Source of the DNA: Clostridia bacterium
GTDB taxonomy: Bacteria; Bacillota; Clostridia; Oscillospirales; Acutalibacteraceae
Assembly (NCBI GenBank): GCA_017507805.1
Contig: JAFWAC010000009.1
Coordinates: forward strand, 23,893-87,892
Direction: 5' to 3'
Length of the DNA stretch: 64,000 nt
Below are positions 1 through 64,000 of the stretch, piece by piece. The first letter of the stretch is position 1. Each line of letters opens with the position of its first letter. The translations under genes were made by a program, and so were the position numbers. The notes beneath the pieces are model-generated. The model did no database searches. It had not been told where the DNA came from and worked only from the letters and a program-made list of their open reading frames with translations.

Positions 1-1461
1 GCTGAAGGTCATAATATTTGTATTGAAGCTGTCAAGTCCCTCGGGAATGGTATTATCGTCCTTTAAAAAGCCCTCAAGCTGAATTATCAGGCGGTTCATT
101 GAGGAGGTTTCAGAGCCGCTGTAGCCCAAGGCTTCAAGTCTTTTGACAATATCCTCCAAGCCCTCAAGACACGCCTTGAGGGTTTCCTCACAGCCGGTAA
201 CGGTTGAGAATAAATTGTAATCGCGAAGTGAATCGGGCATAGTACCCGTTACCATAACTATCCGGCGGTATATTGCTATAAGAGTATCCTGCAGGCTTTC
301 GGAAATACCGATAATTTCAGCCATTTCCTCTGTGATAGAAACCTCCATGCGCAGTGTGTGCCTCCCTGCCTCCAAATAAACAAGGCAGGGCTCCTCTCCG
401 CCCAAGGTGACATTTTGCCAATTAAGCCCGTAATTAAATTCTATGTAATCAGCCTCTTTAAATGGCGATTTGCCGTCAATCAGCAACCGTCTTGAGCTGG
501 AAAATCCTGATTTATAATCCTGTTTGGCGTGAAAAGCGATCTTGTAAAGTCCGCTTGTCTTTACTTCAAAATCCCACTCGATCCACTGTGCCGCTTCATT
601 CCAGCCGCTACCGCCTATTGCATTGAGCTTCTTTATAAGCGAATCATAGGGGGTTACTGCCGGCGAGCTTCTGTCTGCCACAGGGCGGAGTGTGCTTTTT
701 GATGTGTAAACCGATTTTTCTGCTTCTATAACAATGGGGGTTATATCCTTTAAAGCCTCGGTGTAGCCGTTTTCTTCATACTCGGCTTTAATTTCACCGT
801 AATTCTTTTGCTCTGACTTGGGTGATAAAATAATACTGTTTATAGCCATCGGCTCCTGAATGGCCTCAAATCTCAGTGTGTGTTTGCCGGCGGTAAGAGC
901 CAGAGAATAACCGCCTGCCTGATAATCTGTAAGACTGTAAAACGGAGAGGTTTGAACGCAAAGCTCCTCTGTAAGTTTACGGGAATACTCATTTGAGCTG
1001 TTATCGTAATAAACCTCGCCTGTATTTTTCCATTTGCGCCTGAAATATATTGCGCTCATACCGTCAAAGGGCACCTCACCGTCAAGATAAACGGTGCGCA
1101 TAATATCCAGCCCTTTACCCTCTACATTTGCCCATACGGCGGCGATATGATATATCGCCGCCTTTTCAACATTAAAGGTCCACTCAATGTAGCCCTCGTC
1201 TCCGGTAACGACAAAGCTTTTGCCGTCAATTTCCTGAGTGGTTAGCTCTTGGTCGGTTGTATAGGATTTATCGGCATCAATAACTATTGTATCCTGTGCC
1301 TGAGAAAGTGACGGATAGCCCGCAAGATATTTTGCATAGGTGCCGTGGCTTTCCTGCGTTTCTGCGGCGGCAGCGACCGCCGTTTGTTGCCGCACTGTCA
1401 CAGGCAGAACAGTGGCAACAAGTGCCGCTGTCAAGACAAAAGATAATACCTTCTTTAACAT
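1..1461 (-). CDS. Secreted glycan-locus protein, 3' part beyond window edge (possible large solute-binding protein)
   Basis: The frame is open from an ATG at 1461 to base 1, so at least 487 residues are visible and the C-terminus is missing. An AAAAAGGA ribosome site precedes the start. The first ~30 residues form a signal peptide (MLKKVLSF, then a hydrophobic stretch ending in Ala-rich sequence). Two beta-sandwich-like segments follow, around residues 70-200 and 210-380. Each has phrases such as IEWTF/IEWDF, KAAIYHIA and AGKHTLRFE typical of CBM6/CBM35-like carbohydrate-binding modules. A helical stretch starts near residue 400. Large ABC solute-binding proteins of Clostridia and Paenibacilli often carry such modules ahead of the binding domain, so this may be one. 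It follows the solute-binding lipoprotein gene by 47 bases. Function beyond secretion and glycan binding is inference. Confidence 0.75.
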   Translation of the reverse strand, partial: MLKKVLSFVLTAALVATVLPVTVRQQTAVAAAAETQESHGTYAKYLAGYPSLSQAQDTIVIDADKSYTTDQELTTQEIDGKSFVVTGDEGYIEWTFNVEKAAIYHIAAVWANVEGKGLDIMRTVYLDGEVPFDGMSAIYFRRKWKNTGEVYYDNSSNEYSRKLTEELCVQTSPFYSLTDYQAGGYSLALTAGKHTLRFEAIQEPMAINSIILSPKSEQKNYGEIKAEYEENGYTEALKDITPIVIEAEKSVYTSKSTLRPVADRSSPAVTPYDSLIKKLNAIGGSGWNEAAQWIEWDFEVKTSGLYKIAFHAKQDYKSGFSSSRRLLIDGKSPFKEADYIEFNYGLNWQNVTLGGEEPCLVYLEAGRHTLRMEVSITEEMAEIIGISESLQDTLIAIYRRIVMVTGTMPDSLRDYNLFSTVTGCEETLKACLEGLEDIVKRLEALGYSGSETSSMNRLIIQLEGFLKDDNTIPEGLDSFNTNIMTFS

Positions 1462-1508
1462 ACAACCATTCCTTTTTAATTGGTGTGACAGGTTAGATTA
1501 CTGTCACA

Positions 1509-2918
1509 TCAGAATTGCTTATCCAATTCAGCCTTTATAACCGGCTCAATGGAGGTAAGATGCGAGCGAACATCCTCGCCCTTATAGATTGGCCTATAAA
1601 CCTTTTCGGCTATAATGCTTAATATATCGGTAGTTGCCCAATCAACCATATTAACAGTTTCCTCTTTGTTGATAAAATCAAAGACAAACTCTGCCTGAGC
1701 TTCATCATAATAATGGTTTGCCTGGTCAAGATACTCCTCAATAAAAGCATCAAGTCTGCCGTCATAACTATCCTCACGGTAGGTATCCTCTATCGCAGGA
1801 TCGTTTCTTTCAAGCTCGAAAGCAAGCTGTAACAAATCCTTTGTATCAAACTGACTGTGTGCAGATATTGAATAGCAGTAACAATACTGACAAAGATTGG
1901 TATAGCTCTTTACATCCTTACCTAACGGGAGGGGCACCATTTCGTAAGGAATACCCGTCTGAACAAGGTGTGAGCCGTAATACTGAGGACCTATAAGCAT
2001 AGCGGCATAGCTGTTGTTAAAGGTCTCTATACCGTTATGTGTACCGTAAGTACCGTCTACTGCTTTATCGGTATAAGCAAGGGTTCTTACAAATTCGAGG
2101 GCATTCTTGCCTTCATCCGTAAAAATATTGCATATAGCCGTTTTATTGCTCAAATCGGAAGAAACAACCGCCTTTCCGTTTGAAGCCATTATGCCGTCCA
2201 AAAGATTGCTTCCGGCAACACCGTATATTGTTTTACCACTCTTAACACCTGTGCAAGCCTTTGCTATTTTTTCAAAAGCATCCCAATTCCATTTACCGGC
2301 ATCATAAAGCTCGCGAGGGTCATCACAGTTGTTTTCACCCAACAGAACGGTATTATAATAAACGAAGTAGCCTGCGTCATACTTGGTAGGATAATAAGAA
2401 TAATGCTTGCCGTCTACATACTTTGTGGCGGTGTCTGTAAGCTTGAAGCGGTCATTTGAAAAATCAATATAATCGTCCACTGCTCTGAAAACACCCTCGT
2501 TGGTGAGAGCCGCCAGCATCATCGGTGTGGTGGTGAAAACCAAGTCTGCCCAAGCAGTGCCTGCCATATGGTTAAGCACAAGATTTTCTAAAAGCTCCGA
2601 CTCACTTGAATATTTAATCCATTCAACCTTAACGTTATACTTTTCCTCAATTACTTCCTTTATTGCTATTTCACGGTCATAGTTAGCAGTGAGTCCCGGT
2701 TCGGGAATGGCAGGATACCTCGCAATTTTAACGGTTTTGCCGCCAAAATCCAAATCCTTATCAGGCTCAAAAGTTAAGCCTTCAAAGGTTATTTCATCAA
2801 CATCAGCAGATGTGATGTCACCCGATGACTTACCGTTTTCCCCTTTGTCTGAGCAACCGCAAAATGCAAAAAGCATTGCAAAGCAAAGAAGCATTACTAA
2901 TATTTTTTTCAAGCACAT
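1509..2918 (-). CDS. ABC transporter extracellular solute-binding lipoprotein (family 1)
   Basis: This 469-residue protein should capture sugars or oligosaccharides outside the membrane for an ABC importer. It has a lipoprotein signal peptide ending in a lipobox-like FCGC (Cys22), then an acidic/serine linker. The rest has the size and composition of family 1 sugar-binding proteins (for example TWADLVFTTTPMMLAAL, and KWNWDAFEKIAKA, which resembles the common WTWDEF motif). The start has a good AGGAGG site. No permease or ATPase gene is visible, so the partners are either beyond the left edge or elsewhere. Its place in a locus with a rhamnosidase and secreted beta-helix proteins suggests a plant or bacterial glycan ligand. 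The exact sugar cannot be told. Confidence 0.85.
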   Translation of the reverse strand: MCLKKILVMLLCFAMLFAFCGCSDKGENGKSSGDITSADVDEITFEGLTFEPDKDLDFGGKTVKIARYPAIPEPGLTANYDREIAIKEVIEEKYNVKVEWIKYSSESELLENLVLNHMAGTAWADLVFTTTPMMLAALTNEGVFRAVDDYIDFSNDRFKLTDTATKYVDGKHYSYYPTKYDAGYFVYYNTVLLGENNCDDPRELYDAGKWNWDAFEKIAKACTGVKSGKTIYGVAGSNLLDGIMASNGKAVVSSDLSNKTAICNIFTDEGKNALEFVRTLAYTDKAVDGTYGTHNGIETFNNSYAAMLIGPQYYGSHLVQTGIPYEMVPLPLGKDVKSYTNLCQYCYCYSISAHSQFDTKDLLQLAFELERNDPAIEDTYREDSYDGRLDAFIEEYLDQANHYYDEAQAEFVFDFINKEETVNMVDWATTDILSIIAEKVYRPIYKGEDVRSHLTSIEPVIKAELDKQF

Positions 2919-2931
2919 AATTAATTACCTC

Positions 2932-5900
2932 CTATGGCTTTCTTTTTTTCTTAACAATTAATACCACAGCCGTTGCAACACCTGCCGTAACAGCTGCCGC
3001 ACCTACGCAAATAAGGACAATTGCCCAAACTGCAAAGCCGCCTGCCTGAGCGCCTGCAGGAACAAACTTTTTACGGTTGACCACCATTACATAGGTGCCT
3101 TTACTCTGAGTGTTGCCGTTCTGAGCTTCCTCAATAACCAAATCGGATTGGTCATCGGAGCCGATATCATCAAGCAAATCTGTTTTAAGGGTAAAAACAT
3201 AATCTCCGCCCTTGGTTACGGTATATACCAGATATCCGGTAGCAGGTGCCATCATTCTGTCGATAAGCTCAAATTCACCGCTTTCAAATCTGTAAAGCGC
3301 ATATTTCTTACCGGCATCACGCGGATTTATAAGCATTGTAAGCTGTGCGCTTACAGTCCAATCGCCACCCTGAGCAAAGCTTACCGACTGCGCCTGCGCA
3401 TCATACTCCTTCATTGCCTTGAGCCCTGCATTATCCGGAGAAGTAAGCTTAATATTGAAATCCATCGGCTTGTTTACTTCCAGACCGTTAAAGGTTAGCT
3501 TATATGCTGTTCCCAAATTCTTATCCAAAAGATTTACGGTGAGGCTTTTATCAACAAACTGTATTTTCTCAAATACTTCCTTTGGAATAACGGTATCGGA
3601 ATTGAGCAAATCAACCTGTACCTCTCCGCCCTCCTCGGCCTCCTCAAGCATAAAGATTATATCGTTTACATCAAGCTTTCCGACATCCTCTTTATTGTAG
3701 CTGAATTCAACCTTAGGTATACAGCGTGACCACGCGGCGCTTGCATTCTGACCGTTTATTACCACCTTGATATATTTGGCATCCTCAGGTATACCCTGTG
3801 CATTAAGTCGGTATTTTACATAACCGGTTGTCTGATAAGAAATATCCTGCTCCTCGGTGTATTCAAGCTTTGTGAAATCCTTTCCGTTTGTTGAAGCATA
3901 AATTTCATACATATCATTTATTGTCATACCCTCCGCAGGCAGATAAACGGCATAAAGCGCGAAGCTTTTAAAGCCTGCACACTTATAAATTATGTTTCCG
4001 GAGGCATCCCCCGTAACGGTTGAGCGCACTATCGGGCCGGTAAATCCTGTCCAATCGCTCCGCAAAGCCTTGGAATTGTCCCAAATCGTATCTGAATAGC
4101 TGTATTGGAACTTATTGAATTTATCACCGTTTTCATAATCGATATAAGCAACCGTATTTCCGGCATGCTTTAATGGGGCAAGCGGCAGATTGTACTTAAT
4201 CGTAAAGCTTAAAGATGCTTTCCCTGCTTTATTTTCAACCTCAATAACATACACGCCTTCCTCGGTAAGAGGTGCATCTGCTTCAGGACTGTATTTCTTA
4301 CCGTCAAGTGTTATGGTGCAGGTATCGTGAAATTCGGTTGCGTATGTAACCTTGCTGGCGGAAGTATCGCCGTCAGCAAGCTGTGCACCCTGCAAGTTAT
4401 AAGCTTTTACGGTCGGTTGCGGACGGTTCACGGTTACAGAAGCTTCATAAATACCCTTTTCGTTTTCGGCAGTAACGGTATATTTACCGTTAAGGTCAAC
4501 AACGGTGTCGCTGCCTGTGCAGTAAAGCACCCCGTCCTTGAAAATATCAACGGCATCTGCGTTATATGCAATTATTCTTACATCATCGTCAACCGTTTCG
4601 GCATTATCCAGATTATTTCCGGAAGCATCTATAAGCTGAATTACGGGAATTTCCTTAGCGATATAGAAGCTTACACTTGCCGTTCCGCCGTAATTGCAGG
4701 CTGTAACGGTGTAATAGCCATCCTCTTTAAGAATACCGTCAGCAGGCTTTTCATAAGTCTTGCCGTCCTTTGTGATAAACCAATAATCCTCATCACTGAC
4801 GCTAAGCTTAACATCGGTCTGCGCCACATCATTATAAACCAATGCTTCACCGTTGCAATCAGCTTCAATTAAAGGTAAGGTCAGCTTTGAAAGCTCTAAA
4901 ATCGCAAGCAAGGAGCCCTTCCACAGCTCGTTAGCCGGGGCCTGAGGATTAAATTTAATCTTTACTATTGTTCCGGCTCCGCCGAGATAATAAACTGCAT
5001 TGCATATATCTGCTCCGGGAGCACCGGTTATCGGCTCTGTTGTAACAGAGGTGGGCTTGACAAGTGTGTATTCACCGTCAAAGCTGTCGGCAGTGTAAAC
5101 CGTGAAATACGCATCTGTGGGGTAGCCTGACATTCGCGCCCTTGTGTGCCTGAGACTAATTCCGCTGTATTTATTGCCGTTTTCATCGGAATTCACGAAA
5201 TAGAAATATCCGTCCTTGGTATAGCCCTTTGAATCACTTCCGACACCTATCTTTGTCTTTCCGGCAGTAAGACCCCACCATGCCGTTGTGAACTCATCAT
5301 AATTTCTGATAATTGCAGTATCGTTCACTATTATGTGGGAATCGCCGGAGGTAAAGCCCTCAGGGGCACCTTTGGGCTGCTCGGCTAAAAGACGGTTAAA
5401 TTCTTCGGTAGCGCTTGTCACACCCTCGGTAAATACATACTTTTCGGTCTTAGTGCTTGCAAGAGAGCTGTCAATAGTAAACTTAAGTGTACTTACTCCC
5501 TTTACATTTTGCGCCGTAATCTCGTAATCACCGTTCTCTGTGAGAACATCACCGTTTTCAAAAGCAATCGGATTGCCGTTCTTTTTAACGGTGAAGCTGC
5601 CCGACAAATCGGCATCCACATCAACAAAATCTATTTTAACCTTTGAGGGAACAGTCACGCCGTTTGATACGGGATTTATAAAGCCGCCAACCGCCGACTC
5701 AAAGCGCGCATTGATTTCGGGTAAAAGAACATAGGTTGTGTATCTTGCTCTTATAATTCCCGAATAAATACCGTTGTTTTTTGTATCATCGGTTATAAGC
5801 GAAAGGAACTTAATATATCTTGTTCCGTCCGGTATTTCGTCAATTATAAGCTCCTTTGAAATTCCTGAGCTGTTTATACCCTCTGTAAGAGTATCGCCGA

Positions 5901-7110
5901 TTTCAAAATCTGCCTTGTTCCAGATTGCGCCATCCTCTGAGGTGTAGAAGCTGTAGGTTCTTTCATAGAAATCTCCAACGGCAATTGTCTTTGTGTTGAG
6001 TGTCTCAACCGTGAAGCTGCCGAAGCCTATTTCACTGTACCACACAGCCTCTGCCGCGGGCTCATCCTTACCGTGGTTATACGGAAACATCAGATATTTA
6101 TCACCCGGAAGCAGGTGTGTGATGTTTGACGAGCTCGACTTTACGATATTCATAATAATCTTGCTTGTGGCATCGGCATAATCCGTCCTTGAAATCGCCG
6201 TTGTGGTTCCGTTATTATAAATATCGTCAACAATTGTTTTGGTGACAACCGTCTCTGTCTCGGCCTTAAGAAGCCTGAATTCAAAGGTTTTGCTTCCGGC
6301 ATTGTTTTTAGCAGTAAGGCTGTACTCACCGTTTTCCGTAAAGCAGTAAGCCTTTTCGTCAGCGTTATAATAGACGGTTTCGTTTACCTTGCTACCGTTT
6401 TTCTTTACAGTTATCTCCGCACCGGAATCCTCGCCCATATTTGCCAATTCAAGCTTTACATCTCTTGATGCTCTGCCGCCGGACAAAAGACGGTTTGCAT
6501 AAACCCCGTAATAGTTTTTGTAGGTTGCGGTTATTTCAGGCTCGGGGAGTATCTCTTTATATGCGCACTCGGCATGGATTATTCCGTGTAACCAAGCACT
6601 CACCCCGGTATAAGCCGAGGTCAGTTTTATATAATTTGTCCCCTCAGGAATACCCTGAACAATAAGCTTATATGAAACCTGCGCGCTGTAATTTTGCTTA
6701 TATGTCGGGTCCTTGCTTACTGTGAGCCGGCTCCAATCAGAGCCATTTTCAGATGCCTCGAAAACATAATAGGTCAGAAGCTGTGTTTCGGTGAGGTTTT
6801 TATTGTTAAAGGTCAGCACCGAAAATGCAGTTATGTTTTCGATATTCCAGACCATCTGAGCACCCTTGTTATAAGGGATGTAAGAATATCTTTTACCCGT
6901 AAGCCCCGTAACATTGTTGTTGAGCTGATTCATCGAAAAGGTATTTTTAACTGTACCTGCAATGTTCTGATTAAATATGTCAAAAACCTTTGTTTTCTCC
7001 ATATAAACATCATCTGCAAAGGTACTCAATGTACTGCACACAGCAGACGCAATAATCAGCACAGCAAGCAACAACGATATAAGTCTTTTGGATAGGTTTA
7101 ATTTTTTCAT
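2932..7110 (-). CDS. Large cell-surface protein with discoidin-like and Ig-like repeats and C-terminal membrane anchor
   Basis: The protein has 1392 residues, with an N-terminal signal peptide (KRLISLLLAVLIIASAVC) and a C-terminal transmembrane helix (residues ~1362-1385) followed by KKKRKP, so it should be displayed on the cell and anchored in the membrane. Between them, F5/8-type-C-like segments (marked by phrases such as YIKLTSAY, YIKFLSLI and YIKVVINGQ) alternate with short Ig-like repeats of the form VKKNG...ENGEYSLTAKN. At least four Ig-like repeats are visible. A C-terminal domain at ~1150-1320 precedes the anchor. No catalytic motif was recognised. The likely role is binding glycan or presenting partners of the same locus. 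GAGAGGTAG is the ribosome site. Neighbour genes lie within 30 bases on each side, so they are probably co-transcribed. Confidence 0.8.
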   Translation of the reverse strand: MKKLNLSKRLISLLLAVLIIASAVCSTLSTFADDVYMEKTKVFDIFNQNIAGTVKNTFSMNQLNNNVTGLTGKRYSYIPYNKGAQMVWNIENITAFSVLTFNNKNLTETQLLTYYVFEASENGSDWSRLTVSKDPTYKQNYSAQVSYKLIVQGIPEGTNYIKLTSAYTGVSAWLHGIIHAECAYKEILPEPEITATYKNYYGVYANRLLSGGRASRDVKLELANMGEDSGAEITVKKNGSKVNETVYYNADEKAYCFTENGEYSLTAKNNAGSKTFEFRLLKAETETVVTKTIVDDIYNNGTTTAISRTDYADATSKIIMNIVKSSSSNITHLLPGDKYLMFPYNHGKDEPAAEAVWYSEIGFGSFTVETLNTKTIAVGDFYERTYSFYTSEDGAIWNKADFEIGDTLTEGINSSGISKELIIDEIPDGTRYIKFLSLITDDTKNNGIYSGIIRARYTTYVLLPEINARFESAVGGFINPVSNGVTVPSKVKIDFVDVDADLSGSFTVKKNGNPIAFENGDVLTENGDYEITAQNVKGVSTLKFTIDSSLASTKTEKYVFTEGVTSATEEFNRLLAEQPKGAPEGFTSGDSHIIVNDTAIIRNYDEFTTAWWGLTAGKTKIGVGSDSKGYTKDGYFYFVNSDENGNKYSGISLRHTRARMSGYPTDAYFTVYTADSFDGEYTLVKPTSVTTEPITGAPGADICNAVYYLGGAGTIVKIKFNPQAPANELWKGSLLAILELSKLTLPLIEADCNGEALVYNDVAQTDVKLSVSDEDYWFITKDGKTYEKPADGILKEDGYYTVTACNYGGTASVSFYIAKEIPVIQLIDASGNNLDNAETVDDDVRIIAYNADAVDIFKDGVLYCTGSDTVVDLNGKYTVTAENEKGIYEASVTVNRPQPTVKAYNLQGAQLADGDTSASKVTYATEFHDTCTITLDGKKYSPEADAPLTEEGVYVIEVENKAGKASLSFTIKYNLPLAPLKHAGNTVAYIDYENGDKFNKFQYSYSDTIWDNSKALRSDWTGFTGPIVRSTVTGDASGNIIYKCAGFKSFALYAVYLPAEGMTINDMYEIYASTNGKDFTKLEYTEEQDISYQTTGYVKYRLNAQGIPEDAKYIKVVINGQNASAAWSRCIPKVEFSYNKEDVGKLDVNDIIFMLEEAEEGGEVQVDLLNSDTVIPKEVFEKIQFVDKSLTVNLLDKNLGTAYKLTFNGLEVNKPMDFNIKLTSPDNAGLKAMKEYDAQAQSVSFAQGGDWTVSAQLTMLINPRDAGKKYALYRFESGEFELIDRMMAPATGYLVYTVTKGGDYVFTLKTDLLDDIGSDDQSDLVIEEAQNGNTQSKGTYVMVVNRKKFVPAGAQAGGFAVWAIVLICVGAAAVTAGVATAVVLIVKKKRKP

Positions 7111-7140
7111 ATATCTACCTCTCGTAACTGATGTGCTGTA

Positions 7141-9387
7141 TTACTTCAAAATAGCTCCCATTAATTTATCGTTTACCTTGTTGCCCAAAAGGTCTTTACC
7201 ACCGTTGTTCTTAACTGCCACGCCGGAGGTAAGAGCATAGGAGCCGGATTTGAGCTTGTATTTTGCCGCAATTGCGTTAAGACCATTGCCTGTGGCGCCG
7301 ACAGATACAAATTTAGGATCCTCTGTGAAGACTCCGCTTACCTTGATTCTCGCATCTGAGGGAGCTTCAATATTGTAAAATACATTGTTGGTAAAGGTTG
7401 CGCTTTGAAGTCTCTTTATACCGTAGGTAACCTTTACGCCTGCCTTGGCATAGAAAATATTGTTTGTGAACACGGTGTTTTTGGAATCGTCTGTTCCACC
7501 GTCATAATTAGCAAAGTTTACAAGCTTAACATTGTTCTTTCCGCAGTAGATGGTGTTGTTATAGAAATGAGAATCATAGCAGCTTGATGTAATATCAATT
7601 ACGCTCAAGCCCTCTGCACCGTCATTAACAGAAAGGTTATATCTGATAATTGTTCCTGTGGTGGCTGTTTCCTTGCCATTTTCAGGTTTAACCGCATCGT
7701 TAGAGCACAGAAGCATAAAGCCGCCGTCATTGTCATGACTGTAATTATATTGGAAAATACAGTTGCGGTTGGAAATATCCGAGTCAAATGCCTGCAGGTC
7801 GGCACCGCCGTTTTTACCGCTGTTGCCGTAAACCTCGTTATATTGGAACACGCAGTCATTGCAGGAATGACACCAGATAGATGCCCAGTGGATATCTCCC
7901 ATGTTCTTGAACAGTCCTGAGTTTGAAACCACATTCTTTTCAACCACAGCACCGTCACAGCCGGTAATGAATATACCGTCACCGCCGATTTCGTTAAGCT
8001 TGTTATTTCTTATAGCAACATTCTTAATGGCATATCTTTCTCCTGCAGCGGCATCATTCTTGTTGCCCCAGGTCTGATTCAGAACCCTTGAACACCAATC
8101 GGTTGTTATAATAATACCGCAGCGTGCCACATGGTTAAAGTTGTTGTTTTCAACGGTAATTCCGTCAAACCAGGAGGGCTGTCTGCCCGTTGCCTTAAAG
8201 TAAACACCGCAAGCCGCGTGAGCAGTATTTGTGAAGTTTACATTAATATCCTCAAAATCACACTTGGTAACAACAATACCCTTGGTGGCTCCTGGCTTAC
8301 AAACAGTGAAATTAATACCCTGTTTACCTGTTTTGTTGGTAATCTTAAGCCCTGTAATGGTGATATACTCACCTATCGCTGTGATAGCCGCACCGCCTCT
8401 GGAATTAATGACAGGCTTTGCGCCACTGCCGTAAGAGGTAACGGTTATAGGCTTCAATGCATTACCGCTTCCCTTTATGGATAGAGAGCCCGAAAAGCTG
8501 CAACCGCTTTTAAGTAAAATCTTGCTTCCGGGAGCATAGGTTTTCTGTGAAGCCGCATAAAGGGTTTTAAGTGGCTTGTCCTTGCTTGTGCCCGAATTAG
8601 TGTCTTTTCCCTTCTCACTGTCCACATAAACTGTTTTTGCCTTTGAAATACCGGGAGCATAAGCGCCAAGCTCATCAAGAAGCTTTTCGGTAACGCCGTT
8701 TATCTGAACAAAATTGAGGTTGGGATCATAAATCTGCTTACCGCCCTTGGGCAAGGTGATTTTAACATACTGATTTTCGGTGTCAATGCCGCCGAAATAA
8801 GCAACCTGTCTTACCCAACTGTCACCGTTAAAGGGAGAATAGGCAGTATATGTTGCCGTAACATCGGTCCACCCCTTACCGTCCTTAGAAACGCTGAAAA
8901 CGGGAGTGATGGCATTCCTGTCAGACATACCGTAGCTGTACTGAACGATAAACTCACCGACATGGTCAACCTTATAGGTTACATAAGCCGCATCGTAGGA
9001 ATCGCGGCGCATACGGTAATCGTCCTCCAAAACATCGGCATGAAGCGATTCAATGCACAAATTGCTGTGTTCAAAGGTATGCTCCCAGCCGTCATTACCC
9101 ATGTAATCGGTAATTGTCTGGAACTTTGAGGTGTCAACCGCAGGGGTATTATTTGCGGTTTCATCATCAGTGGTAACATTGCTGTTTACATCTGCATTCT
9201 GAAGCTGAGAGAGCAATGCATCATCGGTAAGTGCGGTCCAATTACCGTTTTCATCAATATAGTAATAGTCCCTTTCACTCAGCCATTCGCCCGAACCTGA
9301 TGCGGTTGGGTTTTTGCGACAGCCTGTAAATGCAAAAAGCATTAAAGCCGCCAATAAAAGAGCAGAAATTCGTCTTCCAAGTTTCAT
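7141..9387 (-). CDS. Lipoprotein with right-handed parallel beta-helix domain
   Basis: This 748-residue protein has a lipoprotein signal peptide ending in FTGC (Cys22). Residues ~75-230 look like a discoidin/F5-8-type module. From about residue 250 it carries a right-handed beta-helix, starting with the usual YVDSEKGKDTNSGTS entry motif, then many NN.F/NNIF turns, Asn ladders and Cys-rich rungs. Such folds are found in polysaccharide lyases, pectinases and some glycosidases; no lyase-specific catalytic set could be assigned. The beta-helix is clearly paralogous to the C-terminal half of the next upstream gene (shared NQTWGN, EKNVVSNS/EYNVVSNS and VYG..G.NGG.DL..FD phrases). Likely role: surface binding or cleavage of an acidic or rhamnose-rich polysaccharide. 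Confidence 0.82.
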   Translation of the reverse strand: MKLGRRISALLLAALMLFAFTGCRKNPTASGSGEWLSERDYYYIDENGNWTALTDDALLSQLQNADVNSNVTTDDETANNTPAVDTSKFQTITDYMGNDGWEHTFEHSNLCIESLHADVLEDDYRMRRDSYDAAYVTYKVDHVGEFIVQYSYGMSDRNAITPVFSVSKDGKGWTDVTATYTAYSPFNGDSWVRQVAYFGGIDTENQYVKITLPKGGKQIYDPNLNFVQINGVTEKLLDELGAYAPGISKAKTVYVDSEKGKDTNSGTSKDKPLKTLYAASQKTYAPGSKILLKSGCSFSGSLSIKGSGNALKPITVTSYGSGAKPVINSRGGAAITAIGEYITITGLKITNKTGKQGINFTVCKPGATKGIVVTKCDFEDINVNFTNTAHAACGVYFKATGRQPSWFDGITVENNNFNHVARCGIIITTDWCSRVLNQTWGNKNDAAAGERYAIKNVAIRNNKLNEIGGDGIFITGCDGAVVEKNVVSNSGLFKNMGDIHWASIWCHSCNDCVFQYNEVYGNSGKNGGADLQAFDSDISNRNCIFQYNYSHDNDGGFMLLCSNDAVKPENGKETATTGTIIRYNLSVNDGAEGLSVIDITSSCYDSHFYNNTIYCGKNNVKLVNFANYDGGTDDSKNTVFTNNIFYAKAGVKVTYGIKRLQSATFTNNVFYNIEAPSDARIKVSGVFTEDPKFVSVGATGNGLNAIAAKYKLKSGSYALTSGVAVKNNGGKDLLGNKVNDKLMGAILK

Positions 9388-9416
9388 AAATTTACCTCAT
9401 TTAAATTAAGTATTTT

Positions 9417-9480
9417 GCGGACAGTCGAGGACGTCTGTCCCTACAAAATGACAATTGAATTTATACGCTAAACTATAATT
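9417..9480. repeat. REPIN-like repeat, half unit, with AATTATAGTTTAGCG tag
   Basis: GGACAG...CTGTCC forms a hairpin ending in CCCTACAAAATGAC. About 15 bases later comes CGCTAAACTATAATT, the reverse complement of the tag AATTATAGTTTAGCG seen beside other copies. Read on the minus strand, the order tag / AATTnA / TGACATTTTGTAGGG is nearly the same as at 57466-57520. Only one inverted arm is present. Confidence 0.65.
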
Positions 9481-9541
9481 TGCCCGATAAACAAGCTGAA
9501 TTGTAAAGTTTTTGGGGTGATTTTTGCCTGTCTTTTAACCA

Positions 9542-9572
9542 ACCAATGCCACTTTTAAAAAGTGGCATTGGT
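9542..9572 (-). terminator. Strong stem-loop after the 1504-aa protein gene
   Basis: A perfect 15-bp inverted repeat, ACCAATGCCACTTTT / AAAAGTGGCATTGGT, lies 11 bases beyond the stop of the upstream gene. The U-tract on the minus strand is poor, so it may be an mRNA-stabilising hairpin rather than a full terminator. Confidence 0.5.
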
Positions 9573-9582
9573 ATTTTGATTA

Positions 9583-12500
9583 TTAGCTTATTGCACCTAT
9601 AAGGTTACCCTCAAAGGCTGTTCCTGTGTAATCCACAGCCACATAATCGGCAAAGCCTGTTATGCTTGAAACATCATAACCGCCGGTGAGTAATACACTA
9701 CCGTCAACAGGACTGCAAGTGTTGTAAACAGAGGTCAAGCCCTTTGTGATTGTGGTGTTGTTTATAAAGTCTGCTATACCGTTAAGCAAGGTATCGTCTT
9801 TTTCGATGTTGCCGTTATATACCGGATTGCTCCAAAGGTTGGTGTGTGTCCAAGGCAGGTCATTTACATTGCGGAATACATTGTTATAGAACTCAACTGT
9901 GATTTGGTCAGCTACAGCGTAGTCTCCGCCATAGGTAATTGCATTGGCATTCTCATTAGCGTTATAGAACAGGTTGTTATAGAACTTAATATTTGTCGGG
10001 CCAACTTCCGCATTATTATAGTCCGCAATGGTGAAAAAGCGGTCAGTTTCCTTGGCAATAATTGTGTTGTTGTGAACAAGAACATTGTTAATACCGGAAG
10101 AGAAATCCAATGCGCTTCTGTCTTCACCCAAACCGTCATTTACAGAAATGTTATAACGGACTGTGGTGTTTTGTACCATGCTGTTATTTTCACCGTCAGT
10201 ACCGCAAACGATAACCATACCGCCCTCGTTTTCGTGAGAGTAGTTATACTGAACGATACAGCCTGTGCAGGCATGGTCAATGTCAAATGCCCAAAGGTCT
10301 GTACCACCGTTGGTACCGGTTGTGCCGTAAACCTCGTTATATTGAATAATACCGTCCACAGAGGAATGGAACCAAACAGCAGCAAAAGAGCTCTGCTCAG
10401 GAAGCTCTACCAAAAGCTTGGAGTTTGAAACCACATTGTACTCAATGCGAGCGCCCTGGGTACCGATAAGCATAATAGCGTCTCCGCCGTTGTTGTTTAT
10501 CGTGTTGCCTCTGACAACGAAATTCTGTGCGAGGTAAGGACTTCCGTCATACAAAGAAAGGTTACGGTTGCCCCATGTCTGACTACGGTCAATAGCAATC
10601 CACTCAGATTCTGCAAAAACAGCAGTTCTTGCAACAGAATCAAAGCTGTTATTGGCAACGGTAACACCGTCAAACCAAGCGGGGTCACTGCACATTGCAT
10701 GGAAATGAATTGCGCCGCTGTCGTCACTTGTTGCGGCAGTTGTGTGATTTATGTCATAAAACTCACAGTTTTTAACACCCAAGCCCTTGGTTGCACCAGC
10801 TTCAAGAGCATAGAAATCCAATGCAGAGAAGCCTGTCTTACCTGTAAAGGCAAGGTTTGAAATTTCGATATACTCACCTGTAACATCAAGTGCATTCTCG
10901 CCTGCAGGAATGGTTATAACCGGCTTTTCGCCGCTTCCGTAGGAAGTGAGGGTGATGGGAGCATCGGCTGTACCAGAAGCGGCAAGCACTGCGCCGCCCT
11001 CAAAGGTATCGCCACAAGCAAGGGCAATTGTGTCACCCGGAACAAGTGCAGTGGAAACAGCCGCATCAAGTGTGGCAAGTGCAGTTGCCTCGGTCAAACC
11101 ATCATTGCTGTCGCTTCCGTCATTGCTTACATATATAGTTGCAGCCTCACGAAGCTCGGTGTTCTGAGCACCGATTGCCGAAAGTGCCGCACCGTCAAGT
11201 CCGTTGATGTAAACCTTGCGCAGACCGAACTGACTGTTGATGTTCGGGAAAACAATCTTTAAGTATTTACCGCTTAAATCGCCGTAATAATTAGTGGCAA
11301 TCAGCCATCCGTTGGAATTAAACTCGGAGCTTACGGTGTCTGCCGAGATTTCTGTCCATTCGGTCTGGTCAACAGAGGTGTAAACGGTCATTTCCCAATC
11401 GGTTTCCTCACCGCGGTCATACTGAATAGCCGCTTCCTCAAGACCGTTATGCGCATAATAAATTATGTAGCCCTCGGTATCAACCGCATTCAAAATATAT
11501 CTTGATGTATCGCCTAAAGGCTCACTGCCGCCGTTCTTATAGATGTTCTGCGCCGAGCTGTAAAGCTCGGCGTCAGTTGAACATTCATCTAATATCACTG
11601 AAACAGGTGCGCCCACACCTGCGAGTGTTCTCTTCATTCTGATAAGGTCGCGTATATCAATCTCATCATAATCATCCATGCTGAGGTTATAAGTGAATAT
11701 ATCGTATCCTGTAACAGCACCGATAAACCACTGCTTCATAAGCACAAGGTCGGTATTGTTAACACTGCAGTCATTATTAACATCGCCAGCCTCGGTATTT
11801 ACCCTTTCAACTGCAAGCTCAGCAATCCAAAGAGAAGCAGAGTCACCGTATCTATCAGCTTCAGCTCTGTTGGGGTCTACCATATTAGTACCGATACCAA
11901 AGGTTCCTGTGGTTGTTGCTGTGATTGTGAAATAACACTCCTCCCACTCGGTAACGGGGGTTTTGGGAGCACCGATACCTGCAACTCCGGCCTGTGCAGC
12001 ACCGTCAAACCAACCGCAGAACCAAGTGTCAGACTTATATGTAAACTTAATGCGGTAGGTCTCGCCTGCCATAAGTCTGAATACAGGAAGCTTAACGCAA
12101 TGTGTATCATTAAAGGATATTTTGGAATAGGTGATTTTTGCAACCTTGCCGAAATCAGCATCATCCTCGTAAGCAATGCTTACGCCGCCTGAGCCCTCAA
12201 CCAGCTGATCCTCAGTTTCAAAATCTGCAATGTAATTATAAGCATCGTAATCAGCAGTTACATCCTCGATTGTAATGTTATCAAGGTAAAGTGTTGAACC
12301 GGCAACGCCGCTTCTTAAGAAAATGTTTGTCGAAGCATATTCTGCTGTGAAAACGGTTGTATGTGTAGCCCAATCCTCACTGTTAAGGCTTAAATCGTTA
12401 TTCCCATTGTCAAAGCTCTGCTCTGCGGAATACATTTCATTGCCCCAGCTACCGCTGTTGGGAATGTGTCTCATACCGCCGCTTCCCTTGTAATCATAAG

Positions 12501-14097
12501 AAAGCTTGTAAACATTGCCCTTTGTAAGCGGATAGATAAGCTTAACATTTGCTTCAGTCCATCCGGCGTCCTCTGCAACCGAAAGGTCGGCAACAACATT
12601 TCCGTCCAGAGTGGCGGTGGTGGGGTTGCCAGCAGCAAAGCTCATACTATCAAAATCGTAAACCTGCTTGTCAGCAGACATATCAAGCTTTTCGATTGTT
12701 ATATCATCGATATAAAGGGTTGTTCCGGTTTGAACATTATAGAACCAAAAATGGGTTGAAGCATAGGTTGCAGTGAATACCTGAGAATAGGTTGCCCATT
12801 CCTCAGAGTAAACATCAAAAGCATTTCCTGCAGGGCTGGTTGCAATACCGTAGCTGTTGTAAGCCGAGCCCCAACCGCCGTCATTGGCATAGCCCATTAC
12901 ATTACCGCTTCCCATATATTTAAAGGAAATCTTGTAATACTCGCCCTGAACAAGAGGATAGTCAAGCTTAGCATTCATTTCTGCCTTTGAGGAGGTGGAA
13001 AAATTAGCTGCAATTGTGCCGTTATTATCTGCACCTGTTACAATGGTGGTTGAAAAAGCTTTTGTCGGATATTCAGAAAACTCAACAGCATCAAAATCAT
13101 AAACCTGCTTATCGGCAGTGTTTGTGTTTACAGTGGCAGTCTCTTTAAGAATAATCTGTGAGAAGTAAATTGTTCCCGCCGCCTGACTATACAAAGCAAA
13201 CATCTGACCGTCCGCAGTTGCGGTGTGTGTAAAGGTCTCGGTTCTCCAAGAACCTGTATCGTAAGCATAACTACCGTTAATCGTTCCGTCCACAGAGCTT
13301 GCCATCCAGGCATCTGTTTTATATGTAACAGTCAAATCATAGGTTGTATTCGCTTTAAGCTTGTAGGGAATATAGAACCTTTTTGCAAAGTTGCTGCTTG
13401 TCGCACCAATTGTACCAACCGCAACATTCTTGCCCAATTCCTCGTTATATTCATAATGTACTGTGTTGGAGCCTGTATTTGCAAAAACAGGTAATGCATC
13501 AACAGTTTCAATGTTTGAAAAATCTGTGATAAGGGGCAAATTTTCAGCATCATAATGAGAAGCTTCAATAATGTAAATATCATCAAAATTAATGGTGCTC
13601 TTTGCAACATTGAATTTCAAGAAAGCGTCCTCAATAGAGCAGGTATATTCCATTACAAAAGAATTCCACGCACCTGCTGAAGCACCGCCAAAGCTTTTTA
13701 TTTCAGCACTGTTGCCTTCCCAGATACTGAACCAGGAATAATCATCAACACCCTTGTTTTCAACATAATACATACCTCCTACAATATATGTTGTTCCAAC
13801 GGTAAAATCATAGCCTTTTAATGAATAGTTAGCTAATGTGCCTGCATCACTGCCTATAGCCTTAAGGCTGTAGCTACCGCGGGCAACCTCGGACGAAACC
13901 GCAAAGCGGTCAGCCGAAGAAACACTGTCGGTCGAAGGAATTGCTCCCTCCTCAAAATCGGTTACATTTTTGTTGGCAATAGCAGTCGTTTCTGCCGAGG
14001 CGGTGAAACCGGCAGACAAAATGCTTGTGAGCATTAAAGCCATTACCAAGGTCACTGAAAGAATTTTTGAAAAAGCCTTGTTAAAATTCTTTTTCAT
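9583..14097 (-). CDS. Large secreted multi-CBM, dockerin-like, beta-helix protein
   Basis: This is a secreted 1504-residue protein. The start is placed at the ATG at 14097 because AAAGGGGA lies just upstream and a clean signal peptide follows (MKKNFNKAFSK..., ending GFTASAE). A longer open frame to 14214 has no such support. Residues ~40-760 hold four or five beta-sandwich repeats, each closing with phrases such as TLYIDDITIE, like CBM4/9-type modules. At ~770-830 is a dockerin-like duplex, GDVNNDCSVNNTDLVLMKQW followed by DDYDEIDIRDLIRMKR, unusual in being internal. Next comes a discoidin-like part, and from ~990 to the end a right-handed beta-helix starting YVSNDGSDSNDG that is paralogous to the neighbouring lipoprotein. 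Probable role: binding and perhaps cleavage of complex polysaccharide outside the cell. Enzyme class is not determined. Confidence 0.82.
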   Translation of the reverse strand: MKKNFNKAFSKILSVTLVMALMLTSILSAGFTASAETTAIANKNVTDFEEGAIPSTDSVSSADRFAVSSEVARGSYSLKAIGSDAGTLANYSLKGYDFTVGTTYIVGGMYYVENKGVDDYSWFSIWEGNSAEIKSFGGASAGAWNSFVMEYTCSIEDAFLKFNVAKSTINFDDIYIIEASHYDAENLPLITDFSNIETVDALPVFANTGSNTVHYEYNEELGKNVAVGTIGATSSNFAKRFYIPYKLKANTTYDLTVTYKTDAWMASSVDGTINGSYAYDTGSWRTETFTHTATADGQMFALYSQAAGTIYFSQIILKETATVNTNTADKQVYDFDAVEFSEYPTKAFSTTIVTGADNNGTIAANFSTSSKAEMNAKLDYPLVQGEYYKISFKYMGSGNVMGYANDGGWGSAYNSYGIATSPAGNAFDVYSEEWATYSQVFTATYASTHFWFYNVQTGTTLYIDDITIEKLDMSADKQVYDFDSMSFAAGNPTTATLDGNVVADLSVAEDAGWTEANVKLIYPLTKGNVYKLSYDYKGSGGMRHIPNSGSWGNEMYSAEQSFDNGNNDLSLNSEDWATHTTVFTAEYASTNIFLRSGVAGSTLYLDNITIEDVTADYDAYNYIADFETEDQLVEGSGGVSIAYEDDADFGKVAKITYSKISFNDTHCVKLPVFRLMAGETYRIKFTYKSDTWFCGWFDGAAQAGVAGIGAPKTPVTEWEECYFTITATTTGTFGIGTNMVDPNRAEADRYGDSASLWIAELAVERVNTEAGDVNNDCSVNNTDLVLMKQWFIGAVTGYDIFTYNLSMDDYDEIDIRDLIRMKRTLAGVGAPVSVILDECSTDAELYSSAQNIYKNGGSEPLGDTSRYILNAVDTEGYIIYYAHNGLEEAAIQYDRGEETDWEMTVYTSVDQTEWTEISADTVSSEFNSNGWLIATNYYGDLSGKYLKIVFPNINSQFGLRKVYINGLDGAALSAIGAQNTELREAATIYVSNDGSDSNDGLTEATALATLDAAVSTALVPGDTIALACGDTFEGGAVLAASGTADAPITLTSYGSGEKPVITIPAGENALDVTGEYIEISNLAFTGKTGFSALDFYALEAGATKGLGVKNCEFYDINHTTAATSDDSGAIHFHAMCSDPAWFDGVTVANNSFDSVARTAVFAESEWIAIDRSQTWGNRNLSLYDGSPYLAQNFVVRGNTINNNGGDAIMLIGTQGARIEYNVVSNSKLLVELPEQSSFAAVWFHSSVDGIIQYNEVYGTTGTNGGTDLWAFDIDHACTGCIVQYNYSHENEGGMVIVCGTDGENNSMVQNTTVRYNISVNDGLGEDRSALDFSSGINNVLVHNNTIIAKETDRFFTIADYNNAEVGPTNIKFYNNLFYNANENANAITYGGDYAVADQITVEFYNNVFRNVNDLPWTHTNLWSNPVYNGNIEKDDTLLNGIADFINNTTITKGLTSVYNTCSPVDGSVLLTGGYDVSSITGFADYVAVDYTGTAFEGNLIGAIS

Positions 14098-14428
14098 CAG
14101 GAAATCCCCTTTCAAAAAATTAATAAATAAAATTTTTGTTACACAAATCCATAGTATCCAACATTTTCTGCATTGCCTTTGTGCAACCTGACAATTATAT
14201 TTTATCATAATCATTTACAAAAAAATAGGCTAATATTCCAATAAATATATCAATATTCAACACTCTGAAAGGCATTTTATCGTGCTAATCAAACTGACCT
14301 TTTGTAGGGGAGGCGTTTCGCCTCCCGCCAGCTTTTATTGCTTTTTGTGGAAAGAGAACCAGACGGGAGGGGGCACCCCTCCCCTACGACATATCCTTTA
14401 TACAGCAAAACTATACGAGTTATTAGTT
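14098..14428. other. Intergenic region with AT-rich leader and complete REPIN-like element
   Basis: About 330 bases between the AraC gene and the 1504-aa protein. It holds the ribosome site of the latter, an AT-rich leader (14190-14280) likely to contain its promoter, and a complete inverted repeat element at 14281-14420. I could not place a convincing -35/-10 pair. Confidence 0.5.
14281..14420. repeat. REPIN-like inverted element (GTAGGGGAGG ... CCTCCCCTAC)
   Basis: Outer arms GTAGGGGAGG and CCTCCCCTAC are complementary. Each half is itself a hairpin, GGGAGGCG ttt CGCCTCCC on the left and GGGAGGGG gca CCCCTCCC on the right. The left flank CTGACCTTTT matches the flank of the copy at 51294, and the right flank ACATATCCTTTATAC matches the copy near 59825. 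Confidence 0.7.
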
Positions 14429-15280
14429 TTACAACTGTTCCTTGTATTTCTTAGGGGTTACGCCGTACTGCTTTTTAAAAATAGCTATATAATAAGACTT
14501 AGAATTAAATCCGCATTTTTCGGCAATCTCATCAAGTGAAAGCTCACCCTGCTTTAAAAGTCTTATAGAGTGGGTAAGCCTTAACTGCTTTATATAATCT
14601 ATATAGCTGATTTTAAGCTTTTTCTTAAATATAAGCCCTAAGTAATTCTGGGAAAGTCCCACAGCACCAGCAACCTTTGTAAGGGATAGGTCGGCATCCG
14701 AAAAATGCTCGCCCAAATAAAGCAATGCGCGTTTGAGGTTGTGCATTGTTTCGCTGTAAACCGTGGTCATGGAAACCTTTTCAAAAAGCAGAGAAAGAAT
14801 AACATTAAGGCAGGAATCTCTTATTATAAGGAAATCCTCTGTCCGTTTTTTATACTGCTGATACAAAATATCAAGCAGGGATTTAATTTGGTTGTACTCC
14901 TCATCCGTCAGGAAAAAATCCGTATCGTCATAACAGCTTATAAGCTTTTGAAAAAGCTTGGGCGAGATACATTTCTCGCTAAAGCTCATGCTGTAAAGCG
15001 AAATCTGTTCGGTGCCTTTGAAATGATAAACATGACAGTCCAGCTTTTTAAGCAGACTGATATAACCCCTGCTCACGCGGAATGAACGGTCATTTATTTT
15101 ATGCTCTCCCTCTCCCTCGCAGATAAGCTCCAGCTCATAATATTTATGATAATGAAGCGTTTCTATATATTCGGTATCGTAACCAATAGTGCGGTAATCA
15201 ATAAAAAAGTTTTCCTTGTCAAAATCAGCATCGGTATCCGGTTTTTCAAAAACTTCTGTCCGGTTTTTATTGGTTGCCAT
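14429..15280 (-). CDS. AraC-family transcriptional regulator
   Basis: 283 residues. The N-terminal half (residues ~30-170) is a cupin-like sensor with the pattern HYHKYYELELICEGEGEH, typical of AraC proteins that bind sugars. The C-terminal ~100 residues carry two helix-turn-helix motifs, one with LTKVAGAVGLSQNYLGLIFK and one with LDEIAEKCGFNSKSYYIAIFK, ending in GVTPKKYKEQL. GGAGGGG precedes the ATG. It sits inside the glycan locus between the rhamnosidase gene (21 bases upstream) and the secreted CBM protein, and so probably activates that locus in response to a sugar. The inducer is unknown; rhamnose or an oligosaccharide is the obvious guess. Confidence 0.88.
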   Translation of the reverse strand: MATNKNRTEVFEKPDTDADFDKENFFIDYRTIGYDTEYIETLHYHKYYELELICEGEGEHKINDRSFRVSRGYISLLKKLDCHVYHFKGTEQISLYSMSFSEKCISPKLFQKLISCYDDTDFFLTDEEYNQIKSLLDILYQQYKKRTEDFLIIRDSCLNVILSLLFEKVSMTTVYSETMHNLKRALLYLGEHFSDADLSLTKVAGAVGLSQNYLGLIFKKKLKISYIDYIKQLRLTHSIRLLKQGELSLDEIAEKCGFNSKSYYIAIFKKQYGVTPKKYKEQL

Positions 15281-15301
15281 ATTTCCGGCACCCCTCCCTG
15301 T

Positions 15302-17644
15302 TTATAATATTTCTATTTCAAAGCTTCCGTTTTCTATTTTCCTTATATTTCCCCCATCTGCAAACGAATATCCTTCAGGCAGCTTTATATCTCCCTTTAT
15401 TCCTTCAGGCACCTGAACGGTAAGCAAAATTGCACTTTGCTGTTTTTTCCAAGCAACCGTTACCATTCCGATAACAGAGTTATACTCACAGGAAGCAAAT
15501 TCCAGCCTTTTTGCAAAGCAAGGAGAAATTTCAAACTCGGTCACATCACGACACTCGGGATTAGGCTTTAATCCGACAAGCTGTTTGATGAAAAAGCTTG
15601 AAATATCGCCCCAGAAATGGTGGTTCTGCGAATACTGTCCCGACCTTACGGTTTGCCCCTTTGCCAAAAAGGTTTCACACAAAGCGGTACAGCCGTTTTC
15701 CACCCAATTGGCATAAGACGGGTATTCGGGTGAAAGTATCATGTCAAGCGCCAAATCGCACCAACCCATTTGTGCCAAAAGATGAAACATATATCTTGCG
15801 CCGATTACACCGCAAAGCAACCGATTATTATCGCGTTTTATTATTTTGAGCAGTCTGTCAAAAGCCGCCGGTATTTCACTCTCGCTGAAAATTCCGAATT
15901 CTATCGCCAGCACCTGACAGGTTTGGCAATTGCCGAAGGCGGTCATCGCTTCAAAATCAATCAGCTTTTCTCTGATTGCGGTACGCATTTGTTCGGCAAG
16001 CCGTTGTGCCTTGCCGGAAAGCTCGCCATCATCCGCTGCAGCACCCAAAAATGCGGCTTTTTGGGCAATATCAAGCACCATGGCGCTATCGGTGAAAATA
16101 AGCGGTGCCAAGGTCTTATCAGCCATGCCGGCACCCAGAGGCTGTGCCCAATCGTTCAAGCCAATCTCCACAAGACCGTTTCGGTCACGCTTATCCGAAA
16201 TATATGAAAGATACCTCGAAATAGTTGGCAGACTTTCGGTTACAATGCGGATATCGCCGGTATATTTATAGCAATAATACGGCAAATACACGCACACACA
16301 ATCCCAAGCAGGACCGTTGCCCCACTCAAAGCCCCAACCGGCAGTTGGGATAATACCCGGAAGTGCCCCGTCCTCCCGTTGCGCCTTACACACATTCCGC
16401 ATCCATTCCGCCATACTTTTTTCAGCGGTCAGGTTAATCAGCATTTGCTCTGCCGAAAGGGCAATATCGGCCGTCCAACCATTCTTTTCTCTGTGAGGAC
16501 AGTCGGTTGGAACATAAACGAAATTTGAACGGTCGGAACGGATTGTCATTTCATAAAGCTGATTTACCGTGTCATCCGAGCAGGAAAAATCTGCCCTTTT
16601 GTGCATTTCGGAGCTTATCACCTTATATGTGAGCAGGCTTTTCGTTGCCTGTTCGGGAGTTATACCCTCAACCAACGCATAGCGGAAGCCATGGTATGTA
16701 AACGGTGGGACAAAGGTCTCCTCACCCTCACCCTTCAGAATATATTTATCCATTTGGGGATAATCCAAGTGCAGGCCTCTTTCACAATACATATTTATTG
16801 TGCTTCTGACCGAAAATTTTCCGTCTATAAGTGTTTCACCGAAGCGCAGTGTTACGCACTGCCCCTTTTTACCGCTGATTTTCAGCTCACAAATTCCCGA
16901 ATTGTTTTCACCGAAATCATAAAGGTATACATCCCTTACCCTTGTAAGCTCAATCGGGTCATCGTAGGTAATATGCGAATTAGTGTTATAGCACAGGTCA
17001 TTATAATGGGTTATACCGACAGGCGGAAGCTCCTTATAAACGGTGACAGGCTCTGCCTCGCAAAATCTTGCTTCCCCTGACGGAGCCTTGGCAGGCAAAG
17101 CACTGCTCCATGCGCTATCGTCAAAGCCGGGCTCATTCCAACCCTTCTGCTCTTTATTGGCATCATAAAATGCGCCTATGCGCAAGTCGTCAAGCAAAAC
17201 GGGGGAAGCGGCTGTTTTTACCGTTTCATCAGCTTCGATTACAGTGATTTTACCGTTTTGCTCAAGCTCAACAGAAAACGCAACCCTTAAACCTCCTCGC
17301 CACGGTGCCATGTCAAAGTCCCACACATAACCTCCGAAGGCATTGAAAAAACCGTTACCAAGCATAATGCCGATAACATTTTCTCCCGATACAAGATATT
17401 CTTTAATATTATAGCTGTCATAATAAAGAATATCATCGGGATTATTTATATAGGGTGCCAATACACCCTTTGTGATATGCTTTCCGTTAATATAAAGCTC
17501 GTAAAGTCCCAAGCCGCATATTACAAGGTTGGCACCGCCCGGCAGAGCATCGAGCAGAAAGCTTTTGCGGAAAAGCGGTGCGGGCACATGATTATCAAAA
17601 TCGCAAACCTCGTTATTGCGGCAAATGAACTTTTTAGAAAACAT
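15302..17644 (-). CDS. Alpha-L-rhamnosidase, GH78 family
   Basis: 780 residues, without a signal peptide, so cytoplasmic. It hydrolyses terminal alpha-L-rhamnose from imported oligosaccharides or glycosides. The N-terminal beta-domains include the GH78 hallmark GLYELYINGK (around residue 45) and GNGFFNAFGGYVWD (~95-110). The (alpha/alpha)6 catalytic domain follows, with TDCPHREKNGWTADI near residues 378-392, which contains the conserved acidic residues including the general-acid Glu. Downstream are ENGCTALCE and HHFWGDISSFF, matching the second catalytic region and the conserved His segment. The length is slightly under the common 850-1000, as expected for a protein lacking extra N-terminal modules. 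It is spaced 14 bases from the upstream epimerase gene, which implies co-transcription. Confidence 0.92.
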   Translation of the reverse strand: MFSKKFICRNNEVCDFDNHVPAPLFRKSFLLDALPGGANLVICGLGLYELYINGKHITKGVLAPYINNPDDILYYDSYNIKEYLVSGENVIGIMLGNGFFNAFGGYVWDFDMAPWRGGLRVAFSVELEQNGKITVIEADETVKTAASPVLLDDLRIGAFYDANKEQKGWNEPGFDDSAWSSALPAKAPSGEARFCEAEPVTVYKELPPVGITHYNDLCYNTNSHITYDDPIELTRVRDVYLYDFGENNSGICELKISGKKGQCVTLRFGETLIDGKFSVRSTINMYCERGLHLDYPQMDKYILKGEGEETFVPPFTYHGFRYALVEGITPEQATKSLLTYKVISSEMHKRADFSCSDDTVNQLYEMTIRSDRSNFVYVPTDCPHREKNGWTADIALSAEQMLINLTAEKSMAEWMRNVCKAQREDGALPGIIPTAGWGFEWGNGPAWDCVCVYLPYYCYKYTGDIRIVTESLPTISRYLSYISDKRDRNGLVEIGLNDWAQPLGAGMADKTLAPLIFTDSAMVLDIAQKAAFLGAAADDGELSGKAQRLAEQMRTAIREKLIDFEAMTAFGNCQTCQVLAIEFGIFSESEIPAAFDRLLKIIKRDNNRLLCGVIGARYMFHLLAQMGWCDLALDMILSPEYPSYANWVENGCTALCETFLAKGQTVRSGQYSQNHHFWGDISSFFIKQLVGLKPNPECRDVTEFEISPCFAKRLEFASCEYNSVIGMVTVAWKKQQSAILLTVQVPEGIKGDIKLPEGYSFADGGNIRKIENGSFEIEIL

Positions 17645-17658
17645 ACAAGCACCTTACT

Positions 17659-18864
17659 TTATTTTTTCAAAATATCTGTAATTATTTCATCTATTGCCAT
17701 AAGGCATCTCGGAACATGGAAGGGTCCCTTAAAGGTACTGCCCTTTGAGGAGGGCTCGGTGGGGATACCGTCCCGTCTTAAATAACCGTACCACTCGCCG
17801 CCCTCGCTGTCGCAGAAATGATTTATACAGTATTTTCTTGCCTTTTCAAACCATTCAATATACTGCTTTTCACCTGTTTCTCTGTAAAGCATAAGGGAAG
17901 CAATCATCAGCTCGTTATGAGGCCACCAAAGCTTCATATCGTGCTCATAAGCCTCCGGAGGATAACCAAGGCAATCAATAAAACTCAAAAGACCGCCAAA
18001 GGTTTTATCCCAGCCCTTTTCTGTGGCGCAGGCAAATATCTGCTTCGCCGCTTCCATTGTTCTGCTATCCGAGCTATGAATAGCCTCCTCAATAAGAAAC
18101 CAGCTACACTCTATGTCATGTCCCGGATTTACAACCCTGCCCGAACTGAAATCAAGCAGAGGCTCTCCGTTAGGAGCAACAGCTTCAAGGGTGCAGCCCA
18201 GCTCAGGCTTGAAATGATATTTAATAATATTATCGGCACACTCTGCCGAAAGTCTGTCATATTTCTCCCTGTTTTCCGGATCATACTTCCGCATAATAGC
18301 GGTTGTGTTAAGAAAAATCATCGGGTCAGCAAGGGAGCGAGCCTTACGGGTTTCCGGCTCTGTTTTAGGACCGAGACCTGTCGGATCGGAAATCAGACCG
18401 TTATTAAGCGCATATAGCATATCATAAACCCTACGGGCGCGCTCAAGATAAACGGTATCTCCGGTAGCGCCGTAATACTCTGCATTTGCAATAATGTAAA
18501 AAGCCTCACTGAAATAATATCTTCTCTGTCGCAAAGGCTTGCCGTCCGCAGTGACAGTGAAATAAAATCTTCCGCCGGCTTTGCGGTTAATACAGTGGTT
18601 TTCCAAAAAATCAAGACAGCTTTTTGAAGCCTCAAGCCATTCAGGCTTTGCTCCGTACTGATTGCAAAGGCGTGCAAAGGTCCATGCGCATCTCCCCTGC
18701 ATCCAGACGCTTTTATCGGTAGAATATATTTTGCCGAAACGGTCAAGGCAGGTGTAAACACCGCCGTTTTTGCGGTCAATACCGTTTTTAAGCCAAAAAT
18801 CAACACTCGCGTGAAGCTCCTTTTTTGCCCATTCGCGTATTTCCTGTAAAAGCTCCATATCCAT
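17659..18864 (-). CDS. AGE-family epimerase/isomerase (N-acylglucosamine 2-epimerase superfamily)
   Basis: 401 residues, cytoplasmic, with an (alpha/alpha)6-barrel fold like renin-binding protein. Enzymes of this family interconvert C2 epimers of N-acylglucosamine or of free sugars (mannose/glucose, cellobiose). Hallmarks seen are GGVYTCLDRFGK near the N-terminus, SVWMQGRCAWTFARL, NPGHDIECSWF and WWPHNELMIA; the His residues of the last two belong to the active site in characterised members. The substrate cannot be told from sequence. Neighbours suggest it reshapes a sugar freed from a rhamnosylated oligosaccharide. It lies 11 bases after the DUF4434 gene and 14 before the rhamnosidase gene, so the three form one operon. 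GGCGG ahead of the ATG is the likely ribosome site. Confidence 0.88.
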   Translation of the reverse strand: MDMELLQEIREWAKKELHASVDFWLKNGIDRKNGGVYTCLDRFGKIYSTDKSVWMQGRCAWTFARLCNQYGAKPEWLEASKSCLDFLENHCINRKAGGRFYFTVTADGKPLRQRRYYFSEAFYIIANAEYYGATGDTVYLERARRVYDMLYALNNGLISDPTGLGPKTEPETRKARSLADPMIFLNTTAIMRKYDPENREKYDRLSAECADNIIKYHFKPELGCTLEAVAPNGEPLLDFSSGRVVNPGHDIECSWFLIEEAIHSSDSRTMEAAKQIFACATEKGWDKTFGGLLSFIDCLGYPPEAYEHDMKLWWPHNELMIASLMLYRETGEKQYIEWFEKARKYCINHFCDSEGGEWYGYLRRDGIPTEPSSKGSTFKGPFHVPRCLMAIDEIITDILKK

Positions 18865-18875
18865 AAAACTACCGC

Positions 18876-19772
18876 CTATTTCAAATAATAATTTTTATAT
18901 AAATTGTTCAGGTTGCGTGCAGAGGGGTATATAGACTGTGGGCTTAAAAAGTGTGAAAATTCAAAGGTTATAATTTTCTCTGAATACTTTTTATGATGCT
19001 CAAGCCTTTCTTTAAGCACCGAAAAAGGAATGGGGTAATACATACAGCGAACATCACGCTCAAAGGTTTCTGCATTTACCCATTGCTTAATATCATATTT
19101 ATTACAAAGCTTTTGCATTAACCCATAATATTCATCCATTAAGTGCAACGGCGCTGTTCCGTCCTGAAAAGCGCAAATATCAATATCCTTGCCCGCATAA
19201 TCAAAAATGCGATCCCACTCCTCATAGGTACTGCGCGGAGACCTGCCGTCCGGATAGTCAATATGGCTTTTAAAAAACGGACTTATAAGCACCTGCTTAT
19301 CGGGTGCCTTATCCTTGCAAAGTCCCGATAGTCCCTTCATAACATCACATATATTCAAGCGGTCACAATCAACCTCTTGGGGTATATACCAGCCCTTAAA
19401 GGACGGATAGTGTCCGTAACGCTCCCAAACCTCATCAATAAAAAATTTGTTTTTAAATATTTCAGTTCCGGCATCACCGTCATTCCATGTGAGGTTTGAG
19501 GTGTAAAGACCGAAAAAGACATCCATCCCTCGGTCTGATGCTTCTCTCAAAATAAAGTCTGCCAAATCATCGGTATGCAGTGTGCCGAATACCTTTGACG
19601 GATAAATTGTTTTGCCTCCAAATCCACCGCGTATAAATACAAGGGTATCAATTCCAATCTCCTGCATATTATCCAAATCCTGCCGCCACTGCTCAAACGA
19701 CCAATTTGATGACGGAATATCATAGGTAATTTCATCAATAAATGTTCCCGTAATAGGTCCTGCCTTTTTCAC
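18876..19772 (-). CDS. DUF4434 TIM-barrel, glycosidase-like protein
   Basis: 298 residues when started at the GTG at 19772, which has AAAGAGAGAG eight bases ahead. A TTG at 19793 would add seven residues but has no ribosome site. The sequence has the DUF4434 pattern: GPITGTFIDEI at the start, W..W..DL..M..IGIDTLVF and FFGLYTSNLTW, then FKGWYIPQEVD and ICAFQDGTAPL. This family adopts a glycosidase-like TIM barrel, and the Glu in IPQEVD and the Asp in CAFQDG fall where catalytic acids would be expected. It lacks a signal peptide, so it is cytoplasmic. It is the first gene of the glycan operon. Activity has not been established for the family as far as I know. Confidence 0.8.
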   Translation of the reverse strand: MKKAGPITGTFIDEITYDIPSSNWSFEQWRQDLDNMQEIGIDTLVFIRGGFGGKTIYPSKVFGTLHTDDLADFILREASDRGMDVFFGLYTSNLTWNDGDAGTEIFKNKFFIDEVWERYGHYPSFKGWYIPQEVDCDRLNICDVMKGLSGLCKDKAPDKQVLISPFFKSHIDYPDGRSPRSTYEEWDRIFDYAGKDIDICAFQDGTAPLHLMDEYYGLMQKLCNKYDIKQWVNAETFERDVRCMYYPIPFSVLKERLEHHKKYSEKIITFEFSHFLSPQSIYPSARNLNNLYKNYYLK

Positions 19773-19793
19773 TGTAATAACTCTCTCTTTCAA

Positions 19794-20093
19794 TACTGTT
19801 TTTTGACAATTGTTTTTTTATACTACGATTAATAAATTTATATTATTCTGCATAATAACACAAACAAAAATCCAAATTTATTGTATTTATATAACAAAGT
19901 GCTGTCAATATGTATGATTGAAATTTGATACAAATCAAAGAATTTTAATGCAAATGCAGACAACAAAAGCGCGATAGAAGCTTTAACGCCGCTATCACGC
20001 CCTTACTATCGTTTCGGTTTACATTCCTTGGGGGTTGAATATTTTTGAAATTTATGATATTATTAAGTAAACAAAACTTTGGGAGGTGCTCGT
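19794..20093. other. Divergent promoter region between glycan operon and DtxR-like gene
   Basis: About 300 AT-rich bases. They should hold the minus-strand promoter of the glycan operon (not resolved) and do hold a good plus-strand promoter at 20035-20063. A short imperfect hairpin, GCGCGATAG ... GCTATCACGC, lies at 19970-20000. Confidence 0.5.
20035..20063 (+). promoter_or_regulatory. Sigma-A-type promoter for the DtxR-like gene
   Basis: TTGAAT at 20035-20040, a 17-base spacer, and TATTAT at 20058-20063, 31 bases ahead of the start codon. Confidence 0.6.
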
Positions 20094-20456
20094 ATGCATT
20101 TACAGGAATCAGGAGAAATGTATCTTGAAACAATATTCGTTCTGTCTAAAAAAATCGGTCATGTGCGTTCTCTTGATGTAGCGGAATATATGGGATTTTC
20201 CAAGCCGAGTGTTTCCCGCGCCGTTTCTCTGCTTAAAAACGGAGAGTTTCTCACGGTTGACCGCGAAGGCTTTTTAAGTCTTACACCTACCGGTCTTGAA
20301 ATCGCTCAAAAAATTTACGAAAGGCACACCCTTTTAACCGAATATCTGATGAGCCTTGGGGTTGACCCTGATACCGCCTCGCGCGATGCCTGCAAAATGG
20401 AGCATCACATCAGCGAAACCACCTTTGAGGCAATAAAACGCCATGTAACCAAATAA
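20094..20456 (+). CDS. Short DtxR/MntR-family metal-dependent regulator
   Basis: 120 residues from the ATG at 20094, chosen because GGGAGGTG sits nine bases ahead; the in-frame TTG at 20079 lies within that signal. It has the DtxR/MntR plan: ESGEMYLETIFVL, then a winged helix (RSLDVAEYMGFSKPSVSRAVSLLKNGE, residues ~25-52), a wing with LTPTGLEIAQKIYERH, and a dimerisation part with GVDPDTASRDACKMEHHIS. Glu, Cys and His residues in the last segment match the metal-binding positions of the family. At 120 residues it lacks the C-terminal SH3/FeoA-like domain and is shorter than typical MntR. It probably controls manganese or iron homeostasis genes elsewhere; no transporter lies next to it. Confidence 0.85.
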   Translation: MHLQESGEMYLETIFVLSKKIGHVRSLDVAEYMGFSKPSVSRAVSLLKNGEFLTVDREGFLSLTPTGLEIAQKIYERHTLLTEYLMSLGVDPDTASRDACKMEHHISETTFEAIKRHVTK

Positions 20457-20463
20457 GAATAAT

Positions 20464-20499
20464 AAAAATGCAGACTGTAGCCTTCAGTCTGCATTTTTT
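20464..20499. terminator. Bidirectional intrinsic terminator between DtxR-like and AraC genes
   Basis: AAAAATGCAGACTG / CAGTCTGCATTTTTT forms a 13-14 bp stem with a 7-base loop and a U-run on both strands. It separates two convergent genes. Confidence 0.9.
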
Positions 20500-20513
20500 A
20501 TCGCCATTATGTG

Positions 20514-21299
20514 TTAAAAAATTTCGGGCAGGCTTTTTTGCCCGTCCTTAAGCAAATTGCTGAATTGTGAGGGTGTGAAGCCTGTCTCCGCCTTAAAAAC
20601 CTTGCTGAAATAGTAAACATCGCTGAAGCCGCTAAGCTCCGAAATTTCGCTTACCGATAAATATCCCGCTTTGAACAATGCCTTTGCCAAAGATATTTTG
20701 CAGAAAATAAGGTAACGGTTAGGTGTGATGTTAAAATGAGATTTGAAAATATCATTAAAGCGCCTGCGTGAAACACCGTACAGGGCAGCCGCGTTTTGAA
20801 GGCAATCCTTTTCTTTGAAATGCGCGTCAATAAGCTCCTTTGCGGCCATAATCCTTTTATCTGTCTGAATGTATTTACGGCATCGTATTTTTTCTAAAAG
20901 ATGGCAAAGCTTATATAAATAGCTTAATGTCAGGCTGTTACCCTCAAAATCACTGATTTTTTGCCGTTCAATCTGCTTTAAAAGCTTCACAACCTCGGTT
21001 TCGTTATCTATTTTGCGACAAAAGCTTTTTGTTGCTATCGGCTCGTAGGTTGTGAAATGCACGCTGTATGCAACACCCTTTTGTGCCACTTCAACCGAAT
21101 AATCCTCAGCCTGATTGAAAAAGAAAACGCAATTTTCCGAAAGATTGAATTTTTGATATCCAAAATCATGCATTGCACTGCCTGAAAGCTGAATTCCCAC
21201 AATATGGTTACAGCGATTTTCGGCTGTCCAACGCAGGGAACGGGGGGTATATTCCAAAAAAGCATCAATGCTTTTTATTCTCAAATTTTCAAATTCCAT
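20514..21299 (-). CDS. AraC-family transcriptional regulator
   Basis: 261 residues when begun at the ATG at 21299 (MEFENLRIKS), which has GAAAGGGGA about 12 bases upstream; an ATG at 21326 would add nine residues. The N-terminal half is a cupin-type sensor (IVGIQLSGSAMHDFGYQ, CVFFFNQAEDYSVEV). The C-terminal ~100 residues hold the two AraC helix-turn-helix motifs, LQNAAALYGVSRRRFNDIFK and VSEISELSGFSDVYYFSKVFK, ending GFTPSQFSNLL. It diverges from the aldo/keto reductase and glycyl radical enzyme genes across a 160-base promoter gap, so it is probably their regulator. The ligand is unknown. Confidence 0.88.
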   Translation of the reverse strand: MEFENLRIKSIDAFLEYTPRSLRWTAENRCNHIVGIQLSGSAMHDFGYQKFNLSENCVFFFNQAEDYSVEVAQKGVAYSVHFTTYEPIATKSFCRKIDNETEVVKLLKQIERQKISDFEGNSLTLSYLYKLCHLLEKIRCRKYIQTDKRIMAAKELIDAHFKEKDCLQNAAALYGVSRRRFNDIFKSHFNITPNRYLIFCKISLAKALFKAGYLSVSEISELSGFSDVYYFSKVFKAETGFTPSQFSNLLKDGQKSLPEIF

Positions 21300-21396
21300 A
21301 ACAGCGATATTCCCCTTTCTCATCATTATTGTAACCTTTTTTGTTATGTTTGTAAATATTTAATTTCCTTATTTTACAAAATTTCCTTAAAAAGCA

Positions 21397-21424
21397 TTGC
21401 GTTTTTATGTGAAAGGATTATCAT
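21397..21424 (+). promoter_or_regulatory. Candidate promoter of the aldo/keto reductase - glycyl radical enzyme operon
   Basis: TTGCGT at 21397-21402, a 16-base spacer and TATCAT at 21419-21424, followed by AAAGGAGAG and the ATG at 21460. The -35 is weak, as often seen in AraC-activated promoters. Confidence 0.45.
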
Positions 21425-21459
21425 AAAATTAAAGCTATTAAATAAAGGAGAGATACTCA

Positions 21460-22413
21460 ATGTTATCCAAAACTTTACCCAAAAGCAGTACAATAGTAGA
21501 CAGAAAAAACCTGAGCAGGGTGATTTTAGGAACCCATGTTTTCGGCAGTAAGCCGGATGATTTTTGTTTTAAAATAATGGATTTATTTACCGCGGCAGGC
21601 GGCAATATTTTTGACACAGCCGCAGCCTACGGAAACGGCAGCAGTGAAAGCTGTATAGGCAGATGGCTTAAAAATAAAAATCGGGAGAATTTTGTGATTT
21701 GCTCAAAATGCGGAAATCCCGAGTTTAAGGACGGTCTTTACTTCCGGCACCGCTTAACCCGTAAGGATATGACCGAGGATTTGGAAAACAGCTTTAAAAA
21801 TCTGCAGACAGATTATATAGACATTTATTTTGTTCATAAGGATGATCCCTCTGTGCCTGTGGCAGAAATTATTGATTTTCTTAATGAATATACTGCCAAG
21901 GGTGCAATAAGACACCTCGGCGCCTCTAATTGGACCTTACAGCGCATAGGCGAAGCTAATGCTTACGCAGAGAAAAAAGGTCTTAAGGGCTTCGAATTCA
22001 GCGAGCTTGCATTTTCTCTTAAAGAAAACTCCACAGAAGGTTGGGGAGAAAACGAGCGCGTGCTTGAAATGAACAAAACAGAGTTTACGGGATATATGCA
22101 AAATCAAATGCCTGTCTTTGGATATAATTCTCAGGCTTATGGTTATTTTTATAAAAACTTCAATCTGCCCGAAAATGAAATGGAGGGCTCTGTCACCAAC
22201 AGGGCTGCAGTAACACGCTTAAAGGAAATCTGCACCAAAACCGGTCTTGATATGAGAACCGCCCTTTTTGCAACCTACTTTGGAAGCGGTCTAAACACCT
22301 TCCCTGTGGTTTCGGCGTCAACCGTGGAGCATTTTGTTGAGTTGCTCGAAAGCTTTGGTGCTGTTCTTGACCGCAAGGATGCAGAGTATGTTCTCGGTGA
22401 AAGATTTTATTGA
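21460..22413 (+). CDS. Aldo/keto reductase
   Basis: 317 residues, a cytoplasmic NAD(P)H-dependent oxidoreductase with the (beta/alpha)8 fold. The catalytic tetrad is complete: Asp and Tyr in FDTAAAYGNG (around residues 50-56), Lys in VICSKCGN and His in IYFVHKDD. The loop GASNWTLQRI is typical of the YghZ/YajO-like branch. AKRs of this type reduce small aldehydes and ketones. The gene ends ten bases before the glycyl radical enzyme gene, which makes a two-gene operon, so the two enzymes may act in sequence, for example on lactaldehyde and a diol or on another sugar-derived aldehyde. This pathway is inference. AAAGGAGAG precedes the start. Confidence 0.88.
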   Translation: MLSKTLPKSSTIVDRKNLSRVILGTHVFGSKPDDFCFKIMDLFTAAGGNIFDTAAAYGNGSSESCIGRWLKNKNRENFVICSKCGNPEFKDGLYFRHRLTRKDMTEDLENSFKNLQTDYIDIYFVHKDDPSVPVAEIIDFLNEYTAKGAIRHLGASNWTLQRIGEANAYAEKKGLKGFEFSELAFSLKENSTEGWGENERVLEMNKTEFTGYMQNQMPVFGYNSQAYGYFYKNFNLPENEMEGSVTNRAAVTRLKEICTKTGLDMRTALFATYFGSGLNTFPVVSASTVEHFVELLESFGAVLDRKDAEYVLGERFY

Positions 22414-22423
22414 GGTGTGAATT

Positions 22424-24670
22424 ATGAATTATCCGAAATTGCGTGAGGAATTAATTGATTACTATTGGAATAAAGCCAATGACCGAGCAGATGTATTTTA
22501 CGAAAAATGCACTCCTTTGCTCGACAGCAGGGCTTATGAGGGTATGTCGGTTTACGATATGAAGCTGTTGCAATATCGCACCATCACAGAGGAAATGGAT
22601 CCGGTTGTGTTTCTTAATTCACCTTTTTATTACGAAACGGGCACCCTTTCTGCCCACTGTGACGGTGCGGCGGATTTCCGCGGTCACAAGCATCCGGGCG
22701 GTTGGACCTACAGGCAAAATCAGCATTTATTTGAGGAATTTGACACCGAGCTTTGGGATAAGCGTTGCAAGCAGGGTGAGGAAATGCTTTACCTTATCTG
22801 CGGTCCCTTTAACGATGTTTTTCAGCATTTTTCTTTTAATCACCGCCCCGTTCTTGAGGGTGGACTAAGCGGTATTTATAGTCGGGCACAAAATGAGCTT
22901 AAAAATGCGCAAACAGAAAAGGAAAAGGAATTTTTAAATGCTGTTTGTGAAGGCTTGCTTTGTATTAAGCGTATCAGCGAGAAGTTTGCTGAAAAGGCTG
23001 AGGCTCTCCTTGAAACAGCCTGCAACGACACCGCAAAGACAAATTTACAGCGCATTGCCGATTGTGCAAGGCGTACCCCGTGGGAAAAACCCGAAAGCTT
23101 TTATGAGGCACTCAACACATTAGCCTTTTGCAGAAAAGTGCTTGGTGCGTTGGAGGGTGTCGGCTTCAATTCCTTCGGGCGTGTGGATTTAGACCTGTAT
23201 CCTTTTTATAAGAAGGATATTGAAAACGGCAAAATTACCGAAGCGCAAGCTTACCAACTTGTTTGCGAGTTCCTCATAACCTTTGACTGCCACTATGACC
23301 ACGATATGATAATGGCTGGCTATGCCGACCATGAGCTTGAAAACACCTATGTTTTAGGCGGCTGTGATGCTGAGGGTAATCCACTTTACAATGAGCTTAC
23401 AAGAATGTTCCTGCAGGCCACAAGAGAGGAAAAGATAATCTACCCCAAAATCAAATGCCGTTTTTCGGCTAATTCCCCCAAGGAATATTTGGATGAAATA
23501 AACAGCTCTGTAATAAAGGGAACCAGCACCATTCTTTATCAGAATGACGATGCGGTAATCCCCGCGCTTTTAAAAACCGGCAAGCCCCTTGAGGAGGCAA
23601 GAGATTATGTTATTTCAGGTTGCTGGGACTTGAAAATACACGGAAAAGAAAAGCCCGGTTGCGGCGCCTATGTCAATATGCTTAAGGCATTTGAATTTTC
23701 TCTCCACAAGCTAACCGAAAAGCAAGAAAAGGTGGGCTTGAATTTTGCGCCGATAGACAATGCACAAAGCTTCGAAGATGTTTACCAAATAACCTGCGAT
23801 AATATAAATAAGCTTTTCACAGAGCGCGCGGCTGTCTCTGCCGCAGGTGGAAATATGTGGGATAAGGTAGATGTTTTACCGTTGTTTTCCTCCACCCTTG
23901 ATAACTGCCTTGAAAGCCGAAAGGATTTCACAGCAGGCGGCGCAAGATACAGGGATGATGTTTACCTCTGCTTTGGTTTCCCAAATATTGTTGACTCTTT
24001 GCTTGCGATAAAGGAGCTTTGCTTTGACAGCCGACAATACACCCTTGCCGAGTTGCTGAATGCCATCAGAAGCAATTGGGAGGGCTTTGAGGAAATGCGC
24101 AAAAAAGCAATGAAATGCCACGGCTGGGGTGACGGCAGCGAAGAAGCCTGCTCACTTGCCAACAGGTTTAACAACGACCTTTTCGGAATGCTTGATAAGC
24201 TCAGCGGTACGCATGGCGGCAAAATCAGATTAGGACACCTGACCTACACAGAAATTCGTTGGTGGGGAGAAAAAACGCTTGCCACTCCTGACGGCAGAAA
24301 GAACGGTGAATATTTTGCGCAGGGGCTTACACCCTCGCGTCTCAAGAAAATCCCATCGGTTACAAGCGTTATAAACACCCTTTCCTCAATTGACAAAACA
24401 ACCTTAGGCGGCAACTCGGTGGTTAATATTATATTGCCCTCCAACGGAATGAGCCTTGATATTTGCGAGGCATTCTTAAGGGCTGTGGCAAATACCGCCG
24501 TGCAGTCCCTACAGCTCAACTGCACCTCAAAGGAAGAGCTGCTCGATGCGCAGAAGCATCCCGAAAATTATCCCGACCTCATCGTGCGGGTTACAGGCTT
24601 TTCTGCAAAATTCACCTCCCTTTCGCCTGAATGGCAGCAGGAGGTCATCACAAGGAATTTTTACGAATAA
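22424..24670 (+). CDS. Glycyl radical enzyme of the pyruvate formate-lyase family, atypical active site
   Basis: 748 residues, close to the usual size for this family. The glycyl radical site is near the C-terminus, RVTGFSAKF, with Gly725 as the radical-bearing residue and a following SLSPEWQQEVITRN like the classical motif. The thiyl-radical cysteine is Cys400 in SGCWD. Most diol dehydratases, choline lyases and hydroxyproline dehydratases read GCxE, and formate-lyases have a CC pair, so GCWD fits none of the well-known classes. The enzyme needs a radical-SAM activase, and none is in this window. Context (AKR partner, AraC regulator, rhamnose locus nearby) allows a role in deoxysugar-derived diol breakdown, but the substrate is unassigned. 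The enzyme should be oxygen-sensitive and the host anaerobic. Confidence 0.88.
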   Translation: MNYPKLREELIDYYWNKANDRADVFYEKCTPLLDSRAYEGMSVYDMKLLQYRTITEEMDPVVFLNSPFYYETGTLSAHCDGAADFRGHKHPGGWTYRQNQHLFEEFDTELWDKRCKQGEEMLYLICGPFNDVFQHFSFNHRPVLEGGLSGIYSRAQNELKNAQTEKEKEFLNAVCEGLLCIKRISEKFAEKAEALLETACNDTAKTNLQRIADCARRTPWEKPESFYEALNTLAFCRKVLGALEGVGFNSFGRVDLDLYPFYKKDIENGKITEAQAYQLVCEFLITFDCHYDHDMIMAGYADHELENTYVLGGCDAEGNPLYNELTRMFLQATREEKIIYPKIKCRFSANSPKEYLDEINSSVIKGTSTILYQNDDAVIPALLKTGKPLEEARDYVISGCWDLKIHGKEKPGCGAYVNMLKAFEFSLHKLTEKQEKVGLNFAPIDNAQSFEDVYQITCDNINKLFTERAAVSAAGGNMWDKVDVLPLFSSTLDNCLESRKDFTAGGARYRDDVYLCFGFPNIVDSLLAIKELCFDSRQYTLAELLNAIRSNWEGFEEMRKKAMKCHGWGDGSEEACSLANRFNNDLFGMLDKLSGTHGGKIRLGHLTYTEIRWWGEKTLATPDGRKNGEYFAQGLTPSRLKKIPSVTSVINTLSSIDKTTLGGNSVVNIILPSNGMSLDICEAFLRAVANTAVQSLQLNCTSKEELLDAQKHPENYPDLIVRVTGFSAKFTSLSPEWQQEVITRNFYE

Positions 24671-24682
24671 CATAATCATTTA

Positions 24683-24724
24683 AAAAACACGGTAGAAGTT
24701 AAAAATAACTTCTACCGTGTTTTT
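24683..24724. terminator. Bidirectional terminator between the glycyl radical enzyme and the helicase/kinase run
   Basis: AAAACACGGTAGAAGTTA / TAACTTCTACCGTGTTTT is a near-perfect 18-bp stem with a short A-rich loop and U-runs on both sides. It ends two convergent operons. Confidence 0.9.
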
Positions 24725-24744
24725 GTTACATCACAAAATTCCAA

Positions 24745-26010
24745 TTATGCTTTTGGCAATTCATTTTGTATTCCAAGCTCCTTTGATATGCCGAGAAGCA
24801 AATCGGTTTGGGTATCATTTTCCGAAAACGCCGCCTCAAGCATAATGTTAAGCTCATTAAGTGGAGTTTGCTCTGCCAGAATTTTAAGATACTGGCACAC
24901 AAATGCAAGCCTTTTATCGGCAGTATCGCGGCTAAAGCTTGCAAAATTTCCCGCGTATGACGGGTAAGAATAGGTATAAATATTATTAACCGAGCCCAAG
25001 CCTGTCAACAGCTTTAAAACATCAAAATTATATTCGGTCAATGCTCTGCCCGAAATTATGAAACGGTGGTCTGACACCTGCTCGGTAAACTCAGGTCTAA
25101 GCTTCAGGCCCTCGTTTAAATAATATTCTATACCGCTTTTAAATCTTTCCCTCGAAGCCTCCTTCATTGCAAGCTCGCTCACCTGCAAGGCGGCGTTGTT
25201 TACAATTTCCTGTCCCTGCGCTGTATTATAAACCGGATACTGAAGTCCTAACATTCGGGCGGTTTTCTCCTCTCCGATACCAAAGGGCTGCCAGAGGAAA
25301 TAGGGCTGTTTACCGTCCTCAGAAATTTCAATATCAGCAAAAATCAAGGGCTCATAGCCCTCAAGCTGAATCAAATAGGCAGCGGCATATTTGATACCCA
25401 CAAACTGAGGGTCGGATATCCCTGTCACATTTACACTTATACTGCTGCGTGCGCGATTTCTAAGTGCCATATCACAGCCATCGTTAAAACGCGAAATGAC
25501 CGTAGCAGTATCGGTAAAATCAATACCGCCTATAACCACCGAATAGGCTATATGCTTTTCAAAATCCTCCTCAGAATATGCAGTTCTGCCAAGTCTTAAG
25601 GGATAACCGTTGACGGCATCCACCTCAAAGGTCTGGCGCATACTTTTGGGTAAAATTTTTCTGTTTGCCGCTAAAGATTGCTTTCCAAGCTTTGTCACGG
25701 CAAGTGTGTCATCAAGATAACAGTAGCTTCGAAGCAACTTGGTTATTTGCGCGACATATCGGGTTGTGAGCCCCATAAAGCCCGATATTTCCTCCATACT
25801 GCAAAAGCCCGCATCATAGAATTTAAGCACAGCCCGTTCAACCGCGGTGAAATCCTCATAGCTTTCCTCGCTTATACCTGCATCAATTACCGCAATCGGA
25901 TAATAAACCTTTGAAAAAAGCTGTAAATAATTCAGGTCTATAAAGGGGTATGTACGGCAAATTCTGCGAAGGGCATCATCCATATTGATACCGGTTTTAT
26001 TATTCGCCAA
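24745..26010 (-). CDS. Unknown protein with N-terminal winged-helix-like region, last gene of kinase/helicase cassette
   Basis: 421 residues. I place the start at the TTG at 26010, because GGTGGAGGTG lies six bases ahead inside the end of the helicase gene; a GTG at 26025 and an ATG at 25983 are less well supported. Residues ~55-115 look like a winged helix (FTAVERAVLKFYDAGFCSMEEISGFMGL, then TRYVAQITKLLRSY and an LAVTKLGKQSL wing). The remainder (~150-421) is a mixed alpha/beta domain that I do not recognise, with no membrane segment and no nuclease motif (PLD HxK, HNH or GIY) that I could find. It overlaps the helicase gene by 11 bases, so translation is probably coupled. It may be a nucleic-acid-binding adaptor of the helicase; this is inference. 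Confidence 0.75.
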   Translation of the reverse strand: MANNKTGINMDDALRRICRTYPFIDLNYLQLFSKVYYPIAVIDAGISEESYEDFTAVERAVLKFYDAGFCSMEEISGFMGLTTRYVAQITKLLRSYCYLDDTLAVTKLGKQSLAANRKILPKSMRQTFEVDAVNGYPLRLGRTAYSEEDFEKHIAYSVVIGGIDFTDTATVISRFNDGCDMALRNRARSSISVNVTGISDPQFVGIKYAAAYLIQLEGYEPLIFADIEISEDGKQPYFLWQPFGIGEEKTARMLGLQYPVYNTAQGQEIVNNAALQVSELAMKEASRERFKSGIEYYLNEGLKLRPEFTEQVSDHRFIISGRALTEYNFDVLKLLTGLGSVNNIYTYSYPSYAGNFASFSRDTADKRLAFVCQYLKILAEQTPLNELNIMLEAAFSENDTQTDLLLGISKELGIQNELPKA

Positions 26011-29000
26011 GGATTTCACCTCCACCTATTTTTTGTAAAAAACTCTTTGATGAAATAATCTCGCCGGCATTTTTCTCGTTTATATTTTTCATTATAAGCT
26101 TTATAAATGCGGCAAACCTTTTAGAACGCTTTCCCGACCTTTCAAGCACCTCTTTGCAGGCATTAAGATATGAAAAATCGCCCACGATAACAAGCACCTT
26201 TTTGGCGCGGGACATTGCAACATTAAGACGGCGCAGGTCATTAAGAAAACCAACTTTAAGGCTTTCTGCCTCAGAACTTCTTGTGAAGCTGTAAATAACA
26301 ACATCACACTCCTGACCTTGGAAGCTGTCAACAGTGGATACTGCCTGACTATCGCCATTTCCTATTGCTGACCTTATTTCATCCACCTGAGCATTAAGGC
26401 CCGCAAGCGCCTTGACCGACAAATGGGAATAGTTCCCTTGGCTTAAGGCTTTATAAAGCAACGCTATGATTTTTGCCTCGTAGGTATTTTTAAAGGTGTC
26501 GTTTCCGTTAAAATTAACTTCCTTTTCGAAGCGTTCCTCACTATCTGAGGTGTCGATAAGTAAAAGCTGATAATCTGACAGAAAATCAATGCGGTACTTA
26601 TCCGCGCGCTTGCTCTCAAGTGTTTTATAGTCACCGAAATAAAAAGCTTCGGAAAGTATATCGGCAACCTCACCCGGAATACGGAATTGAGTGTCAAGCA
26701 TAATTTTATTGGTATTGGGGGTTTTGTCATAAATTTCCTCAAAAAGGCTCTTTGAATACAAAGTACTGTCAGTACCCAACCCCTCAATAATTTGCCCAAC
26801 CTCCGAATTACTGAAAGGAGGCAGTTGTTTATGGTCACCAAGCATTATAACCTTATTTGAAAGTGTCATTGGAACAAGGCAATCGTGAATTCTTATCTGT
26901 CCTGCTTCATCAATAATCGTTACATCATAATCGAGCGAAGCAAACATAGGGTTAATCGCAGCACCTATACAGGTTCCGCCCACAACATTTATATTTTCAA
27001 GCATAAGCTGCTCTAAAGCGTAATTCTGCTTGGAGCATACCTCATCGTTCCACTCAAGCATAATCTGCATTGCTTTTCGGTACTTTTCTGCCTGCATCAG
27101 CTCATTTGTCCATTTTTCGCTTTTAGATTCTTGCTTGAAAAAGCCGTAAAGCTGCCATGCATCAAGCTCTGCAGCAGTGCTGTATTCAGGACTTGAAGCA
27201 ACAAAATTTCTTGCTATTTCAGCAAATTCATCTAGCCGCTTGTGGAACGGAAGAAACAAATTACTGTATACATATTCGGTTTCGGAATTATATTCCGATA
27301 TTCTGTAATTCAAGCTCAAGGCAAATTTGTTCTGCGCCGCGGCTTTCCTTTCAAAGCTTTTCTTAGGATTTACATAGAGATTGGAAAAAAGCATTTCCAA
27401 AAATTCAAAGAAAAAATATTTTTTCTTGCGTTTAGAGTATTCAAAATAATCTTTCTTTAAATTATCGCGGCTATCCCGCAAGGTCATTTTATCCTTTAGG
27501 ATTTTTTCATAATTTTCAGAGAGTAGCTTTGCCGCACGGTTAAGCCTTTGCTCCTCGGCCTCCAATGCCTGTATTCCCCGACTAAGCTGTTGCTTTCCGT
27601 CAACTGTTCTGCAAAATTGCGCAAGAGAGTCATACTTGCTTTTTATTTTTTCCGAAATTTTATGTCTTGCCTCGGAAATTTTACCGTCATACAAAAGGTG
27701 CGCAACATCGGGGTCGCACTTTTTCTTTTTTCCGGTTCTTATGATTTCCAAGCCCTCAACACCGTCAAGCCGTTTGAGCACATTGTCAACCGCAGTATTG
27801 TTTTGCGAAGCAATAAGCACACGCATATTTTTCTTCAAGGCAAAATATTTAACCCATTCAAGTATAACAGTGGTTTTTCCCGTTCCGGGAGGGCCCATAA
27901 CGAGGTAGCCATCCTTACTGTTGATGGCATTTGTCACTGCCTTTATCTGTGAATCGGTCAAGGGATATTTTCGGTTTTTTAAATCGGCTTTCAGCTCGGA
28001 AAGGTCATTTTCCTCAAAGCCGGCAGGGCTGTTATAGCCTATAAAATCCCCTATATACTGCGATTTGGCTGTACCCTCCAGAATACCCGAAACCGCCGTC
28101 AGTTGAACATCCCTTACTGCAGAGGAGGCAATAAAGGATATATCCCCCGAGGGCTTAAGACGGGAGAAAATAATCTGATTTGAGAACATCAGGTCAAGAA
28201 AAGCCTCTTTTCCCTCGGCTTCGCAGGCTATTACAGTTGCCCTTAAGGGACGGTCGTTTATATCGTATACCGTCAGTTCGGTATTTTCCTCTATGTCGGC
28301 AATTTTTTGGGCATTTTTAAAATAAAACCTGTAGCAGGTGTATTTATCCGAATGGGCTTCACTGCTTGATGAAACCTTGTAATAATGGATTTTTCCCTTT
28401 CGCTCAGCCTCGGTAAGCTCAAATGAATAGTCCGATTCGGCATATTTTTGAGCAAGGTCACAAAGCCTCAAAAGCTCCCCGTTTTTATTCTCGGTTTCCT
28501 CCGCTTCTGTGTCCTCGGCAGAAACTTCATCGGAGATATTTTCTTCAAAAATATCCTCACCGTAAATCCTGTGAAATTCCCCGTCTATTTTCTCAAGAAT
28601 AGCCCTACAGCCGTTTCTGTCACCGTAGCTCACTGAATTTCCGCCGTAATAATTATAAAAATCAACACCCGACCTTACGGTAAGGTAGGAGCCGCAACTT
28701 GATATGAAGGTGATTCCCCTAACCATTGCCGCGTTTTTGGAAATAAAATTTTCCGCAATAATGTTCTTGACGAAAAAATTGGGATAGGTCTGTCCCCTCA
28801 CGCAAACGATGGTGCCGAAATCGCAAATCACATTATATTCGGTGCTGTATGAGCCGTTTCTGTCCTTTACAAGGCGGCGTTCAATCAAAAAGCTTTTCTG
28901 TGCAGACAGCTTTTTAAAAAGAGCTTCCGTTTCAGGAAACTCCTCTCTGATTTCACCGTAAGCCTTTTCTGCAATAAAGAAAGAAAAGCTGCCGCTGACA

Positions 29001-29035
29001 GAAGCCATCTGCTTAAGCGGAATTTTATTTATCAT
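26000..29035 (-). CDS. UPF1-like superfamily 1 helicase (COG1112 type)
   Basis: 1011 residues from the ATG at 29035 (MINKIPLKQM), which has TTGGAGG seven bases ahead inside the small gene upstream. Residues 1-~360 are a family-specific N-terminal part with an acidic linker (~165-185). The helicase core has Walker A GPPGTGKT near residue 380, Walker B DEAGQ near 708, GDHKQLPP, DTQFRIP, and motifs V and VI as STVDSFQGQE and RRLNVAMSRAKK. Between Walker A and B is a ~250-residue mostly helical insertion, partly coiled coil. No nuclease domain is evident. Such enzymes unwind RNA or DNA with ATP. Coupling to kinase and pseudokinase genes suggests regulation by phosphorylation and recalls helicase-kinase defence loci. 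The start overlaps the upstream stop by 11 bases. Confidence 0.9.
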   Translation of the reverse strand: MINKIPLKQMASVSGSFSFFIAEKAYGEIREEFPETEALFKKLSAQKSFLIERRLVKDRNGSYSTEYNVICDFGTIVCVRGQTYPNFFVKNIIAENFISKNAAMVRGITFISSCGSYLTVRSGVDFYNYYGGNSVSYGDRNGCRAILEKIDGEFHRIYGEDIFEENISDEVSAEDTEAEETENKNGELLRLCDLAQKYAESDYSFELTEAERKGKIHYYKVSSSSEAHSDKYTCYRFYFKNAQKIADIEENTELTVYDINDRPLRATVIACEAEGKEAFLDLMFSNQIIFSRLKPSGDISFIASSAVRDVQLTAVSGILEGTAKSQYIGDFIGYNSPAGFEENDLSELKADLKNRKYPLTDSQIKAVTNAINSKDGYLVMGPPGTGKTTVILEWVKYFALKKNMRVLIASQNNTAVDNVLKRLDGVEGLEIIRTGKKKKCDPDVAHLLYDGKISEARHKISEKIKSKYDSLAQFCRTVDGKQQLSRGIQALEAEEQRLNRAAKLLSENYEKILKDKMTLRDSRDNLKKDYFEYSKRKKKYFFFEFLEMLFSNLYVNPKKSFERKAAAQNKFALSLNYRISEYNSETEYVYSNLFLPFHKRLDEFAEIARNFVASSPEYSTAAELDAWQLYGFFKQESKSEKWTNELMQAEKYRKAMQIMLEWNDEVCSKQNYALEQLMLENINVVGGTCIGAAINPMFASLDYDVTIIDEAGQIRIHDCLVPMTLSNKVIMLGDHKQLPPFSNSEVGQIIEGLGTDSTLYSKSLFEEIYDKTPNTNKIMLDTQFRIPGEVADILSEAFYFGDYKTLESKRADKYRIDFLSDYQLLLIDTSDSEERFEKEVNFNGNDTFKNTYEAKIIALLYKALSQGNYSHLSVKALAGLNAQVDEIRSAIGNGDSQAVSTVDSFQGQECDVVIYSFTRSSEAESLKVGFLNDLRRLNVAMSRAKKVLVIVGDFSYLNACKEVLERSGKRSKRFAAFIKLIMKNINEKNAGEIISSKSFLQKIGGGEILGE

Positions 29036-29171
29036 TCTTTTCCTCCAAGCCGACAATTTCTTCAAAGGTTTTTTCCTCGACCGGCTCTACCCTGAACAAG
29101 GGAGATGTGCCGGAAGCATTTATTTTTAAAAGCTCTAAGAACTTATCAATTTTATTGTTTGGATTTTCCAT
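29025..29171 (-). CDS. 48-aa acidic small protein between kinase and helicase
   Basis: ATG at 29171 preceded by AAGGGG at the right distance, then 48 codons and TAA at 29025-29027. The product (MENPNNKIDKFLELLKINAS...) is charged and likely helical at both ends, with PLFRVEPVEEKTFEEIVG in the middle and no membrane segment. Its stop overlaps the helicase start by 11 bases and its own start lies ten bases after the kinase stop, so it is embedded in the operon with no slack. The ribosome site for the helicase lies inside its last codons. It may be a real small subunit or a coupling leader peptide. No family was recognised. Confidence 0.6.
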   Translation of the reverse strand: MENPNNKIDKFLELLKINASGTSPLFRVEPVEEKTFEEIVGLEEKNDK

Positions 29172-29181
29172 TTTATTCCCC

Positions 29182-30006
29182 TTAATAAAGCTTTCTTAAT
29201 TCCTCACGAAGCTGTTTTGCCGAATATCTGTCCCGAGGGAGAAAGCTCATACACTTCAAAATTATGTTTTCCTTGGTTTCGCTGATCGGATTTTTGCCAA
29301 GCTGTGCCCTTATTTCATTAGGTCGCACAAAATCCGCCCATCTGTTCTTACCGCAGGAATAATGCATATTATTAATCGGCTTCTGCCCTGTATAATACTC
29401 ATACATTATAGCTCCAAGGGCAAAAACATCCACGCCGGTGCGGTCGGGACTGCTGTCCGAAAGCTCGGTTTCGGGAGCTCTGTAGCCGACAGTGCCCTCG
29501 TTGATGTTAGAGTTTGAAACACTTATGTTAAAATCAAGTAGTACAACCTCTCCGGCTTGGGTTAACATTATGTTTTCGGGCTTTATATCCTTGTGATAAT
29601 ATCTCTTTGAGTGCATTACATCGAGGGTATCGCAAATCTGCACCAAAAAGGTCAAAAAAGCCTTTTCTGAAATTTTGTTCATTTTAGCACGCAGTGTCTC
29701 GCCGCGAAAATATTGCATTACAATATAATATTTACCCAGCTCACTGTCAAAATGTGTTTCAAGCAGACAAGGAATGTGGGTGGTTTCGTCCGAGAGGGTG
29801 CGCAAAACCGTAACCTCGGTTTCAATTTTAGCAAGGCTTTCCTTTGCAGAACGGTTTTCATAAACCGACAAATCTATCTCCTTAATACAAACCGAGCGCT
29901 CCTGCGTTTCATCATAAGCCACATAAACCTTACTGTAGCCCGTCTGACTTAATATTTTCTCGATGCTGTAATCGTGAACGGTTGTAATCTCCATATAATC
30001 CACCAT
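29182..30006 (-). CDS. Cytosolic Ser/Thr protein kinase
   Basis: 274 residues, a stand-alone Hanks-type kinase domain with no transmembrane helix and no PASTA repeats. It carries the catalytic Lys42 in VCIKEID, the HRD-type loop as HKDIKPEN (Asp near residue 135), the metal-binding motif as DFN (near 158) in place of DFG, then TVGYRAPE and DVFALGAIMYEYYTG. All catalytic residues are there, so it should be active despite the Asn in DFN. The ATG overlaps the stop of the upstream pseudokinase gene (TAATG), the mark of translational coupling. The likely substrates are its operon partners. It is not the PrkC housekeeping kinase. Confidence 0.9.
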   Translation of the reverse strand: MVDYMEITTVHDYSIEKILSQTGYSKVYVAYDETQERSVCIKEIDLSVYENRSAKESLAKIETEVTVLRTLSDETTHIPCLLETHFDSELGKYYIVMQYFRGETLRAKMNKISEKAFLTFLVQICDTLDVMHSKRYYHKDIKPENIMLTQAGEVVLLDFNISVSNSNINEGTVGYRAPETELSDSSPDRTGVDVFALGAIMYEYYTGQKPINNMHYSCGKNRWADFVRPNEIRAQLGKNPISETKENIILKCMSFLPRDRYSAKQLREELRKLY

Positions 30007-31445
30007 TAGCTATTAATAATTTCTCTTAATCTCTGACAAACAGTTGCGGCATCAGGTCGGCGCATTGAAAGTGAAAGCATATCAAAGATAAGCTTGTGCA
30101 GGCGCGTGTCGGCTATTCCGGCGGAAATAAGCTCGTTTTTCATTCTTGGGAAATAATCCCCGATGCTCTTGCTGTCAATCACAATGAAATCACAAAACCT
30201 TGCGCACAAAATATCAAAAAACAACATTCCCAAGGAATATATATCAATCGGTGCGCCTTGCTCGGATGCCACATTGAACCACTCAATCGGTATATACTTT
30301 GAAACTGTGCGGTCTTTAACCGAAAGGATTTTTTTCTTTTGCTCCCTATCAAGCGAGGTATCCTGGTCGGCGGTATCCATTTTGGCAAAGAAAAAATTAG
30401 TAATAGCAGGATACCACCTCGCCCCTGCATGATTTTCGCAAAGATAAATACAGCCGTAATTAAGCAGGCGGTGATAAATCCGCACCTCGTCTCCGTTATG
30501 AAGCTCGCGGATAATCTCTGCGATACGCAATGCCACATCCAGCCTTTCGCTTACAGACATTTTCTTTAAAAGCTCCTCGGTAAGAGGCTTGGGCTCCTTT
30601 GCAAAAATGTGTGCCAGAATATAATATTCACTGTCTGATTCTGTTCCTGCAACCGTGAAAATGTCTTTAATGCCTCTGCCGAAAATAATGCTGTCATTCT
30701 CATTATAAGCGGTGGTACTGCGTTTTTGAGCAGTCCGGCTCATTCCGTCATCCTTGGGGAAAAATTGCAGAATTGCATATCGGGGAGAATTGGTGGAACG
30801 GTAATACATTGCTTCATACTCAAAACGGCAGTTTGTGAAATTTCGGCTATACATTACCGGCTTTTTCCTTATAATCTCAAACCGATACTCCGCATCCTTG
30901 TTTTCAATGGGGGCTTTTTCAATATTAAAATAAGGTATACCCGAAGCACCTAAAAATTTACATATATACTTGTGAAGCTGAAAGGCGCAATCAAGAATGT
31001 GAAAATAATCTATCACATACTCAGGGTCGTTTTCCTTTTTTATAAGCTTTTTCCCGTGATGGAATTTGTTTCCGAATGAGCGCAGATAAAAAAGAACATA
31101 AAGCTTTTCCTTATCAAATTTATAGCCCTCGGCAAACCGTGTCTTAAAAACACCGCCTTTCTTATATTCCGTGGAGATAGGATAATCTGTGATATACCGA
31201 TTTTTAGTTAGAAAAAACAAACCGTTTCCCAAATTATCCTCCCTGCCGTTTTCTGCAAGGTATGTGTTATAGTCATCCCACAAGCCAAGCTTTTCAAGGC
31301 AGTACTGATAAAACTCGTCAAGAAATTCGCGCATGCTTGCCCCTGCAGATTTCATAGAAATCTGTAATTTACACTCAAACTCGTATAATTTTTCAGTAGG
31401 GAAATTTTCATCGTAAGCTTTTATAAAATCAAAATTAGATGCCAC
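30006..31445 (-). CDS. Large protein with C-terminal pseudokinase domain
   Basis: 479 residues from a GTG at 31445 with AAGGTGA upstream. The N-terminal ~230 residues are a unique, mostly helical region. The rest follows the layout of a protein kinase but lacks its catalytic residues: YHRLLNYGCIYL near 321-332 stands where HRDxKPxN would be, and TNFFFAK near 349 stands where DFG would be. The later IDIYSLGMLFFDIL (~402) matches the DVxSLG helix well, and a final RRPDAATVCQRL resembles the RPS/RxT end. It is therefore a pseudokinase, possibly a scaffold or allosteric activator for the active kinase encoded next (TAATG overlap). The function is otherwise unknown. Confidence 0.75.
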   Translation of the reverse strand: MASNFDFIKAYDENFPTEKLYEFECKLQISMKSAGASMREFLDEFYQYCLEKLGLWDDYNTYLAENGREDNLGNGLFFLTKNRYITDYPISTEYKKGGVFKTRFAEGYKFDKEKLYVLFYLRSFGNKFHHGKKLIKKENDPEYVIDYFHILDCAFQLHKYICKFLGASGIPYFNIEKAPIENKDAEYRFEIIRKKPVMYSRNFTNCRFEYEAMYYRSTNSPRYAILQFFPKDDGMSRTAQKRSTTAYNENDSIIFGRGIKDIFTVAGTESDSEYYILAHIFAKEPKPLTEELLKKMSVSERLDVALRIAEIIRELHNGDEVRIYHRLLNYGCIYLCENHAGARWYPAITNFFFAKMDTADQDTSLDREQKKKILSVKDRTVSKYIPIEWFNVASEQGAPIDIYSLGMLFFDILCARFCDFIVIDSKSIGDYFPRMKNELISAGIADTRLHKLIFDMLSLSMRRPDAATVCQRLREIINS

Positions 31446-31461
31446 TTAACACTTCACCTTT

Positions 31462-31941
31462 TTAATTTTTTTCTCTGAAATAAGGATTATCAAGCCTTTC
31501 ATGCCTTGAAAGGAAGTATACCGTATCGGGCTGATTTTGGATATGCGGTGTTTTGCCCGATTTTAATTGCGGCATACTGCAGGGCAGCTTGGGTGTTTCA
31601 TCAGCTTGAATTTCAGGCACAGGCTCCCGGGACAACTCCTTTAAGCCTGACGGAAACTCCTCAATTTCGTCCAAAGCGGTGCTTGAATTCTCTGCCGCAA
31701 GGCTTTCTGAGGAAAGTGCCGAAAACTCTCTCATGCGGTGAAAGCCTCCTACTTCCTTCAAATCCAGCCTCACACCCGGAGTTATAGGCGGAATCACACC
31801 AAAAATAAAAAGCAGTGTGACAATAATAATCACAGGTATCAAATAAACCAAAAACGGAGCAAGCAAGCGAATAATTATAAAAACTGCCGCCAATATGCCA
31901 AGTATCCGCAGTATTTCATCAAAGTCTTTTTTCTTATGCAC
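31462..31941 (-). CDS. Two-helix membrane protein with cytosolic tail, first gene of the coupled cassette
   Basis: 159 residues from a GTG at 31941 with AAGGAGG seven bases ahead. Residues ~10-52 are two closely spaced hydrophobic helices (ILGILAAVFIIIRLLAPF and LIPVIIIVTLLFIFGV) with a short turn. Residues 55-159 form a hydrophilic, Ser/Thr/Pro-rich tail (SALSSESLAAENSSTALDEIEE). The tail ends in LSRHERLDNPYFREKN. With a kinase encoded 1.5 kb on in the same operon, that tail is a plausible phosphorylation target and the protein a membrane anchor for the complex. No family was recognised. The next gene follows 16 bases later. Confidence 0.75.
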   Translation of the reverse strand: MHKKKDFDEILRILGILAAVFIIIRLLAPFLVYLIPVIIIVTLLFIFGVIPPITPGVRLDLKEVGGFHRMREFSALSSESLAAENSSTALDEIEEFPSGLKELSREPVPEIQADETPKLPCSMPQLKSGKTPHIQNQPDTVYFLSRHERLDNPYFREKN

Positions 31942-31973
31942 AAGGCTTCCTCCTTTTTCGCAATTAATTGAAT

Positions 31974-33599
31974 TTAAGCCTTAAGGCAGAGCAATTCATT
32001 CACATTGAGACAAAAGCCCTTTTCACCCAAAGCGTCCGCAAGGCCCGACCTTTTCATAAGCTTTATAGGTTGCTCATTCACCTTTAAAAGCACAAGCCTG
32101 ATGCCTTTATCATTACATTTCCTGTTAATAGCCTCAAGCGAGTTCATAGCGGTGGAATCAAGGGCTGTTACACCGCCCATATCAAGCACAAGATATTCGG
32201 TATTTCCGTCAAGCGGGATATTGTCTATCTTATCTGCAGAGCCGAAAAACAAAGCGCCCTTTACCTCAAAAAGCCTTATTTCTTTGGGTATCTCTGCACC
32301 CTCTATACAGGTAACGGGCAAAATTTCGGTCTTGTCGCTCATACGCTTCATAAAGAGAAGCACCGTCAGCACCATACCAACCGCAATAGCAACCACCAAA
32401 TCGAAAATCACGGTAAGGACAAAGGTAGCAACCGCAACCAGAATATCACTCTTGGTTGCCGTTTGAATAATCCGCTTGAATTTGCGCCATTCACTCATAT
32501 TATAAGCTACCATAAACAAAATAGCCGCTATTGCGGGCATTGGAATTAAGCCGGCGTATGGCATCAGGAGCAACAGCACCAACAGCAATACAACCGAATG
32601 TACCATACCGGCAACAGGTGTTCTGCCGCCGTTTTTTATGTTTGCGGCTGTACGGGCGATTGCTCCCGTTGCAGGAATACCGCCAAACATCACCGAACCG
32701 ATATTTGCCACGCCCTGTGCCATAAGCTCTGCATTGGAATTATGACGTGAGCCCACCATATTATCAGCAACCACACAGGAGAGCAGTGATTCAATAGCGG
32801 CGAGAACGGCAATTGTGAAGGCATCGGGCAAAAGCTCTGCAACCTTTGACAGACTAAGCTCCATTCCGCCCAAATCCACCTTGGGTAATCCCATCGGAAT
32901 ATTATAAAGCTCACCAATGGTATTAACACCGCTGTCAAGCCCCGGAATAAGCTTTACCATTGCGGCTCCCACCACCACCGCAATAAGTGACGGCGGCACC
33001 CGTTTCTCGAACAAAGGGTAAACAATAAGTATCGCAAGGCAAACTGCCCCCACAAGCAAGGCCTGCCAGCTAAAGGTGTGTGCAGCCGCTATATTGGCTT
33101 CAATTTTTTCGACCGTTTCAATCGGCTTTGTACCTTCGGGGTAGGTAAGCCCCAAAAAGTCCTTTATCTGACCTATGAATATTGTAACGGCAATACCCGC
33201 AGTGAATCCGGTGGTGATTGTGTGTGGAATAAATTTAATAAGTCCGCCAAGCTTTAAAATTCCCATCAGCACAAGCATGATGCCTGCAAGAACTGTGGCA
33301 ATGAAAAGTCCGCCCATTCCCTGTGCGGCAACAATTCCTGCCACAACGGTTGCAAATGCCGCTGTCGGACCTGCAATCTGCACACAGCTTCCGCCCAGAA
33401 GCGATACGATAAAGCCTGCCGCAATGGCAGTGTATATACCGCAGGCAGGCTCCACTCCCGAAGCAATTGCCAATGCAATGGAAAGCGGAAGCGCAATAAC
33501 CGCAACAATAATACCTGCAACAATGTCGTTAATACACTGTTTTTTACTGTAATCCTTTATAACCGAAAAAAGCTTCGGCTTTAAATAAAACTCACTCAT
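31974..33599 (-). CDS. SulP (SLC26)-family anion transporter with STAS domain
   Basis: 541 residues. Ten to twelve membrane helices fill residues ~25-410, beginning with NDIVAGIIVAVIALPLSIALAIASG, the signature start of SulP proteins, and including GPTAAFATVV. The C-terminal ~110 residues are a STAS domain (EYLVLDMGGVTALDSTAMNSLEAI), which regulates transport and whose Ser/Thr at the TALDST position corresponds to the phosphorylated site of anti-sigma antagonists. Members carry sulfate, bicarbonate or dicarboxylates; the substrate here is not decidable. The gene sits 32 bases ahead of the kinase cassette and may be co-transcribed, which makes regulation of its STAS domain by the neighbouring kinase conceivable. 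Confidence 0.9.
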   Translation of the reverse strand: MSEFYLKPKLFSVIKDYSKKQCINDIVAGIIVAVIALPLSIALAIASGVEPACGIYTAIAAGFIVSLLGGSCVQIAGPTAAFATVVAGIVAAQGMGGLFIATVLAGIMLVLMGILKLGGLIKFIPHTITTGFTAGIAVTIFIGQIKDFLGLTYPEGTKPIETVEKIEANIAAAHTFSWQALLVGAVCLAILIVYPLFEKRVPPSLIAVVVGAAMVKLIPGLDSGVNTIGELYNIPMGLPKVDLGGMELSLSKVAELLPDAFTIAVLAAIESLLSCVVADNMVGSRHNSNAELMAQGVANIGSVMFGGIPATGAIARTAANIKNGGRTPVAGMVHSVVLLLVLLLLMPYAGLIPMPAIAAILFMVAYNMSEWRKFKRIIQTATKSDILVAVATFVLTVIFDLVVAIAVGMVLTVLLFMKRMSDKTEILPVTCIEGAEIPKEIRLFEVKGALFFGSADKIDNIPLDGNTEYLVLDMGGVTALDSTAMNSLEAINRKCNDKGIRLVLLKVNEQPIKLMKRSGLADALGEKGFCLNVNELLCLKA

Positions 33600-33627
33600 T
33601 TTTCTACCCCTTTAAACCTTCCGCAAG

Positions 33628-34026
33628 CTAATAGTGTTTATCCAAATAAAAATTAAGCCAACTGTTACTCAACAATAAAATCGAAATCATTGCACCCACA
33701 ACAGAAAAGGCTGAAATATCGTACGAAAGAGGTGCAAGTGATACAAAAAAGGCAACCAAGGAAATTACCTTGACCGTTTTGGTCAGCATTTGCCCTTCTT
33801 TCACCAAGCTTATCAAGCTCAAAATAAAGATTATACAGGTGAAAATTGCTGTTATTAAAGGTGCGAAATTGGCATATCCAAAAGGTGTCAAATCAAAATA
33901 GGAAAAAGTCCTTCTGAATGCTTCTCCGTCAGGATTGGCGAAGTTAAGCACAGCACCAAACGGTAAAAGCTCCAAAAAAACCGTCACCGCAGGCAACAAA
34001 ATTCTCAGCCGCTTACACCTTTTCAT
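33628..34026 (-). CDS. Small membrane protein of unknown function
   Basis: 132 residues with about four hydrophobic helices (RILLPAVTVFLELLPFGAVL, NFAPLITAIFTCIIFILSLI, TVKVISLVAFFVSLAP and FSVVGAMISILLLSNSW). No motif was recognised. It starts 12 bases after the TIR-like gene and ends 28 bases before the SulP gene, so it belongs to the same run. Confidence 0.7.
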   Translation of the reverse strand: MKRCKRLRILLPAVTVFLELLPFGAVLNFANPDGEAFRRTFSYFDLTPFGYANFAPLITAIFTCIIFILSLISLVKEGQMLTKTVKVISLVAFFVSLAPLSYDISAFSVVGAMISILLLSNSWLNFYLDKHY

Positions 34027-34038
34027 ACAGCATCACCC

Positions 34039-35481
34039 TTATTCCTTTGAAATGACATTATTATAGGCTTCCTTCAGTCTGTCAAACATCAAATTCTTTC
34101 TCTTTTGCTCCGTGTCAATTTCCTTGATATACTTTCCTATCTCGCGCAGCATTCTCGAAGCATCGTATTCAGAAAAGCTGTCAAGAGTGTCTACAACCTG
34201 CAAAAAATATTCAAGCTTTATGTAATTTTCAAGCTCGGGATTTTCATCATTTGCATTTTCCATATCGTCATACAGCTTTTCAAGAATATCAAGAGCAATC
34301 TCATCGTTTTTCTTGGCTGCATCAAGCTCGTTCAAATTTCTGTAAAAGTTAGCTACATTGCGGTAGGAATAGCCAAGCATTATGTTTGCAAAGCCCTTAT
34401 TTTCGGGCGCAAGCTTTGACATAAACAGCAGATTTTCTATTGATTTTTCTCCGTAGGTTATAGCAATGCGGTTGATAATCTCGTCCGCTGTATGCTCAGG
34501 ATTGTCAAGATAAGCCATAAACCAAAGTGAAAGATGCTGTAATGATTGGGTGGCAATCCAAGCGCTCACCTCGCCTCTTTCCTTTAAAAAATTCTCATCA
34601 ACAACCGCTTTGCTCATATCAAATCTGCGGACATTCACATTTTCGTCATTTGAGAAAGCCTGTACTATGAGCTTTCTGTACTTACTGTGCACACGGTCAA
34701 AGGTATCCTCAGATATTATAAGCTTATTGTTTACGGTTTCGGCATTCTCAATAGACAAGAACATATCAAATGCATTCATCGCAAATTCCAATGCCGTTTC
34801 AAGGGTTGCCGAGCCTGCATTGTGTAGCTCCCTTTTAAAGCTTTTGCATTTAGTTTGGGCAAGCAATATCTTTTGCCGCATATATGCACCCTGAACATAA
34901 ACTATCAGATGCTTTGCCAGCTCATAATCCGAAATTCTCGGATTTTCAAGGTGCTCCTCAATTTCATAGCTTATGCGGTGATAATGGTTGACCAGCTTCG
35001 CCAAATCAGTCCTTGGTATCAATCGCTGACGGTCTTTGAAAAGGTCTACAATCCTTTCCGCCATTGCATCATCCTCTGCCCCCTCGCAGGATGCAGACCA
35101 AATTCCGTGTAAATCGGACGGGAGAAGCGAGTTTTCCTCCTCCTTGGAAATATTTATCTTAAATATGTGCATTCGTGAGGAGCTGTATCTTGAATACAAA
35201 TATCCCATTTCATAAATCAGATTTCCGCTTAACTTTGCCGCTGTTTTGCTGTCATCCTCGGCGGTTTTGCCGCGGTAAAGCATTATTGCCTGACTGCAGC
35301 GGTGCATTTGATATCTGATTGTTTCATTTACGGTTTGAAAGGATTTTTTTGTTATGACATCGGGGTTACCGGAATACTCTCCCCCTATAACACCCATATA
35401 CCCCGCCTTATCAAGAATTTCCTTGACCTTAACGGCAAGTGCATTATCCTTATTCCAACCGATAAAAATTAAATCCTTCAT
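34039..35481 (-). CDS. TIR-like domain protein with C-terminal helical (TPR-like) region
   Basis: 480 residues. The start is the ATG at 35481 (MKDLIFIGWN) with an AGGAAG site; an open frame reaching back to 35745 runs through the upstream gene and is not used. Residues 1-~140 resemble the TIR-like, nucleotide-binding domain of CAP12/PF10137-type proteins: IFIGWNKDN at the start, a central strand QAIMLYRG, then NLIYEMGYLYSRY, where Glu91 stands at the position of the TIR NADase catalytic acid, and SDLHGIWS near the end. The rest is helical, with a TPR-like stretch (RNVANFYRNLNELDAAKKNDEIAL). TIR-like proteins of this sort act as defence effectors that destroy NAD+; whether this one does is inference. 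It starts one base after the acetyltransferase stop. Confidence 0.72.
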   Translation of the reverse strand: MKDLIFIGWNKDNALAVKVKEILDKAGYMGVIGGEYSGNPDVITKKSFQTVNETIRYQMHRCSQAIMLYRGKTAEDDSKTAAKLSGNLIYEMGYLYSRYSSSRMHIFKINISKEEENSLLPSDLHGIWSASCEGAEDDAMAERIVDLFKDRQRLIPRTDLAKLVNHYHRISYEIEEHLENPRISDYELAKHLIVYVQGAYMRQKILLAQTKCKSFKRELHNAGSATLETALEFAMNAFDMFLSIENAETVNNKLIISEDTFDRVHSKYRKLIVQAFSNDENVNVRRFDMSKAVVDENFLKERGEVSAWIATQSLQHLSLWFMAYLDNPEHTADEIINRIAITYGEKSIENLLFMSKLAPENKGFANIMLGYSYRNVANFYRNLNELDAAKKNDEIALDILEKLYDDMENANDENPELENYIKLEYFLQVVDTLDSFSEYDASRMLREIGKYIKEIDTEQKRKNLMFDRLKEAYNNVISKE

Positions 35482-35482
35482 A

Positions 35483-36145
35483 TCAAGCTTCCTGTTCTGT
35501 AAAATTTTCGGGGCAATCAAACATCTCTTGCAGCAAAATAAAGGCTTGGGACACATCATATCCATCAGCAAGGGAGTGGTTTGCGGTGATGCTGAAGGTA
35601 CACCTTGTGCGTCCGTTTTCCTCGGTGTATTTACCCCAGGAGACACGCGGAATACAGCTATTTTCCGGCATTCTTTCGGGGACAGGCTCTGAAACCGAAA
35701 CAAAATCAACCCACGGCACACAGGAGCAATAAATATCGTCCACAATAGTGGTGTTATTAAATTCCTTCGGCAGGACAGGGTTTTCCCTTAACCGCGTTGT
35801 CTGCTCCTTGACCAAGCGGCAGAACTCGAAATAATCAGTAGCTGTGTTTGTGCGGTTGTTAAGAAAGAAATCCTTTCTGACACTGAAGGTATAAGCAACA
35901 TTTGCACGGGGAATTTCATAAACCTTACCCTCCAATATTCTGTACCTCAGCGGTTTAATACTGTTAAGTGCCTTGGCAACAAAAAACATAACCGAAGCAA
36001 AGGAGGAGGTATTATTTTTTTTGCAAAACTCCAAGAGCCTTGTCACATCCATTCGCACCGCTATTGCAAAGCAAGGATTGTCAAAGCTTGAAAACCATTC
36101 ATAATGCGTTTTTCTTTCCCAAGAATTAATATCAATTTCTTTCAT
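35483..36145 (-). CDS. CatA-like O-acetyltransferase (chloramphenicol acetyltransferase fold)
   Basis: 220 residues from the ATG at 36145, the usual length for the trimeric CAT family; a GTG at 36157 would overlap the GGGTGG ribosome site. The active-site motif is NHSLADGYDVSQAF (~185-198), equal to the family HHxxxDG with its catalytic His, though the preceding His is replaced by Asn. Other matches are RMDVTRLLEFCKK and LRYRILEGKVYE. The family transfers acetyl from acetyl-CoA to a hydroxyl. Many members are not resistance enzymes, and without the canonical second His chloramphenicol should not be assumed. It is the first gene of the minus-strand run that ends at 24745. Confidence 0.85.
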   Translation of the reverse strand: MKEIDINSWERKTHYEWFSSFDNPCFAIAVRMDVTRLLEFCKKNNTSSFASVMFFVAKALNSIKPLRYRILEGKVYEIPRANVAYTFSVRKDFFLNNRTNTATDYFEFCRLVKEQTTRLRENPVLPKEFNNTTIVDDIYCSCVPWVDFVSVSEPVPERMPENSCIPRVSWGKYTEENGRTRCTFSITANHSLADGYDVSQAFILLQEMFDCPENFTEQEA

Positions 36146-36245
36146 ACTGCCACCCACACAACAAATAAATACAATTAAGCCATAATTTCGCCATTTTATT
36201 ACCTTTTATAGTATCATATACAAAATCCAAAGTCAACAGCCGACA

Positions 36246-36293
36246 ACAAAAATAAGCCCATACCAATGCAAAAAAGCAACGGTATGGGCTTAT
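36246..36293 (-). terminator. Intrinsic terminator of ispH-rpsA
   Basis: On the minus strand ATAAGCCCATACC pairs with GGTATGGGCTTAT around a 16-base loop, followed by a TTTTT-rich tract. It lies 13 bases after the stop codon. Confidence 0.88.
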
Positions 36294-36305
36294 AGCTATT
36301 AATAA

Positions 36306-38396
36306 TTACTCGTTATCGTCTGCAACGGTTTCAACCTCAGCAACCTCTGCTGCCTCGGTTACTTCCTCTGCTTCGGCAGGTGTTTCTGCTGTTTCGTAAA
36401 CAATTTCATCCTCTGCGTCAGCGGGAGCTGCCTGCTCCTCCTCAGTCTCAAGCAAAGCACGGATAGAAAGGCTTACGCGCTTCTTATCAAAGTCAACAGC
36501 GGTGATTTTAGCATCAATCTCCTGACCGACTGTAAGCTCATCCTGCGGCTTAGCAATGTGCTTGTTAGCAATCTGAGAAATATGGATAAGACCGTCAATT
36601 CCGGGAATGATGCGAGCAAAAGCACCGTATGTAGTCATGCTGACTACGGTAACCTTTACAACATCGCCTACGCTGTAGTTATTTTCAAAGATTACCCACG
36701 GATTATCCTCGGGCTTCTTGAAGCCGAGAGAAATCTTTCTCTTTTCGGTATCGATAGCCTTTACATAAACCTCAATGGTGTCTCCAACCAAAACTACCTC
36801 GGAAGGATTCTTGATTCTTGACCAAGAAAGCTCAGAAATATGAACCATACCGTCCACACCGCCGATATCAACAAATGCGCCGTAGCCTGTAAGAGACTTA
36901 ACGGTACCTGTGAAGCGGTCGCCGACAGCAATTTCAGACCAAAGCTTGTCCTCGGCAGCCTTTCTCTGTTCACGGAGAACACTGCGGATAGAGCCGATGG
37001 CTCTGCGGCCTCTGCCAATTTCGATAATACGGAAGGATACCTCTTTACCCTTAAGCTCCTCTAAAGAGTCGTTTCTGGAAGCAGTTGCCTGTGAAGCAGG
37101 GATAAATACCCTTACATTGTTGGTATAAACAACGACACCGCCCTTAATAATGTCCTTAACGAAACCGGTAATGATTTCGCCCGATTCTTTGGCGGCAACT
37201 ATATTGTCCCAACCGGCAATAGCATCGTAACGGCGCTTTGAAAGCATTGCGGTTCCTTCCTGGTCATTGATTTTCATAATGATAAGATTGAGCTTATCAT
37301 TGACCTTCACTTCATCCATAAGCTTAAGCGTGGGATCGGAAGAATATTCATCTGCAGAGATATATCCTGTAACTCCTCTGCCGATGTCCACTGTGATTTC
37401 AGTGGGATTAACAGCAATAACTGTACCTTCTACCTTCTGGTCTCCTGTTAAGCTGCTGAGTGAAGCTTCGAATGCTTCCTCGTCTGTCATTTCCTCGAAG
37501 CTTTTTTGAACAGATTCTTTTACCTCCATCTGTTCTTCAACCGGTTGTAAATTTTCCGACATGGTTTTAATAACCTCCTTTATAATACCTGCAGGCGTAG
37601 ATGCGCCCGCAACAACCCCAACAGTAGCAAATTCAAGCTCAAGCTCTGCCAGCTCGTCCGCCGTTTCAATCAAAAAAGTATTCGGGCAGTTTTGCCTGCA
37701 CACATCAAAAAGCTTTGCTGTGTTTGAGCTGTGTCTGCCACCGACAACTATGATCGCCTCGTTAAGACGGGAAAGCTCATCAGCCTCTCTTTGCCGCATT
37801 GAGGTAGCATTACATATTGTATCAAAAATTTCTGCATTTGTACATACTTTTTTTAAATTTTTTTGCAGGTTGTTCCAAATTTCTGCATTAAATGTGGTTT
37901 GAGATACCAAAATCAGGTTTTTTTGGGCAAAATTCTCCTTTTCGCAGAGCAATTTTTCCAATTCCTCCACACTTGAAACCACATAGTATTCCCCGAAGCA
38001 GTTTCCGATTATACCCTTAACCTCCTGATGGTTGCTGTCCCCTGCAATCACGGTTATATACCCTGCAAGGCTTTTTTCCCTTACAATGCGGTGAATTTTC
38101 GCCACAAAGGGGCAGGTTGCATCGGCAAGCTTCACGCCCAAAGCCTCCGCCCTTTCGTAAACCGAACGCGCCACACCGTGAGAACGGATAACCAGGGTTT
38201 CACCCTCCGTCACCTGTTCAGGTGACTCGACTATCCGCACACCCCTTTGCGCAAGCTCCTCTACAAGCTGAGGATTATGGATTATGGGACCTAAGGTGCA
38301 TACCCTTTCATTTTTTTCCAACAGCTCGTAGACCATATTAACCGCGCGGTCAACACCGAAGCAGAAGCCGGCAGTTTTTGCAAGTGTTATTTTCAC
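36306..38396 (-). CDS. ispH: Bifunctional HMBPP reductase (IspH) - ribosomal protein S1 fusion
   Basis: 696 residues. The first ~280 are IspH, the last enzyme of the MEP isoprenoid pathway, which reduces HMBPP to IPP and DMAPP with a [4Fe-4S] cluster. The three cluster cysteines are seen in AGFCFGVDRA (Cys12), DATCPFV (~95) and CNATSMRQ (~195). After a linker come four S1 RNA-binding repeats (~320-650), with VDIGRGVTGYI, IKGGVVVYTNNVRVFI, GYGAFVDIGGVDGMVHIS and TYGAFARIIPGIDGLIHIS, then an acidic tail. Such IspH-S1 fusions are normal in Clostridia, and the S1 part probably aids mRNA binding at the ribosome. It directly follows cmk, the usual clostridial pairing. Confidence 0.95.
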   Translation of the reverse strand: MKITLAKTAGFCFGVDRAVNMVYELLEKNERVCTLGPIIHNPQLVEELAQRGVRIVESPEQVTEGETLVIRSHGVARSVYERAEALGVKLADATCPFVAKIHRIVREKSLAGYITVIAGDSNHQEVKGIIGNCFGEYYVVSSVEELEKLLCEKENFAQKNLILVSQTTFNAEIWNNLQKNLKKVCTNAEIFDTICNATSMRQREADELSRLNEAIIVVGGRHSSNTAKLFDVCRQNCPNTFLIETADELAELELEFATVGVVAGASTPAGIIKEVIKTMSENLQPVEEQMEVKESVQKSFEEMTDEEAFEASLSSLTGDQKVEGTVIAVNPTEITVDIGRGVTGYISADEYSSDPTLKLMDEVKVNDKLNLIIMKINDQEGTAMLSKRRYDAIAGWDNIVAAKESGEIITGFVKDIIKGGVVVYTNNVRVFIPASQATASRNDSLEELKGKEVSFRIIEIGRGRRAIGSIRSVLREQRKAAEDKLWSEIAVGDRFTGTVKSLTGYGAFVDIGGVDGMVHISELSWSRIKNPSEVVLVGDTIEVYVKAIDTEKRKISLGFKKPEDNPWVIFENNYSVGDVVKVTVVSMTTYGAFARIIPGIDGLIHISQIANKHIAKPQDELTVGQEIDAKITAVDFDKKRVSLSIRALLETEEEQAAPADAEDEIVYETAETPAEAEEVTEAAEVAEVETVADDNE

Positions 38397-39062
38397 TTAA
38401 TTTATGCCTTCCTTCACGATTTTCAAAATAAGCTCTAAGGACTGCTCCAAATCACAGTCGGTGGTGTCAGCCAAAACGGCGTCATCCGCCTGCTTAAGCG
38501 GGGCGGCAGAACGGTGACTGTCATTATAATCGCGTTGTACCATATCGTCATAAACCTCTTGAAAGGTAACCTTTTCGCCCTTTTCCACAAGCTCCTTATA
38601 CCTACGGCGAGCGCGTGCCTCCGCAGAAGCGGTGAGGAAAATTTTAACGGTGGCATCGGGCAGAACAACGGTACCGATGTCTCTGCCGTCCATTAAAACA
38701 TTATTCTCGCGCGCGAGCTTTCTCTGCATTTCAAGCAAAAATTTTCTGACGGCAGGCTTTGCCGAAACGGCAGAAGCCATCATCGAAATCTGAGGTGTGC
38801 GGATTTTATCCGAAACATCCTCACCGTCAAGAAAAACCCTTTGCTCGCCGTCAACAAAACGGATATCAACCTGTGTATCGGACAATATCGCCTCTATATC
38901 ACAGTTAAGCTCGGTATCAACACCGCAACGCACAAATTTAAGACCGACTGTGCGGTAAAGAGCGCCTGTGTCCACATAAATAAAGCCAAGCGCCTTTGCG
39001 GCTCTGCGTGAAAGTGTGCTTTTACCTGCCCCTGCCGGGCCGTCTATTGCAACAGAAATCAT
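38397..39062 (-). CDS. cmk: Cytidylate kinase
   Basis: 221 residues from the ATG at 39062 (MISVAIDGPAGAGKST), with GGAGAAAAGG ahead; an in-frame extension to 39161 overlaps the upstream gene and is rejected. It phosphorylates CMP and dCMP with ATP. Seen are the P-loop GPAGAGKS (8-15), DTGALYRTVGL, LMDGRDIGTVVLPDA (the NMP-binding signature) and FLTASAEARARRRY. The length is standard. It ends right where ispH-rpsA starts, so the two are coupled. Confidence 0.95.
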   Translation of the reverse strand: MISVAIDGPAGAGKSTLSRRAAKALGFIYVDTGALYRTVGLKFVRCGVDTELNCDIEAILSDTQVDIRFVDGEQRVFLDGEDVSDKIRTPQISMMASAVSAKPAVRKFLLEMQRKLARENNVLMDGRDIGTVVLPDATVKIFLTASAEARARRRYKELVEKGEKVTFQEVYDDMVQRDYNDSHRSAAPLKQADDAVLADTTDCDLEQSLELILKIVKEGIN

Positions 39063-39084
39063 AACCTTTTCTCCAATCGTAATA

Positions 39085-40320
39085 TTAAATATTAAGTCCT
39101 GCCTTGTAGCCGGTAGAAAATGCAATCTGCAGATTAAAACCGCCCGTAAGGCTATCCACATCTATTATCTCGCCTGCAAAGAAAAGCCCGTCTATAAGCT
39201 TTGACTGCATTGTGGCAGGATTTATCTCTTTAACCGAAACACCGCCTCGGGTTATAATAGCCTCCTCAATAGGTCTGAAGCCTGTAATTGAAAGAGGGAA
39301 ATTTTTAATAAGAAGGCAAAGCTCACGGCGCTGCTCACGGCTCACGCTATTAACCTTGCAATCCCCCGATATTCCCGAAAGGCTTACTATTACCGGAATA
39401 AGGCTTTTGGGCAACAGCTTATCAAGAGAATTGGAAAAATCCTTGTTTTGCTGTTCGGAAAAATCCCTTAAAACACGGCTGTCAAGCTGTTCGATGCTTA
39501 AAGCGGGCTTTAAATCTATAAACGCCTTATATTGCTTGGTGCCCATTTTATCAAGGTAAGCCGAGGCGCTTAAAACCAACGGTCCCGATATTCCGAAATG
39601 GGTGAAAAGTATTTCGCCCTGATTAGAGAACACCGCTTTTTTCTTGCCCTCCTCAAAAACCGAGAGGGTAACATTTTTAAGTGAAAGCCCCGAAAGTCGG
39701 TTACAAAAGCCCTCGTGACATTCCAAGGGAATCAGGGATGGCTTCAGCTCTGTAACGGTGTGACCGAGCTTTTCTGCCATACGGTGTCCCTCACCCGTAG
39801 AGCCTGTCAGAGGATAGGACACACCGCCTGTGGCGATGATTACACCCTCTGCCTCAACGGTATCGCCGCTTTCAAGCCGCACACCCTTCACCTGACCGTT
39901 TTCGGCAACAATTTCAACCGCCCTGCCGCAAAGGAATTTAACCCCTTTTTTCTTGACCGCGCCGACCAGCGCGTCCACAATATCCACCGCCTTGTCCGAC
40001 ACGGGAAAAACCCTGTTTCCTCTTTCGGTTTTCAGTTCAACACCCTGTGAGGTGAAAAAATCCATTGTATCCTTAGGCGAAAACTCGGAAAATGCGGAAT
40101 ACAAAAATCGGGCATTGCGCGGCACATTTGCAATGAGGGTATCTATATCACAGTTATTGGTAACATTACAGCGTCCCTTTCCGGTTATCATTACCTTTCG
40201 GGCGCACCGTTCATTTTTTTCCACAACGGTTATGCGGCAAGCCTTATTGCACGCGGCGCTGTACGCCGCCATAAGTCCTGCGGCACCGCCGCCTATTATC
40301 ACAATTCTTTTCAAATCCAT
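39085..40320 (-). CDS. HI0933/YhiN-family flavoprotein (NAD(P)/FAD-dependent oxidoreductase)
   Basis: 411 residues. It has the N-terminal FAD-binding GGGAAGLMAA (10-19), the family signature KVMITGKGRCNVTNN (~43-57), GNRVFPVSDKAVDIVDAL, ATGGVSYPLTGSTGEGH and the C-terminal FAD clamp FFAGEIIDVDSLTGGFNLQIA. The physiological reaction of most members is unknown; BaiN of bile-acid metabolism belongs to this family. Cytoplasmic. It lies 12 bases after the next flavoprotein gene and 22 before cmk. Confidence 0.92.
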   Translation of the reverse strand: MDLKRIVIIGGGAAGLMAAYSAACNKACRITVVEKNERCARKVMITGKGRCNVTNNCDIDTLIANVPRNARFLYSAFSEFSPKDTMDFFTSQGVELKTERGNRVFPVSDKAVDIVDALVGAVKKKGVKFLCGRAVEIVAENGQVKGVRLESGDTVEAEGVIIATGGVSYPLTGSTGEGHRMAEKLGHTVTELKPSLIPLECHEGFCNRLSGLSLKNVTLSVFEEGKKKAVFSNQGEILFTHFGISGPLVLSASAYLDKMGTKQYKAFIDLKPALSIEQLDSRVLRDFSEQQNKDFSNSLDKLLPKSLIPVIVSLSGISGDCKVNSVSREQRRELCLLIKNFPLSITGFRPIEEAIITRGGVSVKEINPATMQSKLIDGLFFAGEIIDVDSLTGGFNLQIAFSTGYKAGLNI

Positions 40321-40332
40321 TTTTTGTCTGCC

Positions 40333-41709
40333 TTACACTATGCAATCGGCAACATAAATTCCCATTGCGCCCGACTGTGAAAGACCGCGGCAGATGCCGC
40401 TTCCGTCACCTATAATATATACCCCGTCCGTCAGCTCAAATTTGTCATTCATAAATTCGGGACGGATGGAATAATACTTGCTTTCGCATCCGTAAAGGAG
40501 GGTATCATCATTCGCGGTACCCGGCGCAACCTTATCAAGCGCGTAGATGGTTTCGATTATATTTGTGAGTATTCTGTGGGGCAGAACAAGGGAAATATCA
40601 CCCGCTGTTGCCTTCAATGTCGGCTCAACCGTGTTTTGGGAGAGACGGTGCTCGTTGGTGCGTCTGCCCCTTATCAGATCGCCGAAGCGCTGAACCAAGA
40701 CATTACCGTTGCCAATCATATTGGCAAGTCTTGAAATGCTTTCAGCATACTCGGTAGGCTGATTAAAGGGCTCTGTGAAGCGAATACTCGAAAGTATTGC
40801 AAAGTTGCAGTTTTCGGTGCGCTTTTCATCCTCGGCGTAGGAGTGACCGTTGGCTGTAATAATCCCGTGGTTGTTTTCCGCAGATACCAAGCCGCCCTTA
40901 TTAAAGCAGAACATTCTGCAGCGGTCCTCAAAGGTTTTGGTTTTATAAAGGATTTTCGGCTCGTAAATCTTATCGGAAAATTCACGCCAAACAATATCCT
41001 TCATTTCTACACGAACACCTATATCTATATGATTTGAATGCATTTTAACGCCAAAGCTACGGCAAAAATCAGCAACGAAATTAGCGCCGCCTCTGCCGGT
41101 GGCGATTATAATTTTCTCTGCAAAAAGCCTTTCACCGTTGGTAAAACTAAGAATATATCCCTGCTCGTCCCTTTCCACGGTACTGCAATCGTAAAAATGC
41201 AGAAGCTCAACACCCAGCTCGGAAATTGCGTTTATAAGGTTTTGCATGGTGATATAATTCTTATCGGTTCCCAGATGCTTTACATTCATATCAAGAAGCC
41301 TTAAATTATTTTGCAGACACTTAAGCTTTAAGTCATCGTTGGATTTATAGACCTTCGGCTCACCCGATGTGCAATATTTATTAAGAATTTTATCCACTTC
41401 ATTGATATACTTATTTGCCTTTGCATCGCCAAGCTCCTCACCCAAGGTGCCGCCGTAGGCTGTGCCTAAATTGAACTTACCGTCCGAAAAAGCGCCTGCG
41501 CCGGCGTAGCCGCTGGTTATACTGCAGGTTTTGCAATGTATACAGGTGTTCTCCCTGCCGGCGGGACAGTGCCGTTTTTCAAGCACATTTCCCCTTTCGG
41601 TTATGGCAACCTTTATATCGGGAGAATTTTGCTTCAAGCGATATGCCGCCATAAGACCACCGATACCGCCGCCGATTATAACAACATCATACCTTTTCTT
41701 TTCCGACAC
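40333..41709 (-). CDS. COG2509-type FAD-dependent dehydrogenase
   Basis: 458 residues from a GTG at 41709, nine bases after GAAGGA; ATGs at 41718 and 41745 are too near to or ahead of that site. It has the dinucleotide-binding motif GGGIGGLMAAYR near the start, a cysteine cluster CIHCKTCSITSGYAGAGAFSDGKFN (~50), ATGRGGANFVADFCR, and at the end YIIGDGSGICRGLSQSGAMGIYVAD. This matches the uncharacterised NAD(FAD)-utilising dehydrogenases of Clostridia. The Cys cluster may hold an Fe-S centre. The true substrate is unknown. It is probably in one operon with the HI0933-type flavoprotein. Confidence 0.88.
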   Translation of the reverse strand: MSEKKRYDVVIIGGGIGGLMAAYRLKQNSPDIKVAITERGNVLEKRHCPAGRENTCIHCKTCSITSGYAGAGAFSDGKFNLGTAYGGTLGEELGDAKANKYINEVDKILNKYCTSGEPKVYKSNDDLKLKCLQNNLRLLDMNVKHLGTDKNYITMQNLINAISELGVELLHFYDCSTVERDEQGYILSFTNGERLFAEKIIIATGRGGANFVADFCRSFGVKMHSNHIDIGVRVEMKDIVWREFSDKIYEPKILYKTKTFEDRCRMFCFNKGGLVSAENNHGIITANGHSYAEDEKRTENCNFAILSSIRFTEPFNQPTEYAESISRLANMIGNGNVLVQRFGDLIRGRRTNEHRLSQNTVEPTLKATAGDISLVLPHRILTNIIETIYALDKVAPGTANDDTLLYGCESKYYSIRPEFMNDKFELTDGVYIIGDGSGICRGLSQSGAMGIYVADCIV

Positions 41710-41736
41710 ACAAATCATTCCTTCACACACAAAATA

Positions 41737-41774
41737 GGACTGCATTTTCTTATACTGAAAATGCAGTCCCTACT
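41737..41774. repeat. Hairpin with GTAGGGACTGC start, possible member of the REPIN-like family or terminator
   Basis: GGACTGCATTTTC and GAAAATGCAGTCC are perfect inverted arms around a 7-base loop, bordered by GTAGGGA on the minus strand. It lies between the DUF4340 gene and the flavoprotein gene. No good U-tract follows, so a terminator role is uncertain. Confidence 0.55.
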
Positions 41775-41827
41775 GCTTGAATTACACTAATATTATAAAA
41801 TACAAAAAATAGTTTGTCAACCTTTAG

Positions 41828-43432
41828 TTAGGCTGTTTCTCCTACCAGCTTTTGTGCAGATTTCAAAAGCTTTTTAAGGGAGGATGAGGTAACTCTGCCC
41901 ATAAAGGTACCGTTTATCTTGTACTCATAGCGAGTCTCGCTCACCTTAATAAATTCCACCCTGTACTCCCCGCCGATGTCCTCATTATATTTGAATACCA
42001 TCGTATACTCGGGGGTGCCTGAGGTCTGTTCAACAGTAAAATCGGTACAGGCAATGCTTATACATTCCTGATAGAAGCTTTGGAAATCATCTGTAACGAT
42101 TTTCTCACCCTTGTAGGTGATGATATAATCCTCGTCAAACTCCTCGTCCTCAACCTTTTCTATGCCGAAGCTGTAAGTATTCTGTCCTGACGCAAAGGAA
42201 AATTCAGAAATAGTATCAATTGAAACAAGGGCAACCCAAGAGGAATAGAAATCCTTAAGCTCATACCCCAAAATTTCTGAAGCAGAAGCAGAAACAATCT
42301 TGATAAGCTTCGCACCGTCACAAACGGCGGCATAGTTTCCGTCCTCCTGCAAAGCGAATTTGTAGGTAAGAGTTGTGTCAAGTATTTTCATAGTAATCAC
42401 AACATCGGGATTGTCTAAACCGAATTTTGCCAAGGAAGCCGCGCTCACATCAAAGGAATAAGCGCCTGTGACGCTGACACCGCTTTGGAAAAGGGTGATT
42501 GCCGCGCTCACAGCCTCATCATTTGCAATTCTTTTTGAGGGTGAGAGGATATTGTAGCCTATATACTGTGAAATCTCATCATCTGAATTGTTAGGCGCAA
42601 TAACAACGGGCTTTTCAAAATTCTTGCCCGATACGGTTATCGTGTCAAAGCTTGCCAAAGCATCCGAGTCGTTTTTATAATCTGCCATTTCATCGGTCAG
42701 GGTAAAGGCAGGCAGAGCATCGGTATTGGCAAGCTGCAAAGCATTAAACTCAAACTCTGACTTGGTGGTGCTTTCTACAACATAAATCTTATCATCGGTA
42801 GAAAGCTTAAGGTAATGACCGCTTTTATCGGGGGATTCATCACCAAAATAAATTGAAAACTCACCGTCATCGCTTGTGACAACCTTAACGGTAACAGCAG
42901 GGTTATCAAGTCCGCAATCGGCAGCAGTTCTCTGTGTTACCTCGCGTGTAGCAGTAATATATGCTGCGGCAGAAGCAACATTTTCTGTCGAAATTGTGCT
43001 TATAAGCTCCTTATCATAACCGTCAAGATACCAAGTCACCGTTTCGGTGGTCTCACTCGAGGTGGAGCTTTCATTCTCCTCGATTACAGAATAAAGCTTA
43101 AAGGTTCCCTCTTTGTTAGTAACTGTAACGGTTTTAAAATCATCGCTCTTCAAATCAAGAACATTTATTTCCTCAATTGCAGGTGTGGATGATGTGTCAT
43201 CCTCCCTTTCGGGGATAAGCTTAACAACGGCAAGCGTACCGCCGACCAGCACCGCAACCGCCAAAACAGAGGCTATAACAATGGGCAAGCGTTTTTTCTT
43301 TTTTGAATTTTCTGCTTTTTTCTTATGCTCTGTAGGATCGGAAAAAACGGTTGAAAGCTCTTCTTCGGAAGAGCTTTCGGTGATTTCCGCCCCGAGCTCG
43401 TTAATCTTTTCGTTTTCGGGAATATTGTTCAT
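41828..43432 (-). CDS. DUF4340 protein of a Gld-type ABC cluster
   Basis: 534 residues. A charged cytosolic N-terminus (~1-48), one membrane helix (PIVIASVLAVAVLVGGTLAVV, ~50-70) and a long extracytoplasmic part with two repeats of the DUF4340 type (WYLDGYD..., YITATREVTQRTAADCGLDNPAVTVKV..., later KFGLDNPDVVITMK). DUF4340 proteins are regularly encoded with GldG-like proteins and may assist the ABC system at the outer face of the membrane. It starts three bases after the GldG gene ends, so coupling is certain. The transported substrate is unknown. Confidence 0.85.
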   Translation of the reverse strand: MNNIPENEKINELGAEITESSSEEELSTVFSDPTEHKKKAENSKKKKRLPIVIASVLAVAVLVGGTLAVVKLIPEREDDTSSTPAIEEINVLDLKSDDFKTVTVTNKEGTFKLYSVIEENESSTSSETTETVTWYLDGYDKELISTISTENVASAAAYITATREVTQRTAADCGLDNPAVTVKVVTSDDGEFSIYFGDESPDKSGHYLKLSTDDKIYVVESTTKSEFEFNALQLANTDALPAFTLTDEMADYKNDSDALASFDTITVSGKNFEKPVVIAPNNSDDEISQYIGYNILSPSKRIANDEAVSAAITLFQSGVSVTGAYSFDVSAASLAKFGLDNPDVVITMKILDTTLTYKFALQEDGNYAAVCDGAKLIKIVSASASEILGYELKDFYSSWVALVSIDTISEFSFASGQNTYSFGIEKVEDEEFDEDYIITYKGEKIVTDDFQSFYQECISIACTDFTVEQTSGTPEYTMVFKYNEDIGGEYRVEFIKVSETRYEYKINGTFMGRVTSSSLKKLLKSAQKLVGETA

Positions 43433-43434
43433 TA

Positions 43435-45123
43435 TTATGCGTTCCTTCTCTTAACATAAATAATTATGCCTGCTGCAATAAGAATTATCGGCAACATAAT
43501 CATAAATATTACGCGGATAACCGTTGCAGAAGCCTCGGTAACACGGTCGGAAAAGCTTTCCTCAGTGATGGTTTTGGAAACAAACTGTATTCCCACATCC
43601 TCGGCACCAACGGCACGCTCGGCAACCTCAAGAGACAAATCCTTATTTGAAACCGAGGTGTATTCATAATATTCAGAATAAATATACTCTATACTGCCGA
43701 ATGCCATTACATAGCTTTCAATAAGGTTATTATCGTCATCGTAATCGGATTTAACCGCCTGCAGAAGACCTGAGTAAACCTTTGCAGTCTGATCATCTGC
43801 ATCAGCCCAGCCTGCACCTGTGCCTACAGGAGCTATAACTGTAGACTCCAAGGAATTAATAAGGGAGGTAACCTTTATATTGCCCTCACTCTCAAATGCG
43901 GCGGTAAGAGGAGCATTGTAGCCCGAAATGCATATTTCTACATTTTCGGTAATGTCATCCGCACCCGATGAATAAAGACCGATGGTGGTGGGGTCATCTG
44001 CCATGTGATTGCTTGAGTTGGTTTCATAAAGCACACCCTCATCAATCGAAATTCCCCATTGGAAAAGGAAATCGTAAAGATTTGTAAGATAAGGTGCAGT
44101 GACATCGGCAAAGAATATAAGTCCCTTGCCAAGCTTCCCGTCATTATCAAGGAATTCCGCAATAATATCAAGCTCACTGCCGATAAAATCGGTTGTGGGA
44201 CCTGCAATTACAACTGCATCATAATCGCCCGACAGCTCGGTTATAACCGCATTGTCAATAACAGTTATTTCATAGTTATTGGTTTTGAGCATGGTCTGAT
44301 AATCGGCGGTATAATCAGACTTTGAATGACCTGTAAGCACAGCTAACTTCTTGGTTTCGGTGCTTGTAACATAAGCGAGGGCACTTGTAACGGCGGTTTC
44401 AACATTATTGCCGCTAACCGTACAAACGGTATAACCGTATGAAGCGTAGGTAGTATCCTCATAAAGCTGATAAATATCCTCAAATCCAACAATTCTGTGG
44501 CGCTCGTTTCCGTTTTTGGTTGCGGAAACCACAATATCACCGTAGCTGATGGTTTCGTTCGAATACTTTGAAGCCAATGCGGCAAACTCGGAGGACTGAA
44601 CATCAATATACTCAACCTTGATGTTTTTATTGTAATTATCATACTTATCAAGAAGCTTCAAGGTCTGGTCATAATACCCGGTGGCATCCTCGCTGACATT
44701 GTACTGCTGTGCATAGTATGCCATGTAGCCTCCTACATAGCTTTCCTTATCGGCACACATAGTAATTGTTACCTCATCCTCAACATCCTTGATAAAGTCA
44801 ATATTTTCCTCGCTGATAGAGTTGACCTTCTCAAAGGACATATCAAACTCTAAAACAAAGCGGTTTGACAATGCACTTACAAGGAAATTGAAAACGATTA
44901 CACCTGCAACAACAGCGGCGGTAATAGCAATCGAATAGCTTCCTCTTTTAAGTAAAGCCTGATTTTTCATAAGCTTTTTCTTGCGCGGTTTTTTTGCCTT
45001 TTTCTCTTTTTTAGCCTTTTTCTCACCCTTAACAGCCTCGGCAATATCAAAATCCTCTGCTTCGGTCTGGATTTCGGTTGTTTCAAGCTCTGCTTCGGGA
45101 TTTATATTCTTATTTTCTTCCAT
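43435..45123 (-). CDS. GldG-like ABC transporter auxiliary protein
   Basis: 562 residues. A Lys-rich cytosolic N-terminus (AKKEKKAKKPRKKK, ~34-50), a membrane helix (~63-85, ITAAVVAGVIVFNFLVSAL), an extracytoplasmic region containing the GldG/PF09822 fold (KNIKVEYIDVQSSEFAAL, AVLTGHSKSDYTADYQTML, DYDAVVIAGPTTDF), and a final membrane helix (~535-556) ending in KRRNA. This is the usual partner of GldA/GldF-like ABC systems outside Bacteroidetes as well, where it does not relate to gliding. Neighbours are the permease (15 bases upstream) and DUF4340 (three bases on). Confidence 0.88.
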   Translation of the reverse strand: MEENKNINPEAELETTEIQTEAEDFDIAEAVKGEKKAKKEKKAKKPRKKKLMKNQALLKRGSYSIAITAAVVAGVIVFNFLVSALSNRFVLEFDMSFEKVNSISEENIDFIKDVEDEVTITMCADKESYVGGYMAYYAQQYNVSEDATGYYDQTLKLLDKYDNYNKNIKVEYIDVQSSEFAALASKYSNETISYGDIVVSATKNGNERHRIVGFEDIYQLYEDTTYASYGYTVCTVSGNNVETAVTSALAYVTSTETKKLAVLTGHSKSDYTADYQTMLKTNNYEITVIDNAVITELSGDYDAVVIAGPTTDFIGSELDIIAEFLDNDGKLGKGLIFFADVTAPYLTNLYDFLFQWGISIDEGVLYETNSSNHMADDPTTIGLYSSGADDITENVEICISGYNAPLTAAFESEGNIKVTSLINSLESTVIAPVGTGAGWADADDQTAKVYSGLLQAVKSDYDDDNNLIESYVMAFGSIEYIYSEYYEYTSVSNKDLSLEVAERAVGAEDVGIQFVSKTITEESFSDRVTEASATVIRVIFMIMLPIILIAAGIIIYVKRRNA

Positions 45124-45138
45124 TTTGCACTACCTCCC

Positions 45139-45840
45139 TTAAGACCATCTTCTTTTCTCAAGCGAGCGCACACAAAGGAACAGGAAAACGCCAATAATGC
45201 TCAAGAAATAAACGATATCAGTAACAGAAAAAATGTTTTCGCCAAAGCTTTCAAAGGCGGTGATAAATGCCGCCTTATTAATAACATTTGCAATCCATTC
45301 AATATTTATCATGCTTGCAAAGCTCGACATATAAAGAACCAAAATATTTATCACAAGGGTAAGAATTGCAGAAATTACCGAGCTTTCGGTCAAGGACGAA
45401 ATAAACATACCGATTGCAATAAGTGTTCCGCCCAGGAGCAGCATACCCAAAATCGCATAAATATAAGAAAGCACATTAACACTTACATAAGCGATGATTA
45501 TTATTTCAAAAATAAGTGTGGGTGCAAAGCCGAGTGCAAAGACAGCAAGGGCTGCCAAAAATTTGCCCATAACAATCGAGGTCAAGCCCACGGGTGCTGT
45601 GAGCAAAGCCTGATCAACCTTCTGACGGCGGTCCTCACTCATAAGGCGCATTGTCAAAATCGGCAATGTAAATACAATAACGGTGGACATTGCCATTATT
45701 GCCGACTCAATATCAGGTGCGCCATAGCTGTATATAAGTGAAAAATAAAGACCTAAAAAGAAATAAAATGCCGCTAAAACAATATATCCGATAGGTGTTG
45801 AAAAATAGGACTTGAACTCCCTTTTAAATATTGCTCCCAT
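45139..45840 (-). CDS. GldF-like ABC transporter permease
   Basis: 233 residues starting at the ATG at 45840 (MGAIFKREFKSYF), which has GAGGAGGAAG just ahead within the end of the ATPase gene; an upstream frame start at 45882 is discarded. Six membrane helices of the ABC-2 type: FSTPIGYIVLAAFYFFLGLY, then MAMSTVIVFTLPILTMRLMSEDRRQKVDQALLTAPVGLTSIVMGKF, and so on. The ATPase stop and this start are separated by a single base. Substrate unknown. Confidence 0.9.
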   Translation of the reverse strand: MGAIFKREFKSYFSTPIGYIVLAAFYFFLGLYFSLIYSYGAPDIESAIMAMSTVIVFTLPILTMRLMSEDRRQKVDQALLTAPVGLTSIVMGKFLAALAVFALGFAPTLIFEIIIIAYVSVNVLSYIYAILGMLLLGGTLIAIGMFISSLTESSVISAILTLVINILVLYMSSFASMINIEWIANVINKAAFITAFESFGENIFSVTDIVYFLSIIGVFLFLCVRSLEKRRWS

Positions 45841-45841
45841 T

Positions 45842-46867
45842 TTATGCTTCCTCCTCTTCTTTAGCTTCTGTTGCCTCGTCAACCGCAGGGGCAGCCGCTT
45901 CCTCTATACCAAGCATACGCCTTGCCTCGTCATTATCGGTTGCCTCTGTAAGGCGCAGGAATACCTGCTCTAAGGACGCGCTGTTGCTTGAAAGTGACAA
46001 AAGCTTTCTGCCGCGCGATACCACCCTGTCAAACACAGCCTCACGAATATCGGCGCCTGCCACAGGCTCGATAAGGAAATCAAAGCTTCCGTCCTCTTTT
46101 CTGCCGAGAGAGGTAACCGCATTAACTCCCTTAACGGTTTGAAGTGCCTCAAGCATCTCCTTTTCTGTGCAAACAATTCTTGCAACCAAGGAACGGTCAC
46201 TTGAAAGCTTGTTGGAAAGGTTTTCTGCCGTATCATCCGCAACAATCTGACCGCGGTTAATAATTATAACCCTCTTACAAACAGCCTGTATCTCAGACAA
46301 AATGTGTGAGGACAGAATTATCGTGTGGTTTTTACCAAGCCTTGCAATAAGGTTTCTTATTTCGATAATCTGCTTGGGGTCAAGACCAACGGTAGGCTCG
46401 TCCAGAATAAGTACATCGGGGTTTCCGATAAGCGCCTGTGCAAAGCCAACCCTTTGGCGGTAACCCTTTGATAAATTCTTTATAAGTCTGTTCTGAACAT
46501 TATCAATCTTAACAAGCTTTAAAATCTCATCAATATGAGGCTTTTTAGGAAATTTAACCTTTTTAAGGTCATAGATAAAGTTAAGATATTCACGCACCTT
46601 CATATCTATGTAAAGGGGTGGAATTTCGGGCAAATAGCCTATGCGGCGCTTTGCCTCCTCGGGGTATTCCATAATATCAAACCCGTCAATCTTTACAGAG
46701 CCCTGCGTCATGGAAAGATAACCCGTGAGTATGTTCATTATTGTAGATTTACCCGCACCGTTGGGGCCCAAAAAACCGATAACCTCACCCTTTTGTATGT
46801 CGAAGCTTACATTTTCAACCGCAAGGTGGGTACCGTACCGTTTGCTTAGTCCGGTAACATTAATCAT
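45842..46867 (-). CDS. GldA-like ABC transporter ATP-binding protein
   Basis: 341 residues. Walker A GPNGAGKST (~34-42), Q-loop region YLPEIPPLY, signature LSKGYRQR (in place of LSGGQ, as in many ABC-2 ATPases), Walker B VLILDEPTVGLD and the switch His in LSSHIL. A C-terminal regulatory part of about 120 residues ends in an acidic tail (EATEAKEEEEA). It energises the permease encoded next. TTTGGAGGAATATAA gives a good ribosome site. It is the first gene of the four-gene cluster running to 41828. Confidence 0.92.
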   Translation of the reverse strand: MINVTGLSKRYGTHLAVENVSFDIQKGEVIGFLGPNGAGKSTIMNILTGYLSMTQGSVKIDGFDIMEYPEEAKRRIGYLPEIPPLYIDMKVREYLNFIYDLKKVKFPKKPHIDEILKLVKIDNVQNRLIKNLSKGYRQRVGFAQALIGNPDVLILDEPTVGLDPKQIIEIRNLIARLGKNHTIILSSHILSEIQAVCKRVIIINRGQIVADDTAENLSNKLSSDRSLVARIVCTEKEMLEALQTVKGVNAVTSLGRKEDGSFDFLIEPVAGADIREAVFDRVVSRGRKLLSLSSNSASLEQVFLRLTEATDNDEARRMLGIEEAAAPAVDEATEAKEEEEA

Positions 46868-46951
46868 TTATATTCCTCCAAACTCAAAACATCTTTTTAT
46901 ATATTATCAAATAATTATCCCTAAATAATAAACAAATTGTGAATAAATGCT

Positions 46952-47884
46952 CTAACCCGTGTGTTTTTTAGAAAATTCGGGCAGTTGTGCTGTGATTATA
47001 GCCACAAAAACGAGACCGCAACCTAAAATTTCCTTTCCCGAAAGGGCATTTCCAACGATTACCCAACCGCCCAAGGCGGCAAAAACACTTTCAAGGCTCA
47101 TCGAGATAGAGGCAACCGCCGGCTCGGCATATTTTTGTCCCACGATTTGCAGGGTATACGCCACACCACTGGACATAAGTCCGAGATAGAGTATCTGCGG
47201 TGCCGCCTGAAGCATATTTCCTGCATCCCATTGCGAAAGCTCGAAAACTGCCGAAAGCACCGCCGAAATAATGCCCGTCACAAGAAATTGCATTATCGAA
47301 AGCCTGACACCGCCCATCAAGCCTACATACGCGTCAATAGATATAATGTGTGCAGTAAATGCCACGGCGCAGATAAACATTAATATATCGCCTAAATAAA
47401 TTCCGCCAAACCCGTCAGAGAAGCAGAGCATATAGACACCCACAACGGCAATCAGCACACCAAGCCAGACAAACAGATTAATTTTCTTTCCCCAAAATAC
47501 CGAGGCAATGGGGACTAAAATCACATATAGTGCGGTTAGAAAGCCTGCGCGCGCCTCGCTTGCAACACCGTCAGGATAAACTGCAATGCCGAAAAGCTGA
47601 AAATTCATTGCAATCGCAAGGCAGACACCGCACACGGTACCGCCCTTTAAAAACCGTTTCTTTTCGGTCTTTTCGGTCGGGAAAAAGCCCGTTTTCTGTT
47701 TACGGTTAACAGCATAATAAAACACATACAATGCCCCTGCACCCACAAAGGAGCGCAATGCATTAACCATAAATGAGGGGACCAACCCGACCGCATCACT
47801 TTGTGCCACAAAGGCAAGTCCCCATATCAGGGCGGCAGTACAAAGAATTATACTGCCCTTCAAGTTGTTATGCTTCATTCTCAT
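46952..47884 (-). CDS. DMT-superfamily (EamA) transporter
   Basis: 310 residues, about ten membrane helices in two EamA repeats. Typical phrases are AALIWGLAFVAQSDAV at the N-terminus, GFLTALYVILVPIASVFWGKK in the first repeat, and AEPAVASISMSLESVFAALGGWVIVG in the second. Members export or import amino acids, nucleosides or other metabolites; the substrate is unknown. The start overlaps the tex stop (ATGA), so the two are translationally coupled. Confidence 0.9.
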   Translation of the reverse strand: MRMKHNNLKGSIILCTAALIWGLAFVAQSDAVGLVPSFMVNALRSFVGAGALYVFYYAVNRKQKTGFFPTEKTEKKRFLKGGTVCGVCLAIAMNFQLFGIAVYPDGVASEARAGFLTALYVILVPIASVFWGKKINLFVWLGVLIAVVGVYMLCFSDGFGGIYLGDILMFICAVAFTAHIISIDAYVGLMGGVRLSIMQFLVTGIISAVLSAVFELSQWDAGNMLQAAPQILYLGLMSSGVAYTLQIVGQKYAEPAVASISMSLESVFAALGGWVIVGNALSGKEILGCGLVFVAIITAQLPEFSKKHTG

Positions 47885-50037
47885 ACCTCTTGCGGTTCCT
47901 TAATGGAAAGAGAGATACGCTTTTTGCCCACATCCACCGACAAAACATAAACATTCACTATATCCCCAACCTTCAATACCTCGGATGGGTGCTTGATGTA
48001 TCTGTCGGTAATTCTTGAAATATGAACCAAACCGTCCTGATGAACACCTATATCCACAAACGCGCCGAAATCTATAACATTTCGCACAGTGCCCTTAAGC
48101 TTCATACCCGGCTTCAAATCCTCCATCGACATTACATCCTGACGGAGCATCGGAGGCGGAAGCTCATCACGCGGATCTCTGCCGGGGCGCTCAAGCTCCT
48201 TGACAATATCCTCAAGCGTGGGAAGTCCGATCCCAAGCTCCTCAGCCGTTTCTGAATTTCCTCTGAGTGCCACTCTTTCGGAAATGTTCTTTGCCGTACC
48301 GTTTTTAATATCTGCTCTTGTGTATTCACAAAGCTTTAAGAGCTTTTCAGCCGCGGCATAGCTTTCGGGGTGAACAGATGTATTGTCAAGCGCATTCTTT
48401 CCGCCTGCAATTTTCAAAAAGCCTGCGCACTGCTCAAATGCCTTAGGGCCTAACTTCGGTACCTTTTTAAGCTCTGTTCTGGCAGAAAATCTGCCGTTTT
48501 CCTCTCTGTAAGCAACGATATTTTTGGCAACCGCCGCCCCTATTCCCGAAACACGGGAAAGCAACTGCACAGATGCCGTGTTAAGGTCAACACCAACCGA
48601 GTTTACGCAGGCCTCCACCACACCGTCAAGGGCGGAATTAAGCTGTGACTGCGGCATATCGTGCTGATACTGACCGACACCTATCGCCTTTGGCTCAATC
48701 TTAACAAGCTCTGCCAGCGGGTCCTGCATTCTCCTTGCAATTGAAACCGCGCTCCTGAGCGAAACATCATAATCGGGGAATTCCTCTGCCGCCAATTTAG
48801 ATGCCGAGTAAACACTCGCGCCTGCCTCACTTACCACCATATAAGAAACATCCGCATCCAACTCGCGGATAACCTCTGCGGCAAAGCATTCGGTCTCGTG
48901 GCTTGCCGTACCGTTACCGATTGCAAAAACCTCCACCGAATGTTTTTTAACAAGCCCCTTGATTATCAGCTTTGCTTCCTCAACCTTGCTCTTGGGCGGT
49001 ACGGGATAGATAACTGCCGTATCCAGCACCTTGCCTGTGCCGTCCACTACCGCTACCTTACAGCCTGTACGGTAGCCCGGGTCAAGTCCCAAGGTAACCT
49101 TATCCTTTACGGGCGGTTGCATAAGAAGCTGTTTCAAATTGGTAGAAAACACCTTTATTGCCGAAGCGCTTGCCCTCTCGGTAAGCATTGCCCTTATTTC
49201 CCTTTCGATAGATGGGAAAATAAGTCTTGTATAGGCATCCTCTGCCGCCGCCTTGACAGTGGCAGTCGCAGGTGAGCCCTCCTTTATGTGGGTTTTGGAT
49301 ATTATAAACATTGCCTTGTCGCGGTCAAAATCAACCGAAACCTTTAAAAGCTCCTCTTTTTCGCCGCGGTTTATGGCAAGTATTCTGTGGTCGGGTATCT
49401 TTGAAACAGGCTCGGAATAATCGCTGTACATTTCATAAACACCGACATCCTCTGCCGCCGCCTTAACGGTGATTATTCCGTGGGCAGAGCATACAAAACG
49501 CATCCGTTTACGCACATCGGCATCATCCGAAATGATTTCAGCAATAATATCCATCGCACCCGCAAGGGCATCCTCCGCCGTCTCCACACCAAGCTCGGCA
49601 TTTATATATTCCTCTGCCGCCGTTAAAGGCTCGGAACAATCGGGCGACTGCTCATAAATAAGCTGTGCCAAAGGCTCAAGTCCCTTTTCCTTGGCAACGC
49701 TTGCCCTTGTTTTGCGTTTTTTCTTATACGGACGGTAAATATCATCAAGCTCCGTAAGTGTTGCGGCAGCATCTATAGCGGCAACAAGCTCCTCCGTTAA
49801 GGCTCCCTGCTCCTCAATAGACTTCTTTATTTTTTCCCTTGTTTCCTCCATATTTCTGAGGTAGGAAAGTCGGTCAGAAAGCTCTCTTAAAACCTGGTCA
49901 TCCAGCGAGCCCGTTGCTTCCTTTCGGTAACGGGCAATAAAGGGAATTGTGTTGCCCTCGTCAATGAGCTTCACTGTATTTTCCACCTGAAAGGTCTTTA
50001 AAGAAAACTCCTCGCAAAGCAATTTAATTAAATCCAT
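47881..50037 (-). CDS. tex: Tex-family RNA-binding transcription accessory protein
   Basis: 718 residues from the ATG at 50037 (MDLIKLLCEEFSLK), preceded by GGAGTGG; an open frame back to 50091 has no such site. The order of domains is that of Tex: N-terminal helical Tex domain (FIARYRKEATGSLDDQVLREL, YRPYKKKRKTRASVAKEKGLEPLA), YqgF/RNase-H-like domain (TLGLDPGYRTGCKVAVVDGTG), helix-hairpin-helix part (LLSRVSGIGAAVAKNIVAYREENG), and C-terminal S1 domain (GAFVDIGVHQDGLVHIS). Tex binds nucleic acid and affects transcription and translation under stress. It has a clear sigma-A promoter at 50074-50102. Confidence 0.95.
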   Translation of the reverse strand: MDLIKLLCEEFSLKTFQVENTVKLIDEGNTIPFIARYRKEATGSLDDQVLRELSDRLSYLRNMEETREKIKKSIEEQGALTEELVAAIDAAATLTELDDIYRPYKKKRKTRASVAKEKGLEPLAQLIYEQSPDCSEPLTAAEEYINAELGVETAEDALAGAMDIIAEIISDDADVRKRMRFVCSAHGIITVKAAAEDVGVYEMYSDYSEPVSKIPDHRILAINRGEKEELLKVSVDFDRDKAMFIISKTHIKEGSPATATVKAAAEDAYTRLIFPSIEREIRAMLTERASASAIKVFSTNLKQLLMQPPVKDKVTLGLDPGYRTGCKVAVVDGTGKVLDTAVIYPVPPKSKVEEAKLIIKGLVKKHSVEVFAIGNGTASHETECFAAEVIRELDADVSYMVVSEAGASVYSASKLAAEEFPDYDVSLRSAVSIARRMQDPLAELVKIEPKAIGVGQYQHDMPQSQLNSALDGVVEACVNSVGVDLNTASVQLLSRVSGIGAAVAKNIVAYREENGRFSARTELKKVPKLGPKAFEQCAGFLKIAGGKNALDNTSVHPESYAAAEKLLKLCEYTRADIKNGTAKNISERVALRGNSETAEELGIGLPTLEDIVKELERPGRDPRDELPPPMLRQDVMSMEDLKPGMKLKGTVRNVIDFGAFVDIGVHQDGLVHISRITDRYIKHPSEVLKVGDIVNVYVLSVDVGKKRISLSIKEPQEV

Positions 50038-50073
50038 TGTACCACTCCGTAAATTTAACATATATACTGAATG

Positions 50074-50102
50074 ATTATATACCAAACTCAAGAAAATTTC
50101 AA
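50074..50102 (-). promoter_or_regulatory. Sigma-A promoter of tex
   Basis: On the minus strand TTGAAA (50097-50102), 17 bases, TATAAT (50074-50079), 37 bases before the ATG. Confidence 0.8.
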
Positions 50103-50193
50103 GATTTAGATATATCGTTTCTCAAAAAATCACAATTTTACACCGTCTGCGAAATTTCCGATAGCGAGTTTCTATTTTTGGTGCAAAAGGTCT

Positions 50194-50227
50194 GGGGCTG
50201 TCTCGCTTTTCGATGTGAGACAGCCCC
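50194..50227. terminator. Terminator-like hairpin between sdpI and tex
   Basis: GGGGCTGTCTC / GAGACAGCCCC, an 11-bp GC-rich stem with a 12-base loop, 40 bases past the sdpI stop on the minus strand. The T-rich run (ATTTGATTT) is on the plus side, so its efficiency for sdpI is uncertain. Confidence 0.55.
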
Positions 50228-50267
50228 ATTTGATTTCCCCCTAATCGGGTAAATTCACAGTTTAAAT

Positions 50268-50906
50268 TCAGTTGTTTTTGTAATATTTATATGAGTAAAT
50301 AACGGGCAAAGCCGCAATAATTACGAGGACGGCAATAGAAATCCAAGGAATTACTGCTTGGGGTAAAAAGGCGCATATTACCAAAGCAAGACCGCCTGCC
50401 ACCCACACCTTGCCGCCGAAGCGGTGGGTTGCGTTCCAATTTGCCTCATTTTGAAGTGCCCATTTCACCTTTATTCCGATTGTGGAATTTTGCTTGCATT
50501 TGGGCAGATAATTTCCTATACATAAGAACATTATACCGATAAGTGCCAAGGCTATATTTGAGACCTTAGGCTCAAAACCCAGCGCGGTAGTGTAAATTAC
50601 AGCGGAAGTAAAAAGTGATAAAACCGGACAAATCCATAAAACCAGACCGAAAACCTTTCGGTTCTGGTTCTTATTTTTTGGGTCCTTTGCCGTCACAAGG
50701 ACACAAACCCAATGTAAAAGAAGCAGGATAAGCGGCAAACCGATAACTACAAAGGCTTTACTGCTGAAATTATCGGCGGTGCCGTCCGTGCCCCAATGAA
50801 CGGCAAGCTGTTCGGGCAGCCTGCTCCAAAGAATGCCTCCCACAACAATGGGCAGTAAAATTATTACAGAGGAAATAAGCAGCTTTAATTTGTTTTGTTT
50901 AATCAT
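50268..50906 (-). CDS. sdpI: SdpI/DUF1648-family membrane protein
   Basis: 212 residues with about six membrane helices. N-terminal DUF1648 (LPIVVGGILWSRLPEQLAVHWGTDGTADNFSSK) is followed by the SdpI region (IGIMFLCIGNYLPKCKQNSTIGIKVKWALQNEANWNATHRFGGKVWVAGG). In Bacillus subtilis SdpI protects against the SdpC toxin and also sequesters the repressor SdpR at the membrane. Here the gene overlaps sdpR by eight bases, the same arrangement, but no sdpABC toxin genes are present. It may defend against toxins of other cells or act as a general envelope sensor. Confidence 0.9.
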   Translation of the reverse strand: MIKQNKLKLLISSVIILLPIVVGGILWSRLPEQLAVHWGTDGTADNFSSKAFVVIGLPLILLLLHWVCVLVTAKDPKNKNQNRKVFGLVLWICPVLSLFTSAVIYTTALGFEPKVSNIALALIGIMFLCIGNYLPKCKQNSTIGIKVKWALQNEANWNATHRFGGKVWVAGGLALVICAFLPQAVIPWISIAVLVIIAALPVIYSYKYYKNN

Positions 50907-51174
50907 TTTCGTTGTCTCCCTTCAGCTGAGTTACCCAAAGCATTATATCCTCAAGCACAGAGGTGTTAAGCTCATAAAATATAAATTTACCCTCGCGTGT
51001 ATCCCTTATTAAATCGGCATCCTTAAGTACAGACAAATGTCTCGACACCGATGCCCCCGTTACGCTGAAATGAGAAACTATTTCTCCGGCGGACAGCTTT
51101 CCGCTTTTCAGCAGGTCAAGAATTTCGCGGCGGATAGGATCGGCAAGCGCTTTTAATGTTTGCTGTAAGCCCAA
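50899..51174 (-). CDS. sdpR: SdpR-like ArsR-family repressor
   Basis: 91 residues when started at the TTG at 51174, nine bases after AAAGGAG; the ATG at 51183 abuts that site. The size equals B. subtilis SdpR (about 90). A winged helix is seen with LADPIRREILDLLKSGKLSAGEIVSHF and GASVSRHLSVLKDADLIRDTREGKFIFYELN, ending VLEDIMLWV. No metal-binding CxC motif occurs, so it is not a metal sensor. It should repress its own operon through the palindrome at 51189-51211 and be released when SdpI binds it at the membrane. Confidence 0.88.
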   Translation of the reverse strand: MGLQQTLKALADPIRREILDLLKSGKLSAGEIVSHFSVTGASVSRHLSVLKDADLIRDTREGKFIFYELNTSVLEDIMLWVTQLKGDNEND

Positions 51175-51188
51175 AGTGATCATCTCCT

Positions 51189-51211
51189 TTAACATTTAAC
51201 CTAAATGTTAA
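51189..51211. promoter_or_regulatory. SdpR operator palindrome
   Basis: TTAACATTTA ACC TAAATGTTAA, perfect 10-base arms with a 3-base spacer. It lies between the -10 box and the ribosome site, over the likely transcription start. Confidence 0.8.
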
Positions 51212-51215
51212 ATGT

Positions 51216-51244
51216 ATTGTATCATATATTTTTTATTCTGTCAA
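51216..51244 (-). promoter_or_regulatory. Sigma-A promoter of sdpR-sdpI
   Basis: Minus strand TTGACA (51239-51244), 17 bases, TACAAT (51216-51221). It sits directly ahead of the operator. Confidence 0.85.
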
Positions 51245-51293
51245 GAGTTTTTATAAATGCGTGATAATGTGTCTGCAGGGGCATAAAAATATA

Positions 51294-51406
51294 TTGTAGG
51301 GACAGGCTTCCGCGAGTGTCCGATAGCCTTTTTAAAATTTGACGGACAGTCGGGACGCCTGTCCCTACAAAGGTCAATTTACATTTATTATATAACCTAT
51401 AATTTT
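51294..51406. repeat. REPIN-like inverted element
   Basis: TGTAGGGACAGGC at the left and GCCTGTCCCTACA at the right are complementary. Inner segments (GGACAGTCGGGAC etc.) form half-hairpins. The right flank AAAGGTCAATTT and, further on, ACCTATAATT parallel the flanks of the other copies. Confidence 0.7.
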
Positions 51407-51427
51407 TTAGTCTTTTGAATTTTTAAA

Positions 51428-52843
51428 TCATCGGTTAATATCGGTTATCTTTATATCGGCATTATGGGGAATCGGCTTCCATTCCACCTTGGTGAAAAGG
51501 GCAATAAAGGAAGCAAGCTTTCCTATAAGGTCGAATATGGGGAATGTAATACAAAACCATATCTTTTTATAAAGCTTCATAGGGCTTATGCGCTTATACT
51601 CGAAAATAAAAATATAAATCGCGGTTTTAATTCCGTTAAGGTAACTCACCAAAGCAACAGCAAGGGTAAATCCAACCAGCAATACCGCGGCTTCAAGGGT
51701 GTTGTCTGCCGTGGGTGTAATGTCAAAGAAGGAAAGAAGCTGTCTTAATTCCTTGGGCCCTATCTGTGCGGTGAAGGTTTTACCGAAAAACAGAACGGCG
51801 ACAAGCCGCAGTATAAATACAAGCCACCTTTTCAAAAAGGTCATAAGCAGGCGCGGGAAAACGGTTGTGAGCATATCAAAGCTCATAAAACGGGTGCGGA
51901 TATTATTAAATATCGCCCAAGCGGTCCCGTGCTTGCGTTTTTCCTCCTCGATGGCAGGCATTTTACCCGTTGCAAATATGTGCAAAAAAAGCTTGGGTCC
52001 CGAATCCGCAAGTGCCTGCAGATGTCCCTTTGCCCAGCGAATTCTTTGCCGCATGGCGATTTTTATGTCGGTAGGCTGTTCGTCATAAAACACAGCGGCA
52101 TTGTTATAGGAAATTTGATAACCGTTTACCACTGCATCGGCACAAAATGCGCGGTCCTCTGTAAGCGAGGTGTAATTCCAGCCGTTTTTTATCAGCTCGT
52201 TTGCAAACAGAAAGCCGGTACCCTGAATTCGGGTGGCAAGCCTGAAAAGAGAACGGGCGCGGTGCTCGTTTCTGATGGTGCGAAGCCAATGTATTGCATA
52301 AGAGGCGGAAATCCAATTATCGTCAAAGTTTTTGGTGTTACGGTATGAGGTGACGATTTTTTCACCTGCGTCAAAGGATTCGTTCATGCGCGATATATAA
52401 TCCCGCGCAAGCAGATTGTCGGCATCAAAGAGAAAATACCCCTCAAAGCTTTCAACACCGTAATCCCTTTTAATACACTCGACCAGATATTGCAATGCAA
52501 ACCCCTTGGTGCGTTGGGCTTCGTTTTGCCGTTCATAGCAAACCGCCCCTTTTTGACGGGCAATTTCGGCAGTATTATCGGTGCAGTTGTCAGCCACAAC
52601 AAAAACTGTCACAAGCTCACTTGGGTAGTCCTGCATAGCGATACTGTCAATCAAATTGCCGATAACAGTAGCTTCGTTGCGGGCGGCAATCAGAATGGCA
52701 TACCTGTGGTTTTGCTTCGCCTCCTTGAATTTTCTTGTTGCCACAAGTCCCGTCAGCTTGTAAATCGTGCGGTATTCGTAAAGCTTGTTAATAAATCCTG
52801 TTGTGCGGTTGATTATTTTGATAATCAAATTGATAATATCCAT
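51428..52843 (-). CDS. Membrane glycosyltransferase, GT2 family
   Basis: 471 residues. The catalytic GT2 domain lies at ~45-290: AILIAARNEATVIGNLIDSI, VADNCTDNTAEIA, FDADN (the DxD metal site), SLTEDRAFCADAV (TED motif) and QRIRWAKGH, the Q/RxxRW signature of processive synthases. Three or four membrane helices follow (~320-450). It resembles hyaluronan/cellulose synthase-like enzymes and may make or decorate a cell-surface polysaccharide; donor and product are unknown. No ribosome site precedes the ATG, and a -10 box lies only ten bases before it, so a leaderless mRNA is possible. It stands alone. Confidence 0.88.
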   Translation of the reverse strand: MDIINLIIKIINRTTGFINKLYEYRTIYKLTGLVATRKFKEAKQNHRYAILIAARNEATVIGNLIDSIAMQDYPSELVTVFVVADNCTDNTAEIARQKGAVCYERQNEAQRTKGFALQYLVECIKRDYGVESFEGYFLFDADNLLARDYISRMNESFDAGEKIVTSYRNTKNFDDNWISASYAIHWLRTIRNEHRARSLFRLATRIQGTGFLFANELIKNGWNYTSLTEDRAFCADAVVNGYQISYNNAAVFYDEQPTDIKIAMRQRIRWAKGHLQALADSGPKLFLHIFATGKMPAIEEEKRKHGTAWAIFNNIRTRFMSFDMLTTVFPRLLMTFLKRWLVFILRLVAVLFFGKTFTAQIGPKELRQLLSFFDITPTADNTLEAAVLLVGFTLAVALVSYLNGIKTAIYIFIFEYKRISPMKLYKKIWFCITFPIFDLIGKLASFIALFTKVEWKPIPHNADIKITDINR

Positions 52844-52853
52844 AGCGAGGACT

Positions 52854-52881
52854 ATTATACTACTTTATACCCGAAAAGTAA
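52854..52881 (-). promoter_or_regulatory. Candidate promoter of the glycosyltransferase gene, very near the start codon
   Basis: Minus strand TATAAT at 52854-52859, with a weak -35 TTACTT at 52876-52881 (16-base spacer). Transcription would begin about four bases before the ATG at 52843. Confidence 0.45.
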
Positions 52882-53036
52882 AGTAATATTACCTTAAGAA
52901 TTGCTTAAGAGTAACGCAAAAGCGAGAGTATAAAATGTTCGTTTTTTATGAATTAATACATATAGAATAGGTTTGCAGGCTTGTAGAGGCAGGTGGTTTG
53001 TTCTGCATCCCTGTAATAAATTAAAGGAGTAGTAAA

Positions 53037-54740
53037 ATGAACAGCTTTAGAATTAAAACATCACCGGATGAAATATTTGAAGAATATGCCTCCGGTGACA
53101 GCTATAAGCAAGGCTTGGGTAAAAGAGGGCTTACCGAGCAGGGCCGTATAAACGAGCGCTTTTATGTGGGTGACCAATGGTACGGCGCAAGATGCGGAAA
53201 CAGCCGTCCGTTAGTCAGGCGCAACCTTATAAAGCGAATCGGAGAATACAAGATGTCCACCATAACCGCAACTCCGATCACGGTGAATTTTTCTGCAGAC
53301 GGGGTTTCCGATATCGGGCTTGAGGCTCAGAAGGAGCAGATAACCGCAGAGCTTCAAAGCGGAAGGCTTCCCGAGGGAAAGGTGGGAGACGCGGAGGTAT
53401 CCACCGTTATGAACGCACTTTCGGAATACTTCAAAACCACAGCCGAGAGGGTGCGGCTTGACACACTCAACGAGCAGGCGCTGAGAAACAGCTATATAAG
53501 CGGAACGGGTATTTTATATACCTATTGGGACAGCTCTGTTAATACCGGACTTTATGCCGACAAGGAGAGATTTTTCCCAATCAAGGGCGATATAAGCTGT
53601 GAGGTGCTGGACATTGAAAATGTGGTTTTCGGTGAGCCGAATAATGATGATTTGCAGACACAGCCCTACATAATAATTTCGCGCAGGCAGTATATCGGCG
53701 ATGTAATACGCCGCGCTCGCCGCAACGGTGTGCCTGAGGAGGAGATAATTAATATAACTCCTGACAGTGGAGATTATTATAACAAAAATCAGGGCGGCTT
53801 TGCAGATGAGCCTGACGACAGTCTGAGGGTTACAACCATGACCAAGTTCTATAAGGTATGGAACGAGACAGGCACCGATTATACCGTTATGTGCACCGAA
53901 TGCACCGAAAAGACGGTAATAAGAAAACCGTTTGATATGGGAATAAAGCTCTATCCCTTTGCGATTATGCCTTGGGAGCGCCGCCGTTCCTGTATATACG
54001 GCGAGAGCGAGATTACCTATCTTGTGCCAAATCAGATTGCCATAAACCGCTGTCTCACAGCGGCTGTGTGGGGAATGATTTCGACAGGTATGCCTATAAC
54101 CGTGATAAACGGCGATATTGTTACCGACCCGATAACCAACGAGCCGGGGCAGATTATTAAGGTATACGGCAGTAATGAGGATGTTGCAGGTGCTATAAGG
54201 CATATCAATCCCCCGATTTTTGAGGAGCAGTATTTCGTTAATATAAATGAGATGGCAACCAGCACACTAAGTGATTCGGGCGCAACCGATGCGGCTTTAG
54301 GTACTATGACCATGAATAACGCGACCGCCATCATTCAGCTCAGGGAGGCGGCAATACAGCCGATGCGTATATATATGAACCGTTTTTACGGCTTTATTGA
54401 ACAGCTTGCACGCATCTGGGCAGAGTTCTGGATAAACCTTTACGGTGTAAGGAAGCTCAAATCGGTTACGGATAAGGGCGTGAATTATATTCCCTTTGAC
54501 GGCGGTCGGTACAGGGATTTGGTAATCTCTGCCCGAATTGATGTGGGCGCGGCAAACCTATGGAGTGAAGCGGTTGTGGTTTCTGCCTTGGATAAGCTTT
54601 TGGAGAAGGAGTTTATTTCGATTGAGCAGTACCTCGACAGGCTGCCCTCGGGTATAGTGCCTGATGTTACGGGACTTAAAGAGGAATTGCGGCTGAAAAA
54701 TTCAGAAACCGCCGAAACCCACGATGAAAGGAGCTTGTGA
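53037..54740 (+). CDS. Phage portal-like protein
   Basis: 567 residues with AAAGGAG ahead of the ATG. Portal proteins form the dodecameric ring at the phage head vertex. The pattern is that of P22/podovirus-type portals: an N-terminal RINERFYVGDQWYG, KMSTITATPITVNFS, then ENVVFGEPNNDDLQTQPYIIISRR, KFYKVWNETGTDYTVM, and a C-terminal helical part ATAIIQLREAAIQPMRIYMNRFYGFIEQLARIW, the usual stem/wing region. The length is normal. No terminase, scaffold, protease or capsid gene accompanies it, which is odd. It overlaps no other gene; the next gene starts two bases later. The assignment is by sequence pattern only. Confidence 0.72.
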   Translation: MNSFRIKTSPDEIFEEYASGDSYKQGLGKRGLTEQGRINERFYVGDQWYGARCGNSRPLVRRNLIKRIGEYKMSTITATPITVNFSADGVSDIGLEAQKEQITAELQSGRLPEGKVGDAEVSTVMNALSEYFKTTAERVRLDTLNEQALRNSYISGTGILYTYWDSSVNTGLYADKERFFPIKGDISCEVLDIENVVFGEPNNDDLQTQPYIIISRRQYIGDVIRRARRNGVPEEEIINITPDSGDYYNKNQGGFADEPDDSLRVTTMTKFYKVWNETGTDYTVMCTECTEKTVIRKPFDMGIKLYPFAIMPWERRRSCIYGESEITYLVPNQIAINRCLTAAVWGMISTGMPITVINGDIVTDPITNEPGQIIKVYGSNEDVAGAIRHINPPIFEEQYFVNINEMATSTLSDSGATDAALGTMTMNNATAIIQLREAAIQPMRIYMNRFYGFIEQLARIWAEFWINLYGVRKLKSVTDKGVNYIPFDGGRYRDLVISARIDVGAANLWSEAVVVSALDKLLEKEFISIEQYLDRLPSGIVPDVTGLKEELRLKNSETAETHDERSL

Positions 54741-54741
54741 T

Positions 54742-55110
54742 ATGACAGGACAGGCAATAATCGAGCAGGCGGCAAGGCTTTTGGGCTATACCGCCGCTAA
54801 CGGCAATTTACAGCTCAGCGCAAGAATTACAAACAGGGCGCTCGGCATAATCAACAGTATATACAGCGACCTGTGGCGGATTTGCTGTGAGGGGGAGTTT
54901 GTTGCGGCACCGACACTGCTCACCGAAATAAGGCTTCCCGAACGGGCTTTGAACGATGTGTTTATTTACGGCGCGGCAATGCTTATGGCGCAAAGCGAGT
55001 CTGACGGTGACAGCCAACAGCTTTATTCCGCGCTTTACAATCAAAAAAGGTCGGGGCTTTCAAGAGTGACCGTGATTACCGATGTTTTACCGCGAGGTGA
55101 GGATGAATGA
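54742..55110 (+). CDS. Phage head-tail connector-like protein
   Basis: 122 residues from the ATG at 54742, eight bases after AAAGGAG, which lies in the end of the portal gene. It is mostly helical (TGQAIIEQAARLLGY, ARITNRALGIINSIYSDLWRI, LNDVFIYGAAMLMAQSESDG), the profile of small head-completion/connector proteins that stack on the portal. It overlaps the next gene by four bases (ATGA). Family assignment rests on size, helical content and place after a portal gene. Confidence 0.55.
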   Translation: MTGQAIIEQAARLLGYTAANGNLQLSARITNRALGIINSIYSDLWRICCEGEFVAAPTLLTEIRLPERALNDVFIYGAAMLMAQSESDGDSQQLYSALYNQKRSGLSRVTVITDVLPRGEDE

Positions 55111-57329
55111 AATTTCCGTCTGCTAATAAGGAGCCCAAAAGAAGGATAACTATATCAAAGCTTTCGGGAGGACTTAATTTAAGAGACACTCCGTCACACT
55201 GTAATGATGACCAGCTTACCTCGGGAATGAATGTATGGTACAAGGAGGGAAGCTTAAGAACCCGTCCCGGACTTGAGACCTCCGAGAGAATGAGTGCGGT
55301 CCTCCCGAAAGGAGACGGAGAAGCGGTTATAAAGAGCTTCCACGAAATACTTTACGAAAAAAGCACAGATGCCGGTCTGCAGGTTTTTATGCTTCAGGCA
55401 GTGGGAATACCTGTTTCAGGCACTTCAGACACACAGGGCTTTAGCATTTTCTTTTTTTGGCAGGGCAAGGAGGAAACCTTGACAATACCTGAGATTAATA
55501 TAGCGGCTGTGAATGAAAGCTTGAATTTTTTTGTGGCAGAGAGCAATGGTGTGCTTTATTGTTATGTAAGCAACCGAAAGGTTTTCAGCCTTAATTACCT
55601 TGAAGCCGATTGTCTTTGGCACGAGGTGACCGATGACGAAATGTATCTTCCGACCGTGGCGGTTGATTGCAGGGTTGACGGTAATATGCGTATGAAGCCG
55701 GAGGCTGTTGCGGCATCGGGCACACCGACTGAGGGACTTAATATTCTTGCAAGCCGTTACAGGCTTTTATATACCGCATATAATCCCGATGTGGCATTTT
55801 TGTCAGAGGAAAGCGGCATAAATAAAATGGTACATTATATGCAGTATTCCCTGCTTGACAATATGGCACAGGAAAAATATTCCGGGAAACCGATTGATGT
55901 TGTATTTACAAAGAACGGCGCAGGGATAAAGCACAGCGTAACCCCAAAAGGAAAATACGAATGGTATTTTGAGGAGGATTTCCGAAGTGACGGTCTTAAA
56001 ATGGGCATCTGCGGAAATATGCTGTGGTTTTATACGCTTGGAGCTGACGGTGCTCAAAAGGTAGCAACCATTTCCGAAAGCAATCCTGCAAAGAATAATC
56101 TCGAAATAATCGCACCTTATATATTTGAAGACAGCGCAAAGCAAAAGCTTTTTGATATGACAAGGGCGGTGCAGTTTGGAGGAACAGAGGCAGGACTCGC
56201 CGGAGGCCGCCGACTTTTCCTCTGCGGAAATTCGGGTAAAACCTATGATGAGGATAAGGCGCTGATTATGTGGTCGGGACTTAATAATCCGCTTTATTTC
56301 CCCGAAAACGCCTTTTTTTATGTCGGAAACACTACCGAAAGGGTGACCGGCTTCGGCAAACAGGCAGATATGCTGGTTATATTCAAGGCAAATGAGGTTT
56401 GGTATACAAAGCACCAAAAGAATGTCACCTCAAAGACGGAGCAATATTCCGATGTTTACGATGTCTTTTCCTCAAATAAATGCTTCCCTCTGACACAGAT
56501 ACATCAAAGCATCGGCTGCGGTTATCCCGAAACCGTTCAGCTTTGCCGCAACCGACTTGTTTTTATGGGTAATGACCGCCGTATATACACCCTGATTTCG
56601 GAAAGCAATTATAACGAAAGAAACATATTCTGCGTTTCCGAAATGATAGACCGCGAGGTGCGAAGCATAACCTACGGACAGATAAATGCCTGTGATTGGG
56701 AGGGCTTTTACTGTCTTGAGGTAGGCGGCGGAGTATACCTGATGGATTATAACAGTTACGGCTTTCAGTATATTGCAAGCTATTCAAAGTATAACGATGC
56801 CAATCTTAAAATACCGTGGTATTATTGGAAGTTGCCGACAAGCGGTAAGCTTTTCACCGTGGATGACGCGATGCTGTTTTCGCACTGTGTCACAGCCTCG
56901 GACGGGGAAAATCGCCTTATAAGCTATGCCATGAGCCGCGAAAGCGGCAGCAGCGACACACTTGCAGTTATTGCAGACAGCGGCGAGGCGGAATTTAAAA
57001 AGCAAAGGATAAGCTGTGCGGTGCAAACCAAGCTTTTTGATTTCAGCGCCCCAAATTCCTTTAAGAACATATCTGCTGTCGGGCTTTCCCTCGGATATAA
57101 CGGAGGAGACGAGATAACCGTCACCTTTATTACGGACGGCGGAGAGGAGCAGACCGCGGTTATTTTGGAGGACGCGGCAGAGGAACGGTCGGTAGGATTT
57201 ATAAGGAGTGTAATTTTATCACCGGCAATCAGGGCGGCGGTTCGCTTCGGGATAAGGCTTGAATGTAAGGGCAAGCTTATAACGGACGGCTTTTCGGTGA
57301 GCTACCGCGCAACCGGCAAGGCAAGATAA
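55107..57329 (+). CDS. Phage-like tail/packaged-DNA stabilisation protein
   Basis: 740 residues, beta-rich. It opens with KLSGGLNLRDTPSHCNDDQLTSGMNVWYKEGSLRTRPGL, the kind of start seen in P22 gp10-like and other podoviral head-closure/stabilisation proteins. Later it has ADMLVIFKANEVWY, GCGYPETVQLCRNRLVFMGNDRRIYTLISES and CDWEGFYCLEVGGGVYLMD, which suggest propeller-like repeats. The last ~120 residues form another beta domain (FKNISAVGLSLGYNGGDEITVTF). It is the last of the three phage-like genes. No lysis, tail-fibre or replication gene follows. Whether the trio is a prophage relic or a domesticated device is not known. Confidence 0.6.
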   Translation: MKFPSANKEPKRRITISKLSGGLNLRDTPSHCNDDQLTSGMNVWYKEGSLRTRPGLETSERMSAVLPKGDGEAVIKSFHEILYEKSTDAGLQVFMLQAVGIPVSGTSDTQGFSIFFFWQGKEETLTIPEINIAAVNESLNFFVAESNGVLYCYVSNRKVFSLNYLEADCLWHEVTDDEMYLPTVAVDCRVDGNMRMKPEAVAASGTPTEGLNILASRYRLLYTAYNPDVAFLSEESGINKMVHYMQYSLLDNMAQEKYSGKPIDVVFTKNGAGIKHSVTPKGKYEWYFEEDFRSDGLKMGICGNMLWFYTLGADGAQKVATISESNPAKNNLEIIAPYIFEDSAKQKLFDMTRAVQFGGTEAGLAGGRRLFLCGNSGKTYDEDKALIMWSGLNNPLYFPENAFFYVGNTTERVTGFGKQADMLVIFKANEVWYTKHQKNVTSKTEQYSDVYDVFSSNKCFPLTQIHQSIGCGYPETVQLCRNRLVFMGNDRRIYTLISESNYNERNIFCVSEMIDREVRSITYGQINACDWEGFYCLEVGGGVYLMDYNSYGFQYIASYSKYNDANLKIPWYYWKLPTSGKLFTVDDAMLFSHCVTASDGENRLISYAMSRESGSSDTLAVIADSGEAEFKKQRISCAVQTKLFDFSAPNSFKNISAVGLSLGYNGGDEITVTFITDGGEEQTAVILEDAAEERSVGFIRSVILSPAIRAAVRFGIRLECKGKLITDGFSVSYRATGKAR

Positions 57330-58263
<934 letters not shown>

Positions 58264-58271
58264 ACAAAAAA

Positions 58272-58297
58272 CTCTCAAAAGGTGTACCTTTTGAGAG
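58272..58297. repeat. Putative recombination site 1 (26-bp palindrome, core GT)
   Basis: Perfect 12-base arms CTCTCAAAAGGT / ACCTTTTGAGAG around the asymmetric pair GT (58284-58285). The 12+2+12 layout is that of serine-invertase crossover sites. It begins eight bases after the recombinase stop. It could also act as a weak terminator hairpin. Confidence 0.6.
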
Positions 58298-58416
58298 CCG
58301 CAATTATTTTAACAAATTATAACATAAACCCTCTAAAAGCGCAATACATAAAAGAAAAAAATTGAAATTTTTTGTTTTTTTGTAAAAAAGGCAGCAAAAC
58401 AAGGTGTACCCTTGCC
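58298..58416. promoter_or_regulatory. Putative invertible segment with outward promoter
   Basis: The DNA between the two inverted sites. On the minus strand it has an extended -10, TGTTATAAT (58316-58321 for the hexamer), 17 bases from TTGCGC (58339-58344), pointing toward the recombinase. If the segment flipped, this promoter would face the lipoprotein operon, with the -10 near 58394-58399. A third, imperfect AAGGTGTACCCTT lies at 58402-58414. Most of the segment (to 58354) also resembles 60133-60187. Confidence 0.45.
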
Positions 58417-58444
58417 ATTGTCAAAAGGTACACCTTTTGACAAT
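58417..58444. repeat. Putative recombination site 2 (28-bp palindrome, core AC, inverted to site 1)
   Basis: Perfect 13-base arms ATTGTCAAAAGGT / ACCTTTTGACAAT around AC (58430-58431). It shares TCAAAAGGT..ACCTTTTGA with site 1, but its core is the reverse complement of GT, so the two sites are in inverted orientation. Confidence 0.6.
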
Positions 58445-58479
58445 AGCGGTTATTAAAATCAATTTGGAGGTAATATCCT

Positions 58480-59220
58480 ATGAAAAAACTATTGGTATTG
58501 CTGCTTGCAGTAATAATGATAACCTCATTAACTGCTTGTGGCGAAAAAGAAAAAGATGCAGATTTTGGCGGCACTTGGAAAATCGATTGCATCGAATATG
58601 AAGGGTCAAAATTTTCTGTTGAAGAGTGGAAAAATATGGAGGATGAAGATCTAAGCAAATTTTATATTATTTTCAAGGATGGCGGAAAAGCATATGTCTA
58701 TGATGACGGCTATGGGGATTTGGTGGATTGGCTAAAATCAGATGATAGCATTATGATTGGTGACGAAAAGTGTTCCATTGTTGAAGGAATGATTTGCATA
58801 GATTACTATGGCGATAAAATATATTTGAAAAAGACTTCTGACAATCAAGAAATCCCCAAGGAAGTGGATGAAAATGATGATATTGCTGAGGAAATAACAG
58901 ATGAGGATGACACCACAACTGACGACATAACTTCATCTAAACCTGAAACGGATACTACTAATGATGATGCTGAATGGAAACAGTTCTTGAAGGACTATGA
59001 GGCTTGGGTTGATGACTATATTACAATAGTTAAAAAATATAAAGATAACCCGACCGATATGTCAATCTTATCAGATTATACTGAGATGGTTTCAGAAATG
59101 GCTGATTGGACTGAACGAGCCGATGAAATCGAAGTGGAATTGAAAGATACTACTGCGGCATTGGAGTATTCGGCAGAACTTTTAAGAATTGCCGGAAAAT
59201 TAACGGAAGTCGCATATTAA
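58480..59220 (+). CDS. Acidic lipoprotein (possible DUF6591-like C-terminus)
   Basis: 246 residues with GGAGG ahead. Lipoprotein signal peptide ending SLTAC (Cys20). Residues 28-~120 start FGGTWKIDCIEYEG and resemble a small lipocalin-like beta domain found in many clostridial lipoproteins. An acidic, Thr-rich linker follows (~125-165, DEDDTTTDDITS). A helical end, WKQFLKDYEAWVDDYI ... MSILSDYTEMVSEM, looks like the DUF6591 pattern. It is exported and membrane-tethered; the role is unknown. Only about 20 bases separate it from recombination site 2, so its promoter must lie in or beyond the putative invertible segment. Local sequence is more AT-rich than the flanks. Confidence 0.75.
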   Translation: MKKLLVLLLAVIMITSLTACGEKEKDADFGGTWKIDCIEYEGSKFSVEEWKNMEDEDLSKFYIIFKDGGKAYVYDDGYGDLVDWLKSDDSIMIGDEKCSIVEGMICIDYYGDKIYLKKTSDNQEIPKEVDENDDIAEEITDEDDTTTDDITSSKPETDTTNDDAEWKQFLKDYEAWVDDYITIVKKYKDNPTDMSILSDYTEMVSEMADWTERADEIEVELKDTTAALEYSAELLRIAGKLTEVAY

Positions 59221-59237
59221 TTTATTGGAGGGGTTAA

Positions 59238-59795
59238 ATGATGGATAATATTAAAGCAATAAGCAACAAGTTACTAATTCCTTTCTTTGTTACATTGATT
59301 GGTGCCCTATTTATGTTTATAACGATTTTTCTTCCATATACTACGGCGACAGAAGAACAATCAGAAAGATTTAAAGCATATCCAGACGAAATTGTTTATG
59401 AAAAATTGGATATGACCGCTAAAGATATGATTAATATTTCAATGGTTGAGTATGCCAATGTATATGGCAATCTTAGCGAACAAATTTGGGGTGACACATC
59501 ATACGGAATATTCTATATCGCTCTGGTTGCTTTAATTGGTGTTTTTTCGTTACTGTCAATTCTATTTTCTGTCTTGAAAAAGCCCATTGCTGTTATTATT
59601 TTTAGTTTATTGTCATTCGGAGTATTCAGCATACAAAACTTCGATTATACAGATCGAGGGGTTGTTCCCAGCAACACTTATGAATGGGGAACTGCTTACT
59701 ACGCTTTTTACATAGCTTTTGCTATAACTTTTGTTGGTGCTATTTGGATGTTAGTTTCTAAAAGAATTCAAAAGAAACAAGAAAAGCAAGCTTGA
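59238..59795 (+). CDS. Membrane protein of unknown function, operon partner of the lipoprotein
   Basis: 185 residues with GGAGGGG ahead of an ATGATG start. Four membrane helices: IPFFVTLIGALFMFITIFLPY (~15-35), then an outside loop to ~90, FYIALVALIGVFSLLSILF, PIAVIIFSLLSFGVFSI and FYIAFAITFVGAIWMLV, with a basic C-terminus (KRIQKKQEKQA). No family was recognised. It begins 17 bases after the lipoprotein stop, so the two are co-transcribed and may act together at the membrane. Codon use is AT-rich like the lipoprotein. Confidence 0.72.
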   Translation: MMDNIKAISNKLLIPFFVTLIGALFMFITIFLPYTTATEEQSERFKAYPDEIVYEKLDMTAKDMINISMVEYANVYGNLSEQIWGDTSYGIFYIALVALIGVFSLLSILFSVLKKPIAVIIFSLLSFGVFSIQNFDYTDRGVVPSNTYEWGTAYYAFYIAFAITFVGAIWMLVSKRIQKKQEKQA

Positions 59796-59807
59796 GATTT
59801 TTCCTGT

Positions 59808-59875
59808 GAGTTATAGTTTAGCGGTGTAAAGGATATATCGTAGAGAAGGGGGGATCCCCTACCGTAAAAAATAAT
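59808..59875. repeat. REPIN-like element, degraded half unit
   Basis: TTATAGTTTAGCGGTGTAAAGGATATATCGTAG is the tag plus flank also seen, reversed, at 14385-14420. GGGGGATCCCC follows as a short hairpin. The second arm is missing. Confidence 0.55.
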
Positions 59876-59937
59876 AAAACCTGAAGGGTCTGTAAAAAAC
59901 TCAATTACCTCAAAAATCCATAAAGTAAATTAACTAA

Positions 59938-59982
59938 AAAAATGCGGAAGAAGTGAAAAAACAAGCTTCTTCCGCATTTTTA
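59938..59982. terminator. Intrinsic terminator
   Basis: AAATGCGGAAGAAG / CTTCTTCCGCATTT with a T-run, a 14-bp stem, 140 bases after the membrane-protein stop. It is the only good terminator between this operon and hppA. Confidence 0.8.
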
Positions 59983-59995
59983 GTTTTTAATTATC

Positions 59996-60125
59996 TAATT
60001 TGAGGTAAAAGGTAAGAGTGAATAGGTAAGAAGTTTGGTGTTTGCTACGCAAACCGATATATATCGTGCCGCTTTGCGGCACACATTACTTATTCACTAT
60101 TACTTATTACTTATTACTTCAAATT
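59996..60125. repeat. Long imperfect inverted repeat (MITE-like)
   Basis: The left arm AATTTGAGGTAAAAGGTAA...GAGTGAATAGGTAAG pairs with the right arm CTTATTCACTATTACTTATT...ACTTCAAATT. Inside are two perfect small hairpins, GTTTGC tac GCAAAC and GTGCCGC ttt GCGGCAC. Pieces of the arms (GAGGTAATAGTGAATA, TTATTACCTCTTACTTCTTCAC) recur at 63476-63542. Confidence 0.6.
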
Positions 60126-60132
60126 ACAGCCT

Positions 60133-60187
60133 CTGTAATTATTATAACAAATATACCTTAAACCATTAAAAATGCAATACATAAAAG
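60133..60187. repeat. Segment homologous to the putative invertible DNA at 58299-58354
   Basis: Shares AATTATT.TAACAAAT, then TAAACC, then GCAATACATAAAAG in the same order and orientation with 58302-58354. It does not keep the extended -10 promoter intact. Confidence 0.5.
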
Positions 60188-60235
60188 TTGAAAACCGTTT
60201 TTTGTATTGTAGGTTTGTAATGATGTGTTGCAAAA

Positions 60236-62347
60236 TCAGAAAATACTGAATTTAACTATGAGTGCGGCAAAAACAATTGAAACCATTGAAAGCAGCTTTA
60301 TCAGTATATTGATTGCCGGACCTGCCGTATCCTTAAACGGGTCGCCGACAGTATCGCCGACAACGGCAGCCTTATGCTGCTTGCTGCCCTTCCCGCCGTG
60401 AGAGCCACCCTCAATATATTTCTTTGCGTTATCCCACGCACCGCCTGAGTTAGACATAAACACCGCAATCAGGAAGCCTGTGGCGGTTGCTCCTGCCAGC
60501 ATACCCACAACGCCGTGATAACCCAGGATAAGACCTGTAACTATCGGTGCTATAACCGCAACAACGGTGGGGAGGATCATTTCCTTAAGACTTGCCCTTG
60601 TGCAAAGGTCAACGCAGGAAGCATAGTCAGCCTCGGCTTCACCCTCCATAAGACCCTTGATTTCTTTGAACTGACGGCGAACCTCAACTACAACCGCCTG
60701 TGCCGCTTTACCGACAGATTCCATTGTAAGCGCGGAGAAAACAAAGGGCAGGCATGCACCTATAAGCAGACCGACTAAAACTGTGGGGTTGGTGAGATTA
60801 AACTCAAAGTCAACCGTTTTGCCCTGCTGTGCGGCAACATCACCGACACGGTTTATATAGGAAGCCATAAGCGCTAAGGCTGTGAGTGCCGCGGAGCCTA
60901 TGGCAAAGCCCTTACCGGTTGCGGCAGTGGTATTGCCCAAAGCGTCCAAAGCATCGGTTCTTTCACGAACCTCGGGCTCAAGGTTTGCCATTTCGGCAAT
61001 TCCGCCTGCGTTATCTGCCACCGGGCCGTAGGCATCGGTAGCGAGTGTGATACCAAGTGTTGATAACATTCCAACAGAAGCAAGACCTATTCCGTAAAGA
61101 CCGGAATTTGCATTCGAGGCACCGCCCGAAGCAAAATAAGCCACAAGAATGCACACTGCAACTATGATTACGGGAAGCACGGTGGAAAGCATACCCAAGC
61201 CTAAACCGCCTATTATTATTGTTGCAGAGCCGGTTTCGGATTTTGCGGCAAGATGTCTTGTGGGCTTGTAGGTATCTGAGGTGAAATATTCGGTGGACTG
61301 ACCGATAAGCACACCCGAAAGCAATCCCGAAAGGATTGCGAAATAAAGTCCGATAGAATTTTTGCCGTCAAGACAAAACCAAACCAAAGGCAGAGCAAGC
61401 ACAGCAATTACTATTGCACTGAAATTTGTTCCTCTGCTCAAAGAACGGAGCAAATCCTTCTGGGTTGCATTTTCCTTGGTACGAACAAGGAATGTTCCGA
61501 CAATTGAGCATATAATACCCAAAACGGATAAAAGCATTGGTACACTCATAGCGCTAAGACCGCTGACTGCAGAATTTGTGCTGAAGGCTGTAACACCGAG
61601 CGCCGATGCCGAAATAATTGAGCCGACATAGGATTCGTAAAGGTCGGCACCCATTCCGGCAACATCGCCCACATTGTCACCAACATTGTCGGCAATAACT
61701 GCAGGGTTACGCGGGTCATCCTCGGGGATGCCTGCCTCAACCTTACCGACAAGGTCGGCACCTACATCGGCAGCCTTTGTAAAAATACCGCCGCCAACAC
61801 GGGCAAAAAGCGCCATCGAGGAAGCACCCATACCAAAGGTGAGCATCGCTCCCGTTATCTCGGAGGCAGGGAGCTTAAATACATTGTTTAACAGGAAAAA
61901 CCAAACCGAAATATCAAGCAAGCCGAGGCCCACAACCGTAAAGCCCATTACAGAGCCTGCAGAAAAGGCAACCCTTAAGCCGCGGTTGAGACCGGTGCGG
62001 CAGGCATTAGCGGTACGGGAATTTGCCAAGGTAGCTATTTTCATACCTATAAAGCCGGAAAGCGCCGAGAACAGACCACCCGTAATAAAAGCAAACGGCA
62101 CATATATTGTGAGCAGGTCAAGCAATGCCATTACCAAAAGGACAACAAACATTACTGCAAAGAAAATTGCCACAACGGTGTACTGTCTTTTAAGATATGC
62201 GTTTGCTCCCTGCCTTACAGAACTTGAGATTTTTTTCATAAGGTCAGTGCCCTCTGAAAATCCCAGAAGCTTTTTGGCAGTAAGTATCGCAAAAAGAATT
62301 GCGGCAACCGAGCCGAGGAAAGTTATCATACCAAGATATTTTTCCAT
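60236..62347 (-). CDS. hppA: Membrane-bound ion-pumping pyrophosphatase, K+-dependent type
   Basis: 703 residues from the ATG at 62347, ten bases after AAAGGAG. About 16 membrane helices. It splits pyrophosphate and pumps H+ or Na+. Substrate-site motifs are DVGADLVGKVEAGIPEDDPRN and VIADNVGDNVGD (~190-220), then DAYGPVADNAGGIAEM, and near the C-terminus GGAWDNAKKYIEGG and GDTVGDPFKDTAGPAINILIK. GNTTAATGKG has Ala where the K+-independent class has Lys, which marks the K+-dependent class; whether it moves H+ or Na+ cannot be settled here. It recovers energy from biosynthetic pyrophosphate in anaerobes. A sigma-A promoter lies at 62395-62424. Confidence 0.95.
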   Translation of the reverse strand: MEKYLGMITFLGSVAAILFAILTAKKLLGFSEGTDLMKKISSSVRQGANAYLKRQYTVVAIFFAVMFVVLLVMALLDLLTIYVPFAFITGGLFSALSGFIGMKIATLANSRTANACRTGLNRGLRVAFSAGSVMGFTVVGLGLLDISVWFFLLNNVFKLPASEITGAMLTFGMGASSMALFARVGGGIFTKAADVGADLVGKVEAGIPEDDPRNPAVIADNVGDNVGDVAGMGADLYESYVGSIISASALGVTAFSTNSAVSGLSAMSVPMLLSVLGIICSIVGTFLVRTKENATQKDLLRSLSRGTNFSAIVIAVLALPLVWFCLDGKNSIGLYFAILSGLLSGVLIGQSTEYFTSDTYKPTRHLAAKSETGSATIIIGGLGLGMLSTVLPVIIVAVCILVAYFASGGASNANSGLYGIGLASVGMLSTLGITLATDAYGPVADNAGGIAEMANLEPEVRERTDALDALGNTTAATGKGFAIGSAALTALALMASYINRVGDVAAQQGKTVDFEFNLTNPTVLVGLLIGACLPFVFSALTMESVGKAAQAVVVEVRRQFKEIKGLMEGEAEADYASCVDLCTRASLKEMILPTVVAVIAPIVTGLILGYHGVVGMLAGATATGFLIAVFMSNSGGAWDNAKKYIEGGSHGGKGSKQHKAAVVGDTVGDPFKDTAGPAINILIKLLSMVSIVFAALIVKFSIF

Positions 62348-62394
62348 CAATCAAGAACTCCTTTTTTTAAAGTTAAATTAGGATTTATAATAAT

Positions 62395-62424
62395 ATGATA
62401 ATACTTTCGTTATTTTTTTGTCAA
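62395..62424 (-). promoter_or_regulatory. Sigma-A promoter of hppA
   Basis: Minus strand TTGACA (62419-62424), 18 bases, TATCAT (62395-62400). Confidence 0.65.
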
Positions 62425-62542
62425 TAAAAAAATAAAAGATAGTCCGTTTGCATATAGTTTATGCAACAAAGAGGGTTAATTATAAACAAAATATAATGAT
62501 TATTTATTTTTTCTTAACAAATTAAGGTGCGGTATTCATTAT

Positions 62543-62739
62543 AATGATTGTAGTCAGTTGAAACGCTTTACAGCGTTTCAACAAGCCTCTTGTAAAGAGG
62601 CTTTGGCAAAATTAAACTCGATAGTTTAATTTTGCACGACAATCATTTCAATGGTGACGGCCAAATTTTCTTTGAAAATTTGTAACAAAATCGAAAATTT
62701 TGTGTCGAAACAACTCTGTTTCGACTAACCATAACCATT
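62543..62739. other. Array of six perfect hairpins in two closed domains (possible structured RNA)
   Basis: Domain I is closed by AATGATTGT (62543-62551) with ACAATCATT (62639-62647). It holds hairpins 62557-62582 (10 bp), 62583-62603 (9 bp) and 62606-62635 (13 bp). Domain II is closed by AATGGT (62650-62655) with ACCATT (62734-62739). It holds hairpins 62662-62682 (9 bp), 62685-62703 (7 bp) and 62704-62725 (9 bp). All stems are perfect and their sequences differ, so this is not a tandem repeat. It could be a non-coding RNA, a 5' leader or a cruciform-forming mobile repeat. Confidence 0.6.
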
Positions 62740-62780
62740 ATAATGATTATACGGATTAAATCGTTCAAGAGGCGTTGCTT

Positions 62781-63188
62781 ATGGATTTCAGATATAGATT
62801 AATGCGGCTTATGAGTGGGAGATACGGTACTGATAAGCTGTTTTACGGAATTTTTGCCGTTGCAATGGTGCTTTCGTTTATAAACCTTTTTATTCGTAGT
62901 ATATTACTCCAGCTTGTGGTATATGCTTTGGTTGTGTTTGCGGTTTTCAGAATGCTTTCCCGCAATATTGAAGCTCGCCGCCGCGAGAATGCTTATTTTT
63001 GCGAAAAGCTTAATTTCTTGAAGCGCCGCAGGGATTTTTATAACCAAAAAAAGGCAGACAGATGCCATGTGTATAAAAAGTGCCCCGAATGTAAGGCGGT
63101 TTTGCGCCTTCCTTACAGACCCGGAGTGCATAAAACCGCCTGTCCGCGTTGCGGAAAGGAATTTACGGTTAAGGTAAAGGAAAGATAA
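62781..63188 (+). CDS. Small membrane protein with C-terminal zinc ribbon
   Basis: 135 residues from the ATG at 62781 (MDFRYRLMRLM). Residues ~22-62 hold two hydrophobic helices (LFYGIFAVAMVLSFINLFI, ILLQLVVYALVVFAVF). A charged stretch follows, then a zinc ribbon at the C-terminus with CPECKAVLRLP and ACPRCGKEF, four cysteines in two CxxC pairs. Similar unannotated proteins are common next to housekeeping genes in Clostridia; the function is unknown. It is preceded by the hairpin array, whose right-hand TATAAT may be its promoter, and followed by the tRNA genes. Confidence 0.78.
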   Translation: MDFRYRLMRLMSGRYGTDKLFYGIFAVAMVLSFINLFIRSILLQLVVYALVVFAVFRMLSRNIEARRRENAYFCEKLNFLKRRRDFYNQKKADRCHVYKKCPECKAVLRLPYRPGVHKTACPRCGKEFTVKVKER

Positions 63189-63232
63189 GATAGAGCATTA
63201 AGACTAAATTTTCAAAAAAATTAAATTTGGTA

Positions 63233-63261
63233 TTGACAAATTAACGTAGCTTGGATATAAT
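63233..63261 (+). promoter_or_regulatory. Promoter of tRNA-Met/tRNA-Glu
   Basis: TTGACA (63233-63238), 17 bases, TATAAT (63256-63261), a consensus match 20 bases before the first tRNA. Confidence 0.9.
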
Positions 63262-63281
63262 ATACAAGTCGCTAAAAATTT

Positions 63282-63358
63282 GGCTGTATAGCTCAGTTGG
63301 CTAGAGCATGCGGTTCATACCCGCAGTGTCATTGGTTCGAATCCAATTACAGCCACCA
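63282..63358 (+). tRNA. tRNA-Met (CAT)
   Basis: 77 bases including encoded CCA. Acceptor arms GGCTGTA / TACAGCC, D-arm GCTC...GAGC, anticodon stem TGCGG / CCGCA with CAT in the loop, and T-arm ATTGGTTCGAATCCAAT. Initiator tRNAs usually carry three G-C pairs in the anticodon stem, which are not seen here, so this is likely elongator tRNA-Met, or tRNA-Ile2 with a modified C34. Confidence 0.93.
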
Positions 63359-63360
63359 AC

Positions 63361-63436
63361 GGCCCGGTGGTCAAGAGGCCTAAGACACCGCCCTTTCACG
63401 GCGGTAACACGAGTTCGAATCTCGTCCGGGTCACCA
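63361..63436 (+). tRNA. tRNA-Glu (TTC)
   Basis: 76 bases with CCA. Acceptor arms GGCCCGG / CCGGGTC, anticodon stem CCGCC / GGCGG with TTC in the loop, T-arm CGAGTTCGAATCTCG. Two bases after tRNA-Met, so on the same transcript. Confidence 0.95.
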
Positions 63437-63473
63437 AAAATCGACAAGGTTCTGTTGAACCTTGTCGATTTTT
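63436..63473 (+). terminator. Terminator after tRNA-Glu
   Basis: AAAATCGACAAGGTT / AACCTTGTCGATTTTT, a 15-bp stem with a 6-base loop and a T-run. Confidence 0.9.
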
Positions 63474-63628
63474 ACTTATTACCTCTTACTTCTTCACTCT
63501 TAACTAAAAGAACCTTGTTGATTTTGAGGTAATAGTGAATATGTTCGGTATGCCTATAACACGGGCATATAAATTACGGCCCCAAAATCATATAAAATCC
63601 GAAAAATGCAAAAAAAATAAAATTATTC

Positions 63629-63657
63629 TTGACATTGTGTTTTTATTGTGTTATATT
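63629..63657 (+). promoter_or_regulatory. Promoter of tRNA-Thr/tRNA-Tyr
   Basis: TTGACA (63629-63634), 17 bases, TATATT (63652-63657), 19 bases before tRNA-Thr. Confidence 0.85.
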
Positions 63658-63676
63658 ATTTAGGCGCTCAAAAAAT

Positions 63677-63752
63677 GCTGGTGTAGCTCAGTTGGTAGAG
63701 CAGCTGATTTGTAATCAGCAGGTCGGGGGTTCGAGTCCGTCCACCAGCTCCA
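63677..63752 (+). tRNA. tRNA-Thr (TGT)
   Basis: 76 bases with CCA. Acceptor arms GCTGGTG / CACCAGC, anticodon stem CTGAT / ATCAG with TGT in the loop, T-arm with GGTTCGAGTCC. Confidence 0.95.
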
Positions 63753-63777
63753 GCTTTGAGATTAAATTTAATAATAT

Positions 63778-63862
63778 GGGAGAGTTCCCGAGTGGCCAAA
63801 GGGGGCAGACTGTAAATCTGTTGCGCTTCGCTTCGATGGTTCGAATCCGTCCTCTCCCACCA
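63778..63862 (+). tRNA. tRNA-Tyr (GTA)
   Basis: 85 bases with CCA and a long variable arm, as expected for a class II tRNA. Acceptor arms GGGAGAG / CTCTCCC, anticodon stem CAGACT / AATCTG region with GTA in the loop. Confidence 0.95.
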
Positions 63863-63864
63863 GA

Positions 63865-63897
63865 AAGGTTGCATCAAATAGATGCAACCTTTTTTTA
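63865..63897 (+). terminator. Terminator after tRNA-Tyr
   Basis: GGTTGCATC aaata GATGCAACC followed by seven T. The remaining ~100 bases to the window end show nothing I can support. Confidence 0.9.
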
Positions 63898-64000
63898 TGC
63901 CCTGTTTATCAGGGTTTCCGAGCAAAAACACCCTCAAAATTTAAGGGTTGATTTCACAGATGAAAATAGCCTTTTTCGACCTTTCCAATGGATGTGAACC

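Follow-up and report, generated by a model that had tools for sequence, protein, structure and literature searches.

The operon lies on the minus strand of the window, by which we mean the whole 64,000-nucleotide stretch analyzed, and comprises six genes. From the 5' end, these encode a 159-aa protein whose N-terminus is hydrophobic and whose tail is soluble (31462–31941); a 479-aa protein that, judging from its family alignment, joins a DUF4145/HEPN-like N-terminus to a kinase domain without catalytic residues (30006–31445; hereafter, the pseudokinase); a 274-aa Ser/Thr kinase (29182–30006); a 48-aa small protein, located between the kinase and the helicase (29025–29171); a 1011-aa helicase of superfamily SF1, UPF1/COG1112-type (26000–29035); and a 421-aa winged-helix protein (24745–26010). 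The spacings of 16, -1, 10, -11 and -11 bases given in the earlier note were all confirmed from the open reading frames and the sequence. The helicase starts with ATG behind a GGAGG, and the winged-helix gene with TTG behind another GGAGG, with an alternative GTG at 26025 that would extend the product to 426 aa. An intrinsic terminator with a 19-bp stem and a T tail (24683–24724, minus strand; -26.9 kcal/mol, z -8.8) is located 3' of the last gene. A SulP gene is present 32 bp upstream of the 159-aa gene, on the same strand. Repeat and promoter scans of the locus yielded nothing informative, and the base composition of the 20–40 kb region gave no island signal.

The Ser/Thr kinase appears to be active by sequence: it matches Pkinase (E 2.7e-34), and Lys42, Asp140, Asn145 and Asp158 are invariant in all 16 members of its family. 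The helicase contains the AAA_11 and AAA_12 domains preceded by an N-terminal extension of ~350 aa. In the PADLOC models, the kinase and the helicase map onto the two halves of MkoA of Mokosh type I, the helicase aligning with positions 448–1106 of PDLC03920 (E 3.9e-108). In MkoA, the two domains are fused (positions 8–278 and 448–1106), whereas in the window they are separate open reading frames, with that of the 48-aa protein between them. In the helicase tree, which is a quick tree, the 24 split loci fall on one side of a branch with SH-aLRT 97, next to the fused MkoA helicases; the nearest other group includes the three fused MkoA-type helicases together with that of L031, a locus that itself lacks a kinase.

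The window pseudokinase has no Pfam match of its own, to either Pkinase or DUF4145, but NCBIfam and PADLOC models match it over their kinase regions. At E values up to 0.05, Pkinase is matched by 13 of the 16 family members, and DUF4145, a domain of the HEPN superfamily, is found at the N-terminus of eight (best E 1.3e-8), the window copy being among those unmatched. In the family alignment, the HRD Asp and the DFG Asp are each present in 0/16 members, and the column taken as the beta-3 Lys holds Arg in 15 members and Gln in the window. By these residues, the product is a predicted kinase fold devoid of the catalytic Asp residues, that is, a pseudokinase. An [RK]-x3-N-x3-H pattern is invariant in all 16 members, with a spacing of 7 that is longer than the canonical HEPN Rx4-6H, its Asn and His corresponding to N126 and H130 in the window protein; at the same site, nine members, including the window protein, contain Rx6H. 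No NERD domain was detected among the Pfam matches of the 16 pseudokinases or in the window proteins scanned.

The winged-helix protein aligns with the MkoB model PDLC03922 over positions 7–132 of 610 only (E 1.5e-11). This model is matched by 14 of the 16 family members (PADLOC, E up to 0.01), and hhalign comparison of the family with MkoB from L009 produced a probability of 75 and an E value of 2.5e-5 over 174 columns. A PF24409 wHTH match in the window protein (E 2.2e-5) is below the Pfam cut-off. MkoB from L009 contains PLDc_2, whereas the window protein has no Pfam PLD match, and no PLD-type model appears among the PADLOC matches of the 16 family members; the HxKx4D motif is absent from the window protein and from 15 of the 16 members, and its sole occurrence, near the very C-terminal end in L025, is probably due to chance. 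Both the link to Mokosh and the missing PLD nuclease pointed out in the earlier note are borne out.

A genome scan with a single protein returned no relatives, and the use of a two-sequence alignment yielded 45 loci; all counts of relatives are lower bounds because the search patterns (GKTTVILE, WVKYF..) favor close relatives. The pseudokinase, kinase, helicase and winged-helix genes occur as a set in 18 loci that make up one clade; in 16 of the 17 for which the upstream side is visible, their order is identical. Relatives include a Fredinandcohnia and a Paenibacillus locus, and a more distant four-gene form exists in Pseudomonadota. The distance matrices of the four proteins agree (Mantel r 0.81–0.89 across 15 loci), so that these genes share a history. 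The same scan found kinase or winged-helix open reading frames in none of 26 other helicase loci (L030–L034 and L036–L056; profile search with cut-offs of 1e-6 for the kinase and 1e-3 for the winged-helix protein), several of these being on contigs of only 3–7 kb. Given that the order recurs in distant genomes, as opposed to 0/26 among the other helicase loci, the grouping goes beyond chance, and the kinase, the dead kinase and the UPF1-like helicase make up a unit that is both coupled and conserved, in line with the earlier note. Of the six genes whose cohesion in other genomes it suggested checking, the four core genes and, in most relatives, that of the small protein stay together, but the 159-aa gene does not.

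The small-protein open reading frame (43–59 aa) occupies the same place in 12 of the 17 clade loci, including the window, is weaker in two, and was not counted in three. Judging from substitution rates, the evidence of coding is strong for one pair only, with dN/dS of ~0.15 for L012/L026 and ~0.58 for L022/L025. BLASTP produced no alignment between the small proteins of the window and L008, and the family alignment shows no invariant motif; of 13 proteins, 10 carry a negative net charge, two (L012 and L026) a positive one, and one has a net charge of zero.

Four loci (L011, L024, L028 and L035) encode a split system composed of a NERD-kinase, a kinase, a helicase and an MkoB-like protein, with the same four-gene order and on the same side of the helicase tree as the window, although the winged-helix protein of L024 matches only weakly (E 5e-4 for the PADLOC MkoB model). 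In these loci, NERD precedes the first kinase, in the N-terminal slot that DUF4145 occupies in the window family. L058 shares this order but has no Pfam NERD match. The window operon resembles Mokosh type I in combining, in one operon, a kinase, a COG1112/UPF1-like helicase and a protein with an MkoB-type winged-helix N-terminus. It differs in including a dead kinase with a DUF4145-like domain and the small protein, and in lacking the PLD nuclease and the NERD domain, which PMC10952713 lists for Mokosh I and II and for Mokosh I, respectively. The dead-kinase domain also resembles PglW of BREX (6.5e-11) and Mad6 of MADS (4.1e-9), the active kinase likewise matches Mad6, and the helicase weakly matches mad8; no other BREX or MADS model is among the matches listed for nine window proteins (for the kinase, the best 25 of 37). 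In the literature searched, we found no description of a system with exactly this gene set, in agreement with the earlier note.

Defense genes flank five relatives, in a count made without controls: CRISPR-Cas I-E genes in L013, BrxL and PglZ in L058, MkoC in L035, a NERD-UvrD helicase in L022, and a candidate PDC-S26 in L025. A flank scan covered 100 of 156 proteins at 1e-15, and each of the best 25 of 81 families matched one protein; when 10 flank proteins were scanned singly, seven had no match at 1e-10. No clean empty site was found, and the SulP neighbors differ in the three same-genus genomes compared; PFL relatives are present in 3 of 60 other genomes of the genus at 1e-100.

Most likely, with a probability of about 0.62, the operon is an accessory defense system related to Mokosh I, in which the counterpart of MkoA is split into four proteins and the MkoB-like protein lacks PLD. 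This reading is supported by the recurring four-gene order, the concordant distance matrices and the tree branch next to the fused MkoA helicases, by the matches of the kinase and the helicase to the halves of MkoA and of the winged-helix protein to MkoB, by the patchy occurrence (1 of 70 genomes of the genus at 1e-50 and 1 of 394 of the order at 1e-60, in both cases the window's own), by the defense neighbors of the five relatives, by the sharing of one slot by NERD and DUF4145, and by the CorA-like matches directly after the winged-helix gene in four relatives. Against it weigh the housekeeping look of many flanks, hrcA/dnaK near L016 and Hsp70 behind L018, the missing Pfam DUF4145 match of the window pseudokinase, the long spacing of the [RK]-x7-H pattern, and the outcome of the searches of phage records and viral contigs, which revealed no copy. 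The best reading of the operon is that it looks like a split, PLD-less, Mokosh-I-like form that has not been described previously, probably spread horizontally and directed against phages. Viral and plasmid homes for the operon were considered and rejected: the patterns used detected no relative of the pseudokinase or the helicase in viral contigs, phage records had no helicase match at 1e-20 (prophages being outside this search), and the plasmid matches of the helicase, in 51 records at 1e-20, are partial, none spanning over 80% of the length and all with under 60% identity. The L021 helicase matches two plasmid records at 1e-50, and the L011 NERD-kinase none at 1e-15.

A weaker rival, which we consider unlikely, is a stress or RNA-surveillance operon, unrelated to phages, in which kinase signaling controls the UPF1-like helicase during RNA turnover or protein homeostasis of the host. 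The nearest solved helicases, SMUBP-2, DNA2, UPF1 and SEN1, are compatible with such a role, as are the flanks of many relatives, which look housekeeping by eye, and the Hsp70 and AAA genes that follow the module in L018; L016 is located near hrcA/dnaK. However, at 1e-50, the helicase has no match in the other 69 genomes of the genus (39 of the 70 are at least 90% complete), and the homology to Mokosh proteins and the CRISPR, BREX and MkoC neighbors of three relatives also speak against this rival.

In the Mokosh-I-related defense system, the helicase and the winged-helix protein would form a sensor of foreign or abnormal nucleic acid, and binding would release or activate the kinase, for which the dead kinase would serve as a paired, allosteric partner within a complex. 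Phosphorylation would then turn on the effector, for which the simplest candidate is the DUF4145 domain fused to the dead kinase, and membrane proteins or a PD-(D/E)XK nuclease at the operon edges might serve as optional additional effectors. A more specific version, which we regard as doubtful, is an immune switch in the manner of RNase L/IRE1: a HEPN-family RNase held off on the dead kinase would be freed via the partner kinase, itself turned on by the UPF1-like helicase sensing foreign RNA, while NERD, DUF4145, CorA-like, TM and PD-(D/E)XK effectors would be swapped on one conserved signaling core. As in RNase L/IRE1, a kinase fold would be joined to a HEPN-superfamily domain in the window family, DUF4145 and the KEN RNase domain both being assigned to this superfamily in PMC3710099, and IRE1 is among the PDB matches of the pseudokinase-family profile, as are many other kinases. 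In the window, however, the order is reversed, with the DUF4145-like domain first, and the partner kinase and the helicase are separate proteins; this is a likeness only, with no sign of common descent of the fusion. As models of how a kinase or an M48 protease could act upon a repressor of the winged-helix type, the systems CapK/CapS and CapH/CapP offer an analogy only, because CapK belongs to the GHKL-type kinases and a STAS domain is present in CapS (PMC13373217).

It is rather improbable that the operon is an ordinary Mokosh type I system divided into more genes, with the nuclease-based mechanism of that type unchanged. The homology of the helicase, the kinase and the MkoB N-terminus is consistent with this possibility, as is the proximity of the fused MkoA-type helicases in the tree, but the split loci form a deep clade with a dead kinase in addition, the coverage of MkoB is short, and the PLD present in L009 MkoB is missing. 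The split, PLD-less form suggests that the Mokosh I helicase, in a deep clade, works with a two-kinase core, one active and one dead, that the nuclease parts of the system are exchangeable, and that the small protein belongs to it. With separate genes, mutations can be introduced individually into the kinase signaling, the proposed UPF1-like sensor and the effector, an option that the fused MkoA does not offer.

The 159-aa protein is hydrophobic over approximately residues 12–56, with one segment, 32–50, over the cut-off. A six-gene membrane-anchored complex, in which this protein would anchor the kinases and the helicase would be gated, as the earlier note had it, is highly improbable: the 16-bp spacing on the same strand fits such an arrangement, but homologues are absent from the 24 loci L012–L035 and from the other 199 of 200 genomes of the family (short hydrophobic proteins being easily missed), so that the gene is accessory rather than a core part. 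Also in favor of such a complex, other membrane genes, for a CorA-like protein or an M48 protease, are present at the edges of some relatives, and in L008, TM segments are fused to the winged-helix protein. A gene with a partial CorA-like match directly follows the winged-helix gene in L022 and, as a difference from the window, in L024, L028 and L058.

On sequence grounds, the operon at positions 24745-31941 (minus strand) is classified as a relative of Mokosh type I (first described, reportedly, by Millman et al. 2022) in which MkoA is split, the PLD is lacking and a pair of active and dead kinases is conserved. The kinase matched the Pfam Pkinase model (E = 2.7e-34) and positions 8-278 of the PADLOC model of MkoA, PDLC03920 (E = 7.4e-29), and the helicase, which contains AAA_11/AAA_12 (Pfam), matched positions 448-1106 of the same MkoA model (E = 3.9e-108); the winged-helix protein aligned with positions 7-132 of 610 of the PADLOC model of MkoB, PDLC03922 (E = 1.6e-11). 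The pseudokinase by itself matched no Pfam model; its PADLOC and NCBIfam matches were to the kinase regions of PglW, MkoA and Mad6. Searches of Pfam, PADLOC and NCBIfam yielded nothing for the 48-aa protein and no match over a cut-off for the 159-aa membrane protein. Two defining features of Mokosh type I, however, are the fusion of kinase and helicase in MkoA and a PLD, whereas the window operon encodes the two proteins separately and contains no PLD (none was visible in the earlier note either), so that we do not assign it to Mokosh type I. The exact gene set was not recognized by the note in any published system, and no description of it was found in the open-access literature searched, including passages of PMC10952713, PMC12839542, PMC3710099, PMC10013915 and PMC13373217. 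The best-supported reading, with a probability of about 0.6, is that the operon works like a helicase-sensor defence system.

The positions of the six minus-strand genes and their spacings of 16, -1, 10, -11 and -11 bases were reproduced by an ORF and sequence check. A strong terminator at 24683-24724 closes the operon; its head is less sharply defined because a SulP gene (31974-33599) lies on the same strand 32 bp upstream, so that the operon might start earlier.

The operon is rare and patchy. The helicase was detected in 1 of 70 genomes of the genus at 1e-50 (of these genomes, 39 are at least 90% complete), the winged-helix protein in 1 of 150 of the family and the pseudokinase in 1 of 291 of the class, and a search of the order at 1e-60 gave 1 of 394 genomes, in each case only the window's own. 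Among 398 genomes of the phylum (1e-40), four had a helicase match: the window's own, G608 (with two helicase loci), G784 and G547, where a kinase-helicase fusion is accompanied by MkoB with PLD. One G608 locus, L008, encodes a pseudokinase, kinase, 56-aa ORF, helicase and winged-helix protein in the same order as the window. A genome_contigs search with an alignment of the window and L008 helicases yielded 45 loci, of which L012-L029 and L035, within the reach of their contigs, have a kinase gene and a winged-helix or MkoB-like gene nearby; in the remaining 26, several on short contigs, profiles found neither neighbour.

A quick helicase tree (44 sequences, 9 short rows omitted, SH-aLRT support only, midpoint root) places the 24 loci with separate kinase and helicase genes on one side of a branch (support 97), next to a group of three fused rows and L031, which lacks the kinase (94). 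The window belongs to a clade of 18 loci (support 100; L008, L012-L023, L025-L027 and L029 being the others), all named members of which are Bacillota; L024, L028, L035 and L058 (Pseudomonadota) and L010/L011 branch outside it. Fine placement is unsure, as the window row sits on a long branch (1.52) and the software flagged the meeting of long branches. The order pseudokinase-kinase-helicase-winged helix is found in 16 of the 17 clade loci with a visible upstream side, including L012, where the contig end truncates the pseudokinase; in the exception, L020, the pseudokinase comes last, and the cut contig of L019 contains helicase and winged helix only. Over the 15 loci in which each of the four genes was aligned, the distances correlate (r 0.81-0.89, p 0.0001 each) despite mean identities of only 24-37%, indicating that the four genes have long been inherited together. 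The neighbourhood conservation considered in the earlier note holds for the four core genes but not for the 159-aa membrane protein, which had no homologue in the relatives' loci and the family genomes searched.

In the family alignments, all 16 kinases keep Lys42, Asp140, Asn145 and Asp158, and both the HRD and DFG aspartates are missing from all 16 pseudokinases, where the putative beta-3 lysine column contains Arg (15 proteins) or Gln (the window copy); the pseudokinase is accordingly predicted to be catalytically dead. Of the 16 pseudokinases, 8 match DUF4145 at the N-terminus with E of 0.05 or less (1.3e-8 in the best case). According to PMC3710099, this domain belongs to the HEPN superfamily, with the usual active site Rx4-6H. 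All 16 pseudokinases share [RK]-x3-N-x3-H, with a spacing of seven residues, and the same site can be read as Rx6H in nine, the window copy included. Because the window copy itself had no DUF4145 match, RNase activity of this domain is a prediction. A HEPN-effector mechanism is much less certain than the helicase-sensor defence reading. A NERD domain occupies the same slot in L011, L024, L028 and L035 (none was found by Pfam in L058); NERD and PLD are listed as parts of Mokosh type I in PMC10952713.

Between kinase and helicase, 12 of 17 loci, including the window, contain an ORF of 43-59 aa, which very likely is a real gene. Conservation across loci is very low, and dN/dS is ~0.15 for the L012/L026 pair (dN 0.147, dS 0.999; ~1 in the other two frames) and ~0.58 for L022/L025 (last 44 codons), where the ORFs overlap several potential helicase starts. 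The candidates in L013 and L014 are weaker, the L023 gap lacks any ORF of 25 aa, and no room is left in L018 and L027, whose kinase and helicase genes overlap (ORFs inside the helicase were not counted).

Besides the patchy occurrence, a defence setting is suggested by neighbours that include Cas5 and Cas7e (L013), BrxL and PglZ (L058), MkoC (L035), a NERD-UvrD helicase (L022) and PDC-S26 (L025); models of Cas1e, Cas5e and Cas6 each matched one protein in the flanks of relatives. Against such a setting, there was no control set, each family listed in the flank scan matched one protein, seven of ten flank proteins scanned singly had no match, and many flanks, judged by eye, consist of housekeeping genes. 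In the window, 2.1 kb upstream of the operon, a CAP12/PCTIR-type TIR-domain protein (34039-35481, minus strand, E = 9.2e-10), immediately after a CatA-like acetyltransferase gene (35483-36157), is possibly another immune gene. Among fused loci, L059 (58-8338) on the Aliarcobacter plasmid pAFAEC, with SIR2 and DUF87 genes beside the kinase-helicase fusion and the following gene, is likely a defence island. On a Microvirga plasmid (L057, 3273-9074), the kinase-helicase fusion stands in a tight row with another gene at the MkoB position and one for a PP2C phosphatase, a hint that phosphorylation may be reversible in fused Mokosh-like loci as well.

In a minority of loci, exchangeable add-ons seem to surround the fixed core. 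The gene directly after the winged-helix gene has partial CorA-like matches in L022, L024, L028 and L058 (E 5e-17 to 4e-7; two C-terminal hydrophobic segments in the latter three) and encodes a PD-(D/E)XK nuclease (PDC-S26) in L025; in L008, hydrophobic segments are fused to the winged-helix protein. An M48 membrane protease (identified by Pfam in L018 and L022, and by similarity to these in L025 and L011) abuts the pseudokinase gene of L025 (0 bp) and is 73 bp from that of L022; in L011 it precedes the module by ~0.5 kb, and in L018 it comes ~6.5 kb after the module. The latter locus, where Hsp70, a TPR/AAA ATPase and two more genes follow the module (gaps 0-33 bp) and then the protease, all within 13214-20681, is possibly a chaperone-coupled variant. 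In two Idiomarinaceae, a gene for 624-631 aa (L024, 3694-5589; L028, 3973-5847; ~50% identical), unmatched in Pfam and PADLOC, lies 12-13 bp before the NERD-kinase gene of the split module.

Elsewhere in the window, two very long minus-strand ORFs (2932-7110 and 9583-14214; 1392 and 1543 aa) had no Pfam match at 1e-5, and 36306-38396 (minus strand) encodes a fusion of IspH (HMBPP reductase) with ribosomal protein S1, for which a dedicated NCBIfam model exists (NF000907, E = 3.3e-206).
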